The notes under the pieces were generated by a model. That model made no database searches. It worked only from the letters and a program-made list of their open reading frames with translations, and was not told the origin of the DNA. A stretch of 49,816 nucleotides of DNA from Flavobacteriaceae bacterium. GTDB lineage: Bacteria; Bacteroidota; Bacteroidia; Flavobacteriales; Weeksellaceae. Every line of letters starts with the position of its first letter. Position 1 is the first letter of the stretch. A program made the position numbers and the translations under genes. The stretch spans positions 1-49,816 of the forward strand of contig JAUMXI010000009.1 in NCBI GenBank assembly GCA_030529185.1. Reading direction: 5' to 3'. Shown here piece after piece: positions 1-49,816 of the stretch.

Positions 1-687
1 TTATTGTTTTTTTTCCTTTCCTCCAAAATATTGAAGGCTAAGCCCTCCTTCTGTAAATACTGCAGGGTCTTGAGACATTCCTCTTAAAGTAATCTTATCA
101 CCTTTATTTAAATAATGAACTTTGGTTATAGCGTGGTTCAAATGGGTGGTATTACCAGTAATATAGCCTGAAGTAGAATGGATAATATCTGTTTCGCCTC
201 TGTAGATGTATGTAGCCGCTAATCTGTTTTCACTTCTATTGCTCGGGGTGATTTTATAGGTTAAATACGCCGTCACATAATAGAAGCCTGGCAATACTAT
301 TGTAAAACCATCGTGCGAAGGAATAGCATACTTGTTTAATTGTAAGGAGTGTTCGCTAAAAGTCACTTTTGCAGGGTTGTCTATTCCCGCAGTTGTTGTT
401 CTGTCGCTTTTTAAGAAACCTGCTTCTTGTGGGATAAAAGTTTCTTCTATTTTTTTCCATTCTGGGCTTTTGCCTTCCCCGCGAGACATGAGAAAATACC
501 CATCCTTTCCTTCTGTAGCTTTTGGCTCTGAGGCAAGGGTATTGTCCCCAAGAAACAAGGATTTGGTAATCTGTAAATTTCCATTAATGTGGAGGTTTGC
601 TTTAGGAGTCTTTGTATTGATTCCTACATTTTGTGCAAATCCACTGCCCCATAATAATATAAAGGCTAATAAGATTTGTTTTTTCAT
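1..687 (-). CDS. Secreted VGINT-motif protein, C1q/TNF-like C-terminus (hypothetical)
   Basis: A 228-residue protein with a clear signal peptide (MKKQ, then a hydrophobic stretch ending ...GFAQ), followed at once by VGINTKTPKANLHI. This mature N-terminal motif is common in exported Bacteroidota proteins and resembles the start of tail-fibre or adhesin-like proteins. The C-terminal half (residues about 95-222) alternates hydrophobic strands and glycines (GFYYVTAYLTY ... KGDKITLRG), the pattern of a C1q/TNF-type jelly roll; the fold is my inference. The stop codon lies on the first three bases of the window, so the gene is complete. A protein of the same design is encoded at 5631-6389. The role is probably at the cell surface or extracellular, but ligand and function are unknown. 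No good promoter is visible immediately upstream. Confidence 0.75.
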   Translation of the reverse strand: MKKQILLAFILLWGSGFAQNVGINTKTPKANLHINGNLQITKSLFLGDNTLASEPKATEGKDGYFLMSRGEGKSPEWKKIEETFIPQEAGFLKSDRTTTAGIDNPAKVTFSEHSLQLNKYAIPSHDGFTIVLPGFYYVTAYLTYKITPSNRSENRLAATYIYRGETDIIHSTSGYITGNTTHLNHAITKVHYLNKGDKITLRGMSQDPAVFTEGGLSLQYFGGKEKKQ

Positions 688-962
688 GAAATTAGGTTTT
701 TTTGTTTTTTCTAAATTTTACCTGATGAAACTTTTGGGTAGATTCTTATTTTTCCTAATAGTGGCGAAAATCCTGCCCTTATCATATCACCAAGATATAG
801 TAAGAGTAAAATCTGCAAAACATGGCAGAAATACCTTTCTTATGAAATGGTTTTCTGTATTCTACAATGAGAGACCCTCATCGTTTTTGCAATTCCGATA
901 CCAGTGTTTAGTTTAAATAAGAATATCTCCAAGAAATGTGAGATAATGGTTTTAGACAATCA

Positions 963-1061
963 TTAATGTAATACCTCACGCGTGGGTCTCTTGGCAAGAC
1001 GCCTATATTTTTTGCAAATCTCCCACCCTTTCGTTGAAGATTCTAGTTTTTTGGTTTTCAT
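963..1061 (-). CDS. Possible 32-aa basic peptide
   Basis: A minus-strand ORF of 32 codons plus TAA, starting MKTKKLESSTKGWEICKKYR and ending REVLH. It is rich in Lys/Arg and has one Cys. A promoter-like TACTTTTG (plus-strand 1098-1105) with a weak CTTG about 19 bases further upstream lies 36 bases before the ATG, which is the main reason for listing it. The family is not recognised. It could be a leader peptide, a short basic peptide, or a remnant of a larger gene; there is no export signal. The existence of the product is uncertain. Confidence 0.25.
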   Translation of the reverse strand: MKTKKLESSTKGWEICKKYRRLAKRPTREVLH

Positions 1062-1097
1062 AAGGTTATTAGTAAATGTTATGGTTAGTTTAGAGCA

Positions 1098-1128
1098 CAA
1101 AAGTATAAAAATTTTTAAATAAAACAAG
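1098..1128 (-). promoter_or_regulatory. Possible promoter for the 32-aa ORF
   Basis: On the minus strand a -7 element TACTTTTG (1098-1105) is preceded, after 19 bases, by CTTG (1125-1128), close to the Bacteroidota TTTG/TAnnTTTG consensus. The surroundings are very AT-rich, so chance is possible. Confidence 0.35.
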
Positions 1129-1312
1129 TTTTTTGCAAAAAAAATTTGCTAAATAAAAATAATTTTTTATTTGCTTTCAAAAAAAATCTTTTATTCATCG
1201 CCCCTGAGCGAAATATTTTTTTCGGAGTAAAGGAGTGAAATTTTTTATAAAAACAGATAATTTTTAATATGAGGGATTTTTTTTCCATCTTTGGCAGATA
1301 TATTTTTTATAA

Positions 1313-2338
1313 ATGTTGCTGAATTTTTCATCAAAATATTCATTTTCAGTGCCAAAAACGGAGTTTGAAAAACAGGTTTTGGAATTTGTGGAAGAATGGT
1401 TTTCGCCCTCTACAAGCCTAAAAGTGCAGACTTCTGGCTCCACAGGAACGCCTAAAATCTTTGAAGTAGAGAAAGAACGAATGCGTTATTCGGCGAAAAT
1501 GACCTGTGATTTTTTAGGTTTGAAAAAAGGCGATACGGCACTGCTTTGCCTCCCTGTGGAATACATTTCAGGGAAAATGATGCTGGTAAGAGCCATTGAA
1601 CGAGGATTGAAATTAATCGTGAGAAATCCCTCAATTTCACCATTGGAAAACTTAAATCACGAGGTTGATTTTTGTGCAATGACACCTTTGCAGGTGGAAA
1701 ATTCATTGGGTAAAATTCATTTGATTAAAAATTTAATCATCGGTGGGGCTTCCGTTTCCGAAAAATTGAAAATGGCTATTTGCCATTCGCTATTCGCTAA
1801 TAGCCAACAGCGTATTTACGAAACTTACGGAATGAGCGAAACACTTTCGCATATTGCTTTGAAATCTATTTTTCCAAATGATGAAAACGGTTTTAAATGT
1901 TTAAATGGCGTGGAAATTTCCCAAGATGAACGAGGTTGCTTGGTGGTCAATGCTCCAAAATTAAATCCCGAAAAACTGATAACCAATGATTTGGTTGAGT
2001 TGGAAAATAATAAAGAATTTCGGTTTTTGGGACGAATAGATAATATAATTAATTCTGGTGGAGCAAAAATTTTCCCTGAAATGTTAGAGGCATTGGTGAA
2101 AAAAATCATTCCCAATGAAGTGGTTTTTGTAGGTTTGCGAGATGAAATATTGGGGCAAAAACTGGTTTTGATTGTTGAAGGGAAAGAATCGGAAACCATT
2201 CGCCATAAGCTATTTGCTATTGTTTATGAAAAACCTTTTCATCGCCCAAAGGAAATTATTTTCATTGAAAAAATTCCCCGAACGCCTAACGGAAAAGTCA
2301 ATCGTTTAGAGTTATTTAATTTTATAAGAAGAGAATAA
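1313..2338 (+). CDS. menE: O-succinylbenzoate--CoA ligase-like AMP-binding enzyme
   Basis: An ANL-superfamily acyl-CoA synthetase of 341 residues, much shorter than typical family members (about 450-550), as is usual for Bacteroidota MenE. The phosphate-binding loop TSGSTGTPK is at residues 40-48, the adenylate motif YGMSET is mid-protein, and the C-terminal signature PRTPNGKVNR places the catalytic lysine at about residue 328. MenE activates 2-succinylbenzoate as its CoA thioester in menaquinone synthesis, in the cytoplasm. No other men genes are in the window, so the assignment rests on size and motifs; another small acyl-CoA ligase is possible. topA follows 72 bases later from its own promoter. 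Confidence 0.8.
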   Translation: MLLNFSSKYSFSVPKTEFEKQVLEFVEEWFSPSTSLKVQTSGSTGTPKIFEVEKERMRYSAKMTCDFLGLKKGDTALLCLPVEYISGKMMLVRAIERGLKLIVRNPSISPLENLNHEVDFCAMTPLQVENSLGKIHLIKNLIIGGASVSEKLKMAICHSLFANSQQRIYETYGMSETLSHIALKSIFPNDENGFKCLNGVEISQDERGCLVVNAPKLNPEKLITNDLVELENNKEFRFLGRIDNIINSGGAKIFPEMLEALVKKIIPNEVVFVGLRDEILGQKLVLIVEGKESETIRHKLFAIVYEKPFHRPKEIIFIEKIPRTPNGKVNRLELFNFIRRE

Positions 2339-2360
2339 AGAAAGGTTTAAGGTTTTTATC

Positions 2361-2395
2361 TTGGTCTTTTATTTTAAAATAATATTCTATTTTTG
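2361..2395 (+). promoter_or_regulatory. topA promoter
   Basis: The -7 element TATTTTTG is at 2388-2395 with a TTGG at 2361-2364 (spacing of 23, longer than ideal). The element covers the alternative TTG codon at 2393, so transcription must start after it. This fixes the topA start at the ATG at 2411. Confidence 0.6.
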
Positions 2396-2410
2396 CAAAA
2401 AAATTTCGGT

Positions 2411-4912
2411 ATGTCAAAGAATTTAGTTATCGTGGAGTCTCCCGCAAAGGCGAAAACCATTCAGAAGTATTTGGGTAAGGATTTTGAAGTGAAGTCCAGT
2501 TTTGGGCATATTCGCGATTTGCCTAAAAAAGGAATGGGGATAAATTTGGAAAACTTTACGCCAGATTATGAAGTTTCTGCCGATAAAAAAAAGGTGGTTG
2601 CCGAGCTGAAAACCGCTGCTAAAAAAGCCGAAACGGTGTGGTTGGCTTCCGATGAAGACCGCGAGGGAGAAGCGATTGCGTGGCATTTGGCACAAGAATT
2701 AAAACTGAAAAAAGAAAACACGAAGCGAATTGTCTTCCACGAGATTACTAAAAACGCGATTCTGAAAGCAGTAGAAAACCCGAGAGATATTGATGAAAAT
2801 TTGGTGAATGCCCAACAGGCAAGGAGAGTTTTAGACCGAATTGTAGGTTTTGAAATGTCGCCCGTGCTTTGGAAAAAAGTAAAAACGGGGCTTTCGGCGG
2901 GGCGTGTGCAGTCGGTGGCGGTAAGGCTTATCGTAGAGCGGGAAAAGGAAATCCGAGAGTTTAAACCTGTGGCTTCCTACAAAGTAGAAGGCGTTTTCAC
3001 CAATGCTGAAAAACAGGATATTTCAGCGAAATTAAAAAAAGATTTTACCGAAGAAAAAGACGCAGAAAATTTCCTTCAACTTTCTCAAAATACTGAATTT
3101 AAAGTTTTAAATGTAGAGACCAAACCTGGGCAACGCTCGGCATCGGCACCTTTTACCACCTCTACTTTGCAACAGGAGGCGAGTAGTAGGCTAGGCTATG
3201 GGGTGACGACTACGATGAGGGTGGCTCAAAGGCTGTACGAAGAGGGATATATTACTTATATGAGAACGGATTCCGTGAATCTCTCCCAAGAAGCGATTGA
3301 AGGGGCGAAATCTCAAATTATTTCGGAGTTTGGAGAGGAATATTCTCAACCGAGAAATTATACCACGAAATCAGCATCGGCACAGGAAGCCCACGAGGCG
3401 ATTCGTCCTACGGATTTTGGGGTGAAAACCATTGGCGATGTTCAATTGAATAAACTTTACCAGCTGATTTACAAACGAACTTTGGCAAGTCAGATGGCAA
3501 ATGCCAAAATAGAAAAAACCATTATTGAAATCGGGAATCCTGCTTTGCCACAGCATTTTGAGGCACAGGGGGAAGTGATTGTTTTTGATGGTTTTCTTCG
3601 TGCGTATGGCATTCATAAAAATGAAGATGAGGATACAGAAGACAACGAGAAAGTATTGCCAAAAGTAAAAGTGGGTGAAATCTTGACTTATAAAAAAATC
3701 ACGGCTACGGAGAAATTTAGTCGTCCTGTGGCTCGTTTTACGGAGGCTGGTTTGGTGAAGAAGTTGGAAGAATTGGGCATTGGTCGTCCCTCTACTTACG
3801 CTCCTACCATTCAGACGATTCAGAATCGTGAGTATGTGGATAAACGCGAAATTCAGCCACAGGAAAGAGAAATTTCAAAGATGACTTTGACCAAAACTCA
3901 ACTTAAAAAAGAAATTTTAACGGAGAAATTCGGTGGTGATAAAAATAAATTCGTTCCGACCGATATTGGTGAGGTGGTGAATGAGTTTTTAACGGAAAAT
4001 TTTGCTGAAATTCTGGATTATGGTTTCACAGCGAAAGTAGAGCAAGATTTTGATGATATTGCGAGTGGTTCCGAGAAGTGGAAAGATATGCTGAAAGGTT
4101 TTTATGATGCTTTCCACCCTAAGATAAAAGAAGTTGATGAAAATGCCGATAGGGCAACGGGAGAGCGTTTGCTGGGGAAAGACCCTAAAACGGGGAAGAA
4201 TGTCTATGCCAGAATTGGGCGTTTTGGGCCAATGGTGCAGATTGGAGAGGCTGATGAGGAGGAAAAGCCAGTTTTCGCTTCGCTAATGGCAGGGCAAAAT
4301 GTGGCGACCATCACGCTGGAAGAGGCTTTGGAATTGTTTAAAATTCCGTTTGATTTGTCGGATTACGAGGGCAAGTCGGTAACGATAGGCGTTGGGCGTT
4401 TCGGTCCTTATGTGAAGTGGGGCGAGGCGTTCATTAGTTTGCCGAAGGGCGAAAATCCTTTGTCTGTGGATTTTGACCGAGCAGTGGAAATTATTGAGGA
4501 AAAGAAAAAAGCCGATGCTCCAGTGGCGAACTACAAGGGAGAACCGATAACCAAAGGCGTTGGGCGTTTTGGACCATTCATCAAATACCAAAGTATGTTC
4601 ATCAATGTGCCGAAGAAATACGATTTTGACAACCTTTCGCAGTCGGATATTGAGGAGTTGATTGAGGCAAAATTAGAGAAGGAAGCCAACCGCTATATCA
4701 AGCAATGGGAAGCGGAAAAAATTTCTTTGGAAAATGGGCGTTGGGGGCCATTCATTCGCTTTAAAAAGGCAATGTTGAAAATCCCTAAAAAGGCAGATGA
4801 TACCAAATACACCGCCGAAGACCTGAAAGACATTAGCCTTGATGAGGTGAAAAAATGGATTACAGCACAAGATGAAACCGCCTTTGCAGAGAAGAAAACC
4901 AAAAAGAAATAA
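2411..4912 (+). CDS. topA: DNA topoisomerase I (type IA)
   Basis: An 833-residue type IA topoisomerase that relaxes negative supercoils by transient single-strand breakage. The N-terminal Toprim domain begins KNLVIVESPAKAKTIQ and carries the metal motif DEDREGEAIAWHL. The catalytic tyrosine is Tyr283 in YITYMRTDS. Instead of cysteine zinc fingers, the C-terminal third has four copies of the GRFGP-type repeat (GRFGPMVQIG, GRFGPYVKWG, GRFGPFIKYQ, GRWGPFIRFK), as in many Bacteroidota enzymes. The TTG at 2393 would add six residues, but it lies within the promoter, so the ATG at 2411 is chosen. The gene is followed by a 21-bp repeat array rather than a recognisable terminator. Confidence 0.97.
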   Translation: MSKNLVIVESPAKAKTIQKYLGKDFEVKSSFGHIRDLPKKGMGINLENFTPDYEVSADKKKVVAELKTAAKKAETVWLASDEDREGEAIAWHLAQELKLKKENTKRIVFHEITKNAILKAVENPRDIDENLVNAQQARRVLDRIVGFEMSPVLWKKVKTGLSAGRVQSVAVRLIVEREKEIREFKPVASYKVEGVFTNAEKQDISAKLKKDFTEEKDAENFLQLSQNTEFKVLNVETKPGQRSASAPFTTSTLQQEASSRLGYGVTTTMRVAQRLYEEGYITYMRTDSVNLSQEAIEGAKSQIISEFGEEYSQPRNYTTKSASAQEAHEAIRPTDFGVKTIGDVQLNKLYQLIYKRTLASQMANAKIEKTIIEIGNPALPQHFEAQGEVIVFDGFLRAYGIHKNEDEDTEDNEKVLPKVKVGEILTYKKITATEKFSRPVARFTEAGLVKKLEELGIGRPSTYAPTIQTIQNREYVDKREIQPQEREISKMTLTKTQLKKEILTEKFGGDKNKFVPTDIGEVVNEFLTENFAEILDYGFTAKVEQDFDDIASGSEKWKDMLKGFYDAFHPKIKEVDENADRATGERLLGKDPKTGKNVYARIGRFGPMVQIGEADEEEKPVFASLMAGQNVATITLEEALELFKIPFDLSDYEGKSVTIGVGRFGPYVKWGEAFISLPKGENPLSVDFDRAVEIIEEKKKADAPVANYKGEPITKGVGRFGPFIKYQSMFINVPKKYDFDNLSQSDIEELIEAKLEKEANRYIKQWEAEKISLENGRWGPFIRFKKAMLKIPKKADDTKYTAEDLKDISLDEVKKWITAQDETAFAEKKTKKK

Positions 4913-4932
4913 ATAAAAGCGGTAAGCATTTT

Positions 4933-5101
4933 GGAAAAATAAGAAAAGCATTAAGGAAATTTAAAAAGGCAGATGGAAAATTAAAAATCCTATCAAGGAA
5001 ATTTAAAAATACAGGTGGAAAATTTAAAAAAGTAGATGAGAAATTAAAAATTCCATCAGGGAAATTAAAAAGTATAGATGGAATATTCAATAATTTATAT
5101 T
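4933..5101. repeat. Degenerate tandem array, about 8 units of 20-22 bp
   Basis: Units begin near 4933, 4955, 4975, 4997, 5017, 5038, 5059 and 5080. Each starts GGAAA or a close variant, followed by T(T)TAAAAA and a variable end such as GCAGAT, TCCTATCAA, TACAGGT or GTAGAT. Consensus is about GGAAATTTAAAAATATAGAT. Because most units are 20-22 bp, both strands stay open in one frame and encode 7-residue repeats (plus strand like GKLKSID, minus strand like FLNFPDG), but the plus frame has no ATG. I read it as an intergenic repeat array between topA and the next small gene, not as a gene. Confidence 0.85.
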
Positions 5102-5123
5102 AACCTTTAAATATTTTTTAATT

Positions 5124-5437
5124 ATGGCAAAAAAACATTTGCAGAAACTTTAACCAGCACCAAATTGTTGGTAGAGGGTTTAAAAGGAAGACAGGCGAGA
5201 GAATTACCTGCGGGAGTAGTTGCTCAGCAAATCACGGAAATAGAGCAATTGCACCAAAAAGCGGAGAGCCTAAACACCCAGCAGGAAAAATTAAAAGCCG
5301 ATCTGAAGGTGAAAACCGCAGAGCTGGACGCTACCGTGAAAGAAATGGAAACCAAAGTGGCAGTGGTGAGGAAATATGTGAAACTCGGAACCCAAAAAGA
5401 AGAATGGAGAGAGTTTGGCATTGAAGATAAGCGGTAA
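5124..5437 (+). pseudogene. Small coiled-coil hypothetical gene with poly-A frameshift
   Basis: The ATG at 5124 (ATGGCA followed by A6) reads MAKKHLQKL and then stops. Adding one A to the seven-A run at 5129-5135 restores MAKKTFAETLTSTKLLVEGL, continuing without break to the TAA at 5435-5437, a protein of about 104 residues. The rest is charged and helical, predicted coiled coil, ending EWREFGIEDKR, a type of ending I associate with small Bacteroidota hypothetical proteins. The intact C-terminal part and the terminator behind it argue for recent loss, a sequencing error, or reversible slippage. A start at the TTG at 5165 would avoid the frameshift but would drop the conserved-looking N-terminus. 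Function is unknown. Confidence 0.7.
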
Positions 5438-5445
5438 AAATTTGT

Positions 5446-5470
5446 AAAGGGGATTTGCTCCCCTTTTTTT
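5446..5470 (+). terminator. Rho-independent terminator
   Basis: Stem AAAGGGGA / TCCCCTTT with a five-base loop, followed by a T run. It ends the small coiled-coil gene. Confidence 0.85.
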
Positions 5471-5594
5471 GTTTCTAAAATACGGAGGAGATTTTTTTTC
5501 ATTTCCTTTTTGTGTAAGGTTTTTGAATAGTTATAGATAAAAACTATTGTAGTCAATAGAAAAAATCAATTTTTATAGGGGGGGGTAAATCTTT

Positions 5595-5602
5595 TATCTT
5601 TG
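5595..5602 (+). promoter_or_regulatory. -7 promoter element for the VGINT-motif gene
   Basis: TATCTTTG lies 28 bases before the ATG at 5631 and fits the TAnnTTTG consensus. No good -33 TTTG is seen at the expected distance. A run of seven G just upstream (about 5579-5585) is striking in this AT-rich DNA. Confidence 0.55.
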
Positions 5603-5630
5603 CATCAATAAAATTAAAAACTATTTGTAA

Positions 5631-6389
5631 ATGAGAAAAATACCTTTACTTTTTTGGGGGTTGGGTTTGTCTATGAGCCTAAACGCCCAAGTGGGGATTA
5701 ATACGGAAACTCCCGGAGCTGCTTTAGATGTAAAATCCAAAGACAATGATGGTAATAAGGTGCTGAGATTTTCCACCAAACCCAATGAAATTGGAGTCGC
5801 TGAAAAGTTCGTCTTTTTTGTAGGAAAAGAAGTAGCTGGAGGCTATGACCTGAGGCGAATCACTTTGCAGGAAATTGTAAAATCTTTATCGGTAGAGATA
5901 CCCTCTTTGAGGCGAATTGCAATCACGAATACAAGAGGACAGCTTTTTTCAATACAGGGAAATTATCCCGTGAAGGCGGATAAGTTGATTTTTAACTCCA
6001 GCGAAGAGGATTTTGCTCAGACTCCAGATGGAGGGGTAAAGATAAAAAAAGCAGGGGCTTATGAGGTATCTTCTTGGGTAGGGTTTAAGGTATTGAGTAT
6101 TTATGAGGGGGATATTATCATCTCTTTGGCAAAGAAGTCTAAAGGTCAAACGAAATATACCAATTTTAAAAGAGCGGTTCTTTCTCGCTCTAATAACAGA
6201 GGGGTTTATGATCAAGGTAATGGCGTGGGTGCATCTTTTTCTTTTATAGAAAATTTTCAAAAAGATGACGAGCTTATTCTACAAGTAAATATTGTAACCT
6301 CTCCTGCTGTGGATACTATGCCTGGCAGTGTTAATCTTAGTGTTACTAGAGTAGATAAAGACTCTACGGTAGTAGCAGTAGGGCAATAA
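5631..6389 (+). CDS. Secreted VGINT-motif protein, C1q/TNF-like C-terminus (hypothetical)
   Basis: A 252-residue exported protein. The signal peptide MRKIPLLFWGLGLSMSLNAQ is followed directly by VGINTETPGAALDV, the same mature N-terminus type as the protein at 1-687. The middle holds a short segment (YDLRRITLQEIVKSL), and residues about 135-250 have the strand pattern GAYEVSSWVGF ... FQKDDELILQVN seen in C1q/TNF-like jelly rolls. The design match with the first gene suggests paralogues, though sequence identity outside the N-terminus is low. Probably surface-located or secreted; no T9SS C-terminal domain is evident. It has its own promoter and terminator, so it is a single-gene unit. Confidence 0.75.
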   Translation: MRKIPLLFWGLGLSMSLNAQVGINTETPGAALDVKSKDNDGNKVLRFSTKPNEIGVAEKFVFFVGKEVAGGYDLRRITLQEIVKSLSVEIPSLRRIAITNTRGQLFSIQGNYPVKADKLIFNSSEEDFAQTPDGGVKIKKAGAYEVSSWVGFKVLSIYEGDIIISLAKKSKGQTKYTNFKRAVLSRSNNRGVYDQGNGVGASFSFIENFQKDDELILQVNIVTSPAVDTMPGSVNLSVTRVDKDSTVVAVGQ

Positions 6390-6491
6390 GCAGTAATACT
6401 ACAATGGAGCTTAGTACGCTGAAACTCGCTACTTACTTAGTATAATTTTTATATAAATAGAATATAAGCTAAATTTTTTTATTTGATTTCT

Positions 6492-6519
6492 ATCCGTGCA
6501 AAATCTTGCACGGATTTTT
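6492..6519 (+). terminator. Rho-independent terminator
   Basis: A perfect 10-bp stem ATCCGTGCAA / TTGCACGGAT with a four-base loop and TTTT tail. It separates the VGINT-motif gene from the polysaccharide operon. Confidence 0.9.
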
Positions 6520-6551
6520 ATTGCAAAATGCTGGTGGTTTTTGTAGGTTTG
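6520..6551 (+). promoter_or_regulatory. Promoter of the exopolysaccharide operon
   Basis: ATTG at 6520-6523, 20 bases, then TAGGTTTG at 6544-6551 give a near-consensus Bacteroidota promoter. Transcription would start about 12-15 bases before the ATG at 6570. It directly abuts the preceding terminator. No further promoter of this quality is seen before the terminator at 15.4 kb. Confidence 0.7.
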
Positions 6552-6569
6552 TAAAAAAAATAAGCGAAA

Positions 6570-7316
6570 ATGGGCGATAAAGTCGTATTGTTATACCACG
6601 AAGTGGCAGATAAAGCTACGGATTCTGGTTTTCAAAACAAGGATAATTTTCCTTATATCCATAGTGTGGCACAGTTTGAGAGAGATTTGAATGTGGTTTT
6701 AGAGCAAAAAGAAAAAGCCCCTGCAGAAGTGGTATTTAGTTTTGATGATGGTGGGGTGAGTAATCTTCGTTCAGCGGAAATGCTTCATAACGCAGGGCAG
6801 GTGGCGTATTTTTTTATCACGACTTCAAAAATTGGTTCTTCTTCTCATTTTTTAAATAAAGAAGAGATAAGGAAAATTCGTAATCAAGGGCATATTGTTG
6901 GCTCACATTCTCATACTCACCCTATGATTTTCAAGAATTTGTCTTATGCTCAAATGTTGGAAGAATGGAAAGTTTCTAAAAGTATTTTAGAAGAGGTTTT
7001 AAAGGAAGAAATTACAACTTGTAGTATTCCTGGTGGAGATAGCGACTCAAAAACTTATGAGAGTGCTTTGGAGTCTGGTTTTTTACGGGTTTTTGATTCA
7101 GAGCCAATCATTAAAAGAAGAATGTTGGGAGAAATGGAGATTTGGGGGCGTATCAGTATTAAAAATTCTGTTTCGGAACGAGAGTTAAGAAAAATATTAG
7201 CTTTGGAGTCTCTCGGTTCACTTCAACGAAGAAGAAAGATAAAAAAGTGGATTAAAGCAATGATTTTCCCTTTGCATAATTATTTACAAAACAGAAAAAA
7301 TGAAGTCTCCTATTAA
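6570..7316 (+). CDS. NodB-family polysaccharide deacetylase, apparently cytoplasmic
   Basis: 248 residues with the NodB homology motifs: FDDG at 58-61 (catalytic base Asp59, metal ligand Asp60), HSHTH at 113-117 (metal histidines His113 and His117), and CSIPGGD further on as a divergent third motif. The family removes N- or O-acyl groups from sugars with a metal ion. There is no signal peptide or membrane segment, so it likely acts in the cytoplasm on a precursor or lipid-linked sugar rather than on exported polymer. It is the first gene of the polysaccharide operon and overlaps the formyltransferase-like gene by 17 bases, which suggests coupled translation. ArnD, which removes formyl from lipid-linked Ara4N, belongs to the same superfamily. 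The substrate cannot be read from sequence. Confidence 0.85.
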   Translation: MGDKVVLLYHEVADKATDSGFQNKDNFPYIHSVAQFERDLNVVLEQKEKAPAEVVFSFDDGGVSNLRSAEMLHNAGQVAYFFITTSKIGSSSHFLNKEEIRKIRNQGHIVGSHSHTHPMIFKNLSYAQMLEEWKVSKSILEEVLKEEITTCSIPGGDSDSKTYESALESGFLRVFDSEPIIKRRMLGEMEIWGRISIKNSVSERELRKILALESLGSLQRRRKIKKWIKAMIFPLHNYLQNRKNEVSY

Positions 7317-8112
7317 GCAAAGAGTGGTGTGTCTGTTTGGCACAGGAATAATTTTTGATAAAACCTTGAGCGTACTTCTTGATAATGATATTGAGGTGGT
7401 GGGGGTTTGCAATGCTAATAAGCATACAAAGAAAGTGGATTTTTCTTATTTGAAAATTGCTGTGAAAAAGTATGGTTATTGGAAGGTGTTTTTACAGATT
7501 TTGGGTCGATTTCTTTATAAGATTTTGAATGCAAGGAAGGATAAAGAAATTTTTAATCAAATTTATAATGATTTTGAAATTCAGGAAATTATAAAAACAA
7601 AAGGAGGTGGAATTTCTTATCATTCTACGACGGATTATGCTCATCCAGAGACTATTTCGTGGTTGAAAGAACAAAAAGCAGATATGTTTATTATTCATAC
7701 GGGATATTGGGTTGGTAAAAAAGTAAGAAACATAGTTGATGGAAAATGTTTGGGAGGTCATCCAGGGATTACCCCGACGTATAGAGGGGTGCATTCGCCT
7801 TTTTGGGCAGTGTATAATGATGATTGGGATAATATTGGATACAGTGTGTTTTGGGTAGATGGAGGAGTAGATACGGGAGATATTTTGGCACAAGGAAGAT
7901 TAAATCCAGAGAAAAACGATAGTTTTTTTACAATGAGCTGGAAAGGAATGGTTGGGATAGCAGAGCAACAAGCTAAAATCATAAAAAAGATTGAAAATGG
8001 AGAGGATTTGACGGTGAGGAAAGTGGGAGAAGTGAGTGAAGATACAAATTATACGCACCCTACAATTTTCCAGTATTTAAAATATATTTTTAAACAAAAT
8101 AGATTAAGATAA
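7300..8112 (+). CDS. Formyltransferase-domain protein with altered active site
   Basis: 270 residues with a formyltransferase N-terminal fold (methionyl-tRNA/GAR/sugar formyltransferase superfamily). The core is HPGITPTYRG (His154) followed by VDTGDIL with the catalytic-type Asp191. The usual triad is Asn-x-His ... Asp; here the Asn position is Gly152 (LGGHP), so the chemistry may differ or be impaired. It is too short and too divergent for the housekeeping Fmt, and its place inside a polysaccharide operon favours N-formylation of an amino sugar using N10-formyl-THF. It overlaps the deacetylase before it and shares one base (TAATG) with the SGNH gene after it. No aminotransferase for making an amino sugar is in the window. 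Confidence 0.75.
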   Translation: MKSPIKQRVVCLFGTGIIFDKTLSVLLDNDIEVVGVCNANKHTKKVDFSYLKIAVKKYGYWKVFLQILGRFLYKILNARKDKEIFNQIYNDFEIQEIIKTKGGGISYHSTTDYAHPETISWLKEQKADMFIIHTGYWVGKKVRNIVDGKCLGGHPGITPTYRGVHSPFWAVYNDDWDNIGYSVFWVDGGVDTGDILAQGRLNPEKNDSFFTMSWKGMVGIAEQQAKIIKKIENGEDLTVRKVGEVSEDTNYTHPTIFQYLKYIFKQNRLR

Positions 8113-8882
8113 TGAGAAGGATATTTTGGGTCATTATGGGCTTATTACTATCAGTATTATTTTATACGACTTATGATAAGTTTTCTATGGCTAAAGAATT
8201 TGATTATTATGAAGTAAAACATAAAGAAGATGGTATGCTTAAAATAGGAGTTGTGGGAGATAGCTGGACTTCTCGTTATCCGTTGGATTCTCTTTTAGAG
8301 AAAGGTTTGCGAGGAGAGGGAATAGAGGCGAAAGTTATAGGTGCGAGTTGTCCAGGAGGAACTTCAAAAGTAATTTATGAAAATTTATTTAAGCCAAAAG
8401 GAGAGGAATGTTCATCAAGGTTTGTTGTTGAGAGTTCACCGAATTATTGCATTGTGATAGCAGGAGTTAATGATAGTTTTAGAGGATTTGGTAAGGAGTT
8501 TTATGCAGGACATATGCTAAAAATCGTTGAAGCTTTGATGCACTATCAGATCAAACCCATTGTTTTTGAGATACCTAATTTTGGGATAGAGAGAAGCCAG
8601 ATTAGTAGACAGAAATTGAGTATATATAGAGATGATATTATATACACTATAAAAGGGGAAGACTTTAAGGATATAGAAAGTTATAGAATAGAGTTTAGAA
8701 AATTACTGAAAAGTAGAGGCTTGTTGGATAAGGTTATTTTAATCAATGATGAAAATCAAAATATTGATTATGATCAACATAAGGAAATGTATAGCGATGC
8801 TCTTCATTTGAATGAAAAAGGTTATGAAATATTGCTTGATATTATTGTAAAGAAATTAAAAGAAGAATTACAAACAAAATAG
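8112..8882 (+). CDS. SGNH/GDSL-type hydrolase, membrane-anchored
   Basis: 256 residues with an N-terminal hydrophobic anchor or uncleaved signal (about residues 3-19). The SGNH blocks are visible: GDSW (Ser51), an early conserved Gly, GVND (Asn120), and DALHL (Asp229, His232). Such enzymes are esterases, often removing or adding O-acetyl groups on polysaccharides. The anchor puts the catalytic part in the periplasm. Its start codon overlaps the formyltransferase-like stop codon, and a GT2 gene follows after five bases, so it belongs to the operon. Likely role: O-acyl editing of the exopolysaccharide; substrate unknown. Confidence 0.75.
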   Translation: MRRIFWVIMGLLLSVLFYTTYDKFSMAKEFDYYEVKHKEDGMLKIGVVGDSWTSRYPLDSLLEKGLRGEGIEAKVIGASCPGGTSKVIYENLFKPKGEECSSRFVVESSPNYCIVIAGVNDSFRGFGKEFYAGHMLKIVEALMHYQIKPIVFEIPNFGIERSQISRQKLSIYRDDIIYTIKGEDFKDIESYRIEFRKLLKSRGLLDKVILINDENQNIDYDQHKEMYSDALHLNEKGYEILLDIIVKKLKEELQTK

Positions 8883-8887
8883 TTTTG

Positions 8888-9877
8888 ATGAAAAAGGTAT
8901 CCATTATAGTTCCTGTTTATAATGTGGAGAATTACTTGGCAAAGTGTTTAGACTCTTTGGTTAATCAAACTTTGCAGGATATTGAGATTTTGGTTATCAA
9001 TGATGGAAGTCGGGATAATTCTCAAAGTATAATAGAAGAATTTCAAGCGAAATTTCCTCTGAAAATCCGTGCTTTTCAGAAAGAAAACGGAGGTTTGAGT
9101 GATGCGAGAAATTTTGGTTTGGATAGGGCGTGTGGCGAGTTTATTGGTTTTGTAGATAGTGATGACTATGTTTCTGAAACGATGTTTGAGGAAATGTATG
9201 CTTTGGCTAAAAAATATCGGGCGGAAATGGTGATTTGTAATCTTCAAAAGGTAGATGAGAAGGGGAATATTACCCAAAAATTAACTCAAATTCCTAATAT
9301 GCCGGAGAAAATCAATTTGGAAGAGCATTTTTCGGTGTTTTCAGATTTGAGTTATTTTGCTTGTAATAAGTTGTTTAAAAGAGAACTTTTTGAAAATAAA
9401 AGATTTAAGAAAGGAGTTCATTTTGAAGATATTCAGCTCATACCACAGCTTTTGTTGGAGTGTAATGTTTTGGCTCATACGCAAAATTATCATTATCAAT
9501 ATTTAGAGCGAACGGATTCTATTACGAAAACCCATACAGAGAAGGGGTTGCATATTTTAAGAGCGGTAGAAGAGGTGGAAGAAGCTTTGAAAAAGTCAAA
9601 ATACGCCGATAGGAAGGAAGAATTAGAAAACTTTTGGATATTTGAAGGAGTTTATTCTTTTTTGGCGTATTTGGCGTATGTGAAAGATGATGGGCTTTAT
9701 CAGAAAATGTCTTCTGAGTTTAAAAGTATTATTGCAAAAAAAAACATATCTATTTCAAAAATATTGAAATATAAAAGATTTAATCAAAATTATCTATTAT
9801 CTTTGTCTTTGAAAAAACAAATATATTATTTGTTGTATTTTTTTGGTCAGGAATGGCTTTTAAGAAAAATACTTTAA
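8888..9877 (+). CDS. Glycosyltransferase family 2
   Basis: 329 residues with a GT-A fold: VSIIVPVYNVENYL at the N-terminus, INDGSRDNS for nucleotide binding, GLSDARNFG, and the metal motif FVDSDDYV. It transfers a sugar from a nucleotide donor during repeat-unit assembly on the cytoplasmic face of the membrane; the C-terminal part has no strong membrane span. The ATG at 8888 is preferred to the TTG one codon earlier. A nine-A run at 9736-9744 inside the gene is a slippage-prone site. It is the only glycosyltransferase of this type in the operon, so the repeat unit may be short, or other enzymes come from elsewhere. Confidence 0.9.
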   Translation: MKKVSIIVPVYNVENYLAKCLDSLVNQTLQDIEILVINDGSRDNSQSIIEEFQAKFPLKIRAFQKENGGLSDARNFGLDRACGEFIGFVDSDDYVSETMFEEMYALAKKYRAEMVICNLQKVDEKGNITQKLTQIPNMPEKINLEEHFSVFSDLSYFACNKLFKRELFENKRFKKGVHFEDIQLIPQLLLECNVLAHTQNYHYQYLERTDSITKTHTEKGLHILRAVEEVEEALKKSKYADRKEELENFWIFEGVYSFLAYLAYVKDDGLYQKMSSEFKSIIAKKNISISKILKYKRFNQNYLLSLSLKKQIYYLLYFFGQEWLLRKIL

Positions 9878-9887
9878 AATAAAACGC

Positions 9888-10991
9888 ATGATAGTATTTC
9901 TACATCCTGTTTTTACGGCAGTTTTTATAGCTCTTATGGTGTATAGCTTTTTAGAGGTGAATCACGATAGAAGCTATAAGTCTGCTTGGTGGGTGGTGGG
10001 TTTTATGATATTTCTATTAGGTTTTAGAGATTGGGCAGGAGCAGATTATGGTGTGTATGCGAGGTTATTTGAGTATTACGGAAAGATGCCATATGCTTTT
10101 GTTTTTAATAAAGACATTGTAGAAATGGAATGGCTTTATGTGTTGTTGGGTAAGGTAATATACGATGCGAAACTTCCTTTTTTTATTTATACTTTTATTA
10201 TAGCCTTGATAGCCCTGATTTCTAAATACATGACTTTTGAGAAGGTTGTGTATTATCCTGCGATGGCAATGCTATTGTATATGATTCCTACTTATTTTAT
10301 TGCAGATGGTGGGCAGATGAGGCAAGGGGTTGCTATGGGGCTTTTAATGTTGTCTTTCTTGTATATAAGAGAGAGACGATTGTTGATGTTCCTTTTCGTA
10401 ATATATATGGCCATGGGATTTCATAAATCGGCGTTTGTTTTTATTTTCGCTTATTGGATAGCCATAATTCCATTAAACCCTACAAGGATATTGCTGTTGA
10501 TTTTAATCAGTGTTATTTTGTCTCCGTTTCAGGTGTATAGCTATATATCTTTGTTAGACTCTATTGCACCGGAAGAGGTGTATGAGGGGTTTCAGTCCTA
10601 TGAAACAATAGAAGAGGCGAATAAAAGTAGTGTCAAGTTGTATGATTTAATAAGTATTTTTTACACCTATTTTTTGGTAGTTTATAATAAGGAAGCTTGT
10701 GAAAGGATTCCGTATTATGAGTATATGAGAAATATAAGCGTTGTAGGGATTTGCATGTATTTTATATTTAGAGGGAGTCCTATTTTTTCTTCGAGATTAT
10801 CCATAAATTATTTTATATTTATGATAATGGTTCTGCCTAGTATTGTTGCGGCAGTTCAGAAGCCTTCTTTAAAGAAAGGTTTGCATCTTGTAATTATGGG
10901 ATTTATAGTATTTTATTATTTTGTATTTGCTTATATGCAAGGTGTTAAATTGGGATATACTTGGGAGGGATATGGAAATTATTTTTGGTAA
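9888..10991 (+). CDS. EpsG/Wzy-like polysaccharide polymerase, multi-spanning membrane protein
   Basis: 367 residues, mostly hydrophobic with about ten predicted membrane spans. The motif FRDWAGADYGVYARLFEYYG after the second span resembles the R-x-x-G-x-DY pattern of EpsG-family and Wzy-type polymerases. It probably joins lipid-linked repeat units in the periplasm. It starts ten bases after the GT2 gene and is followed six bases later by the initiating phosphosugar transferase gene. Wzy-type proteins diverge strongly, so the class is supported but the linkage formed is unknown. No Wzx flippase gene is found in the operon. Confidence 0.8.
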   Translation: MIVFLHPVFTAVFIALMVYSFLEVNHDRSYKSAWWVVGFMIFLLGFRDWAGADYGVYARLFEYYGKMPYAFVFNKDIVEMEWLYVLLGKVIYDAKLPFFIYTFIIALIALISKYMTFEKVVYYPAMAMLLYMIPTYFIADGGQMRQGVAMGLLMLSFLYIRERRLLMFLFVIYMAMGFHKSAFVFIFAYWIAIIPLNPTRILLLILISVILSPFQVYSYISLLDSIAPEEVYEGFQSYETIEEANKSSVKLYDLISIFYTYFLVVYNKEACERIPYYEYMRNISVVGICMYFIFRGSPIFSSRLSINYFIFMIMVLPSIVAAVQKPSLKKGLHLVIMGFIVFYYFVFAYMQGVKLGYTWEGYGNYFW

Positions 10992-10997
10992 AAAGAA

Positions 10998-12101
10998 ATG
11001 AGTGAGTTAGAATTATTTTTTAAATCAAAAGAGTTTTTTGAGGCTAAATTGTTCCTTGTTTTTGTGTTATCAGGAGTGATAAGTTATCTTACTATTCCTA
11101 TAATTTTGAAAATTTCTAAAAGGAAGAATTTATTGGATATTCCCAAGGAGAGAAGTTCTCATGATAGACATGTGTCTAATCTAGGGGGTGTGGCTTTGTT
11201 TTATAGTATAGGCATTTGTTCTCCTATTTTTGCATACGAGTTATTTGAGAGTTATCAATTTTTATTTCCTGCTTTGGTGATTCTGTTGTATGTGGGGGTA
11301 ATGGATGATATTATGGAAGTAAAGCCTTATGCTAAACTCATTGCACAGATTCTTGTCGCTGTTTTGATGGTTATAGGCTCTGATGTCAGAATCAAGAGTT
11401 TTTCGGGGATTTTCGGTATTTACGAGCTGAATTATTGGGTGAGTGTAGTGATGAGTATATTTACTTTTATTATTATGATTAATGCTTTTAACTTAATAGA
11501 CGGAATTGATGGTCTTGCGGGGGTGTTTTCTGTTATTTGTTGTATGTTTTTCGGATTGAGTTATTATCGTTTAGGAGAGCAGAATTATCCTATGGTGGTG
11601 CTTTGTGTTGTGATTATAGGAGCTTTACTGAGTTTTCTCTATTATAATTTATCAGAAGTAAAATCACGGAAGATTTTTATGGGAGATACAGGCTCTATGT
11701 CGATTGGTTTTTTATTGGTGTTTACAGCCTTTTATTTTATGGATATATTTGCAGTGAAAGAAAATGAAGTTTCCTTTTATTATCTTAGCTCAGCACCTGT
11801 TATTGCATTTTCAGTTTTGATAGTTCCTATTATGGATACATTGAGCGTTATTATTATAAGATTGGTCAATAAGCGTTCTCCAATGAAAGCGGATAGGAAT
11901 CATATTCATCATAGATTATTAAAATTAGGATTGACGCATAAAAAGGCAACATTTTATATTGCGGTATATTATGTTTTTACGATAATGATTACCTATTTTT
12001 TGAGGCATTTGGAGGTTAATTTGCTCTTTTTGATAGTCTTGTGTTTAGGGTTTTTAGGTGTATTTTCACCGAATATTATTATGAAGTATAATAAAAAATA
12101 G
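10998..12101 (+). CDS. MraY/WecA-family undecaprenyl-phosphate sugar-1-phosphate transferase
   Basis: 367 residues with about ten membrane spans and the family motifs: MDDIMEV on a cytoplasmic loop, NAFNLIDGIDGLAG, MGDTGSM, and the terminal HIHHRLLKLG box typical of WecA-like rather than MraY enzymes. It loads a HexNAc-1-phosphate onto undecaprenyl phosphate and so starts the polysaccharide repeat unit at the inner membrane. Its position between the Wzy-like and Wza-like genes supports a role in this exopolysaccharide. Sugar specificity (GlcNAc or another HexNAc) cannot be decided from sequence alone. Confidence 0.9.
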   Translation: MSELELFFKSKEFFEAKLFLVFVLSGVISYLTIPIILKISKRKNLLDIPKERSSHDRHVSNLGGVALFYSIGICSPIFAYELFESYQFLFPALVILLYVGVMDDIMEVKPYAKLIAQILVAVLMVIGSDVRIKSFSGIFGIYELNYWVSVVMSIFTFIIMINAFNLIDGIDGLAGVFSVICCMFFGLSYYRLGEQNYPMVVLCVVIIGALLSFLYYNLSEVKSRKIFMGDTGSMSIGFLLVFTAFYFMDIFAVKENEVSFYYLSSAPVIAFSVLIVPIMDTLSVIIIRLVNKRSPMKADRNHIHHRLLKLGLTHKKATFYIAVYYVFTIMITYFLRHLEVNLLFLIVLCLGFLGVFSPNIIMKYNKK

Positions 12102-12133
12102 TATTTTTGTAAAATAATTGAAATAAAGAATCA

Positions 12134-12991
12134 ATGAAAAATAATACCTTTTTTGCATTATTGTTGATGTTAATTCTTTCTTCTTGCATTGGAACAAAGG
12201 ATATAAAATATCTACAAGCAAATGAAAACTTAGAAATTAACTCCGAAGGTTTAGTGTCTTATAATATACCTACTTATAGGGTGACGAGAAATGATATATT
12301 AACTTTAAATATCGTGACCACGCCAAAAGGAGATGCCGCTCAGTTTTATTCGGCATATAACACATCAAGCGGAAGAAACTCAAATGTAAATCATAATACA
12401 GGTGGCAATATTTCAGGGGGTAATATTTCAGGGGGAAATGGTAATTTTTATTTTAATGGATTGAAAGTAGATTCTAAGGGAGATATTTATGTTTTTGGTA
12501 TTGGTTTTGTGAAGGCAGAGGGGAGAACCTTGGAAGATATTTCTAATGAAATTCAAACCAAAGTGAATAAAAATTTTGTAGAAGGAAAATCAGAAGTAAG
12601 GCTCAATATAGATGGTATAAGATACTATGTGCTGGGAGATATAGAAAGTGTAGGAATAACAGGTGAAAAAGTGGTGTATAAAAACACCCTTAGTATTACT
12701 GAGGCTCTTGCACTTAATGGAGGATTAAATAGAACAGTAGATAGAAAAAACATTCGCCTCCACAGAAAATTTCCTGAAGGAATAAAAATAGTGACTTTGG
12801 ATTTAACTCGTGAGGATATTATGAACTCTCCATATTATTGGGTTCAAAATGGAGATGAGTTTTATCTCAATACAAGAAGTAGAAACCTGCACGGATTTGG
12901 AAAAGAGCCCTTGCAGACACTTACAACAGGGGTTTCTGTGGTCACAACAGCATTATCTATTTATTTATTACTTACAAGAACTTTTAAATGA
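12134..12991 (+). CDS. Wza/BexD-like polysaccharide export lipoprotein
   Basis: 285 residues. The lipoprotein signal ends LILSSC with the lipidated cysteine at 18. A polysaccharide biosynthesis/export domain (YRVTRNDILTLNI ... GDIYVFGIGFVKAEGRTLEDI) is followed by a SLBB-like segment (YYVLGDIESVG ... SITEALALNGGL). This is the outer-membrane export channel partner of Wzc. A Gly/Asn/Ser-rich insert in the middle (about residues 84-103) contains two 15-bp DNA repeats encoding NISGG. The C-terminus has a hydrophobic segment (VSVVTTALSIYLLL) that could be a membrane helix. It overlaps wzc by four bases (ATGA), so the two are translated together. Confidence 0.92.
   Translation: MKNNTFFALLLMLILSSCIGTKDIKYLQANENLEINSEGLVSYNIPTYRVTRNDILTLNIVTTPKGDAAQFYSAYNTSSGRNSNVNHNTGGNISGGNISGGNGNFYFNGLKVDSKGDIYVFGIGFVKAEGRTLEDISNEIQTKVNKNFVEGKSEVRLNIDGIRYYVLGDIESVGITGEKVVYKNTLSITEALALNGGLNRTVDRKNIRLHRKFPEGIKIVTLDLTREDIMNSPYYWVQNGDEFYLNTRSRNLHGFGKEPLQTLTTGVSVVTTALSIYLLLTRTFK
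12404..12433 (+). repeat. Two 15-bp tandem repeats inside the export lipoprotein gene
   Basis: Two consecutive copies of GG-N-AATATTTCAGGG encode NISGG NISGG within a Gly/Asn-rich linker. The unit is a multiple of three, so copy-number change keeps the frame and only alters linker length. Confidence 0.8.
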
Positions 12992-15435
12992 TACCGACAA
13001 GCAATAAACAACCAGAAGTCAGCGTGAGGGAAAAAGAAAAAATGGGTTCCTTTGACTTATTTAGCATAGAAAATTTTATACGCAGAGTTATTCGAAATTG
13101 GTATTGGTTTGTAGCATTAGGAATCATAGGCTATGTTATTTCTTATGTGTATAATAGATACTATGTTCAGAGAATATATGCCTCAAACTTATCGTTAAGT
13201 GTTTCTAATAATACGGCGAGTTATTTCACGCCCAATCAGTCTATTAACTTTATATGGGGGCAAGGAGGCAATCAAGATGGGGTCTTTCTAAAAAAAATGC
13301 TTCTATCTCGTAGTCATAATGAGTATTTAGTACAAAAATTAAACCTATTTGTAGATTATTCCACAAAAGGTATAGTGAAGAAAACTCATTTGGATAAGCA
13401 TGATTCTCCTGTGTTTATAGAGGTGGATAAAAATTATTTACAGCAAGTAAATTACCCTATCACCCTACTTCCGCAAGGCAATGGTAAATATGAAGTAGTG
13501 CTACCCGAAGACGGACACTCTACCAGCCTATATAATTATCGTACTGAAGCCTTTGAGGTTATTTCTAAAGAATATAATCGTCCTGCTAATAAGGTCGTAT
13601 CCCTAAATCAATGGTATCAAACACCTAATTTAAGATTTAGATTAATTGGCAACCCCAATGGAAGTGGAGATTTGGAGAATATCATCATAACCCTTAAAAC
13701 CATTAACGAAACGGTACAAGAGATAGTGTCTAATATCTCAATAGAATTTGATAAAGAATTGTCTTCCGTGATGATCATCACAAAAAGAGGTTATAATTTA
13801 AAAGGTACGGTGAATTTTCTTAACCAAACTGTAGGAGAGCTTATTGAAAAAAGAAAAGAAGACCAAAGCTTAGTAGATAGAAATACGCTAAAATATATTA
13901 ATAACAACCTTGATATTATCCGAAGAAAATTAGATTCAAGTGCAGCAAATCTAAATGTGTTGAAAATCAATAAAAAACTTTTTGATGTAAAAGGTAAAGA
14001 TGTTTCATTATTAAAGAAAATAGAAGAGCTAGAAGCTAAAAAAGCAGAAATAATATCTAAACAAAATTCATTAAATGTTATTAGAAACTCTGTGAATAAA
14101 AATTTGGATAACATGATTAATCCAAATATCGCAGGAATAGAGGATGGAGGATTTAACGCTTCAATATCAGAATTGAAAGCACTTTATGAAAAAAGAATAG
14201 AGTTAGCATCTATCTACACGCCTAATTCAGAGCCAATGAGAGAAATCAATAGGCTAATTAGAGAAGCAAGAGGTAATTCTTTCGGAAAATTGAATGAGTA
14301 TTCGGCTTCTTTTTTAAGAGAATTGGCAAAAATCAACCAAGATATTGCAGAAGTAGAAAGGGAGCTAACTACATTTCCTCAAGACCAAAGGGCTTATATG
14401 GATGTGGATAGAGAGTATAAAATTATAGAATCAACTTATAACGCATTACTCTCAAAACAAGCCGAAACTCAGATTCGTCTCGCTACAAGCAAATCTGATC
14501 TAACGATCATAGACCCAGCGAAGAATTTAGGGCAAGGGCCTATAGGACCAAATATCAATCTATTAAAATATGGAATCATATTTGTTTTAATGTGTATCCC
14601 ACTGCTGTATATCTTCATAGGAGAGCTATTGGATACCAAGATTAGATCAATTAAAGAACTTGTAAGTGCAGTGAAAATCCCGTTGCTAGGGGTAATAGGT
14701 AAAAGCAGTCATGAAAATAATCTTACTGTTTTAGAACAGCCAAAATCCTCTATATCCGAATCGTTTAGAGGGATTCGTGCGAATCTTAGGTTTTTATACA
14801 AAGAAGATGGTAAAAGCAAAGTGTTGCTAGTGACCTCTTCCGTTGGAGGCGAAGGCAAAACCTATTCTTCCATTAATATTGCTTCCGTGTTAGGACTAAG
14901 TGGGAAGAAAACTATTCTATTAGGAATGGATTTAAGAAAACCAAAAATCTTTGGAGATTTCAAAATGAATAATAAATATGGAATTTCTAACTACCTTTCA
15001 GGAGATGTAGAAATATCACAAATCATCAATAAAACTACCATTCCTACTTTAGATGTGGCAACTTCTGGTCCCATCCCACCAAATCCCTCAGAATTATTAA
15101 TGAGTGATAAAAATAAGGAGTTTATTGAGGAATTGAAAAAGGAATATGATTTTATTGTGATTGACTCTCCGCCAGTAGGACTTGTAGCAGATTCATTTGA
15201 ATTGATGAAATTGTCCGATGCGAATATTTATGTCGTAAGACACGAATATACCGAAAAGTATATGCTAAAAATGATAGCTGAAAAATACCATTCGGGAGAA
15301 GTGAGTAGCATAGGAATTATATATAACGATTATATTGCTAAACAAGGCTATGGTTACTTTGAAGAAGATAAAAACTATCAAGAGCCTTTCTTGATTAGGC
15401 TGAGGAATAAAGTAAAAGCAATATTTAGAAAATAG
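12988..15435 (+). CDS. Wzc-like chain-length determinant / BY-kinase
   Basis: 815 residues. An N-terminal Wzz domain has a first membrane span at about residues 35-52. A long periplasmic coiled coil and a second span (YGIIFVLMCIPLLYIFIG) follow, then a cytoplasmic bacterial tyrosine kinase domain. Kinase motifs: Walker A GGEGKT (Lys624), Walker A' GMDLRKP (Asp648), Walker B VIDSPP (Asp726). The last 45 residues hold a tyrosine cluster (YNDYIAKQGYGYFEEDKNY) for autophosphorylation. It controls chain length and drives export together with the Wza-like protein encoded just upstream. It is the last gene of the operon, followed by a strong terminator. No dedicated low-molecular-weight tyrosine phosphatase gene is seen nearby. 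Confidence 0.94.
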   Translation: MIPTSNKQPEVSVREKEKMGSFDLFSIENFIRRVIRNWYWFVALGIIGYVISYVYNRYYVQRIYASNLSLSVSNNTASYFTPNQSINFIWGQGGNQDGVFLKKMLLSRSHNEYLVQKLNLFVDYSTKGIVKKTHLDKHDSPVFIEVDKNYLQQVNYPITLLPQGNGKYEVVLPEDGHSTSLYNYRTEAFEVISKEYNRPANKVVSLNQWYQTPNLRFRLIGNPNGSGDLENIIITLKTINETVQEIVSNISIEFDKELSSVMIITKRGYNLKGTVNFLNQTVGELIEKRKEDQSLVDRNTLKYINNNLDIIRRKLDSSAANLNVLKINKKLFDVKGKDVSLLKKIEELEAKKAEIISKQNSLNVIRNSVNKNLDNMINPNIAGIEDGGFNASISELKALYEKRIELASIYTPNSEPMREINRLIREARGNSFGKLNEYSASFLRELAKINQDIAEVERELTTFPQDQRAYMDVDREYKIIESTYNALLSKQAETQIRLATSKSDLTIIDPAKNLGQGPIGPNINLLKYGIIFVLMCIPLLYIFIGELLDTKIRSIKELVSAVKIPLLGVIGKSSHENNLTVLEQPKSSISESFRGIRANLRFLYKEDGKSKVLLVTSSVGGEGKTYSSINIASVLGLSGKKTILLGMDLRKPKIFGDFKMNNKYGISNYLSGDVEISQIINKTTIPTLDVATSGPIPPNPSELLMSDKNKEFIEELKKEYDFIVIDSPPVGLVADSFELMKLSDANIYVVRHEYTEKYMLKMIAEKYHSGEVSSIGIIYNDYIAKQGYGYFEEDKNYQEPFLIRLRNKVKAIFRK

Positions 15436-15443
15436 ACGCAATT

Positions 15444-15475
15444 AAAAAGCATATAGAAATCCTATATGCTTTTTT
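15444..15475. terminator. Bidirectional terminator between wzc-like gene and DUF2797 gene
   Basis: A 13-bp perfect stem AAAAAGCATATAG / CTATATGCTTTTT with a five-base loop, with T runs in both directions. It serves two convergent genes. Confidence 0.9.
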
Positions 15476-15477
15476 GA

Positions 15478-16269
15478 TTATGATATTTCCCATTCTATCA
15501 AGTAGCCTTCGTGGTTTCTTATATTGATGAAGTTGCCATCATCAAAGCAGAGGTATTGTCCCTTAATTCCTTTTAAAATTCCCTCAAATTCGGGTTGTTT
15601 TTCTAATGTAAAAGCACTGATTTTTTCAGGGGTAGTGTAGGGAAATTTTAATTGTCTAATATGTTCATTTTTCAGAATAAAAGGCAAACTGTTTTCAGGG
15701 AAATGATGGGAAATTTGTTGGCTAAACTCAATCAAATCAATCTCTTCTCTCTCATCTTGTAGCATCTTTCGCCAATTGGTTTTATCAGCGATGTGTTTTT
15801 TCAGTTCAACTTCTATCACCCCTGCTTCGTAGCGGTTTTCAGTCCTTGCAATAGGTAGGGCGAGAGTTGCTCCTTGGTCTATCCATCGGGTAGGGATTTG
15901 GCTTTCGCGAGTAACACCAACTTTTACTTCGCCAGTATAAGCCAAATACACAATATGCGGTTGAAGTTGAATTTGTTTTTCTATTTCCAAATCTCTTTCG
16001 CCAATGCCTAAGTGGGCAGTGGAAAGTTCTGGTTTTAAAATAGTTTCACTGGCGTATGGACTTTCAAAAAAACATTTTTTACAAAATCCCATTCGGAATA
16101 TGGGCGAGTTTTCATCACACTCTATGCATTGATAACCGGTGTGTTTTATTCTGATTTTCTTCTCAAATAATTGATTAACATGAATTAAATCATTAGAAAG
16201 ATTGAGGTAATATTGTATAGGTGCTCCCCATTGTGTGAGCATTTTTCGCAATTGTCCTTTAAAAAGCAT
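15478..16269 (-). CDS. DUF2797 family protein
   Basis: 263 residues. The N-terminal part has two Cys-x-x-Cys pairs (CIEC and CKKC) that could bind a metal. The C-terminal part has VYLAYTGEVKVGVTRESQI followed by PTRWIDQGA, the signature I associate with DUF2797; this segment is GIY-YIG-like in pattern, though nuclease activity is not established. Function is unknown. It stands alone, convergent with the polysaccharide operon, and shares the bidirectional terminator with it. The ATG at 16269 is preceded by AT-rich DNA without a clear TAnnTTTG element. Confidence 0.8.
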   Translation of the reverse strand: MLFKGQLRKMLTQWGAPIQYYLNLSNDLIHVNQLFEKKIRIKHTGYQCIECDENSPIFRMGFCKKCFFESPYASETILKPELSTAHLGIGERDLEIEKQIQLQPHIVYLAYTGEVKVGVTRESQIPTRWIDQGATLALPIARTENRYEAGVIEVELKKHIADKTNWRKMLQDEREEIDLIEFSQQISHHFPENSLPFILKNEHIRQLKFPYTTPEKISAFTLEKQPEFEGILKGIKGQYLCFDDGNFINIRNHEGYLIEWEIS

Positions 16270-16309
16270 ATATTTTTAAATTTGCGTAAAAATAAGAAAA
16301 TTAATTTAC

Positions 16310-16340
16310 TTGGTGTTTTGAAATAGGCTTCTTATATTTG
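16310..16340 (+). promoter_or_regulatory. Promoter of the epimerase gene
   Basis: TTGG at 16310-16313, 19 bases, TATATTTG at 16333-16340. Transcription starting about 5-7 bases later would begin after the GTG at 16340 and the ATG at 16343, which favours the ATG at 16361 as the true start. Confidence 0.65.
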
Positions 16341-16360
16341 TGATGTTTAAAATAAAGAAA

Positions 16361-17395
16361 ATGACTTATCTTATCACGGGAGGAAGTGGATTTATCGGTT
16401 CGCATTTGGTGGAAGTTTTATTAAAAAACGGACATTCTGTCATTAATATTGACAATTTTGATGATTTCTACAATTACCAAATCAAAATTAAAAATACTTT
16501 GGAGTCCGTCGGGTTGCCTACCGATTTTGAGTTTAAAAATAAGGAAGATGATATTCAGAATCTCAAATCTCAAATCTTAAATCTCAAATCGTATTACCTT
16601 TATTATCAAGACATTCGTGATATAGGGAGCTTAGAGCAAATTTTCCAAAATCACAAAATAGATATGGTGATTCATTTGGCGGCATTAGCGGGGGTTCGTC
16701 CTTCTATTGAGCGTCCCTTGGATTATGTAGATGTTAATATTCGTGGAACGATGAACTTGTGGGAATTGTGCAAAAACTTTGGAATTAAAAAGTTCGTTTG
16801 TGCTTCGTCATCAAGTGTTTATGGAAATAATGAAAAAATCCCTTTTGCAGAAACAGACAATGTAGATAGACCGATTTCGCCTTATGCGGCAACTAAAAAA
16901 TGTGGGGAGATTTTAGGGCATACTTATCATCATTTGTATCAAATTGATATGATTCAATTGAGGTTTTTCACGGTGTATGGACCAAGGCAAAGACCCGATT
17001 TGGCAATTCATAAATTCACGAAAATCATTTCCGAAAATGGTGAAATTCCTTTCTATGGCGATGGTTCTACGGCTCGAGATTACACCTTTGTGGAAGATAT
17101 TATTGATGGAATTTTGAAATCTATTCAGTATTTAGAGCAAAATAATGGCGTGTATGAAATTCTAAATCTCGGTGAAAGTGAGGTGATTAACCTCAAAGAA
17201 ATGCTCTCCACGATTGAAAGTACAATGGACAAAAAAGCGAACATTAAACCAATGCCAATGCAACCTGGTGATGTTCAGAAAACCAATGCTGATATTACAA
17301 AAGCAAAATCTTTGGTAGGCTATGCTCCGAAAACTAACTTCCAAAATGGCATAAAAAAATTTGTGGAATGGTTTTTGAGAAATACAACCAAATAA
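16361..17395 (+). CDS. NAD-dependent epimerase, UDP-glucuronate 4-epimerase-like
   Basis: 344 residues of the extended short-chain dehydrogenase family. The Rossmann motif TGGSGFIGSH is at the N-terminus, then LAALAGVRPSIERP (typical of CapI/UDP-glucuronate 4-epimerases), the catalytic SSSSVYG and YAATKK (Tyr-x-x-x-Lys), and RFFTVYGPRQRPDLA. It makes a nucleotide sugar, probably UDP-galacturonate, for surface polysaccharide in the cytoplasm. Residues at about 66-74 are encoded by four 7-bp repeats. The segment from about residue 50 to 75 looks longer than usual for the family and is charged and Leu/Lys-rich. It is monocistronic with its own promoter. Specificity for GlcA rather than another UDP-sugar is inferred from motifs. 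Confidence 0.88.
   Translation: MTYLITGGSGFIGSHLVEVLLKNGHSVINIDNFDDFYNYQIKIKNTLESVGLPTDFEFKNKEDDIQNLKSQILNLKSYYLYYQDIRDIGSLEQIFQNHKIDMVIHLAALAGVRPSIERPLDYVDVNIRGTMNLWELCKNFGIKKFVCASSSSVYGNNEKIPFAETDNVDRPISPYAATKKCGEILGHTYHHLYQIDMIQLRFFTVYGPRQRPDLAIHKFTKIISENGEIPFYGDGSTARDYTFVEDIIDGILKSIQYLEQNNGVYEILNLGESEVINLKEMLSTIESTMDKKANIKPMPMQPGDVQKTNADITKAKSLVGYAPKTNFQNGIKKFVEWFLRNTTK
16561..16590 (+). repeat. 7-bp microsatellite inside the epimerase gene
   Basis: TCTCAAA, TCTCAAA, TCTTAAA, TCTCAAA and then TC: four units of seven bases, one with a single change. Loss or gain of one unit would shift the reading frame. Confidence 0.9.
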
Positions 17396-17472
17396 AAGTG
17401 TAATTTTTGAAAAAAAAACAAAAATATGTTGAATATCAGCATAAGAAATCTGAAAAATATCATTTAATTAAT

Positions 17473-17480
17473 TACTTTTG
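17473..17480 (+). promoter_or_regulatory. -7 promoter element for the DUF2795 gene
   Basis: TACTTTTG, 16 bases before the ATG at 17497, fits TAnnTTTG. No clear -33 element is present. Confidence 0.55.
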
Positions 17481-17496
17481 CAAAAATTAAATCATT

Positions 17497-17718
17497 ATGT
17501 ACTGGACATTAGAATTAGCGTCTTATCTTAGCGATGCCCCTTGGCCAATGACCAAGGCAGAATTGATAGATTATGCTATCCGAACAGGAGCTCCAATGGA
17601 GGTGGTAGAAAATCTTCAAGCGATTGAAGATGAGGGAGAAATCTACGAAAGTATAGAAGAGGTGTGGTCTGATTACCCTACCGATGAAGATTTCCTTTGG
17701 AACGAAGATGAATATTAA
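17497..17718 (+). CDS. DUF2795 domain protein
   Basis: 73 residues, very acidic. The pattern YLSDAPWPMTKAELIDYAIR, then GAPMEVVENLQAI and an Asp/Glu-rich tail, fits the small DUF2795 family. Homologues are small soluble proteins of unknown function that recur as single genes in Bacteroidota. It has its own -7 element and terminator, so it is a single-gene unit just upstream of secA. Confidence 0.8.
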   Translation: MYWTLELASYLSDAPWPMTKAELIDYAIRTGAPMEVVENLQAIEDEGEIYESIEEVWSDYPTDEDFLWNEDEY

Positions 17719-17722
17719 AATG

Positions 17723-17756
17723 TTAAGCCCTTCGCATTATAGGGCTTAATGTTTTT
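17723..17756 (+). terminator. Rho-independent terminator
   Basis: Stem TTAAGCCCT / AGGGCTTAA with a nine-base loop, followed by TGTTTTT. Confidence 0.85.
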
Positions 17757-17772
17757 CAGTTTTAAAAAAATG

Positions 17773-17784
17773 TTTTCGCGAAAA
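17773..17784. promoter_or_regulatory. 12-bp perfect palindrome upstream of secA
   Basis: TTTTCGCGAAAA lies 47 bases before the secA ATG. GC-containing palindromes are rare in this AT-rich DNA, so it could be an operator, but no known regulator is linked to it here. A related TTTCGCGAAA occurs in the partial gene at the right edge. Confidence 0.3.
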
Positions 17785-17830
17785 TAAAATCGTGAAGCTG
17801 TATTTTCATTTAAAGAAAGAATAAAAATAT

Positions 17831-20800
17831 ATGAGTTTTTTTGATAAAATTTTAAAAAGTTTTTTGGGAGATAAAAACCAAAGAGACTTGAAAGAAGTTG
17901 GGAAAATAGTTGCTAAGATTAAAAAAGTAGAACCTGCTATTCAGGAGCTTACAGATGATGAGTTGAGAGGTAAAACTCGTGAATTTAAGGAGAAAATAAA
18001 ATCTGCTACAGCTCATATTTCAGCTAAAATAGAAGAAATCCGTGAGCAAATAAAAATAACAACTAATATCGACGAGAAGGAGGAACTTTTTTCAAAAATT
18101 GAAGATTTGAAAAAAGAATCTTATAAGATAGAAGAAAAAATCCTGAATGAAATTCACCCAGAAGCCTTTGCAGTGCTGAAAGAAACGGGAAGAAGATGGT
18201 CGCAAAATGGGCAAATCGTGGTAGAGGCAACGGATAGAGATAGAGAATTGGCTCAAACAAAGGATTTTGTTGAAATTCAAGGAGATAAAGCGGTTTGGAA
18301 AAATCACTGGAATGCAGCGGGAACAGATGTAGTTTGGGATATGGTGCATTACGATGTGCAGTTTATCGGAGGCTCCGTGTTGCATAGTGGTAAAATTGCC
18401 GAAATGGCAACAGGGGAAGGTAAAACTTTGGTGGGAACTTTGCCGATTTATCTTAATGCCTTGCCTGGGCGTGGTGTTCATGTGGTGACGGTGAACGATT
18501 ATTTGGCAAAAAGGGACTCCGCTTGGATGGGACCGCTTTACCAATTCCACGAACTAACGATTGATTGTATTGATAATCATCAACCAAACTCCGATGCAAG
18601 GAGAAAGGCATATCAAGCGGATATTACTTACGGAACAAATAACGAGTTCGGTTTTGACTATCTTAGAGATAATATGGTCAATACTCCCGACGAATTAGTT
18701 CAGAGAGAGTTAAATTTCGCGGTAGTAGATGAGGTGGATTCTGTTTTGATTGATGATGCAAGAACGCCACTCATTATTTCAGGACCCGTGCCACAAGGAG
18801 ATAGACAAGAATTTGATGTGTTGAAACCGTCTGTGGATAGAATTGTAGATGTGCAAAAGAAAACGATTTCTACTATTTTTAATGAAGCAAAAAAACTCAT
18901 CGCACAAGGTAATAAAAAAGATGGAGGATTTAAATTGCTACAAGCATACAGAGGTCTTCCGAAGAATAAACATTTGATTAAATTCCTCTCCGAAGATGGA
19001 AATAAAGTGCTTTTGCAAAAAACAGAAGCTTTATATATGCAGGACAATAATCGCGAAATGCACAAAGTGGATAAAGATCTTTATTTCGTGATTGATGAGA
19101 AAAATAATCAAATTGATTTGACGGACAAGGGGATAGAATATATGTCCCAAGGAAATCAAGACCCGAATTTCTTTGTCTTACAAGATATAGGAACCGAAAT
19201 CGCAGAATTGGAGGCTAAAAATCTTCCAAAAGAAGAAGAGTTTGCCGCAAAAGATGAATTGTTCCGAGAGTTTGCCATTAAGTCTGAAAGAGTGCATACG
19301 CTAAATCAACTTTTGAAAGCCTACACTTTGTTTGAGAAAGATGACCAATATGTGGTAATGGACGGCGAGGTAAAAATCGTAGATGAACAAACTGGGCGTA
19401 TTATGGATGGTCGTCGCTATTCAGATGGGCTTCACCAAGCGATTGAGGCGAAAGAAAATGTGAAAATTGAAGCGGCTACTCAAACTTTTGCTACAATTAC
19501 CCTTCAAAATTATTTCCGTATGTATAACAAATTGGCGGGAATGACGGGAACGGCAGAAACAGAAGCAGGAGAATTTTGGCAAATTTATAAGTTAGATGTG
19601 GTGGTAATTCCTACCAATAGACCAATTCAAAGGAAGGACAAGCATGATTTAGTTTATAAAACTAATAGAGAAAAATACAATGCTGTAATTGAAGAAATTG
19701 AAAGATTAACCGCACAAGGAAGACCTGTTTTGGTGGGGACAACTTCGGTGGAAATTTCACAATTATTATCAAGAGCATTGAGTTTAAGAAAAATTCCTCA
19801 TCAGGTTTTGAATGCTAAGCTTCACAAAAAGGAGGCTGAAATTGTAGCAGAAGCTGGTAAAGCAGGCGTGGTGACCATTGCAACGAATATGGCAGGGCGT
19901 GGAACGGACATTAAGTTGTCAAAAGAAGTGAAAGACGCTGGCGGTTTGGCGATTATCGGAACGGAAAGGCACGATTCTCGCCGTGTAGATAGGCAGCTGA
20001 GGGGGCGTGCTGGTCGTCAGGGAGACCCAGGAAGTTCGCAGTTTTATGTTTCGTTGGAGGATAATTTGATGCGTCTTTTCGGCTCTGAAAGAATTGCCAA
20101 TATGATGGATAGATTGGGGCATAAAGAGGGTGATGTTATTCAGCATTCTATGATTACTAAATCTATTGAAAGAGCTCAAAAGAAAGTAGAAGAAAACAAT
20201 TTCGGTATCAGAAAAAGATTGTTGGAATATGATGATGTGATGAACAAACAGCGTGATGTAATCTACAAAAGAAGAAAGAACGCTTTGTTTGGCGACCATT
20301 TGAAATATGATATTGAAAATATGATTTATGATACTTCTGTGGCTATTGTTTCTAAGGCAAAAGCAGCGGAGGATTATAAAGATTTTGAATACGAAATCAT
20401 TAAATATTTCACGATGGAAGCACCAGTTTCTGAAAGTGAATTTAAGTCAAAACAAATCCCAGAACTGGCTGATATTGTGTATAAAAAGGCATCGGAAGAC
20501 TATCAAATGAAGTTGAAAGTAATGAAAGATAGAATCTTGCCAGTGATTGAAAATGTGTATAACCAACAGGGGTCCCTTTTCAGAAATATTCAAGTACCGT
20601 TTTCTGATGGACATAGAGTGATGAACATCGTCACAGATTTAAAAACAGCAGTTGATACTCAATGCGATAGCTTGATTTCTGATTTTGAAAAGAATATTTC
20701 TTTGGCAATTATTGATGAAAATTGGAAGTTGCATTTGAGAGAAATGGACGATTTGCGTCGTTCTTCACAAGGGGCGGTTTATGAGCAAAAAGACCCATTG

Positions 20801-20908
20801 GTGATTTACAAACAAGAGTCTTTTCATTTGTTCAGCGAAATGATTGATAATGTAAATAAGGAAATTATTTCTTACTTGTTCAAAGGGGAAATGCCGACTA
20901 ATAATTAG
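17831..20908 (+). CDS. secA: Preprotein translocase ATPase SecA
   Basis: 1025 residues, the ATPase motor that drives unfolded preproteins through SecYEG. Walker A GEGKT has Lys198; the DEVD box is at about residues 300-303. The Arg-finger region and [20 protein letters not shown] are intact. It is longer than E. coli SecA (901 residues), mainly through an insert between the nucleotide-binding fold and the preprotein-binding domain, as in other Bacteroidota. The C-terminus ends [12 protein letters not shown] and lacks the cysteine zinc-binding SecB/lipid tail, also usual in this phylum. It is monocistronic with a terminator behind it. The only promoter-like sequence is a weak TATTTTC near 17800. 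Confidence 0.98.
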
Positions 20909-20918
20909 TAAAATAAAT

Positions 20919-20945
20919 AAAGACAGCGTTTTAGCTGTCTTTTTT
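20919..20945 (+). terminator. secA terminator
   Basis: Stem AAAGACAGC / GCTGTCTTT with a six-base loop and T run. It ends four bases before the next start codon. Confidence 0.9.
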
Positions 20946-20948
20946 GAT

Positions 20949-21536
20949 ATGATGAAAAAACAAAAATCAGAATTGAGAAAAATCTATTCGGAGAGGAGAA
21001 TGGCTTTGTCAGAACAAGATATTGATTTTTTTTCTCAAAAAATTACGGAAAAGATAATCACTCATTTTCATTGGGAAAAAATTCAGAATGTTCATTTATT
21101 TCTCCCGATTAAAAAGAAAAAAGAAGTCAATACTCAATATTTGCTTGATGATTTATGGCAAAAGGGGAAAAGAGTCTTTGCCCCCAAAGTAGTAGGGGAT
21201 TTTTTGGAATGCCACGAGATTAACCCAAAAACAGAATTTTCTGAAAATCATTGGGGGATTTTGGAACCAATGGGGAAATCTTTGAAAGATAAAATTTCTT
21301 TTGATTTGGTGGTTACACCTTTGCTGTATTGCGATAAGTTGGGGAATAGAATTGGTTATGGAAAAGGTTTTTACGATAAATTTTTCACAGAAATCAATCC
21401 TGACACAATGAAAGCAGGGGTTAATTTCTTCCCTCCAAAAGAAGAAATTGCAGATGTTTTTGCTGGAGATATTCCCTTAGATTACTTATTTACACCAGAA
21501 GAATGCTTTTCTTTTAAGTCAAAATCAATAAAATAA
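20949..21536 (+). CDS. 5-formyltetrahydrofolate cyclo-ligase
   Basis: 195 residues. The N-terminal basic region KSELRKIYSERR and the C-terminal signature GNRIGYGKGFYDKFF bind ATP and folate. It converts 5-formyl-THF with ATP to 5,10-methenyl-THF, returning it to the one-carbon pool. Two adjacent ATG codons (20949, 20952) could start it. It begins right behind the secA terminator with no clear promoter, so either read-through or a promoter inside secA is needed. Its last 55 bases overlap the 3' end of the convergent lipoprotein gene. Confidence 0.92.
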   Translation: MMKKQKSELRKIYSERRMALSEQDIDFFSQKITEKIITHFHWEKIQNVHLFLPIKKKKEVNTQYLLDDLWQKGKRVFAPKVVGDFLECHEINPKTEFSENHWGILEPMGKSLKDKISFDLVVTPLLYCDKLGNRIGYGKGFYDKFFTEINPDTMKAGVNFFPPKEEIADVFAGDIPLDYLFTPEECFSFKSKSIK

Positions 21537-22054
21537 AATTTGAATTCTTTTACGAATTTCACGGGAGATTTTTTAAGAATATAAGTCGCTGTTTTGTCAA
21601 AATAGCCTAAATTATTTCTAGTTTTGCCAAAATATTCCACCGTGAAAGAAGCGATATTAAGCGTATCTTTTTCCGTAAATTCTTGATGAATATCCAAAGA
21701 TTTTACACTGATGTTTTTCACCTTTAGGCTATCTAACTCTTGAAGAAGTGGCGAGATTTTGGTAGAGTCGGGTTGAATGAAATAACCGCATATCTGTTTG
21801 TAAATCAGTGTATCTACTTCGGTGTTTTTATTCCCTTGTGCATAGATGACGGAAAGATCTAAAAGCTCCTGAATTTTCTGTTGGGTAATTTTATGAATGG
21901 CTTGAGCACTATCCATTTTCACAGACGGATAGCTTTTTCTGTTGTTTTTTCGGATTTTATCCAAATCACTCATTTCCTCTTGCACTTTTTTATTACAAGA
22001 AAAAAGAATTAAGAATGCTAGTAATATACTGAAAATGAATTTATTTCTCTTCAT
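21482..22054 (-). CDS. Lipoprotein of unknown function
   Basis: 190 residues with a lipoprotein signal peptide ending LILFSC, so the mature protein is probably anchored in the inner or outer membrane and faces the periplasm. The rest shows mixed helix and strand and no family I recognise. The start overlaps the end of the upstream membrane-protein gene by 14 bases, so the two are very likely co-translated and may work together. The 3' end overlaps the convergent cyclo-ligase gene by 55 bases. Confidence 0.75.
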   Translation of the reverse strand: MKRNKFIFSILLAFLILFSCNKKVQEEMSDLDKIRKNNRKSYPSVKMDSAQAIHKITQQKIQELLDLSVIYAQGNKNTEVDTLIYKQICGYFIQPDSTKISPLLQELDSLKVKNISVKSLDIHQEFTEKDTLNIASFTVEYFGKTRNNLGYFDKTATYILKKSPVKFVKEFKFYFIDFDLKEKHSSGVNK

Positions 22055-23033
22055 TGGATTCGATTTTAAATTTAATAGAGACTATTTTTCCGTTTTCTAT
22101 TTTAGTGGATAATACTTTTAGGTTTTGTAGAGATTGAGTGGGGGTAGTTACCAGTCCGATATATTTTTGTTTGCTCAATGTCTCTATTCCATATATTTCA
22201 TTATCAAATACTTGGTATATTAAGGCGTCTTCATTAATGAGATAGTTGAGCTTTTGTTGTTTGTTTTTAATATGCTCCAAAGAATTGTTATTAGTGTCTT
22301 TCGTAGAGTAGTAATAAAGCATTAATGCGTAATCATCAGGTTTTAAGGCTATGTTTTCTACTTCTGGGGCATTTTCTAAATTGCGATAAATTTCTACTGT
22401 TTCATATAATGGAGAGGAAATTTCCATTCTTAAAACCTTATCTTTGGTGCTGATGACAAAGCATTCTTTGGGTTTTACTCTATAATGAATAGGCGATTCG
22501 TTTTCTTTAAATACTTTAATATCAATAGTGTTGTGGATTGCCGTACCTCTATCTGCATCTGTGAAGCAGAATTGATAAGTTTTTTTGAACCAATTGTCAG
22601 AAAATATTAGAGTGAAAAAAAGCATCAAAATGAGCAAAATTCCTAAGCCTATATAAATTCTATAACGCCTAAACAATGGTATATTTTCTTTCGTGGAAAT
22701 CTCTTTTTCGTTAATATTCTTGATATCAGCCTCTTCTGTATAAGGTTTTTTCTTTTTGAAATCATACCAAGATTCGTATCCAGCATAGATGGATAAGAGG
22801 TTGAGCATATCTATTCTTGGTAGTTTTTCTAAGGGTTGAGTCTTGAAATAAGTATAAAAACTCTTCTCGCTAATATTTCCTTTTGCTTTTTTTCTTAATT
22901 CTTCTTGAAAATAGACAATGTCAATACCTTTCCATTTGCTGATTTCCTCATCAGAAGGAGTGTTGTTTTTAAGATATTCTTCTTGAATTTCTCTTTTTAA
23001 ATTTTCAAAATATATAAAATCCAAGTTTTTCAA
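22041..23033 (-). CDS. Single-span membrane protein with winged-helix-like N-terminus
   Basis: 330 residues. Residues 1-95 contain the pattern GNISEKSFYTYFK ... LPRIDMLNLLSIYAGYESW, resembling an N-terminal domain seen in several Bacteroidota proteins that looks like a small helix-turn-helix unit. Residues about 123-145 form one membrane helix (RIYIGLGILLILMLFFTLIF), and the remaining 185 residues would be periplasmic, with strand-rich sequence. This topology (cytoplasmic putative DNA- or protein-binding head, one span, periplasmic sensor-like domain) suggests a membrane-anchored regulator or signal relay, but no function is known. It is the first gene of a two-gene operon with a good promoter; the lipoprotein gene follows with overlap. 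Confidence 0.7.
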   Translation of the reverse strand: MKNLDFIYFENLKREIQEEYLKNNTPSDEEISKWKGIDIVYFQEELRKKAKGNISEKSFYTYFKTQPLEKLPRIDMLNLLSIYAGYESWYDFKKKKPYTEEADIKNINEKEISTKENIPLFRRYRIYIGLGILLILMLFFTLIFSDNWFKKTYQFCFTDADRGTAIHNTIDIKVFKENESPIHYRVKPKECFVISTKDKVLRMEISSPLYETVEIYRNLENAPEVENIALKPDDYALMLYYYSTKDTNNNSLEHIKNKQQKLNYLINEDALIYQVFDNEIYGIETLSKQKYIGLVTTPTQSLQNLKVLSTKIENGKIVSIKFKIESNEEK

Positions 23034-23082
23034 AATATTTAATTTATTGTTTTTCAGTATTATTTATTTGTAAAATATTTTA

Positions 23083-23114
23083 CAAAGATAATACAAGTAA
23101 TTTTCTAATCCAAA
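23083..23114 (-). promoter_or_regulatory. Promoter of the membrane-protein/lipoprotein operon
   Basis: On the minus strand TTTG (23111-23114), 20 bases, then TATCTTTG (23083-23090): a full match to the TTTG/TAnnTTTG consensus. The 5' untranslated region would be about 40-45 bases. Confidence 0.75.
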
Positions 23115-23128
23115 TTTTAGGACTATTC

Positions 23129-23136
23129 TATTTTTG
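23129..23136 (+). promoter_or_regulatory. -7 promoter element for the small lipoprotein gene
   Basis: TATTTTTG, 65 bases before the ATG at 23202, so this gene would have a long 5' untranslated region by local standards. No -33 match is seen. It lies back to back with the minus-strand promoter at 23083-23114. Confidence 0.5.
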
Positions 23137-23201
23137 CTGTGTTCAAAATGAACAAAGTGTAAATCATTAATTTTAATTAATTATTCAAAAAAAATTGTAT
23201 T

Positions 23202-23453
23202 ATGAAAAAATCATTGTTTGTTGCAGCTGTTGCTGCTTTGGCATTAGTATCTTGCAAAAAAGAAGAGAAAAAAGCTACTGAAGAAACTGCAGTAGAAGCA
23301 GTAGAAGCTGCTGTTGAAAAAGTAGAAGAAGGAGCTGCTCAAGTTGAAGCTGCTGCTAATGAAGTAAAAGCTGAAGCTGCTGCTGAAACTGAAGCTGCTA
23401 TTGAAAAAGTAGAAGAAGTTGCTGCTGAAGTAAAAGAAGAGATTAAAAAATAA
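23202..23453 (+). CDS. Small Ala/Glu-rich lipoprotein
   Basis: 83 residues. The signal peptide ends ALALVSC with the lipid cysteine at residue 18, followed by KKEEKK and then an uninterrupted Ala/Glu/Val/Lys helix of about 60 residues in heptad-like repeats (VEAVEAAVEKVEE). It is probably a long amphipathic helix or coiled coil in the periplasm, perhaps binding envelope or spacing layers as small abundant lipoproteins do; this role is inference. It is monocistronic with a long leader and a strong terminator, consistent with high expression. Codons GCT and GAA dominate, giving locally repetitive DNA. Confidence 0.8.
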   Translation: MKKSLFVAAVAALALVSCKKEEKKATEETAVEAVEAAVEKVEEGAAQVEAAANEVKAEAAAETEAAIEKVEEVAAEVKEEIKK

Positions 23454-23474
23454 TTATCAGTAGATAAGTATTTT

Positions 23475-23505
23475 AAATATCCCACTAATTTAGTGGGATA
23501 TTTTT
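23475..23505. terminator. Bidirectional terminator
   Basis: AAATATCCCACTA / TAGTGGGATATTT with a three-base loop and T run on the + strand. It overlaps the stop codon of the convergent trmH-type gene. Confidence 0.88.
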
Positions 23506-24260
23506 TGTCTTAAAATTTCATAACAACTAACAGCTACGGCATTGCTCAAATTCAGTGAATCTATGCTTCCTGCCATTGGAACTAAAATGTTTTCGCCTTT
23601 TCCTTTCCAGAAATGGCTTAGCCCGGAGTGTTCTGTTCCGAAAATAATGGCGGATTTTATAGTAAAATCTTTTTCGTGGATATTTTTAGCAGAGTTACTC
23701 ATTAATGTAGTGAAAATTTGAAATTTATTTTTTTGAAGAAATTCCATAATCTCTTCATTTGTAGAATCAAATACATTCATTCCGAAAAGACAACCTACGC
23801 TACTTCGGATAACATTAGGGTTGTAAAAATCGGTTTTAGGATTGGTAATAATGAGAGCCTCAATGCCAAAAGCCTCGCAACTTCGGAGAATAGCTCCCAA
23901 ATTCCCTGGTTTTTCAATGCCTTCTAAAATGATAATTGATGAATTTTCTTTAGGAAAGAATTTGTTGAGCTCTTGTTTTTTTTCTTGATAAATGCCGACA
24001 ATCCCTTCTGTAGAACCACGATAGGCAATTTTCTCGTAAATGGAAGCGGAAACAAAATTGATTTTTCCTTTTTGAGGCAAATTTTCCCTGAAAATATCTT
24101 CACAAATAAAAAACTCTACTGGCTCAAAATTGAATTTTAAAGCACGATGATTTTCTTGCTGTCCTTCCACTGCAAAAATTCCTTGCTTTTTTCTGAAACG
24201 ATTGTCATTATTAAGACGAATGAGATTTTTTATTTTAGTGTTTTGCAAACTTTCTATCAT
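23490..24260 (-). CDS. TrmH/SpoU-family RNA 2'-O-methyltransferase
   Basis: 256 residues with an N-terminal substrate-binding domain (NTKIKNLIRLNNDNRFRKKQ) and the SPOUT knot motifs: EGIEKPGNLGAILRSCEAFG (motif 1), FGTEHSGLS (motif 2), PMAGSIDSLNLSNAVAVSCYE (motif 3). It uses S-adenosylmethionine to methylate a ribose 2'-OH in rRNA or tRNA; the exact target cannot be told. It starts three bases after the rmuC stop codon, so it is the second gene of an rmuC-led operon. The stop codon sits in the bidirectional terminator. Confidence 0.9.
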   Translation of the reverse strand: MIESLQNTKIKNLIRLNNDNRFRKKQGIFAVEGQQENHRALKFNFEPVEFFICEDIFRENLPQKGKINFVSASIYEKIAYRGSTEGIVGIYQEKKQELNKFFPKENSSIIILEGIEKPGNLGAILRSCEAFGIEALIITNPKTDFYNPNVIRSSVGCLFGMNVFDSTNEEIMEFLQKNKFQIFTTLMSNSAKNIHEKDFTIKSAIIFGTEHSGLSHFWKGKGENILVPMAGSIDSLNLSNAVAVSCYEILRQKISH

Positions 24261-24263
24261 TTT

Positions 24264-25724
24264 TTAATCATTATTTGAGCGTTCTATTAGAGATTCAGGG
24301 AGGTTTTTCTTGCTTTTTACTCCAAGTTTTTTTAAACTTTCAATACGATTGACAATGTTGCCCCTGCCTTCGCAAAGTTTATTCATTGCAGCTTGGTAGT
24401 CAGATTTTGTAGCTTCTATTTTTTTGCCAATATTAATAAGGTCGCTAATCAGCCCCTCAAACTTATCGTATAAATCTCCTGCTTGTTTAGCAATTTCTTC
24501 GGAGTTTTTATTTTGGTCGTATTTTTTCCAAACTTCCGAAATTAATTTAAGGTAAGCAATGAGATTGGTTGGGCTTAACACAATGATATTCTTTTGATAA
24601 GCGTAGTTCCAAAGTTGTGCGTCGTGTTGCATTGCTACCAAAAACGCAGATTCTATCGGGACGAACATAATGGTAAAATCAATCGCATTGGCGTGTTTGT
24701 GATAAGCCTTCTCTGCCAAAGTATCAATATGGGTTTTGATGGCTCTAATGTGGAGATTGAGGAATTGCTCTTGCTCTTCGGCGGTTTCCGATGAAGACAT
24801 TTTTTCATAAGAGTTGAGCGAAACTTTGGAGTCAATGATAACTTCTTTATTATCAGGGAATTTTATGATGAAATCTGGTCGTTGGTTTTTCCCTTCCTCG
24901 TCTTTTAAATTAATTTGTGTAAAATATTCTCGGTCTTTGGTTAGTCCTGAATTTTCTAAAATTCTTTCCAAAATCATCTCGCCCCAATCGCCTTGCACTT
25001 TGGTTTGTCCCTTTAGGGCGGAGGCAAGATTGTTGGCTTCTTGACTGATTTTATTGGATTGCTCCATCATTAGTTTGATGGTGTTGTTGAGGGAAAATCG
25101 CTCTCTCGCCTCGTTTTGATAGACTTCATCTACTTTCTTTTTAAAAGCTTCTAAATTTTCGCCCAAAGGTTTTAGAATATGATTGAGGTTTTCCTTGTTG
25201 GTGTGTGTAAATTTCTCTGTTTTTTCCTCTAAAATTTTATTGGCAATATTTTCAAACTGAATTTTAGATTCTTCTTGAATTTTTTTTATGGCGTTTTCTC
25301 GCTCCTGAATTTCTTTGTTAAGGCTTTCATTTTGAGCGTTTAGCTTAGAGATTTCCGCAAAATATTCTTGGTTTTTATGAATGAAATCCTCATTTTTTTG
25401 TTGAAGATTTTGGTTAATTCCTTGTAATTCTTGAAGTTGCTGAATTTGAAAATCTCGCTGTGCTGTAATTTTTGCCAAATCATTTTTTAATAAAGTTTGA
25501 TTTTCAGTTAATTGTAAAGAAATATTCTTTTCCGATTGTAATTCAGAATGTAGTTCCTCTATTTTTTTTTCAGAATTGGTAAGCTCTATTCCTTTTTTAA
25601 TGAAATTTTGTTGAAGTTCTTCAAAGATAGAGCGGTTTATTTTGTTAGATTTCAGGTAGAAAAAAATCAATAAAGCACCAATAATTCCGCCTAAAATAAC
25701 ACCTAAAAGTAAATCAATCATCAT
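24264..25724 (-). CDS. rmuC: DNA recombination protein RmuC
   Basis: 486 residues. An N-terminal membrane helix (LLLGVILGGIIGALLIFFYL) is followed by a long coiled coil (about residues 30-195) and the conserved RmuC domain (GDWGEMILERILENSGL ... RPDFIIKFPDNKEVIIDSKV ... FMVPIES), a restriction-endonuclease-like fold. The family is linked with limiting inversions at short inverted repeats; a nuclease-type active site (Asp/Glu-x-Lys in DSKV) is present. It is transcribed divergently from dnaN. Two ATG codons are adjacent at the start; either fits. Confidence 0.93.
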   Translation of the reverse strand: MMIDLLLGVILGGIIGALLIFFYLKSNKINRSIFEELQQNFIKKGIELTNSEKKIEELHSELQSEKNISLQLTENQTLLKNDLAKITAQRDFQIQQLQELQGINQNLQQKNEDFIHKNQEYFAEISKLNAQNESLNKEIQERENAIKKIQEESKIQFENIANKILEEKTEKFTHTNKENLNHILKPLGENLEAFKKKVDEVYQNEARERFSLNNTIKLMMEQSNKISQEANNLASALKGQTKVQGDWGEMILERILENSGLTKDREYFTQINLKDEEGKNQRPDFIIKFPDNKEVIIDSKVSLNSYEKMSSSETAEEQEQFLNLHIRAIKTHIDTLAEKAYHKHANAIDFTIMFVPIESAFLVAMQHDAQLWNYAYQKNIIVLSPTNLIAYLKLISEVWKKYDQNKNSEEIAKQAGDLYDKFEGLISDLINIGKKIEATKSDYQAAMNKLCEGRGNIVNRIESLKKLGVKSKKNLPESLIERSNND

Positions 25725-25741
25725 CTTAAAATTTAAACTGC

Positions 25742-25773
25742 GAAAAATACGAAAAAGAATTTATTTTAACAAA
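25742..25773 (-). promoter_or_regulatory. Probable rmuC-trmH operon promoter
   Basis: On the minus strand TTTG (25770-25773), 20 bases, then TATTTTTC (25742-25749), one base off the TAnnTTTG consensus, 18 bases before the rmuC start. Confidence 0.45.
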
Positions 25774-25830
25774 AACGAAGCGAAAATCAAGAAAAAAATA
25801 AAAAAATGATGTTTTTTGATGATTAATTAA

Positions 25831-25838
25831 TATCTTTG
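25831..25838 (+). promoter_or_regulatory. -7 promoter element for dnaN
   Basis: TATCTTTG, 19 bases before the ATG at 25858. No well-placed -33 TTTG is visible. Confidence 0.55.
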
Positions 25839-25857
25839 TCTATTAAATTTAATTTTT

Positions 25858-26988
25858 ATGAAGTTTATTGTTGCAAGTGGCGAATTACAAAAGGCATTAA
25901 ATACGGTAAGTGGTGTAATTTCAAATTCGCAATCAAGACCTATATTAGAGAATTTTCTTTTTGAGTTGGAGGCAGATTTGTTGAAAATTACGGCTACCGA
26001 TGGCGAAACTACACTTATAACTTCTTTGGAGGTGAAGTCCGATAGCACAGGGAAAATTGCCGTTCCTGCGAAAATGTTCCAAGAAATTGTAAAATCTTTT
26101 GGAGACCAGCCTTTGACTTTCGTGGTGAAATTCAATGAAAACCAAGACGGAGGAGAGTTGAAAATTTTAGATGAAAAGGACGACTATTCTATGGCGTTGG
26201 ATAACGCAGAAGAGTATCCAGAATTAATGGAATTTGACACAGAGCAAAAAGTGGTGGTTCCATCAGGGGTTTTAGCCGAGGCACTGAGCAATACGCTTTT
26301 TGCAACAAGTAATGATACATTGCGTCCTGTGATGTCTGGAGTGCTTTTTCAGTTTGGAGAAAATGAAACCAACTTTGTAGCTACGGATTCTCATAGATTG
26401 GTGGTGTATAAAAGAACAGATATTACCCACCCAGAGCCTTTAGAGTTCATTATGCCGAAGAAACCTTTGAGTATTTTTAAAAGTATTTTGGCAAATGCAA
26501 ATGAAGATGTAGCGATAGAGTTTAACGAAAATATGGCAAAATTCTCCTTCGGAAATCATATCTGGATTTGTAGATTAATTGACGGGAAATACCCTAACTA
26601 TTCCGCTGTAGTGCCAAAGGATAATCCTAATGTATTGGTAGTGAATAGAAATTTGTTGTTGAGTTCTATTCGTAGGGCTTCCATTTTCTCAAATAAATCT
26701 ACCAACCAAGTAAGGTTTAAAATCGCTGGAAATGTGCTACATATTCACGCAGAAGATACAGAGTATGCAAACAAGGCGGAAATGCAAATTCCGTGCAACT
26801 ATAGTGGGGAGGATATCAACATCGGGTTTAGCTCTAAATTCCTCACAGAAATGATAGGAATCTTAAACTCTGATGATTTGATTATCAAAATGTCTCAACC
26901 AAATAGACCTGGAATTTTAGAACCAGCTGATGGATTAGATGAAAATGAGCATATCTTTATGCTTTCTATGCCTGTGATGGGAATGTAA
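25858..26988 (+). CDS. dnaN: DNA polymerase III sliding clamp (beta subunit)
   Basis: 376 residues, the usual clamp length, in three repeated domains. The start MKFIVASGELQKALNTVSGV and SRPILENF, the central TLRPVMSGVLFQF and TDSHRLVVYK, and the C-terminal MPVMGM ending are diagnostic. As a dimeric ring it holds polymerase III on DNA. dnaA, recF and DnaA-box clusters are absent here, so the gene is away from the origin, a common arrangement in Bacteroidota. It has its own -7 element and precedes pheT by 75 bases. Confidence 0.97.
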   Translation: MKFIVASGELQKALNTVSGVISNSQSRPILENFLFELEADLLKITATDGETTLITSLEVKSDSTGKIAVPAKMFQEIVKSFGDQPLTFVVKFNENQDGGELKILDEKDDYSMALDNAEEYPELMEFDTEQKVVVPSGVLAEALSNTLFATSNDTLRPVMSGVLFQFGENETNFVATDSHRLVVYKRTDITHPEPLEFIMPKKPLSIFKSILANANEDVAIEFNENMAKFSFGNHIWICRLIDGKYPNYSAVVPKDNPNVLVVNRNLLLSSIRRASIFSNKSTNQVRFKIAGNVLHIHAEDTEYANKAEMQIPCNYSGEDINIGFSSKFLTEMIGILNSDDLIIKMSQPNRPGILEPADGLDENEHIFMLSMPVMGM

Positions 26989-27063
26989 TTTTATAAAAAA
27001 TATTGAAACATAACGAGATGTAGAGCCTAATACTTTGCATCTCACTTTATTTAATCAACACAA

Positions 27064-29463
27064 ATGAGAATTTCAAATAATTGGCTTAAAGATTATATTA
27101 AAACAGATTTAACTACAGAAAAAATAGGAACTTACCTTACGGACATTGGTCTGGAAGTAGAGGGAGTTGAGAGGTTTGAAACTATTAAAGGTAGTTTAGA
27201 GGGAATTGTGGTAGGAAAAGTTCTGACTTGCGAAAAACACCCCAACGCCGATAAATTGAGTAAAACTACCGTAGATGTAGGAAATAATACCGTCTTGAAT
27301 ATTGTTTGTGGAGCTCCCAATGTGGCGGTTGGGCAAAGAGTAGCAGTGGCAGTAGTGGGGGCAACTTTGTATGATAAGGCTGGTGGGAGTTTTACCATTA
27401 ATAAAACCAAAATTCGTGGCGAAGTTTCCGAAGGAATGCTTTGTGCTGAAGATGAAATCGGTTTGGGAGAAGGACACGATGGAATTATGGTTTTAGATGA
27501 AAGTTATGAGGTAGGGCAACCTTTAGCATCTTACTATAAGATAGAGAAAGATGAAATTTATGAAATTGGTCTGACTCCGAACAGAACTGATGCGATTTCC
27601 CATTATGGAGTGGCGAGAGATTTGCAGGCTTTTTTGTCTTGTAATGGAGTTCCGTCCGAGTTTTCAAAGGTGGAAAGCGTTGTCTTAAATACAGAAGGAA
27701 CTCACGATTTTTCGGTTGAAGTAGAAAATAATGAACTTTGCCCGAGATATATCGGTGCTGTGATAGAAAATCTTGAAGTAAAGGAATCACCTGAATGGCT
27801 TCAAAATAGATTGAAAGCCATCGGACTCGCGCCTGTTAATAATGTGGTGGATATTACCAATTATATTCTTCACGCTTACGGTCAGCCACTTCACGCTTTT
27901 GATGCTGATAAAATCTCTGGGAAGAAAATTATCGTTGGTAATGTTAAAAAAGATACGAAATTTACTACATTAGATGGTGTGGAAAGAACTCTGAATGGAG
28001 AGGAAATCATCATTAAAGATGGAAATCATACGCCTTTATGTATCGCTGGGGTTTTCGGAGGAGTAAATAGTGGCGTAACGGAAGCTACCAAAACTATTTT
28101 CTTGGAAAGTGCGTATTTCAATCCTGTGGCAGTTCGTAAGGGAGCAAAATTCCACGGCTTGAATACTGATGCGTCTTTCCGTTTTGAAAGAGGAGTAGAT
28201 GTGAATAATACCAAAACTGCTATTTCTTTAGCAATTCAACTTTTGCAAGAAATCGCAGGAGGAAAGTTGTTAGGGGAATTGATGGAGCATTATCCAGAGA
28301 AAATAGAGCCTCATTATATCGTTTTCAGATATTCTAAATTAGACCAAATTTTAGGAATAAAAATTCACAGAGAAAAAGTAAAAGAAATCTTGAAATCTCT
28401 TGAAATTGAAGTGCTTAATGAAATTCAGGACGGGTTAGAATTGTCTGTGCCGAATTACCGAGCTGATGTGACGAGAGAAATTGATGTAATTGAGGAAGTA
28501 TTGAGGATTTATGGCTATAACCGAGTAGATGCTCCGCAAAAAATTTCTTTCACCCCGATTAAGTTGAGCTTTGATGACCAAGATGTGTTGGAAAATCAAT
28601 GGGCGAGAACATTACAAGCCAATGGTTTTTATGAAGTGATGAATAATTCTTTGACTTTGGTGAAAGATGAAACCGATGCGGTGAAGTTATTAAACCCGTT
28701 GAGCAATGATTTGGCTTTTATGAGAAAGTCTTTATTGGAAGGGCTTTTGAGTAATGCTATTTATAACATCAATAGAAAAAACGCAGATATTAAGTTCTTT
28801 GAATTAGGCAAAATTTATCATAAAAAACAATCCTACGAAGAGAGAAAGCAATTGGCGATTTTGGTTTCAGGGAGAAATCACAAGGAGAATTGGCTTTTAC
28901 CAAAATCTGCGGTAAATTTCTATGATTTAAAGGCTTACACGAAAATTCTTTTAGATAAATTAGATTTAGATATCACGGAAAAAGCATTGAATGATGAGCG
29001 TTTTTCAGATGCGATTGAATTAATTGCCGAAGGAAAAACGGTTGCAAGAATCGGAAAAGTAAAGGTTTCTTTATCGAAAGAATTTGATATAGAGCAAGAT
29101 ACATTCTATGCGGAGATAGAATTGGAGGCTTGTCATAAACTTCGTAAGCAGGAAAATTTGAAATTCAAAGATATTCCTAAATTTAATAAAAATAGAAGGG
29201 ATTTAGCATTATTGGTGGATAAAAGCGTTTCGTACGCAGAACTTTATGCTGTGGCAAAGAAAAATCCATCTCCATTCTTGAAGGCGATTAATCTTTTTGA
29301 TGTTTATGAAGGGAAGAATTTGCCAGAAGGAAAAAAATCTTACGCATTGAGTTTTGAATTGCTCAACGAGGAGAAAACTTTGGAAGAAAAAGAAATTACC
29401 CGAGTGATGGATTCTTTGGTAGAAGGCTTTAAGAAAGAATTTAACGCAGAACTTCGTTCTTAA
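27064..29463 (+). CDS. pheT: Phenylalanine--tRNA ligase beta subunit
   Basis: 799 residues. The N-terminal EMAP/OB tRNA-binding domain contains VVGKVLTCEKHPNADKLS. The B3/B4 editing region (VDITNYILHAYGQPLHAFDAD), the B5 domain, the catalytic-like core and the C-terminal FDX-ACB domain (KFKDIPKFNKNRRDLALLVD) are all present. It works with PheS, encoded elsewhere. The upstream 75 bases contain a weak hairpin but no T-box-like sequence. The META-domain lipoprotein gene follows 11 bases later and is probably co-transcribed. Confidence 0.97.
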   Translation: MRISNNWLKDYIKTDLTTEKIGTYLTDIGLEVEGVERFETIKGSLEGIVVGKVLTCEKHPNADKLSKTTVDVGNNTVLNIVCGAPNVAVGQRVAVAVVGATLYDKAGGSFTINKTKIRGEVSEGMLCAEDEIGLGEGHDGIMVLDESYEVGQPLASYYKIEKDEIYEIGLTPNRTDAISHYGVARDLQAFLSCNGVPSEFSKVESVVLNTEGTHDFSVEVENNELCPRYIGAVIENLEVKESPEWLQNRLKAIGLAPVNNVVDITNYILHAYGQPLHAFDADKISGKKIIVGNVKKDTKFTTLDGVERTLNGEEIIIKDGNHTPLCIAGVFGGVNSGVTEATKTIFLESAYFNPVAVRKGAKFHGLNTDASFRFERGVDVNNTKTAISLAIQLLQEIAGGKLLGELMEHYPEKIEPHYIVFRYSKLDQILGIKIHREKVKEILKSLEIEVLNEIQDGLELSVPNYRADVTREIDVIEEVLRIYGYNRVDAPQKISFTPIKLSFDDQDVLENQWARTLQANGFYEVMNNSLTLVKDETDAVKLLNPLSNDLAFMRKSLLEGLLSNAIYNINRKNADIKFFELGKIYHKKQSYEERKQLAILVSGRNHKENWLLPKSAVNFYDLKAYTKILLDKLDLDITEKALNDERFSDAIELIAEGKTVARIGKVKVSLSKEFDIEQDTFYAEIELEACHKLRKQENLKFKDIPKFNKNRRDLALLVDKSVSYAELYAVAKKNPSPFLKAINLFDVYEGKNLPEGKKSYALSFELLNEEKTLEEKEITRVMDSLVEGFKKEFNAELRS

Positions 29464-29474
29464 AATATTATGAG

Positions 29475-29864
29475 ATGAAATACTTATTTTTAATAATAAT
29501 ATTACTGATTTTTGGAGCTTGTACTTCTACTCGTTCGGTTTTTTCAGAGAATCTTGCTGATACCGAGTGGGTATTGGAGGATAATCATTTAAAATTAATG
29601 AATGAAATTACTCTGAGGATAGAAGAAGGCAGAGTTTCTGGAAATGCGAGTTGTAATAATTATTTCGGAAATGTGATTATAGATACAGCAACTAGGCATT
29701 TTTCTGTAGGGAAATTGGGAGTTACGAGAAAGGCTTGTTCTAAAATGTCGCCCGAAAGTTATTTTCTTAAAATGTTAGAAAAAACGAATAAATACAGATT
29801 GAATCGGGGTGTTTTGGAGTTGTATCAAGACCAAGTTTTGTTATTGAAATTCAAGAAAAAATAA
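29475..29864 (+). CDS. META-domain lipoprotein (HslJ-like)
   Basis: 129 residues. The lipoprotein signal LLIFGAC gives a lipid cysteine at residue 16. The META-type core follows: DTEWVLEDNHL, then GNASCNNYFG, then GKLGVTRKACS and the terminal strand pair. META/HslJ proteins are small envelope proteins, some linked to heat shock or antibiotic resistance, with no fixed biochemical role. The two cysteines in GNASCNN and RKACS are at conserved META positions and could pair. It lies 11 bases behind pheT, probably an operon partner by position only. Confidence 0.8.
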   Translation: MKYLFLIIILLIFGACTSTRSVFSENLADTEWVLEDNHLKLMNEITLRIEEGRVSGNASCNNYFGNVIIDTATRHFSVGKLGVTRKACSKMSPESYFLKMLEKTNKYRLNRGVLELYQDQVLLLKFKKK

Positions 29865-29901
29865 TTTCAGGAGAAGAATTTAAATTATTTTTAAAATTCA
29901 T

Positions 29902-29932
29902 TTTGCTGTTTTAGAAAAAAGATTTATTTTTG
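29902..29932 (+). promoter_or_regulatory. Promoter of the DUF177-rpmF unit
   Basis: TTTG (29902-29905), 19 bases, then TATTTTTG (29925-29932), an ideal Bacteroidota promoter. The next ATG, at 29944, is only 11 bases after the element, so the mRNA would be almost leaderless. Confidence 0.8.
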
Positions 29933-29943
29933 CAAACCCATTT

Positions 29944-30471
29944 ATGGATAAGTATAGAAACTATAATATTAATTTTTCGGGATTAAAGAACGGAAAACAC
30001 GAGTTTGAGTTTCAACTTTATCAGGAGTTTTTTGATTTGTTTGAGACTGAAAAAGAATTTACGAATGCAAATTTAGTTTGTGAAGTTTTATTAGAAAAAC
30101 ATACAACTTTTTTAGATTTTGTAATTTCTGTATCGGGGAAGGTAAATTTGATTTGTGATATTAGCAACGAAGAATTTATTTATCCTTTGGAAAATGAAAC
30201 CAAAGTTTTGGTAAAATTTGGAGAGGAGTATAATGACGACCACGAGGAGATTATTACTATTCCGCATCATTATAGTGATTTTAATATCGCACAGATTGTG
30301 TATGAAATGGTGATGCTTGCTATTCCAATGAAGAAATTAGCTCCTAATATTGATGAAAATGAGGAATATCAAGTTTTGTTAGAAAAATTCAGTCCGAAAC
30401 AAGACGAAGAGAAAAGCGAAGACGAAGCAATAGACCCAAGGTGGGCAATGTTGAATAAATTGAAAAAGTAA
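29944..30471 (+). CDS. YceD/DUF177 family protein
   Basis: 175 residues. The core LVCEVLLEKHTTFLDFVISV followed by GKVNLICDISNEEF resembles YceD/DUF177, without the full Cys-x-x-Cys metal site of E. coli YceD. DUF177 proteins are associated with 23S rRNA accumulation. The gene sits directly before rpmF, the near-universal yceD-rpmF pairing, which supports a ribosome-related role. An acidic C-terminal stretch (EEKSEDEAID) follows the core. It begins close to the predicted transcription start. Confidence 0.88.
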   Translation: MDKYRNYNINFSGLKNGKHEFEFQLYQEFFDLFETEKEFTNANLVCEVLLEKHTTFLDFVISVSGKVNLICDISNEEFIYPLENETKVLVKFGEEYNDDHEEIITIPHHYSDFNIAQIVYEMVMLAIPMKKLAPNIDENEEYQVLLEKFSPKQDEEKSEDEAIDPRWAMLNKLKK

Positions 30472-30531
30472 AATTGTTAATTATAAAAAGTAGTAATACT
30501 TATTTTTTAATCAAATAAAAAATTATTAGAA

Positions 30532-30729
30532 ATGGCACATCCTAAAAGAAGACAGTCAGCTACAAGAAGAGATAAAAGAAGAACTCACTACAAGGCAGTA
30601 GCTCCTCAATTAGCAAAAGATGCTACAACAGGAGAATATCACCTATATCACAGGGCTCACTGGCATGAAGGAAAACTTTATTACAGAGGGAAAGTAGTTC
30701 TTGAAAAAGAAGTAGAATCTGCTGAATAA
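30532..30729 (+). CDS. rpmF: 50S ribosomal protein L32
   Basis: 65 residues, starting [20 protein letters not shown] and carrying the Bacteroidota L32 core [17 protein letters not shown]. The zinc-binding cysteines of other L32 proteins are absent: there is no Cys in the protein. This is the 'C-minus' form used when zinc is not required. It lies 60 bases after DUF177 and upstream of accB, an order conserved in many bacteria. Confidence 0.96.
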
Positions 30730-30780
30730 TTAAGGGATTTTTTTAGAGAAATCCTAAAGAAATTGTTGTATTAAAAATAG

Positions 30781-30814
30781 AACCATCCTTTTTATAAAAG
30801 TGTATGGTTTTTTG
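30781..30814 (+). terminator. Terminator after rpmF
   Basis: Two nested stems, AACCAT / ATGGTT outside and CTTTT / AAAAG inside, followed by TTTTTG. It ends the DUF177-rpmF transcript before accB. Confidence 0.7.
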
Positions 30815-30825
30815 TGTTTTTTGCT

Positions 30826-30833
30826 TATATTTG
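30826..30833 (+). promoter_or_regulatory. -7 promoter element for accB-accC
   Basis: TATATTTG, 20 bases before the accB ATG; the -33 side is weak (TATGG at about 30803). Confidence 0.5.
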
Positions 30834-30853
30834 AACAATTAAAATAGAAAATT

Positions 30854-31324
30854 ATGGATATTAAAGATTTGCAAAACCTTATCAAGTTTGTTTCAAAGGC
30901 TGATGTAGCTGGAGTAAAATACAAGACTAAGGATTTTGAGATAAATATTACCAATCATACTTTTGGAACGATGGTTTCTTCTCCGCAAATGGGGCAATTA
31001 ATCCATAACCCAGTAGTTCCTGCAATACCTACAGCACCTGCAGAACAACCTACTCAGGCAACGCAAACGAATGATGATAGCAAATATATCACAATAAAAT
31101 CTCCTATTATTGGGACTTTTTATAGAAAACCATCACCAGATAAAGAACCTTTTGTAAATATAGGAAGTGAAATTTCGGAAGGAACAGTGGTTTGTGTGGT
31201 AGAGGCAATGAAATTATTCAACCAAATAGAATCTGAGGTAAGTGGTAAAATCGTGAAGATTTTAGTAGATGATGCTTCTCCTGTGGAGTATGACCAACCT
31301 CTATTTTTAGTAGATCCATCGTAA
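30854..31324 (+). CDS. accB: Acetyl-CoA carboxylase biotin carboxyl carrier protein
   Basis: 156 residues. The N-terminal helical domain is followed by a Pro/Ala/Gln-rich linker (about residues 55-75) and a biotinyl domain with VVEAMKLFNQIES, where Lys120 is the biotinylated residue. The second half of the fold (GKIVKILVDDASPVEYDQPLF) is complete. It carries CO2 between AccC and AccAD in fatty-acid synthesis. accC follows 87 bases later in the same direction. Confidence 0.95.
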   Translation: MDIKDLQNLIKFVSKADVAGVKYKTKDFEINITNHTFGTMVSSPQMGQLIHNPVVPAIPTAPAEQPTQATQTNDDSKYITIKSPIIGTFYRKPSPDKEPFVNIGSEISEGTVVCVVEAMKLFNQIESEVSGKIVKILVDDASPVEYDQPLFLVDPS

Positions 31325-31411
31325 ATTTAGTTAGAAATTTTGAAGGAAGAGATTGTGATTATCTCTAAAAATGAGAAGTAAATTAACCAAAATTCATTTA
31401 ACTAAAATATT

Positions 31412-32767
31412 ATGTTTAAGAAAATATTAATCGCCAATCGTGGGGAAATTGCAATGAGGATTCTTAGAACTTGTAAGGAAATGGGAATTAAGACCGTTGC
31501 AGTTTATTCTACGGCAGATAAAGATAGTCTCCATGTAAGGTTTGCAGACGAGGCGGTATGTATAGGACCTCCCGCAAGTAAAGATTCTTATCTTAAAATT
31601 CCTAATATTATTGCGGCAGCAGAAATTACCAATGCAGATGCTATACACCCTGGTTATGGATTTTTAGCGGAGAATGCTAATTTTTCAAGAATTTGCCAGA
31701 AAAATGGAATAAAATTCATTGGGGCAACTCCTGAACAAATCGAGAAAATGGGTGACAAAGCTACAGCAAAAGCAACGATGAAGGAAGCGGGAATTCCGTG
31801 TGTGCCTGGTTCTGATGGACTTTTGGAGTCTTTAGAGGAAGCTGAAAAAATCGCTGATGAAATTGGTTATCCTGTGATGGTTAAAGCTACGGCAGGTGGT
31901 GGAGGAAAAGGAATGCGAGCGATTTGGAGCAAGGAAGAGTTGAGAGAAAATTGGGACTCTACCATTCAGGAGGCTGTGGCGGCTTTTGGAAATGGGGGAA
32001 TGTATATGGAAAAACTCATTGAAGAGCCAAGACATATTGAGTTCCAAATTGCAGGGGATAGATTTGGGAAAGCTTGTCATTTATCCGAGAGAGATTGCTC
32101 AATCCAGAGAAGAAATCAAAAATTGATAGAAGAAACGCCATCTCCATTTATGACGGATGAATTAAGACAAAAAATGGGAGATGCAGCGGTAAAAGCAGCG
32201 GAATATATTGGCTATGAAGGCGTTGGAACGATAGAGTTTTTAGTGGATAAGCATAAGAATTTCTACTTTATGGAGATGAATACGCGTATTCAGGTGGAGC
32301 ACCCAATTACAGAGCAAGTAATTGATTATGATTTGATTCGTGAGCAAATTTTATTGGCAGCAGGAGAACCTATTTCAGGTAAAAATTATTTCCCTAAATT
32401 GTATTCTATAGAATGTAGAATTAATGCCGAAGACCCTTATGCAGAGTTTAGACCTGCTCCAGGGAAAATCACTCAACTAAATATCCCTGGCGGACACGGA
32501 GTGCGTGTAGATACGCATGTTTATGCAGGGTATAGCATTCCGCCGAATTATGATTCTATGATTGCCAAGCTTATCATTACCGCTCAAACGAGAGAAGAGG
32601 CAATTGCTAAGCTGAAGCGTTCATTAGAAGAATTTTATATTGAAGGCGTGAAAACTACGATTCCCTTCCATAGGCAATTGATGGACCACCCAGATTTCCT
32701 TGCGGGGAACTACACCACCAAGTTTATGGAAAGCTTCGTGATGGATAAAGAATATGAACATATTTAA
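31412..32767 (+). CDS. accC: Acetyl-CoA carboxylase biotin carboxylase subunit
   Basis: 451 residues, full length for AccC. It starts [20 protein letters not shown] and has [10 protein letters not shown], the glycine-rich ATP-grasp loop [31 protein letters not shown] (catalytic Glu/Arg region) and the C-terminal domain. It carboxylates the biotin on AccB using bicarbonate and ATP. It is operon-linked to accB and ended by a strong terminator. Confidence 0.97.
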
Positions 32768-32773
32768 AAATAG

Positions 32774-32804
32774 AAAACCTGCTAATTTTTAGCAGGTTTT
32801 GTTT
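32774..32804 (+). terminator. accC terminator
   Basis: A 12-bp stem AAAACCTGCTAA / TTAGCAGGTTTT with a three-base loop, followed by GTTTT. The stem also carries A-rich sequence that could end the convergent glycosyltransferase operon. Confidence 0.9.
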
Positions 32805-32867
32805 TATCTAATGAAGCGAAATGTTTTCTGACAATACCAATATAATTTTTTAAATTGAAAATAAAAA

Positions 32868-33947
32868 TTATATTTCGCTTAAAATTTTTTTATATATATT
32901 GAGATAGTCATTTAGCATTTCATTTTTGCTAAATTTACTTGCCCATTTTTTGATTTTTTCGCTCATTATTTTCTGATTTTCAGTGTAAAAACTCATTTTA
33001 TCTTGAAAGGTTTTTGCCATATTTTCAGGATCTAGAGTTTCAAAATAAAATGCAACTTCTCCTCCTATTTCGGGCAAACTCGTGAAAGTGCTTAAAAAAA
33101 CAGGTTTTCCGAAAGCCATTGCTTCAATGGGAGGAATTCCAAACCCCTCTGCAATAGATGGATGGCACATCGCTTGGCAATGCTGAATAAGGGCATATTT
33201 TTCTTCCTCGGAAATGTTGGATAAAAAATGAACTCTGTTTTCTAATTTTAATTGATTGACAATTTGCTTAGTTTCAGCTTCATAATTCTTATTTTGGGCA
33301 GAACTTACCAAAACCAAATCTTCTTGAATATAAGGTAACATCTGAATTAATTTTTTCTGATTTTTTTTATCAAATAAAACTCCAATATTCAAAATAAACC
33401 TTTTATTCTCTAAAAATTGGTATTTTCCCAAATCATATTTTTTATTCTCTGGTAAATCTACCCCATTATAAACTACAAAAATTTCTTTGACTTTCTCTAA
33501 ATTTAAAAGATGTTGATTTTTCAAAACTTCCTCCTTTACAAAGTGCGAAATACAAACAAGATAATCAGCATTTTTCAAGTTTTGATTCACTTTGTTTAGC
33601 ATTTTTTTCTTTTTTGCATCACTCAGATTTTCGTGTAAGAAGTTCAAATCGTGGAGAGTAAGAAGTTTTTTAGCCTTTTTATAATCTCTGTGGAAATAAG
33701 ACGAAAGCTGATGACTTGCGTGAATCAAATCAAATTTTGGGCTGAAATTCTCAAAAAATTTGTGCCAAAATTTCCAGTCAATAAGACGGATTGACGGATT
33801 TATTTTTTGTAATTCTTCCTTAGGTCCGAAAAAAGAAAAATCAAACTCTTCATTTTCTTGAAGTTCTTTTCCTAAATTTCGAAAGACATTGGCTATCCCT
33901 GAATTTGGATAACGGAGCCGTTCTAAATCTATGAGTATTTTTGTCAT
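32868..33947 (-). CDS. Glycosyltransferase, GT4-like (last gene of cysS operon)
   Basis: 359 residues, GT-B fold. The C-terminal domain shows NIGVLFDKKNQKKL, CHPSIAEGFGIPPIEAMAFGKPV and LPEIGGEVAFYF, the donor-binding features of GT4 enzymes; the catalytic Glu lies in the EGFGIPPIEAM motif. N-terminal LRYPNSGIANVFRN binds the acceptor. It is a retaining transferase of unknown sugar specificity in the cytoplasm. Its start overlaps the previous gene by four bases (ATGA). The closest function in sequence type is mannosyl- or hexosyl-transfer. Confidence 0.88.
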   Translation of the reverse strand: MTKILIDLERLRYPNSGIANVFRNLGKELQENEEFDFSFFGPKEELQKINPSIRLIDWKFWHKFFENFSPKFDLIHASHQLSSYFHRDYKKAKKLLTLHDLNFLHENLSDAKKKKMLNKVNQNLKNADYLVCISHFVKEEVLKNQHLLNLEKVKEIFVVYNGVDLPENKKYDLGKYQFLENKRFILNIGVLFDKKNQKKLIQMLPYIQEDLVLVSSAQNKNYEAETKQIVNQLKLENRVHFLSNISEEEKYALIQHCQAMCHPSIAEGFGIPPIEAMAFGKPVFLSTFTSLPEIGGEVAFYFETLDPENMAKTFQDKMSFYTENQKIMSEKIKKWASKFSKNEMLNDYLNIYKKILSEI

Positions 33948-35086
33948 TTGAAAATTGTATTTAAAATTTCCTGTTCTTTTTCTGGTGTATGATTTTGAAG
34001 AAAATATTTTTTAGATTCATCCTTTTTTGAGCGATACAATTTGTTGTCATTCAATAATTTATTTATGACTTCTGCAAATTGTTTTCCATCATCACAAACA
34101 ATACAACCATTTTCCGTTTTGTTGATAAGCCCATCAATACCTCTTCTGTGAGTAATTACGGGAAGAGCATACGATAAAGCTTCTAATACTTTGATTTTGA
34201 CCCCAGTTCCCGAAAGCATTGGGCAAATCACCACTTTTGCATTATGATAAATTTCTTCCAAGGAATCAACCAATCCGTGTTTTACAAAATTAGGATGGTC
34301 TGGAATTTCAGTACAAACTTTTCCGATAATATGCACTTTAATTCCTGACAAATAAGGTATTACTTCTTTAGCAAACCATTGAATTCCAGTAATGTTGTGG
34401 GGATTATTACTTCCTACAAAAATAACATCATACAGATATTTATCTTTGATTTGAGTTTCATTGTAGGGAAAAGAAATGGGAATGAGCGTAATTTTTTTAT
34501 CGGTAAATTGTCCAAAAATATATTCCTCTTCAACGGAGTAAGTCCAAATTTCATCAAAATTGTTTAGAATTTGCATTTCACTTTGGAAGAATTTACCAAT
34601 TTTATCTCTTTTATTTCGCTTTTGTCCTGTAATAAAATCGTGGGTATCAAGTATTAGATGTGTTTTGTATTTGATGTTTTTTATCAAATTTCCCCAACTG
34701 GCATAGCTGATGATGATTTTATCATATTTTTTAGCATTAATGATTTTTGCGAATCTTTTGTTTAGAAAAGGATTGGAAATATCCACACTGATGCCTCTCA
34801 AAAGTTTAGGAATAAAGTTTGGGATTTTATAAAAGAGCCAATGCAGGAGAAAATTTCTCTTATCATTTTTTCTTTCAAGAAGAATTAAATTTATATTGGG
34901 AAATATTTTCTTAAATTTTTGTATGTTTTCAGGAAACCAGTCGCCCCAATCACTAAGTGAAATAAAATCTACTTCGGCATTTTGCATTTCATTGAAATAA
35001 AAAAGCATTTGTTTAAAACGGGTAATATTGCCTGCAGCTCCCGCTACGGGGCAATCTGGAACGAAATACAATATTTTCTGTTTCAT
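33944..35086 (-). CDS. Glycosyltransferase, GT4-like (GT-B fold)
   Basis: 380 residues. The N-terminus KILYFVPDCPVAGAAGNITR resembles other GT-B nucleotide-sugar enzymes. The C-terminal half has VIFVGSNNPHNITGIQWF, then HIIGKVC and the donor motif CPMLSGTGVKIKVLEALSYALPVI, seen in the Glyco_trans_1_4 group, where a Lys (VKIK) replaces the usual Glu pattern. Probably a hexosyl or deoxyhexosyl transferase for a surface glycan. The stop/start junction with the upstream gene shares one base (TAATG), and it overlaps the following gene by four bases. Specificity unknown. Confidence 0.85.
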   Translation of the reverse strand: MKQKILYFVPDCPVAGAAGNITRFKQMLFYFNEMQNAEVDFISLSDWGDWFPENIQKFKKIFPNINLILLERKNDKRNFLLHWLFYKIPNFIPKLLRGISVDISNPFLNKRFAKIINAKKYDKIIISYASWGNLIKNIKYKTHLILDTHDFITGQKRNKRDKIGKFFQSEMQILNNFDEIWTYSVEEEYIFGQFTDKKITLIPISFPYNETQIKDKYLYDVIFVGSNNPHNITGIQWFAKEVIPYLSGIKVHIIGKVCTEIPDHPNFVKHGLVDSLEEIYHNAKVVICPMLSGTGVKIKVLEALSYALPVITHRRGIDGLINKTENGCIVCDDGKQFAEVINKLLNDNKLYRSKKDESKKYFLQNHTPEKEQEILNTIFK

Positions 35087-36339
35087 TATTTTTCACTTTT
35101 GTTTAGCACTTCATCAAGTAAGGTTTTCCACTGTTGTTTTATATGTTCTGGGGCAAATTGCTTCACGAAGTTTCTACTAGCATTTCCCATTTTTTGCCGA
35201 AGATTAGAAGAACTCATTAATTTTTCAAGATATTCGGCAATTTCATTTTCATTCTTTGCCAAATAACCATTTTCATTATGTATGATTAGTTGATCGACAC
35301 CACTGCAACCCTCCAAGCCAATCACTGGCAAGCCAACTGCCATTGCTTCTACTAATGCAAGTGGAAATCCTTCATATTTGCTTGGAAATACAAAAATATC
35401 TGAATTTTTGAGTTTTTCTATTGGTTCAGATATAAATCCGTTGAGAAAAACCCTTGATTCTAAATTTAAATTTTGTATAAGTTTTTCAATTTGGTCTTTA
35501 TCACGCCCTACACCCCAGAAATGTAAATTCCATTGAGGAAATTTATTACAAACTTTTTTAAAACTACGAATTAAAACATCTTGTTGTTTGTGGCTTAATA
35601 CCAAAGAGCCTACATGAGAAATAATATAGCTTTCTTTTTCAGAGGAATGAGTAGCGATGCTGTTGTCCTCAATTTGAGGAATAAAATTTCCGATGTGAAA
35701 ACATTTTCCTTGAAAAGAAGAAGGGAGAAAATCTTTGTAATTTTCAAACAAAACTTGAATGGCACTGAGTTTTTGATATGAATTTTCCAAATGTCGCATA
35801 TCAATTGCCGTTCTATCCCAAAGAACATCAGTGTAGTCGTAGTCTGGTCGCCCATTAGTGGAATTAATTATAGGAATATTATAATCATTTTCAAAAGTGA
35901 TTTCCAATAACGATCCGATAGACATTGTAATGATGGCGTCTGGTTTTGATGAATTGATGAATTTTCGCCAAGCCAAAGCCCTTTGTCGTAAGTTGAATTC
36001 ATAAACTTTATCTTGTCCCCCCGCTTTTTTTGTAATTTTTTTGTTGATGTATATATCGTAATTTTTTTTCAATTTGTGTTTTATCCATAGAATAGGATTT
36101 TTTCCTGTATAGTTCTGAATTTTACGAAATTGGATTTGTTTAATGTCATCAGAATAAATATTGATGAGTTTTACTTTTTCGCTGAGCGGATAAACTTCCT
36201 TTCCTATGATATTTTCATTGGTGGCAACTTCTACTTCATAGCCTAAATCACAAAAATGATTGGCTAAAAAAGAACAAACTTTTTCCGTGCCTCCGTGTCC
36301 GTTAATGAATGAATTATGCTGGATTAGTAAAATTTTCAT
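35086..36339 (-). CDS. Glycosyltransferase, GT4-like (GT-B fold)
   Basis: 417 residues. N-terminal HNSFINGHGGTEKVCSFLA is the acceptor-side glycine loop; the C-terminal donor motif is FVFPSKYEGFPLALVEAMAVG, followed by GLEGCSGVDQLI, both typical of GT4. A charged region near residues 85-110 (KKNYDIYINKKITKKAGG) is an insertion relative to short family members. It is a retaining cytoplasmic transferase working on a membrane-linked acceptor. The gene starts ten bases after the GT2 stop and shares one base with the next gene. Confidence 0.9.
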   Translation of the reverse strand: MKILLIQHNSFINGHGGTEKVCSFLANHFCDLGYEVEVATNENIIGKEVYPLSEKVKLINIYSDDIKQIQFRKIQNYTGKNPILWIKHKLKKNYDIYINKKITKKAGGQDKVYEFNLRQRALAWRKFINSSKPDAIITMSIGSLLEITFENDYNIPIINSTNGRPDYDYTDVLWDRTAIDMRHLENSYQKLSAIQVLFENYKDFLPSSFQGKCFHIGNFIPQIEDNSIATHSSEKESYIISHVGSLVLSHKQQDVLIRSFKKVCNKFPQWNLHFWGVGRDKDQIEKLIQNLNLESRVFLNGFISEPIEKLKNSDIFVFPSKYEGFPLALVEAMAVGLPVIGLEGCSGVDQLIIHNENGYLAKNENEIAEYLEKLMSSSNLRQKMGNASRNFVKQFAPEHIKQQWKTLLDEVLNKSEK

Positions 36340-36349
36340 AAGTAAAATA

Positions 36350-37369
36350 TTATTTTAAAAGCAAGTTTAGTTTTTTTCTTTGCTCCCTGCGAATGGTATT
36401 GAATGGGATAAATTTCGTGAAAAATAATTGAACTTTAACCCAAAAATTATGTGTTTTAGAATATTTTTGATAAAATTCATCAAATTCAATGCTGTTATTT
36501 GTCTTTATGAAATATCTAAAATCTCGACTAAGAATTTCCTTTTGTGTTTCACAAAGGTGTAGGTTTTTGTTAAAAAAAGTTTTAATAAGTCTAAAAACAA
36601 ATTCTTTTTGCTCCCTATTCAAAGGCATGTCCAAATATCGCAATTGGTACGGCTCGTGCTGTAAAAATAAAGCTAAATGTACATTTTTTTGTTTAAATAA
36701 ATCATATTTTATATAGAATTTTTCCAAGATTTCAAACCATTTAGGGATTTGAGTTAAAACATCATCTGTATTTTTCTTTATTATTTGAGTGTTTTGATTA
36801 TGGTGCTTTCTATAATGGTAAATTCCTAATGGGTTAAATCCAACTTTTTCCGTTAATGCTAATAATTGATGCGAAAAAAGCCCATCTTCACAGGGTTGAA
36901 TATTTTTAGGAAATCTAATGTCAGAATATTTTTTTAAAAAAGAGTGCTTTAAGAACATTGCACAAGTAGGAAGAGCATAAATATTAGGAAATCTTTGTTT
37001 GAAATATTCACCAACTACTACAAGGTCGTAATTTTCTTTTGTAGCAATTTCAATACAAGTTTTAATAAAATCTTTATCAATGGTGTCATCGGCATCCATA
37101 AAAAAAATATAATCGCCAGATGCTTGTAAAAGTCCGTTATTCCTTGCGATAGATACTCCCGAATTATCTTGTTGAAACAATTTAATTCTCATATCTTGTA
37201 AATATTTTTCACAAATAGAAACCGAAGAATCAGAACTTCCGTCATCTATCAAGATGAGTTCCCACTGGTTAAACGATTGATTGATAACACTCTGTATTGT
37301 GTCATCTAAAAAATCCTCTACATTATAAATGGGTATAATGATAGAAACTAAATGTTTTTCGTTTCTCAT
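36350..37369 (-). CDS. Glycosyltransferase family 2
   Basis: 339 residues. GT-A core: VSIIIPIYNVEDFL, LIDDGSSDSS, NNGLLQASGDYIFFMDADDTID (metal-binding DxD), and the later PCEDGLFSHQLL. The C-terminal 110 residues are Lys/Phe-rich and may associate with the membrane or a partner. It is an inverting nucleotide-sugar transferase of unknown specificity, third in the glycan part of the cysS operon. It lies six bases after the GT90 gene and ten bases before the next glycosyltransferase gene. Confidence 0.92.
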   Translation of the reverse strand: MRNEKHLVSIIIPIYNVEDFLDDTIQSVINQSFNQWELILIDDGSSDSSVSICEKYLQDMRIKLFQQDNSGVSIARNNGLLQASGDYIFFMDADDTIDKDFIKTCIEIATKENYDLVVVGEYFKQRFPNIYALPTCAMFLKHSFLKKYSDIRFPKNIQPCEDGLFSHQLLALTEKVGFNPLGIYHYRKHHNQNTQIIKKNTDDVLTQIPKWFEILEKFYIKYDLFKQKNVHLALFLQHEPYQLRYLDMPLNREQKEFVFRLIKTFFNKNLHLCETQKEILSRDFRYFIKTNNSIEFDEFYQKYSKTHNFWVKVQLFFTKFIPFNTIRREQRKKLNLLLK

Positions 37370-37375
37370 AGCCTG

Positions 37376-38311
37376 TTATTTTAAAAAATACCTTTCCAAA
37401 ACCAACAAACTACACAAATCTTCCATATCTTGATTGAAAAATTTCTGGCAATGCTGGTGGGCGTTTTCAATAATTTTTAAACATTTTTCAGGATTGTTGA
37501 TGTAGAACTTCAACTGCTCTTCCAAATCTGAAAAATCGGGTTTTAGCTCAATATAATGTTTTCCGCCCTCCAATTTCCCCTCCATAAACCAAGTTTCAAT
37601 CGTAGGTTTGGGCATCACGGCAATGGAGTTGGAAGACATTATCCATTTGAGATTGGTAGCGACATCATTGCCTTGCAAACTTAAAATAAATTTAAAATTC
37701 AAGTGTTCAGCGATGCTGATTTTCGGCTTTTGCCAACCTAAACTTTCAAAATTATTGGTCGTCCCTAAATCGCAAAGTGAGTGCGAAAAATATTTTTTGT
37801 AAAAATCAATTCGGTTGGTTTGATTACCATAAATTGCTCCCCTACCGATGAGTTTATTTTCTTTGGAAAGGAAATTTTTATCGTTTTTCACCCAAACAAA
37901 ATGCCGAGCTTTATCCAAATTCAACAGAATGCTATTCTGATTTTCATTGCAAATAGGACGACTTTTCACGATGGACGGCGTTTTCGGAATGTGAATGACA
38001 TCACCAAAAACAAAATCCAAAGGCAAATTTTCCTCAAAAAAACGAGCGTATTGGTAAGTATCAAAATAGTAAGCCTTCGGAGTTTTGGGCTTTTTAAGGT
38101 CTTTCACAAAAGTTTTTTGCGAAATTTTCTCTGCGTTTCCTTCACTTTGACAATAATAATTGATTCTTTGCTCAATCATTTGCAATTCAGCAGCGGAAAA
38201 TTTGGATTTCAACTGCTGAATTTTCTTTTTTGCATCAGTAAAACAAGGAAACAATAAATTCCCATACCCCCGAAGGTAAAACAAAAATTTATTCTGTTTA
38301 ATGAGATTCAT
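37376..38311 (-). CDS. Glycosyltransferase family 90 (LPS-modifying type)
   Basis: About 311 residues from MNLIKQNKFLFYLRGYG. The conserved GT90 block is visible: FGDVIHIPKTPSIVKSRPI, GRGAIYGNQTNRIDFYKKYF, ISIAEHLNFKFILSLQGNDVATNLKWIMSSNS (shown in parts), and PTIETWFMEGKLEGGKHYI. GT90 covers CAP10/Rumi-type glucosyl- and xylosyltransferases and bacterial LPS-modifying enzymes. The ATG at 38311 overlaps the cupin stop by 14 bases; an upstream ATG at 38350 would overlap 53 bases and adds a tail (MTLSDWRTITQDK) that looks like read-through of the cupin region, so the later start is chosen. The acceptor is probably a surface lipopolysaccharide or glycolipid. Confidence 0.85.
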   Translation of the reverse strand: MNLIKQNKFLFYLRGYGNLLFPCFTDAKKKIQQLKSKFSAAELQMIEQRINYYCQSEGNAEKISQKTFVKDLKKPKTPKAYYFDTYQYARFFEENLPLDFVFGDVIHIPKTPSIVKSRPICNENQNSILLNLDKARHFVWVKNDKNFLSKENKLIGRGAIYGNQTNRIDFYKKYFSHSLCDLGTTNNFESLGWQKPKISIAEHLNFKFILSLQGNDVATNLKWIMSSNSIAVMPKPTIETWFMEGKLEGGKHYIELKPDFSDLEEQLKFYINNPEKCLKIIENAHQHCQKFFNQDMEDLCSLLVLERYFLK

Positions 38312-38654
38312 CTTGTCTTGCGTAATCGTCCTCCAATCGGATAATGTCATCTTCTCCGAAATAAGTTCCCGTCTGAACTTCTATGAAAACCAAAAGCTCC
38401 GAAGTTCTGTTTTCTATTCTGTGTTTTGCTCCAAGTGGAATGAAAATGCTTTCTCCGTATTTTACGACATGTTCTTCTCCATCTAAAACCACTACTGCCT
38501 CCCCTTGAATGATAGTCCAAAATTCCTGCCTGTGGTGGTGGTATTGGTAAGATAATCTGTGCTTTGGATTTACCTCTATTCTTTTTAATTTATAGGTTGC
38601 TTCGTCTTCCAAAACATAATATTTCCCCCAAGGTCTTTCTCCTATTTCTAACAT
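38298..38654 (-). CDS. Cupin, mannose-6-phosphate isomerase type II C-terminal-like
   Basis: 118 residues of a single cupin barrel: RPWGKYYVLED, KRIEVNPKHRLSYQYHHHRQE (metal histidines), EFWTIIQGEAVVVLDGEE, and IFIPLGAKHRIEN. It matches the C-terminal isomerase domain of bifunctional GMP-mannose-1-P guanylyltransferase/isomerases but lacks the nucleotidyltransferase domain. It may make mannose-6-phosphate or handle another sugar phosphate for the glycan built by the next genes. It starts eight bases after cysS and overlaps the GT90 gene, so it is part of the same operon. Confidence 0.85.
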   Translation of the reverse strand: MLEIGERPWGKYYVLEDEATYKLKRIEVNPKHRLSYQYHHHRQEFWTIIQGEAVVVLDGEEHVVKYGESIFIPLGAKHRIENRTSELLVFIEVQTGTYFGEDDIIRLEDDYARQDESH

Positions 38655-38662
38655 AATTTATA

Positions 38663-40144
38663 TTATTTCAAAGTGTAAGTTGTTCCGTCTTTTCCGTCTT
38701 TTAGTTCAATTCCTTGTTCTAATAATCTATCGCGAATTTGGTCTGAAAGCTCAAAGTTTTTGGCTTTTCGTGCTTGATTTCTCAGTTCTATTAAAACTTG
38801 TAATGCTTCATCAAGTTTTTCGCTATTGCCTTTATCCTCTATGTTTTTCAGTCCTAAAACATCAAATACTAATGCGTTTAAGAAAGATTTTAAATCTTCT
38901 AATTCTCCTTTTGAAATTTTTTCACCTCCATTTTTTAATTCAAAAATCCATTTTACAGCTTCAAATAAATGAGAAATTAAAATCGGCGAGTTGAAATCAT
39001 CAGTCAGAGCAGTATAGCATTTTTCTTTAAATTCTGCAATGAGTTTTGAGAAGTTAGTTGATTGTTCTTCTTCTGTTTTTGCTTCGTTGATGAACTTCAC
39101 AGCTTCCATCAGTCTTTGGAAACCTTTCTCACTCGCTACCATTGCCTCGTTGGAAATATCCAAAACGCTTCGGTAATGAGCTTGAAGGAAGCAGAAACGA
39201 ACTACGCTCGGTGAAAATGCTTTCTCAAAGAAATCGTTATTCCCTGAAATCAATTGCATTGGTAAGATGTAATTTCCTGTGGATTTGCTCATTCTTTGTC
39301 CATTCATTGTCAGCATATTCGCGTGTAGCCAATAATTCACGGGCGAGACGCCATAGCAACCTTTTCCTTGTGCGACTTCGCATTCGTGGTGAGGGAATTT
39401 TAAATCCATTCCACCTCCGTGAATGTCAAATTTTTCGCCTAAATATTTGGTGCTCATCGCGGTGCATTCTATGTGCCAACCAGGGAAACCCTCTCCCCAA
39501 GGGGAATTCCAACGCATAATATGGGCAGGGGAAGCCTTCTTCCAAAGGGCAAAATCTTGTGGATTTTTCTTCTCGCCTTGTCCGTCCAAATCACGAGTAT
39601 TGGCAAAAAGTTCCTCAATATTTCTATTGGAAAGTTCTCCGTAATTTAAACCTTGACGATTGTATTCCAATACATCAAAATATACAGAGCCATTGCTTTC
39701 GTAGGCTAAACCTTTGTCAATCAGCTTTTGAGTTAATTCAATTTGCTCAATGATATGCCCCGTGGCAGTCGGCTCAATGGTTGGCGGAAGTAGGTTGAAT
39801 AAATCCAAAACTTTGTGAAAATCAACCGTGTATTTTTGCACCACTTCCATTGGTTCTAATTTTTCCAAGCGAGATTGCTTTACGAATCGGTCGTTTTCTA
39901 CATTGCCATCATCTGTTAAATGCCCTGCGTCGGTAATGTTTCGGACATAGCGAACTTTATAACCCAAAAATTGCAATGCTCTGAAAATGAAATCAAACGA
40001 CATGAAAGTCCGCACATTTCCCAAATGCACATTGCTATAAACGGTCGGTCCGCAAACATACATTCCGACATTGTCCTCTAAAATTGGTTTAAAAACTTCC
40101 TTTTGTCCCGTAAGGGAGTTGTATATTTTAAGTTGATGAGCCAT
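38663..40144 (-). CDS. cysS: Cysteine--tRNA ligase
   Basis: 493 residues. The class I motif HIGH appears as HLGN in [15 protein letters not shown], with the zinc ligands Cys in CGPT, ECTAMS and HHECE, and the KMSKS motif as RMSKSTGNY. The anticodon-binding C-terminal helical domain is present. It attaches Cys to tRNA-Cys in the cytoplasm. It is the first gene of a seven-gene minus-strand operon that continues into glycan synthesis, with an 8-base gap to the cupin gene. A -7-like element is placed just upstream. Confidence 0.97.
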
Positions 40145-40169
40145 ATTTATTCCAAATTAAGTGAATTGA

Positions 40170-40177
40170 CAAAATTA
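40170..40177 (-). promoter_or_regulatory. -7 promoter element for the cysS-glycosyltransferase operon
   Basis: On the minus strand TAATTTTG, 25 bases before the cysS ATG. No clear -33 TTTG is seen. No comparable element occurs in the tiny gaps downstream, so the glycosyltransferases depend on this start. Confidence 0.5.
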
Positions 40178-40252
40178 GTAAAAAAAATAGAACCTTAATT
40201 TGTTTATAAATTAAAACTAATTATTTATTTTGTCGCTTAAAATTATAGATTA

Positions 40253-42379
40253 ATGAACAAGATACAATTTATACACCAAAAACTCAATATTTCGGAGAAA
40301 AATATTCAAGCCGTATTGGATTTGCTCTCGGAAGACTGCACAATTCCTTTCATTGCGAGGTATAGAAAGGATTTAACGGGAAATTTAACCGAAGTTCAGA
40401 TAGAGCAAATCGCAAAAACCAATAAAATTTTTGAGGAAATTATCAAAAGAAAAGAGAGTATTTTAAAATCTATTGAGGAACAAAATGCCCTCACGCCAGA
40501 GCTTCAGCAAAAAATAGAAAATAGCCTTGATTTGCAAGAATTAGAGGATTTGTATCTGCCTTTTAAGAAGAAAAGAAAAACTAAAGCCGATACTGCGAGG
40601 GAAAAAGGTTTGGAATCTTTGGCGAAGCAAATAATGGCTCAAAAAAGCAGTTCTGATGCGATGGATTTGGCGACAAAATACCTGAATGAACAAGTGGCTT
40701 CCGAGAAAGAGGCTTTGCAAGGGGCGAGAGACATTATAGCAGAATGGATTAATGAAAATGTTTTTGTTAGAAAAAGTATTCGTAGGACTTTTCAGAGGAA
40801 GGCGGAAATTGCTTCCAAAGTGGTAAAAAGTAAAGAAAAAGAAGAAAATGCTCAAAAGTTTTCTCAATATTTTGATTGGCAAGAAAGTTTGAGTAAAATC
40901 CCTTCTCACAGGTTTTTGGCGATGCTTCGTGCCGAGTCCGAAGGGTGGGTGAAAATTAGCATTGAAGTAGATAAAGAAGAAATTTTTGATTTTATTGAAA
41001 AAACATTGCTGAAATCCGATAATTCTTGTTCGGAGCAAATAAAATTAGCAATTCAAGATGCGTATAAACGACTTTTGGAGCCTTCTATTTCTAATGAAGT
41101 TTTGCAAGAGGCGAAACAAAAAGCAGATGAAAAAGCCATTGGAATTTTTTCGGAGAATTTAAGTCAGTTGCTTTTGGCGGCTCCATTGGGCGAGAAAAGA
41201 ATTTTGGCGATAGACCCGGGGTATAGAACGGGTTGTAAAGTGGTATGTTTAGATGAAAAGGGAGATTTGCTTTATAATGAAACCATTTACCCTCACGCTC
41301 CACAAAACGAAACGGGAGTTGCTATGAAGAAAATCCGTTCAATGGTCAATGCCTATCAAATTGAGGCAATTTCTATTGGGAACGGAACGGCATCTCGTGA
41401 AACGGAAAATTTCATTAAAAAAATCGCTTTTGATAGACCTTTGCTGGTTTTTGTAGTGTCGGAGGCTGGGGCTTCTGTTTATTCGGCGAGTAAAATCGCA
41501 AGGGAGGAATTTCCAGATTATGATATTACAGTGCGAGGTGCGGTGTCTATCGGAAGGCGATTGGCAGATCCTTTGGCGGAGTTGGTGAAAATTGACCCGA
41601 AAAGCATCGGAGTGGGGCAATATCAGCACGATGTGGAGCAGACTAAACTCAAAGAAGAGCTGGATAATACAGTAATAAGATGTGTGAATGCCGTAGGGGT
41701 GAATATCAACACGGCGAGCGTTTCTTTGCTTAGTTATGTCTCAGGAATTGGGGAGAAATTAGCAGAAAATATTGTGAAATACCGAAGCGAAAACGGGGCG
41801 TTTCAAGATAGAAATCAAATCAAAAAAGTGCCTCGTTTGGGAGAAAAGGCGTTTCAACAAGCAGCGGCTTTCATCAGAATAAAAGATGGAAAAAATCCGT
41901 TGGATAATTCGGCGGTGCATCCCGAGGCTTACAAAATAGTAGAGCAAATGGCGAAAGATTTGAAAATTAAAACTTCGGAACTTATTGCCAATGAGGAGAA
42001 AATCAATCAGATAAAACCTGAAAATTATATCACGAAAGAAATTGGAATTTTGGGGATTCGGGATATTTTAAAAGAATTATTAAAACCAGGGCTTGACCCA
42101 AGGAAAACTGCGAAAGTCTTTGAATTTGACCCCAATATCAAAACATTTGAAGATGTAAAAGTGGGAATGATTTTGCCTTGTATCGTGAATAATATCACGG
42201 CTTTTGGTTGTTTTGTAGATTTGGGAATTAAAGAGAGCGGACTTATCCATATTTCTCAACTAAAAGATGGCTTTATTAGCGATGTGAATGAGGTGGTTAG
42301 GCTTCATCAGCAAATAAAAGCTAAAGTGATTGAGGTAGATGAACAAAGAAGAAGGATAGCCCTATCGCTGTTGTTTTAA
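40253..42379 (+). CDS. tex: Tex-family S1 RNA-binding protein
   Basis: 708 residues. The N-terminal Tex domain has CTIPFIARYRKDLTGNLTE, the YqgF-like segment has LAIDPGYRTGCKVVC, the helix-hairpin-helix region has ASVSLLSYVSGIGEKLAENIV, and the C-terminal S1 domain has VGMILPCIVNNITAFGCFVD. Tex is a nucleic-acid-binding factor linked with transcription and RNA handling. It is transcribed divergently from cysS; the upstream 108 bases are AT-rich with TATTTTG, one base short of the consensus -7 element. No terminator is seen after it. Confidence 0.95.
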   Translation: MNKIQFIHQKLNISEKNIQAVLDLLSEDCTIPFIARYRKDLTGNLTEVQIEQIAKTNKIFEEIIKRKESILKSIEEQNALTPELQQKIENSLDLQELEDLYLPFKKKRKTKADTAREKGLESLAKQIMAQKSSSDAMDLATKYLNEQVASEKEALQGARDIIAEWINENVFVRKSIRRTFQRKAEIASKVVKSKEKEENAQKFSQYFDWQESLSKIPSHRFLAMLRAESEGWVKISIEVDKEEIFDFIEKTLLKSDNSCSEQIKLAIQDAYKRLLEPSISNEVLQEAKQKADEKAIGIFSENLSQLLLAAPLGEKRILAIDPGYRTGCKVVCLDEKGDLLYNETIYPHAPQNETGVAMKKIRSMVNAYQIEAISIGNGTASRETENFIKKIAFDRPLLVFVVSEAGASVYSASKIAREEFPDYDITVRGAVSIGRRLADPLAELVKIDPKSIGVGQYQHDVEQTKLKEELDNTVIRCVNAVGVNINTASVSLLSYVSGIGEKLAENIVKYRSENGAFQDRNQIKKVPRLGEKAFQQAAAFIRIKDGKNPLDNSAVHPEAYKIVEQMAKDLKIKTSELIANEEKINQIKPENYITKEIGILGIRDILKELLKPGLDPRKTAKVFEFDPNIKTFEDVKVGMILPCIVNNITAFGCFVDLGIKESGLIHISQLKDGFISDVNEVVRLHQQIKAKVIEVDEQRRRIALSLLF

Positions 42380-42444
42380 TGGAAAAATAAAAATAGTTTT
42401 GTGAATGTTCATTTAAAATTTATACGGAATTGCCCAATTTTAAT

Positions 42445-42452
42445 TACATTTG
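42445..42452 (+). promoter_or_regulatory. -7 promoter element for ricT-gldH-PBP1A
   Basis: TACATTTG, 23 bases before the ricT ATG. A -33 match is not obvious. Confidence 0.5.
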
Positions 42453-42475
42453 CAAGAACAAATTAAATATAAATT

Positions 42476-43741
42476 ATGAGTTGTGGATGTAGAACATCCG
42501 GCGATTCTTCTTGTGGTTGCTCTACAAAGAGTGCTACGGGCTGCGAAAAAGTAGATACCTGCGGGAATAGTTATAAATTAAAGGTTTTTGATTGGCTTTC
42601 TAATATAAAATCTCCACAGAATGAGTGTGATTTTGTGGAAGTTAGGTTTAAAAATGATAGAAAAGGAATTTATCATAATGTCAATAAGTTGCCCTTGCAC
42701 ATTGGTAGCATTATCACAGTAGAATCTAATCCGGGACACGATACGGGAGTGGTGAGCCTTACAGGGGAGTTGGTGCGAATTCAGATGAGGAAAAAGAATA
42801 TTCAGAAAACACAAGTTTTGAAGGTCTATCGCATCGCTTCTCAAAAAGATGTAGAAATTTGGCAAACTGCCCGAAAAAAAGAAGATAGCATAAAGATAGA
42901 GGCGAGAAAAATTGCCCAAAGCCTTAACCTTGAAATGAAAATCACCGATGTAGAGTTCCAAGGAGATGGCTCAAAAATCACCTTTTACTATACAGCAGAG
43001 GGGAGGGTGGATTTTCGCCAGTTGATAAAGGAATATGCGGTGGTCTTTCGCTCAAAAATTGATATGAAGCAGATTGGTTATCGCCAAGAAGCGGCGAAAG
43101 TTGGTGGGATTGGCTCTTGCGGTAGGGAACTTTGTTGTTCCACTTGGCTCACGGATTTTAGGTCGGTGAATACCAATGCTGCAAGATATCAGCAACTGAG
43201 TATCAATCCTTTAAAATTGGCGGGACAATGCGGAAAACTCAAATGTTGCCTTAATTTTGAGCTGGATAGCTATGTAGATGCGTTGAGCCATTTTCCTTCT
43301 TCTAACACCATTTTGGATACAGAGAAAGGAAAGGCTTTTTGCATTAAAATAGATGTTTTCAAAAGGAGAATGTGGTTTGCCTATATGGAAAACTCTATGA
43401 TTTGGCACGACCTTAGCGTAGAAGAAGTAAAGAAGCTGATTTCCATTAATAAAAAAGGAAAACAAACCTTAGCTTTAGAGGATTACAAAAATCAGGATTT
43501 TTTGCCAGTCAAAGAGGTGGATTTAATTCAAGAGAGCAATATAGATCGCTTTGAGAAGAAGAAAAACAATCGCAAGAAACCTAAAAATAAACCTCAAAAG
43601 GCAAAAGAACTCAACTCTTCTGAAAATCCAATTAAAGAAAAAAAGAATACAGAGCGAAATAACGAAGAGCAAAAGGTAAAAAATAAACCTAAAAAATTTC
43701 ATAAAAAACCAAAACCTCCTAAACGCAATGACAATGAATAA
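42476..43741 (+). CDS. ricT: PSP1/RicT-family regulatory protein
   Basis: 421 residues. The N-terminus is Cys-rich (Cys at 3, 5, 13, 15, 23 and 29 in SCGCR...SSCGCST...CEK...TCG). The PSP1 core has VEVRFKNDRKGIYHN, and IGSCGRELCCSTWL plus CGKLKCCLNFE provide the conserved cysteines (RicT carries Fe-S clusters in known complexes). The C-terminal 80 residues are Lys/Asn/Pro-rich and low-complexity. In Bacillus the RicAFT complex acts on RNA processing; the Bacteroidota role is less clear. The stop codon lies inside the gldH start region with a 14-base overlap. Confidence 0.88.
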   Translation: MSCGCRTSGDSSCGCSTKSATGCEKVDTCGNSYKLKVFDWLSNIKSPQNECDFVEVRFKNDRKGIYHNVNKLPLHIGSIITVESNPGHDTGVVSLTGELVRIQMRKKNIQKTQVLKVYRIASQKDVEIWQTARKKEDSIKIEARKIAQSLNLEMKITDVEFQGDGSKITFYYTAEGRVDFRQLIKEYAVVFRSKIDMKQIGYRQEAAKVGGIGSCGRELCCSTWLTDFRSVNTNAARYQQLSINPLKLAGQCGKLKCCLNFELDSYVDALSHFPSSNTILDTEKGKAFCIKIDVFKRRMWFAYMENSMIWHDLSVEEVKKLISINKKGKQTLALEDYKNQDFLPVKEVDLIQESNIDRFEKKKNNRKKPKNKPQKAKELNSSENPIKEKKNTERNNEEQKVKNKPKKFHKKPKPPKRNDNE

Positions 43742-44204
43742 ATATTTTTGGTGGCTTTTCTTGTGGTGTATTTTGGGTATCAGTTGTTCAGATGAGGTAG
43801 TGGTGCATATGGTTTCTGTAGATAATTCGTGGAAAAAAAATGAAGCCAAAAATTTGGAGTTTGAAATAAAAGACGCTCAAAATCCAAAAAATATTATATT
43901 TGTTGTAAGGAATAATAACGAATATCCTTATAGCAATTTATTCCTCATCGCTTCGCTCAAAAATGCTAAAAATGAGGTGCTAAAGACAGATACTTTGCAG
44001 TATGTTTTAGCAAAACCGAATGGCGAATGGTTAGGCAAAGGCTGGGGAAGTGTAAAGGAAATTTTATTGCAATACAAAACGAATTATCAGTTTCCTTTTC
44101 AAGGGAAATATCATTTGGAGGTAAAGCACGGAATGAGGCGAGATACTTTGCGGGGGATAGAAGATATAGGTATAAAAATAGAATCATTGAGTGATGAAAA
44201 ATAA
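43728..44204 (+). CDS. gldH: Gliding motility lipoprotein GldH
   Basis: 158 residues. The lipoprotein signal ends CILGISC. The mature part has VDNSWKKNEAKNLEFEI, then IFVVRNNNEYPYSNLFLIA, then YVLAKPNGEWLGKGWGSVKE and the terminal FPFQGKYHLEVKHGMR, the GldH pattern. GldH is one of the lipoproteins needed for gliding and associated with the type IX secretion apparatus in Flavobacteriia. It lies between ricT and PBP1A, the common order in the class. Alternative ATG at 43734 (two codons in). Confidence 0.9.
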   Translation: MTMNKYFWWLFLWCILGISCSDEVVVHMVSVDNSWKKNEAKNLEFEIKDAQNPKNIIFVVRNNNEYPYSNLFLIASLKNAKNEVLKTDTLQYVLAKPNGEWLGKGWGSVKEILLQYKTNYQFPFQGKYHLEVKHGMRRDTLRGIEDIGIKIESLSDEK

Positions 44205-46506
44205 TAAAACGACAAAAAACAAATCCTATGCTGGTCGGTGGATTAAGCTAATGTGGATGGGGGTTTTAGGGATAATCATAGGTCTTATATTACTGTTTTT
44301 TTCTATCTCGCAGGGCTTCTTGGGAGAGATGCCCGATGTAAAAGATTTGGAGAACCCTGATATTTATGTAGCGTCAGAAATCATCTCGGCTGATGGCAAG
44401 GTTTTGGCAAAATTTGAGAAAGAGAAAACTCAGCCTGTTACTTATCAAGATTTGCCTCCACATCTGATTTATGCCTTGTATGCAAAAGAAGATGAGCGTT
44501 TTAGGGAGCACCCAGGCATAGATTTAAAATCCGTAATAAGGGCTATTTATTACCGTGGAGAGCGTGGAGGTGGCTCTACGATTACACAACAGTTGGCAAA
44601 ATTGCTTTTTACAGGAACGGCATCGCAAAATAAAATTCAGAGAGCGTTTCAAAAATTAAAGGAATGGTCTGTGGCGGTGAGTTTGGAGAAACGATACACC
44701 AAAGAGGAAATCATCACACTGTATTTCAATAAGTTTGATTTTCTCTATAATGCTAATGGTATTGAGATGGCGTCCAAGGTTTATTTCAATAAGAGAACGA
44801 AGGATTTAACTCTGTCAGAATCAGCGATGTTTGTGGCAATGCTGGAAAATCCTGTGCGAAATAATCCTTTGAGAAATATGGAGAGAGCTAAGCAGAGGAG
44901 AGATATTGTTTTAAGACAAATGCTGGACAATCAATATATAGACCAAGCGACTTATGATAGGGTAGTTGCAGAGCCTGTCAAAACGAATTACCAAAGCATT
45001 AAAACTATTGACCAAGGTTATTCCGCTTATTATAAGCATTATTTAAGGAAAGAAATTTCAAATTACCTTAAAGATTACGAAGAGAAAACAGGAAAAACCT
45101 TAAATCTTTATAAAGATGGATTAAAGATTTATGTAACCTTGGACTCTAAAATGCAACAATACGCCGAAGAAGCAATAAAGGAGCATTTGACCAATCTTCA
45201 GCAAAGGTTTGATAATGAGCAAAAAAGAAACCCGAAAAGACCTTATTATAATCTCTCTCAAAAGCAGATTGAAAACTTAATGATGACTGCCGTGAAGAGA
45301 ACAGGGAGGTATAAACAACTGCAAAGGGCAGGAATTCCAGAGGATTCTATTTTGATGGAATTTAAAAAACCAACCAAAACTACCATTTTCTCGTGGAGTG
45401 GAGAAAAAGAGGTGGAGATGTCGCCTTGGGATTCCATCCGTTATCACAAGCAAATTGCCCAATCAGGATTGATGGCAATGGAACCTGTGACAGGGAATAT
45501 CAAAGCTTGGGTAGGAGGGATTAATTGGCATCATTATCAATACGACCATGTGAAACAAGCGAAAAGACAAGTGGGTTCCACCTTTAAACCTTTCGTTTAT
45601 GCCACAGCGATTATCAATTCAGGAATGACCCCATGCGACCCCGTTTCCAATGCTACCTACTCAAAAGGTTCTTGGAATGTGAAAGGTTCAGGAGGTTCAA
45701 TGATGATGAAAGATGGATTGGCACATTCTAAAAACCCTATCGCAGTTCGTTTGATTGAAAAAGCAGGAGTTAAAAATGTGATTCAATTAGCGAGAGATTT
45801 GGGGGTGACTTCAGATATTCCGAATAATTTAACGATTGCTCTAGGGTCTTCGGATATTACCATTTACGAGATGCTTGGAGCGTACAGTACTTTTGCTAAT
45901 TACGGAAATTACATTAAACCAGAGATGATTTGGAGAATAGAAGATGCCAATGGTAGGGTGATTAAAGAAGTACAGCCAGAAATCCGAGAAGTGATGAATC
46001 CTATTCACGCTTATACGATGATTGATATGATGAAAGGCGTTGCGTCTTATGGAACGGCATCTGGGGAATTGAGAAGAATGGGGATTAGTGCAGAAATTGC
46101 AGGAAAAACAGGAACAACGAATAACAACTCAGACGGTTGGTTTATAGGTATTACGCCTAAATTAGCAACTGGAGTTTGGGTAGGCTGGGAAGACCGAGCA
46201 ACACACTTTAGAAGCACAGGAGAGGGACAAGGTGCCAAAATGGCATTACCGATTTGGGGCTACTTTATGAAGAAAATCTATGCAGATAAGAAACTCGGTA
46301 TTACACCAAATGATTTGTTTGAAAAACCATCAGATTGGTCTGGAAATTGCTCTGACTTACACGGAATGGGTGGCTATGGAGATGAAGGAGCTTTGCAAAC
46401 CATAGATGAAATCAGAAACAATAGCTCTTCGCAAGAAGTTGTGGAAAAAGAAAATAATATTAATCAATCTATCAATACGGTAGAAGATATTGATTTTAAT
46501 CAATAA
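44194..46506 (+). CDS. Penicillin-binding protein 1A-type peptidoglycan synthase
   Basis: 770 residues. A single N-terminal membrane helix (WMGVLGIIIGLILLFFSI) is followed by the GT51 transglycosylase domain, with EDERFREHPGID (catalytic Glu at residues 99-101) and GGSTITQQLAK, and then the transpeptidase domain with GSTFKPF (catalytic Ser462), SKN at 512-514 and KTGTT (Lys638). It polymerises and cross-links peptidoglycan in the periplasm. The GTG three bases upstream is less likely than the ATG. It overlaps gldH by 11 bases. The C-terminal extension (GGYGDEGALQTIDEIRN) is short and of unknown use. Confidence 0.95.
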   Translation: MKNNKTTKNKSYAGRWIKLMWMGVLGIIIGLILLFFSISQGFLGEMPDVKDLENPDIYVASEIISADGKVLAKFEKEKTQPVTYQDLPPHLIYALYAKEDERFREHPGIDLKSVIRAIYYRGERGGGSTITQQLAKLLFTGTASQNKIQRAFQKLKEWSVAVSLEKRYTKEEIITLYFNKFDFLYNANGIEMASKVYFNKRTKDLTLSESAMFVAMLENPVRNNPLRNMERAKQRRDIVLRQMLDNQYIDQATYDRVVAEPVKTNYQSIKTIDQGYSAYYKHYLRKEISNYLKDYEEKTGKTLNLYKDGLKIYVTLDSKMQQYAEEAIKEHLTNLQQRFDNEQKRNPKRPYYNLSQKQIENLMMTAVKRTGRYKQLQRAGIPEDSILMEFKKPTKTTIFSWSGEKEVEMSPWDSIRYHKQIAQSGLMAMEPVTGNIKAWVGGINWHHYQYDHVKQAKRQVGSTFKPFVYATAIINSGMTPCDPVSNATYSKGSWNVKGSGGSMMMKDGLAHSKNPIAVRLIEKAGVKNVIQLARDLGVTSDIPNNLTIALGSSDITIYEMLGAYSTFANYGNYIKPEMIWRIEDANGRVIKEVQPEIREVMNPIHAYTMIDMMKGVASYGTASGELRRMGISAEIAGKTGTTNNNSDGWFIGITPKLATGVWVGWEDRATHFRSTGEGQGAKMALPIWGYFMKKIYADKKLGITPNDLFEKPSDWSGNCSDLHGMGGYGDEGALQTIDEIRNNSSSQEVVEKENNINQSINTVEDIDFNQ

Positions 46507-46530
46507 AATATTTAAAAATTAAAATTAAAA

Positions 46531-47196
46531 ATGAATGAACACTCAGATATAGAAGATGATTTTTTTACAGGAAAAGAATACACTCCTCTAAGAACTGATG
46601 CCTTTGAACTTTCACCAGAAAAGAAAGTGGAAAAAATAGAAGGACTTTTCCAAGAGATTATGCAGACTTTGGGGCTGGATTTAACCGATGATAGCCTAAA
46701 AGATTCTCCGAAAAGAGTGGCGAAAATGTATGTTAATGAGATTTTTGGAGGATTACTTCCAGAAAATAAACCTACCATTTCCACCTTTAAAAATGAATAT
46801 AGATACCGCCAAATGCTCGTAGAAAAAGACATCACGGTCTATTCTTTTTGCGAACATCATTTTTTACCGATTATAGGGAAAGCTCATGTGGCGTATATCT
46901 CTAACGGAGAGGTGATTGGCTTGTCAAAAATTAATAGAATTGTGGATTATTACGCCAAACGCCCTCAGGTGCAAGAGCGACTAACGATGCAAATAGCCCA
47001 AGCGATGAAAGAAGCTTTGGGAACGGAAGATGTGGCGTGCATTATAGATGCCAAGCACCTTTGCGTGAATTGTAGAGGAATTAAAGACACAGCAAGTAGT
47101 ACCATCACTGCAGAGTTGAGTGGTCTGTTCAGAAAAAATCCTACCACGAGAAAAGAATTTCTGCACTATGTGGGAAGCCACACTAAATTAGATTAA
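46531..47196 (+). CDS. folE: GTP cyclohydrolase I
   Basis: 221 residues. Zinc ligands appear in FCEHHFLPIIGKAHVAY (Cys and His) and in HLCVNCRGIKD (Cys). Further diagnostic motifs are GLSKINRIVDYYAKRPQVQE and DDSLKDSPKRVAKMYVNEIF. It converts GTP to dihydroneopterin triphosphate, the first step of tetrahydrofolate synthesis. It starts 24 bases after the PBP1A gene and is followed by the aldehyde dehydrogenase gene; no separate promoter is obvious. Confidence 0.96.
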   Translation: MNEHSDIEDDFFTGKEYTPLRTDAFELSPEKKVEKIEGLFQEIMQTLGLDLTDDSLKDSPKRVAKMYVNEIFGGLLPENKPTISTFKNEYRYRQMLVEKDITVYSFCEHHFLPIIGKAHVAYISNGEVIGLSKINRIVDYYAKRPQVQERLTMQIAQAMKEALGTEDVACIIDAKHLCVNCRGIKDTASSTITAELSGLFRKNPTTRKEFLHYVGSHTKLD

Positions 47197-47222
47197 AAAA
47201 ATAACAATTAGTATAAATTAAA

Positions 47223-48518
47223 ATGAATATAGAACTTCAAAAACAGCTTGACCTTGCCGTAAAAGCACAAGAAGAATGGCGTAAGGTTAGTTTTAAAGAT
47301 AGGCAAGAATTACTGAAAAATCTTGCAAAAAGCATTACAGAAAATGTGGAAGAATACAGCAGATTGATTACTTCGGAGATGCACAAACCCATTGTACAAT
47401 CAAGAAGCGAGGTGAAGAAATGCGTGTTGGTGACGGATTATTATGCCAATGCCGAAAATGTTTTAGAGCCTGAAAAAGTAGAAACGGAACTTTCTGTAAG
47501 CGAGGTGCTTTATCAACCGATGGGCGTTATTTTAGGGATTATGCCGTGGAATTTTCCATTCTGGCAAGCACTCCGTTTTGCTGTTCCTACAATTTTGGCA
47601 GGAAATGTGGTTTTGATGAAACACGCCTCTATTTGTAAAGGTTCTGGTAGAGCGATTGAAGAGTTGTTCAGAAAATCAGGTTTCCCAGAAGGAATTTTAC
47701 AAAATATAGAATATTCTTATGCTGATATTGAGGAGCTTATTGCTCATCCACAAGTAAAAGGTGTGAGCCTTACAGGAAGCGAAGCCACAGGACGAAAAAT
47801 CGCTTCTTTGGCAGGGGCGAGTATTAAAAAGTCTCTTTTAGAATTGGGAGGAAATGATGCTTTTATCGTTTTAGATGATGTAAATTTAGAGGAAACAGCA
47901 AAACAAGGGGCAGCGGCAAGATTGAGAAATGGAGGGCAAGCCTGCACTTCGGCGAAGAGGTTTATCATTCAAGAGAATGTTTATGATGATTTTGTAGAAA
48001 ATTTGGTTGAAGAATTTAAAAAATATGAATTGGGAGACCCATTTGCCGAAGAAACGCAGTTGAGCGGTTTGGCTACAAAATCTTTTGCTGATGAACTTCA
48101 AGCACAATATGAAAAGGCAATTGCCCACGGAGCAGAAGTGATTTTGCCTTTGGAGAGAGTTGATGATACTTCTTTCAAGCCTGGGTTGATAAAAGTAAAT
48201 CTGGATAACCCTATTATTGATGAGGAATTGTTCGGACCTTTGGCGATGATTATTTCTGCAAAAGATGATGAGGAAATCCTTAAAATTGCCAATGATTCTA
48301 ATTTTGGTTTAGGAAATTCCGTTTGGACGAAAGACAAAGACCGAGCATATTTCTTTGCGAAAAACTTGGAATCTGGAACGGTATCTGTAAATAAACTGAT
48401 GACCTCCGACCCGAGATTCCCATTCGGAGGAACGAAAAACTCTGGTTATGGTCTGGAACTTTCCCTAAAAACCCTTACAGAATTCTGCGTAACGAAAAGT
48501 ATTTTTGGAAATGTTTAA
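47223..48518 (+). CDS. Aldehyde dehydrogenase, succinate-semialdehyde dehydrogenase-like
   Basis: 431 residues, shorter than the typical 455-490. The NAD(P) Rossmann segment has GIMPWNFPFWQALRF, LMKHAS and VSLTGSEATGRKIASLAG. The catalytic glutamate lies in ELGGNDAFIVL and the nucleophilic cysteine in GGQACTSAKRF. The C-terminal FPFGGTKNSGYGLEL is complete. The N-terminus begins directly at helix 1 (QLDLAVKAQEEWRK), so the missing length is N-terminal, as in GabD-type enzymes from other bacteria. It oxidises an aldehyde, probably succinate semialdehyde, in the cytoplasm. Linked to folE by 26 bases and ended by a strong terminator. Confidence 0.9.
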   Translation: MNIELQKQLDLAVKAQEEWRKVSFKDRQELLKNLAKSITENVEEYSRLITSEMHKPIVQSRSEVKKCVLVTDYYANAENVLEPEKVETELSVSEVLYQPMGVILGIMPWNFPFWQALRFAVPTILAGNVVLMKHASICKGSGRAIEELFRKSGFPEGILQNIEYSYADIEELIAHPQVKGVSLTGSEATGRKIASLAGASIKKSLLELGGNDAFIVLDDVNLEETAKQGAAARLRNGGQACTSAKRFIIQENVYDDFVENLVEEFKKYELGDPFAEETQLSGLATKSFADELQAQYEKAIAHGAEVILPLERVDDTSFKPGLIKVNLDNPIIDEELFGPLAMIISAKDDEEILKIANDSNFGLGNSVWTKDKDRAYFFAKNLESGTVSVNKLMTSDPRFPFGGTKNSGYGLELSLKTLTEFCVTKSIFGNV

Positions 48519-48524
48519 AATAAT

Positions 48525-48555
48525 AACTCCCCACGAAAGTGGGGAGTTTGTTTTT
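48525..48555. terminator. Terminator between aldehyde dehydrogenase and LRR genes
   Basis: Stem AACTCCCCAC / GTGGGGAGTT with a GAAA tetraloop, then TTGTTTTT. The two genes are convergent, and its edge touches the LRR stop codon. Confidence 0.9.
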
Positions 48556-49429
48556 ATTGTTTTGCTTGGATATGAGATGTATACCTTTTCCAAATATCGG
48601 CTTGTTTGTATTTATCTACACTTTCTCGAGGAACATATATAGATGATATATTAGACCAAAGAGTAGAGTTGTGAAGTTTTGGTGGTTCAGTAGCTTCTAT
48701 ACTGAGTGAAACAAGAGGGTTGAATTCAAAAGCTCGTTCTCCAATATTCTGTACGCTATTTCCAATATTAATGGAAGTAAGTTGATTGTGAGAAAAAGCT
48801 TCACCTCCAATATTGATTATATTATTAGGAATGTTAATAGAAGTAAGTTTGTTAATTGTAAAAACAAAATCGTTAATATTAGTCAAGCCATTTCCAATAT
48901 TAACGGAAGTAAGATTGTTAACGGAAAAAGCATACATTCCAATACTTTTAACGCTATTAGGGATATCAACAGTGGTAAGTTGGTTGTAAGCAAAAGCTGA
49001 ATTTCCAATACTGGTAACACTATTTCCAAAACTAATGGATGTGAGTTTACTTCCATTAAATGCATCGTTTCCAATACTTTTTACTTCGTTTGGAATAACT
49101 ATAGAAGAAAGTTTTGTTCTTTCAAAAGCTTTATTTTCGATTCTTTCTAAATTTTTAGGAAATACTATTTTTACAAGATTTTTATGTTCGGAGAAAACCC
49201 TTTCACCTATTATTTTTACATTTCTCAGTTCAGGGTTATTTTCCATATTTATACTTGTAGTTTCTCTATTTACCCAAGCTAATAAGGTTTTACCATCGTT
49301 GCTTAGAACATAGTCTTTGGTATTGTTTCCATTTACCTCATCTTTCCCAGCAGGAGCATCATCTCTTCCGCAACTAACAACAGCTACTAACATCAGTAGA
49401 GCCATTGCATACTTAAAAATTTGTTTCAT
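48554..49429 (-). CDS. BspA-like leucine-rich-repeat lipoprotein
   Basis: 291 residues. The lipoprotein signal ends MLVAVVSC. A short domain (residues about 36-70) is followed by some eight LRR_5 (BspA-type) repeats of 23 residues, of the form LTSINIPNSVKSIGxxAF, spanning about residues 75-255, and a final segment (PRESVDKYKQADIWKRY) typical of the end of such proteins. BspA-like proteins are surface or periplasmic and bind host or matrix proteins; the ligand is unknown here. The repeats are similar at the DNA level, so copy number may vary. No TAnnTTTG promoter is seen just upstream. Confidence 0.9.
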   Translation of the reverse strand: MKQIFKYAMALLMLVAVVSCGRDDAPAGKDEVNGNNTKDYVLSNDGKTLLAWVNRETTSINMENNPELRNVKIIGERVFSEHKNLVKIVFPKNLERIENKAFERTKLSSIVIPNEVKSIGNDAFNGSKLTSISFGNSVTSIGNSAFAYNQLTTVDIPNSVKSIGMYAFSVNNLTSVNIGNGLTNINDFVFTINKLTSINIPNNIINIGGEAFSHNQLTSINIGNSVQNIGERAFEFNPLVSLSIEATEPPKLHNSTLWSNISSIYVPRESVDKYKQADIWKRYTSHIQAKQ

Positions 49430-49473
49430 TGTATAAAAACTTAATTATTGATTATTCGTTATTCATTTCAAAA

Positions 49474-49670
49474 GACCTTTTAGGTGTTTCCGACCACCTT
49501 GTTAGGTTATTTTTACCACCTCGGAGGTCATAATTATCATGAGAAAGGTCATTCGGAAGACCTCGGAGGTGGTTTTTATCACCTTGGAGGTGGTAAAAAG
49601 CATCAAAAAGGTTATTTTTATCATCTCCAAGGTGGTTCGGAGCATTATTTTAATGTTTCAAAGCATTAAA
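49474..49670. repeat. Degenerate tandem array, about 9 units of 20-22 bp, rich in inverted repeats
   Basis: Units of about 21 bp with consensus near ATCACCTTGGAGGTGGTTTTT and internal dyad ACCTCGGAGGT. A near-perfect inverted repeat (13 of 14 bases) pairs 49516-49529 with 49559-49572. The sequence is GC-richer than its surroundings and unrelated to the array at 4933-5101. The plus strand is open in one frame (7-residue repeats like YHLGGGK), but no promoter or known family supports a protein. It lies between two minus-strand genes. Confidence 0.8.
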
Positions 49671-49673
49671 AAA

Positions 49674-49816
49674 TTATTCTGTAGGCTTGTTTTGGTCTTT
49701 CGGAGCGTCTTTCTTACGCGATTTCGCGAAAAATTGTTTGCACTCATTGTATTTGTTCTCGAAGCCCACCATTTTAGACCTTGCCCTAAAATTGGCATAG
49801 GCATAATCTTCCAAGC
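49674..49816 (-). CDS. 3' end of an unidentified gene (cut by window edge)
   Basis: The minus strand is open from the right edge to TAA at 49674-49676 and encodes the last 46 residues, LEDYAYANFRARSKMVGFEN through KYNECKQFFAKSRKKDAPKD to QNKPTE. Base use is coding-like and the C-terminus is basic and hydrophilic. I do not recognise the family. The start lies outside the window. The coding strand contains TTTCGCGAAA, similar to the palindrome upstream of secA. Confidence 0.6.
   Translation of the reverse strand, partial: LEDYAYANFRARSKMVGFENKYNECKQFFAKSRKKDAPKDQNKPTE

Follow-up and report, generated by a model that had tools for sequence, protein, structure and literature searches.

What would a deacetylase and a formyltransferase-like protein do together at the head of a polysaccharide operon? 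The question is raised by a locus in a window of 49,816 nucleotides (the whole stretch of DNA that was analysed), which comes from a 1.7-Mb genome that is 93% complete. The preliminary description had proposed that three coupled sugar-modifying genes may here swap, or transiently protect, the acyl group of an amino sugar. Three open reading frames, of 248, 270 and 256 amino acids, are confirmed. The first two overlap by 17 bases and the last two share one base (TAATG at 8110-8114), and the coordinates and Pfam matches agree with the overlaps and motifs first described. The GT2 gene that follows starts at 8885 or 8889. The genes of the locus are as follows.

6570..7316, + strand: NodB/CE4-type deacetylase of type A, without a signal peptide and predicted to be cytoplasmic (PF01522, E 1.3e-16, 61.1 bits against a cut-off of 23.1)
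7300..8112, + strand: formyltransferase-fold (FT) protein of subfamily A, with a GGHPG motif and the canonical Asn missing (PF00551, E 1.2e-10, 41.8 bits against a cut-off of 26.1, residues 113-207 only)
7300..7316, + strand: 17-base overlap of these two genes (the same holds for 61 of 68 relatives with NodB upstream)
8112..8882, + strand: membrane-anchored SGNH/GDSL hydrolase, outside the pair and associated with the GT2 gene (PF13472, E 4e-7, 31.1 bits, slightly below the cut-off of 32.9)
8885..9877, + strand: GT2 glycosyltransferase of a family-wide core polysaccharide locus (homologues at E <= 1e-50 in 265 of 296 sampled family genomes)
9888..10991, + strand: EpsG-family (Wzy-like) polymerase (PF14897, E 8.2e-40)
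10998..12101, + strand: WecA-like phosphoglycosyltransferase (PF00953, E 3.3e-36; TIGR02380, E 1.4e-49, under its cut-off)
12134..12991, + strand: Wza-like export protein (PF02563, E 2.1e-7)
12988..15435, + strand: Wzc-like tyrosine autokinase (TIGR01007, 158.5 bits, exceeding the cut-off of 108)

The locus is flanked by two surface-protein-like genes, at 1-687 (- strand) and 5631-6389 (+ strand), whose products have an N-terminal VGINTxTPxAxLxV after a signal peptide. More glycosyltransferase-like genes form a second block at 32868-38350 (- strand), and the gene at 48554-49429 (- strand) encodes a lipoprotein-like protein in which a leucine-rich (BspA-like) unit is repeated.

The conserved unit is the pair of deacetylase and FT genes, not the trio. 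One genome per species was scanned with an FT alignment, which gave 253 relatives; the best 80 of these were kept, duplicates were removed, and the resulting 79 FT loci were scored with profiles built for this analysis. In 73 of these 79 loci a NodB gene stands immediately beside the FT gene or is fused to it: immediately upstream in 68, immediately downstream in four and fused in one, a 581-aa open reading frame with a type-B NodB in a Cyclobacterium MAG (L045, 4921-6666). NodB is elsewhere in the same cluster in one further locus (L041) and was not found near FT in five, one of them at a contig end. The most common overlaps of the upstream pairs are -4, -8 and -11 bases, and since 61 of 68 such pairs overlap across phyla, the overlap of the deacetylase and FT genes is not a matter of chance. 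A separate Pfam scan of the upstream neighbours of FT found PF01522 in 59 of 76, and the genes downstream of the pair are mostly glycosyltransferases. The pair loci cover at least six phyla (Bacteroidota, Pseudomonadota, Bacillota, Campylobacterota, Planctomycetota and Acidobacteria). Among control loci, a NodB neighbour occurs in 1 of 28 other PF00551 loci of the relatives and in 0 of 15 loci of classical sugar formyltransferases (Fisher p 2e-18 and 6e-13, respectively, relatedness being ignored). The sole positive control (L013) involves another type of FT (310 aa) and another deacetylase, which lies 200 bases from it, and is kept as a counter-example. Within the family of the window FT relatives are sparse, being present at E <= 1e-15 in only 15 of 296 sampled genomes. 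In a plasmid collection the only matches with good coverage are a NodB-less homologue from S. meliloti and an unannotated one from Shinella. The S. meliloti homologue, on pSymB (L122:7947-8756), lies beside genes for a corrinoid methyltransferase and a methylene-THF reductase.

The SGNH esterase is outside this module and belongs with the neighbouring GT2 gene. Its N-terminus has one hydrophobic stretch (MRRIFWVIMGLLLSVLFYTTYDKF), and blocks I, III and V can be read from its sequence as GDSW, GVND and DALH. A phmmer search found a homologue in none of the other pair loci, and among 59 relatives the protein matched G033 only. A homologue or SGNH-like gene stands directly before GT2 without NodB-FT, as the two-enzyme module is called here for convenience, in L186, L197, L199, L206 and L214. 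The trio was accordingly rejected as a module; the coupling claimed in the preliminary description stands for the deacetylase and the FT homologue but not for the third member, and the three-gene order did not recur in the other pair loci. The best GT2 homologues in the family are 67-80% identical to that of the window. In the loci examined the order is topA, an arginase-family gene, an optional SGNH gene, GT2 and then a polymerase or WecA-like gene, and in L186, the only long stretch among them, it runs on to Wza and Wzc. The genes right before GT2 vary between an arginase-family gene, SGNH, a large membrane protein and NodB-FT (L186, L188-L216 and the window). The arrangement in the window appears to be best explained by the insertion of NodB-FT upstream of a pre-existing SGNH-GT2 operon.

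Moheibacter lacus (G009, also L035), which belongs to the same family as the window (Weeksellaceae in the tree label), carries a B-type pair at the core polysaccharide locus (L032) where the window has an A-type pair. The M. lacus pair closest to that of the window (L033) is instead a stand-alone two-gene unit outside polysaccharide loci, and such units are found again in L034 and L036. The expectation that these genes always precede Wzy, Wza and Wzc genes thus fails in Moheibacter and two relatives.

In the usual view, an N-formyl sugar arises when the product of an aminotransferase is taken up by a formyltransferase. For comparison, 15 classical sugar N-formyltransferase genes of the same class, scoring above the NF005755 cut-off, were inspected with flanks of up to 6 kb. 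A DegT-type aminotransferase gene is immediately adjacent to 14 of these 15, versus 0 of the 79 FTs of the pair family, and lies within 6 kb in 15 of 15 classical loci versus 17 of the 79-80 pair loci; Fisher tests on these counts ignore relatedness. No sugar aminotransferase (PF01041) is present among the open reading frames of the window. The idea that the whole genome is without sugar aminotransferases was rejected, as five strong DegT-family (PF01041) matches are found elsewhere in it. It thus seems to be NodB, in the aminotransferase's place, that supplies the free amine. With NodB beside FT and an aminotransferase never there, an acetyl-to-formyl swap is favoured over transient formylation of the Arn type. 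With a deacetylase as amine source the donor amino sugar need not be made elsewhere, as had been supposed at first; an aminotransferase would be needless.

The two proteins have recognizable folds. The deacetylase begins with MGDKVVLLYHEV and, as described earlier, cannot carry a signal peptide, because its ATG closely follows an in-frame stop codon (TAA GCG AAA ATG). Its type-A motifs are YHE, FDDGG, HSHTHP and SIPGG. In the alignment of six type-A proteins the metal-site residues D59, D60, H113 and H117 (FDDG, HSxxH) are invariant, while motif 3, R-x-P-Y, is absent, SIPGG standing in its place and the motif-3 Arg being gone. This deviation also occurs in IcaB/PgaB-like enzymes. The model of the protein, built from only six sequences, is of moderate confidence (pLDDT 76.7); its best PDB matches are IcaB (4wcj), PplD (6dq3) and PgaB, with a Foldseek E of 3.6e-11 for IcaB. 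Family, metal site and missing signal peptide together suggest a cytoplasmic HexNAc de-N-acetylase. The FT model (pLDDT 91.7) matches Fmt best (1fmt, Z 18.7, 211 residues, rmsd 3.5), followed by ArnA (16.6) and WbkC (15.0); a dehydrogenase domain is absent from the window FT. The family has a helical insertion of its own at residues ~45-101, conserved in both of its subfamilies. In subfamily B the motif of this insertion resembles FLKRRIKRLGxxKVxGQxLF. Being basic and hydrophobic, the insertion would be suited to touching a membrane or a lipid-linked sugar.

The window FT, L034-L037 and L041 (six in the tree) form subfamily A, a rare clade with 100/100 support on a long separating branch. These FTs go with type-A NodB, which in L041 is in the cluster but non-adjacent. 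The remaining FTs, subfamily B, go with type-B NodB (ISLDFELxWG, THTFSH, HLWWHPH). Two unlike NodB types, IcaB/PgaB-like A and DFELxWG-type B, thus partner two FT subfamilies.

These observations lead to the following model, in which we infer both the substrate and the order of the steps. The cytoplasmic NodB would strip the N-acetyl group from a HexNAc, either of the repeat unit or of the undecaprenyl-linked precursor of that unit, and the FT-fold partner would then add a formyl group from N10-formyl-tetrahydrofolate to the freed amine, so that an N-formyl sugar would replace the N-acetyl sugar in the polysaccharide without the use of an amino-sugar aminotransferase. The conserved basic and hydrophobic insertion of FT hints that the acceptor may be lipid-linked and may be the HexNAc that the WecA-like enzyme loads; from its sequence this enzyme would place HexNAc-1-P on undecaprenyl phosphate. 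That NodB-FT is a coupled two-enzyme module for an aminotransferase-free change of acetyl to formyl is a reading to which we give slightly better than even credence, and of what was first proposed for the locus, the exchange of an acyl group on an amino sugar explains the pair best. N-formylation by the FTs of subfamily B is a well-founded prediction from fold and coupling; the same activity is uncertain for the window protein. Counting against the swap are the Gly at the catalytic Asn position of the window FT together with its changes R136Y, H184F and Q216G, the closest homologues lying outside polysaccharide loci, and the FT relatives without NodB, such as the one on S. meliloti pSymB.

The swap has to be weighed against an Arn-like route, in which FT would formylate an aminotransferase-made nucleotide sugar and NodB would later deformylate the lipid-linked sugar and leave a free amine. 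Such a route is known, as ArnA formylates and the deformylase ArnD works on Und-P-Ara4FN (PMC12650200), and there too a formyltransferase and a NodB-superfamily enzyme share a glycan pathway. ArnD (8t0j) is within the fold matches of the deacetylase, ArnA within those of FT, and the DegT-family genes elsewhere in the genome also speak for it. However, the Arn pathway draws its amine from the aminotransferase ArnB and takes the formyl group off again, whereas an aminotransferase adjoins no FT of the pair family. The pair locus has no arnB/C/T context: no ArnC-type transferase, bifunctional ArnA fusion or ArnB was found around 6570-15435, and no ArnC/ArnT-type transferase is among the nearby genes of the window, the GT2 scoring best on PRK10073 and just 31.7 bits on the ArnC model against a cut-off of 529. 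The deacetylase model is IcaB/PgaB-like, closer to IcaB, PplD and PgaB (TM 0.58-0.63) than to ArnD (TM 0.43, rank 14). Given that aminotransferases are not adjacent, formylation followed by deformylation is disfavoured, and the transient protection proposed in the preliminary description is improbable.

A different doubt concerns subfamily A itself, whose FT-fold proteins may have lost formyl transfer and act as a non-catalytic partner or move another group, so that a free amine or a different acyl group would result. As judged from alignments, the catalytic Asn of the Asn-x-His ... Asp triad is Gly152 in the window FT (LGGHPGITPTYRG), which the preliminary description had not remarked on, and this position is Gly in five and Ala in one of the six members of subfamily A, versus Asn in 73 of 73 in subfamily B. 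Where subfamily B has R136, G166, Y168, H184 and Q216, subfamily A has Y, S, F, F and G; R136, H184 and Q216 are invariant or nearly so across the main subfamily, and S166, F168 and F184 stand where it is invariant. These changes and the long, fully supported branch fit a loss of activity. Against it, subfamily A keeps His154, Asp191, Asp187, Asp207 and the GITPxYRG loop as well as the tight pairing with NodB, and among the closest four its FTs are 63-67% identical versus 50-54% for their deacetylases, unlike a decaying gene. Such a loss is unlikely, though far from negligible. Because the canonical Asn is Gly152, the window protein is best called a formyltransferase-fold homologue and an unproven formyltransferase, and its formyl transfer can only be inferred. 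The broader proposition, that NodB-FT exchanges N-acetyl for N-formyl across phyla and that the active site of subfamily A works without the canonical Asn, is accordingly put forward tentatively, with somewhat less than even confidence. The genes could also be mere neighbours in a locus that collects modification genes, with adjacency but no shared mechanism; polysaccharide loci do mix such genes, and SGNH is such a neighbour here. This is very improbable in view of the adjacency or fusion in 73 of 79 loci across phyla, the conserved overlap, the one fusion, and the stand-alone two-gene units of the closest homologues outside polysaccharide loci.

The swap has partial counterparts among known systems. 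Classical sugar formyltransferases (WbkC, VioF, FdtF/QdtF, WlaRD and the N-domain of ArnA) share with the pair FTs the Formyl_trans_N fold, the H-x-G/S and D-T-G motifs and their occurrence in surface-polysaccharide loci. They differ in keeping the N-H-D triad and adjoining a sugar aminotransferase, while the window FT lacks the Asn and has a NodB partner, and the helical insertion at residues 45-101 sets the pair FTs apart. In rhizobia, an amino sugar is deacetylated by NodB in the cytoplasm, and another enzyme then puts a new acyl group on the amine. The logic of deacetylation followed by re-acylation is the same, but rhizobial NodA is an unrelated fatty-acyl transferase, whereas the second enzyme of the pair has a formyltransferase fold. 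The PNAG de-N-acetylases IcaB and PgaB, closest in fold to the window deacetylase, act outside the cytoplasm on the finished polymer; the window enzyme has no signal peptide and has a formyltransferase-type partner. In the outer core of A. baumannii LOS, deacetylases encoded in the cluster have been proposed to yield free GlcN/GalN (PMC4172580). Its Pda1 and Pda2 likewise represent a Polysacc_deac_1 gene within a glycan assembly locus, but the annotation there shows no PF00551 partner coupled to it (PMC4172580). For Helicobacter canadensis a deacetylase and a formyltransferase have been published, but they sit at separate loci. The deacetylase/FT pair is undescribed in the open-access literature searched, subscription journals and preprints being outside the scope; the folds are known, the coupling is apparently new and the chemistry is unproven.

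The C2 amine enters nucleotide sugars already acetylated, and 2-formamido sugars therefore need a de-N-acetylation step. The O6 O-antigen of P. aeruginosa contains such a sugar, the 2-formamido hexuronic acid GalNFoA (PMC11706664, PMC4773840). If the proposed swap is true, NodB-FT would account for the making of sugars of this kind and would be a second, aminotransferase-independent route to N-formyl sugars, 2-formamido sugars included, that is invisible to searches for an aminotransferase with a formyltransferase. It would also offer a two-enzyme tool for converting N-acetyl into N-formyl glycans, and subfamily A would probe the need for the catalytic Asn in the FT family. N-formyl sugars would then become predictable from sequence in many phyla.
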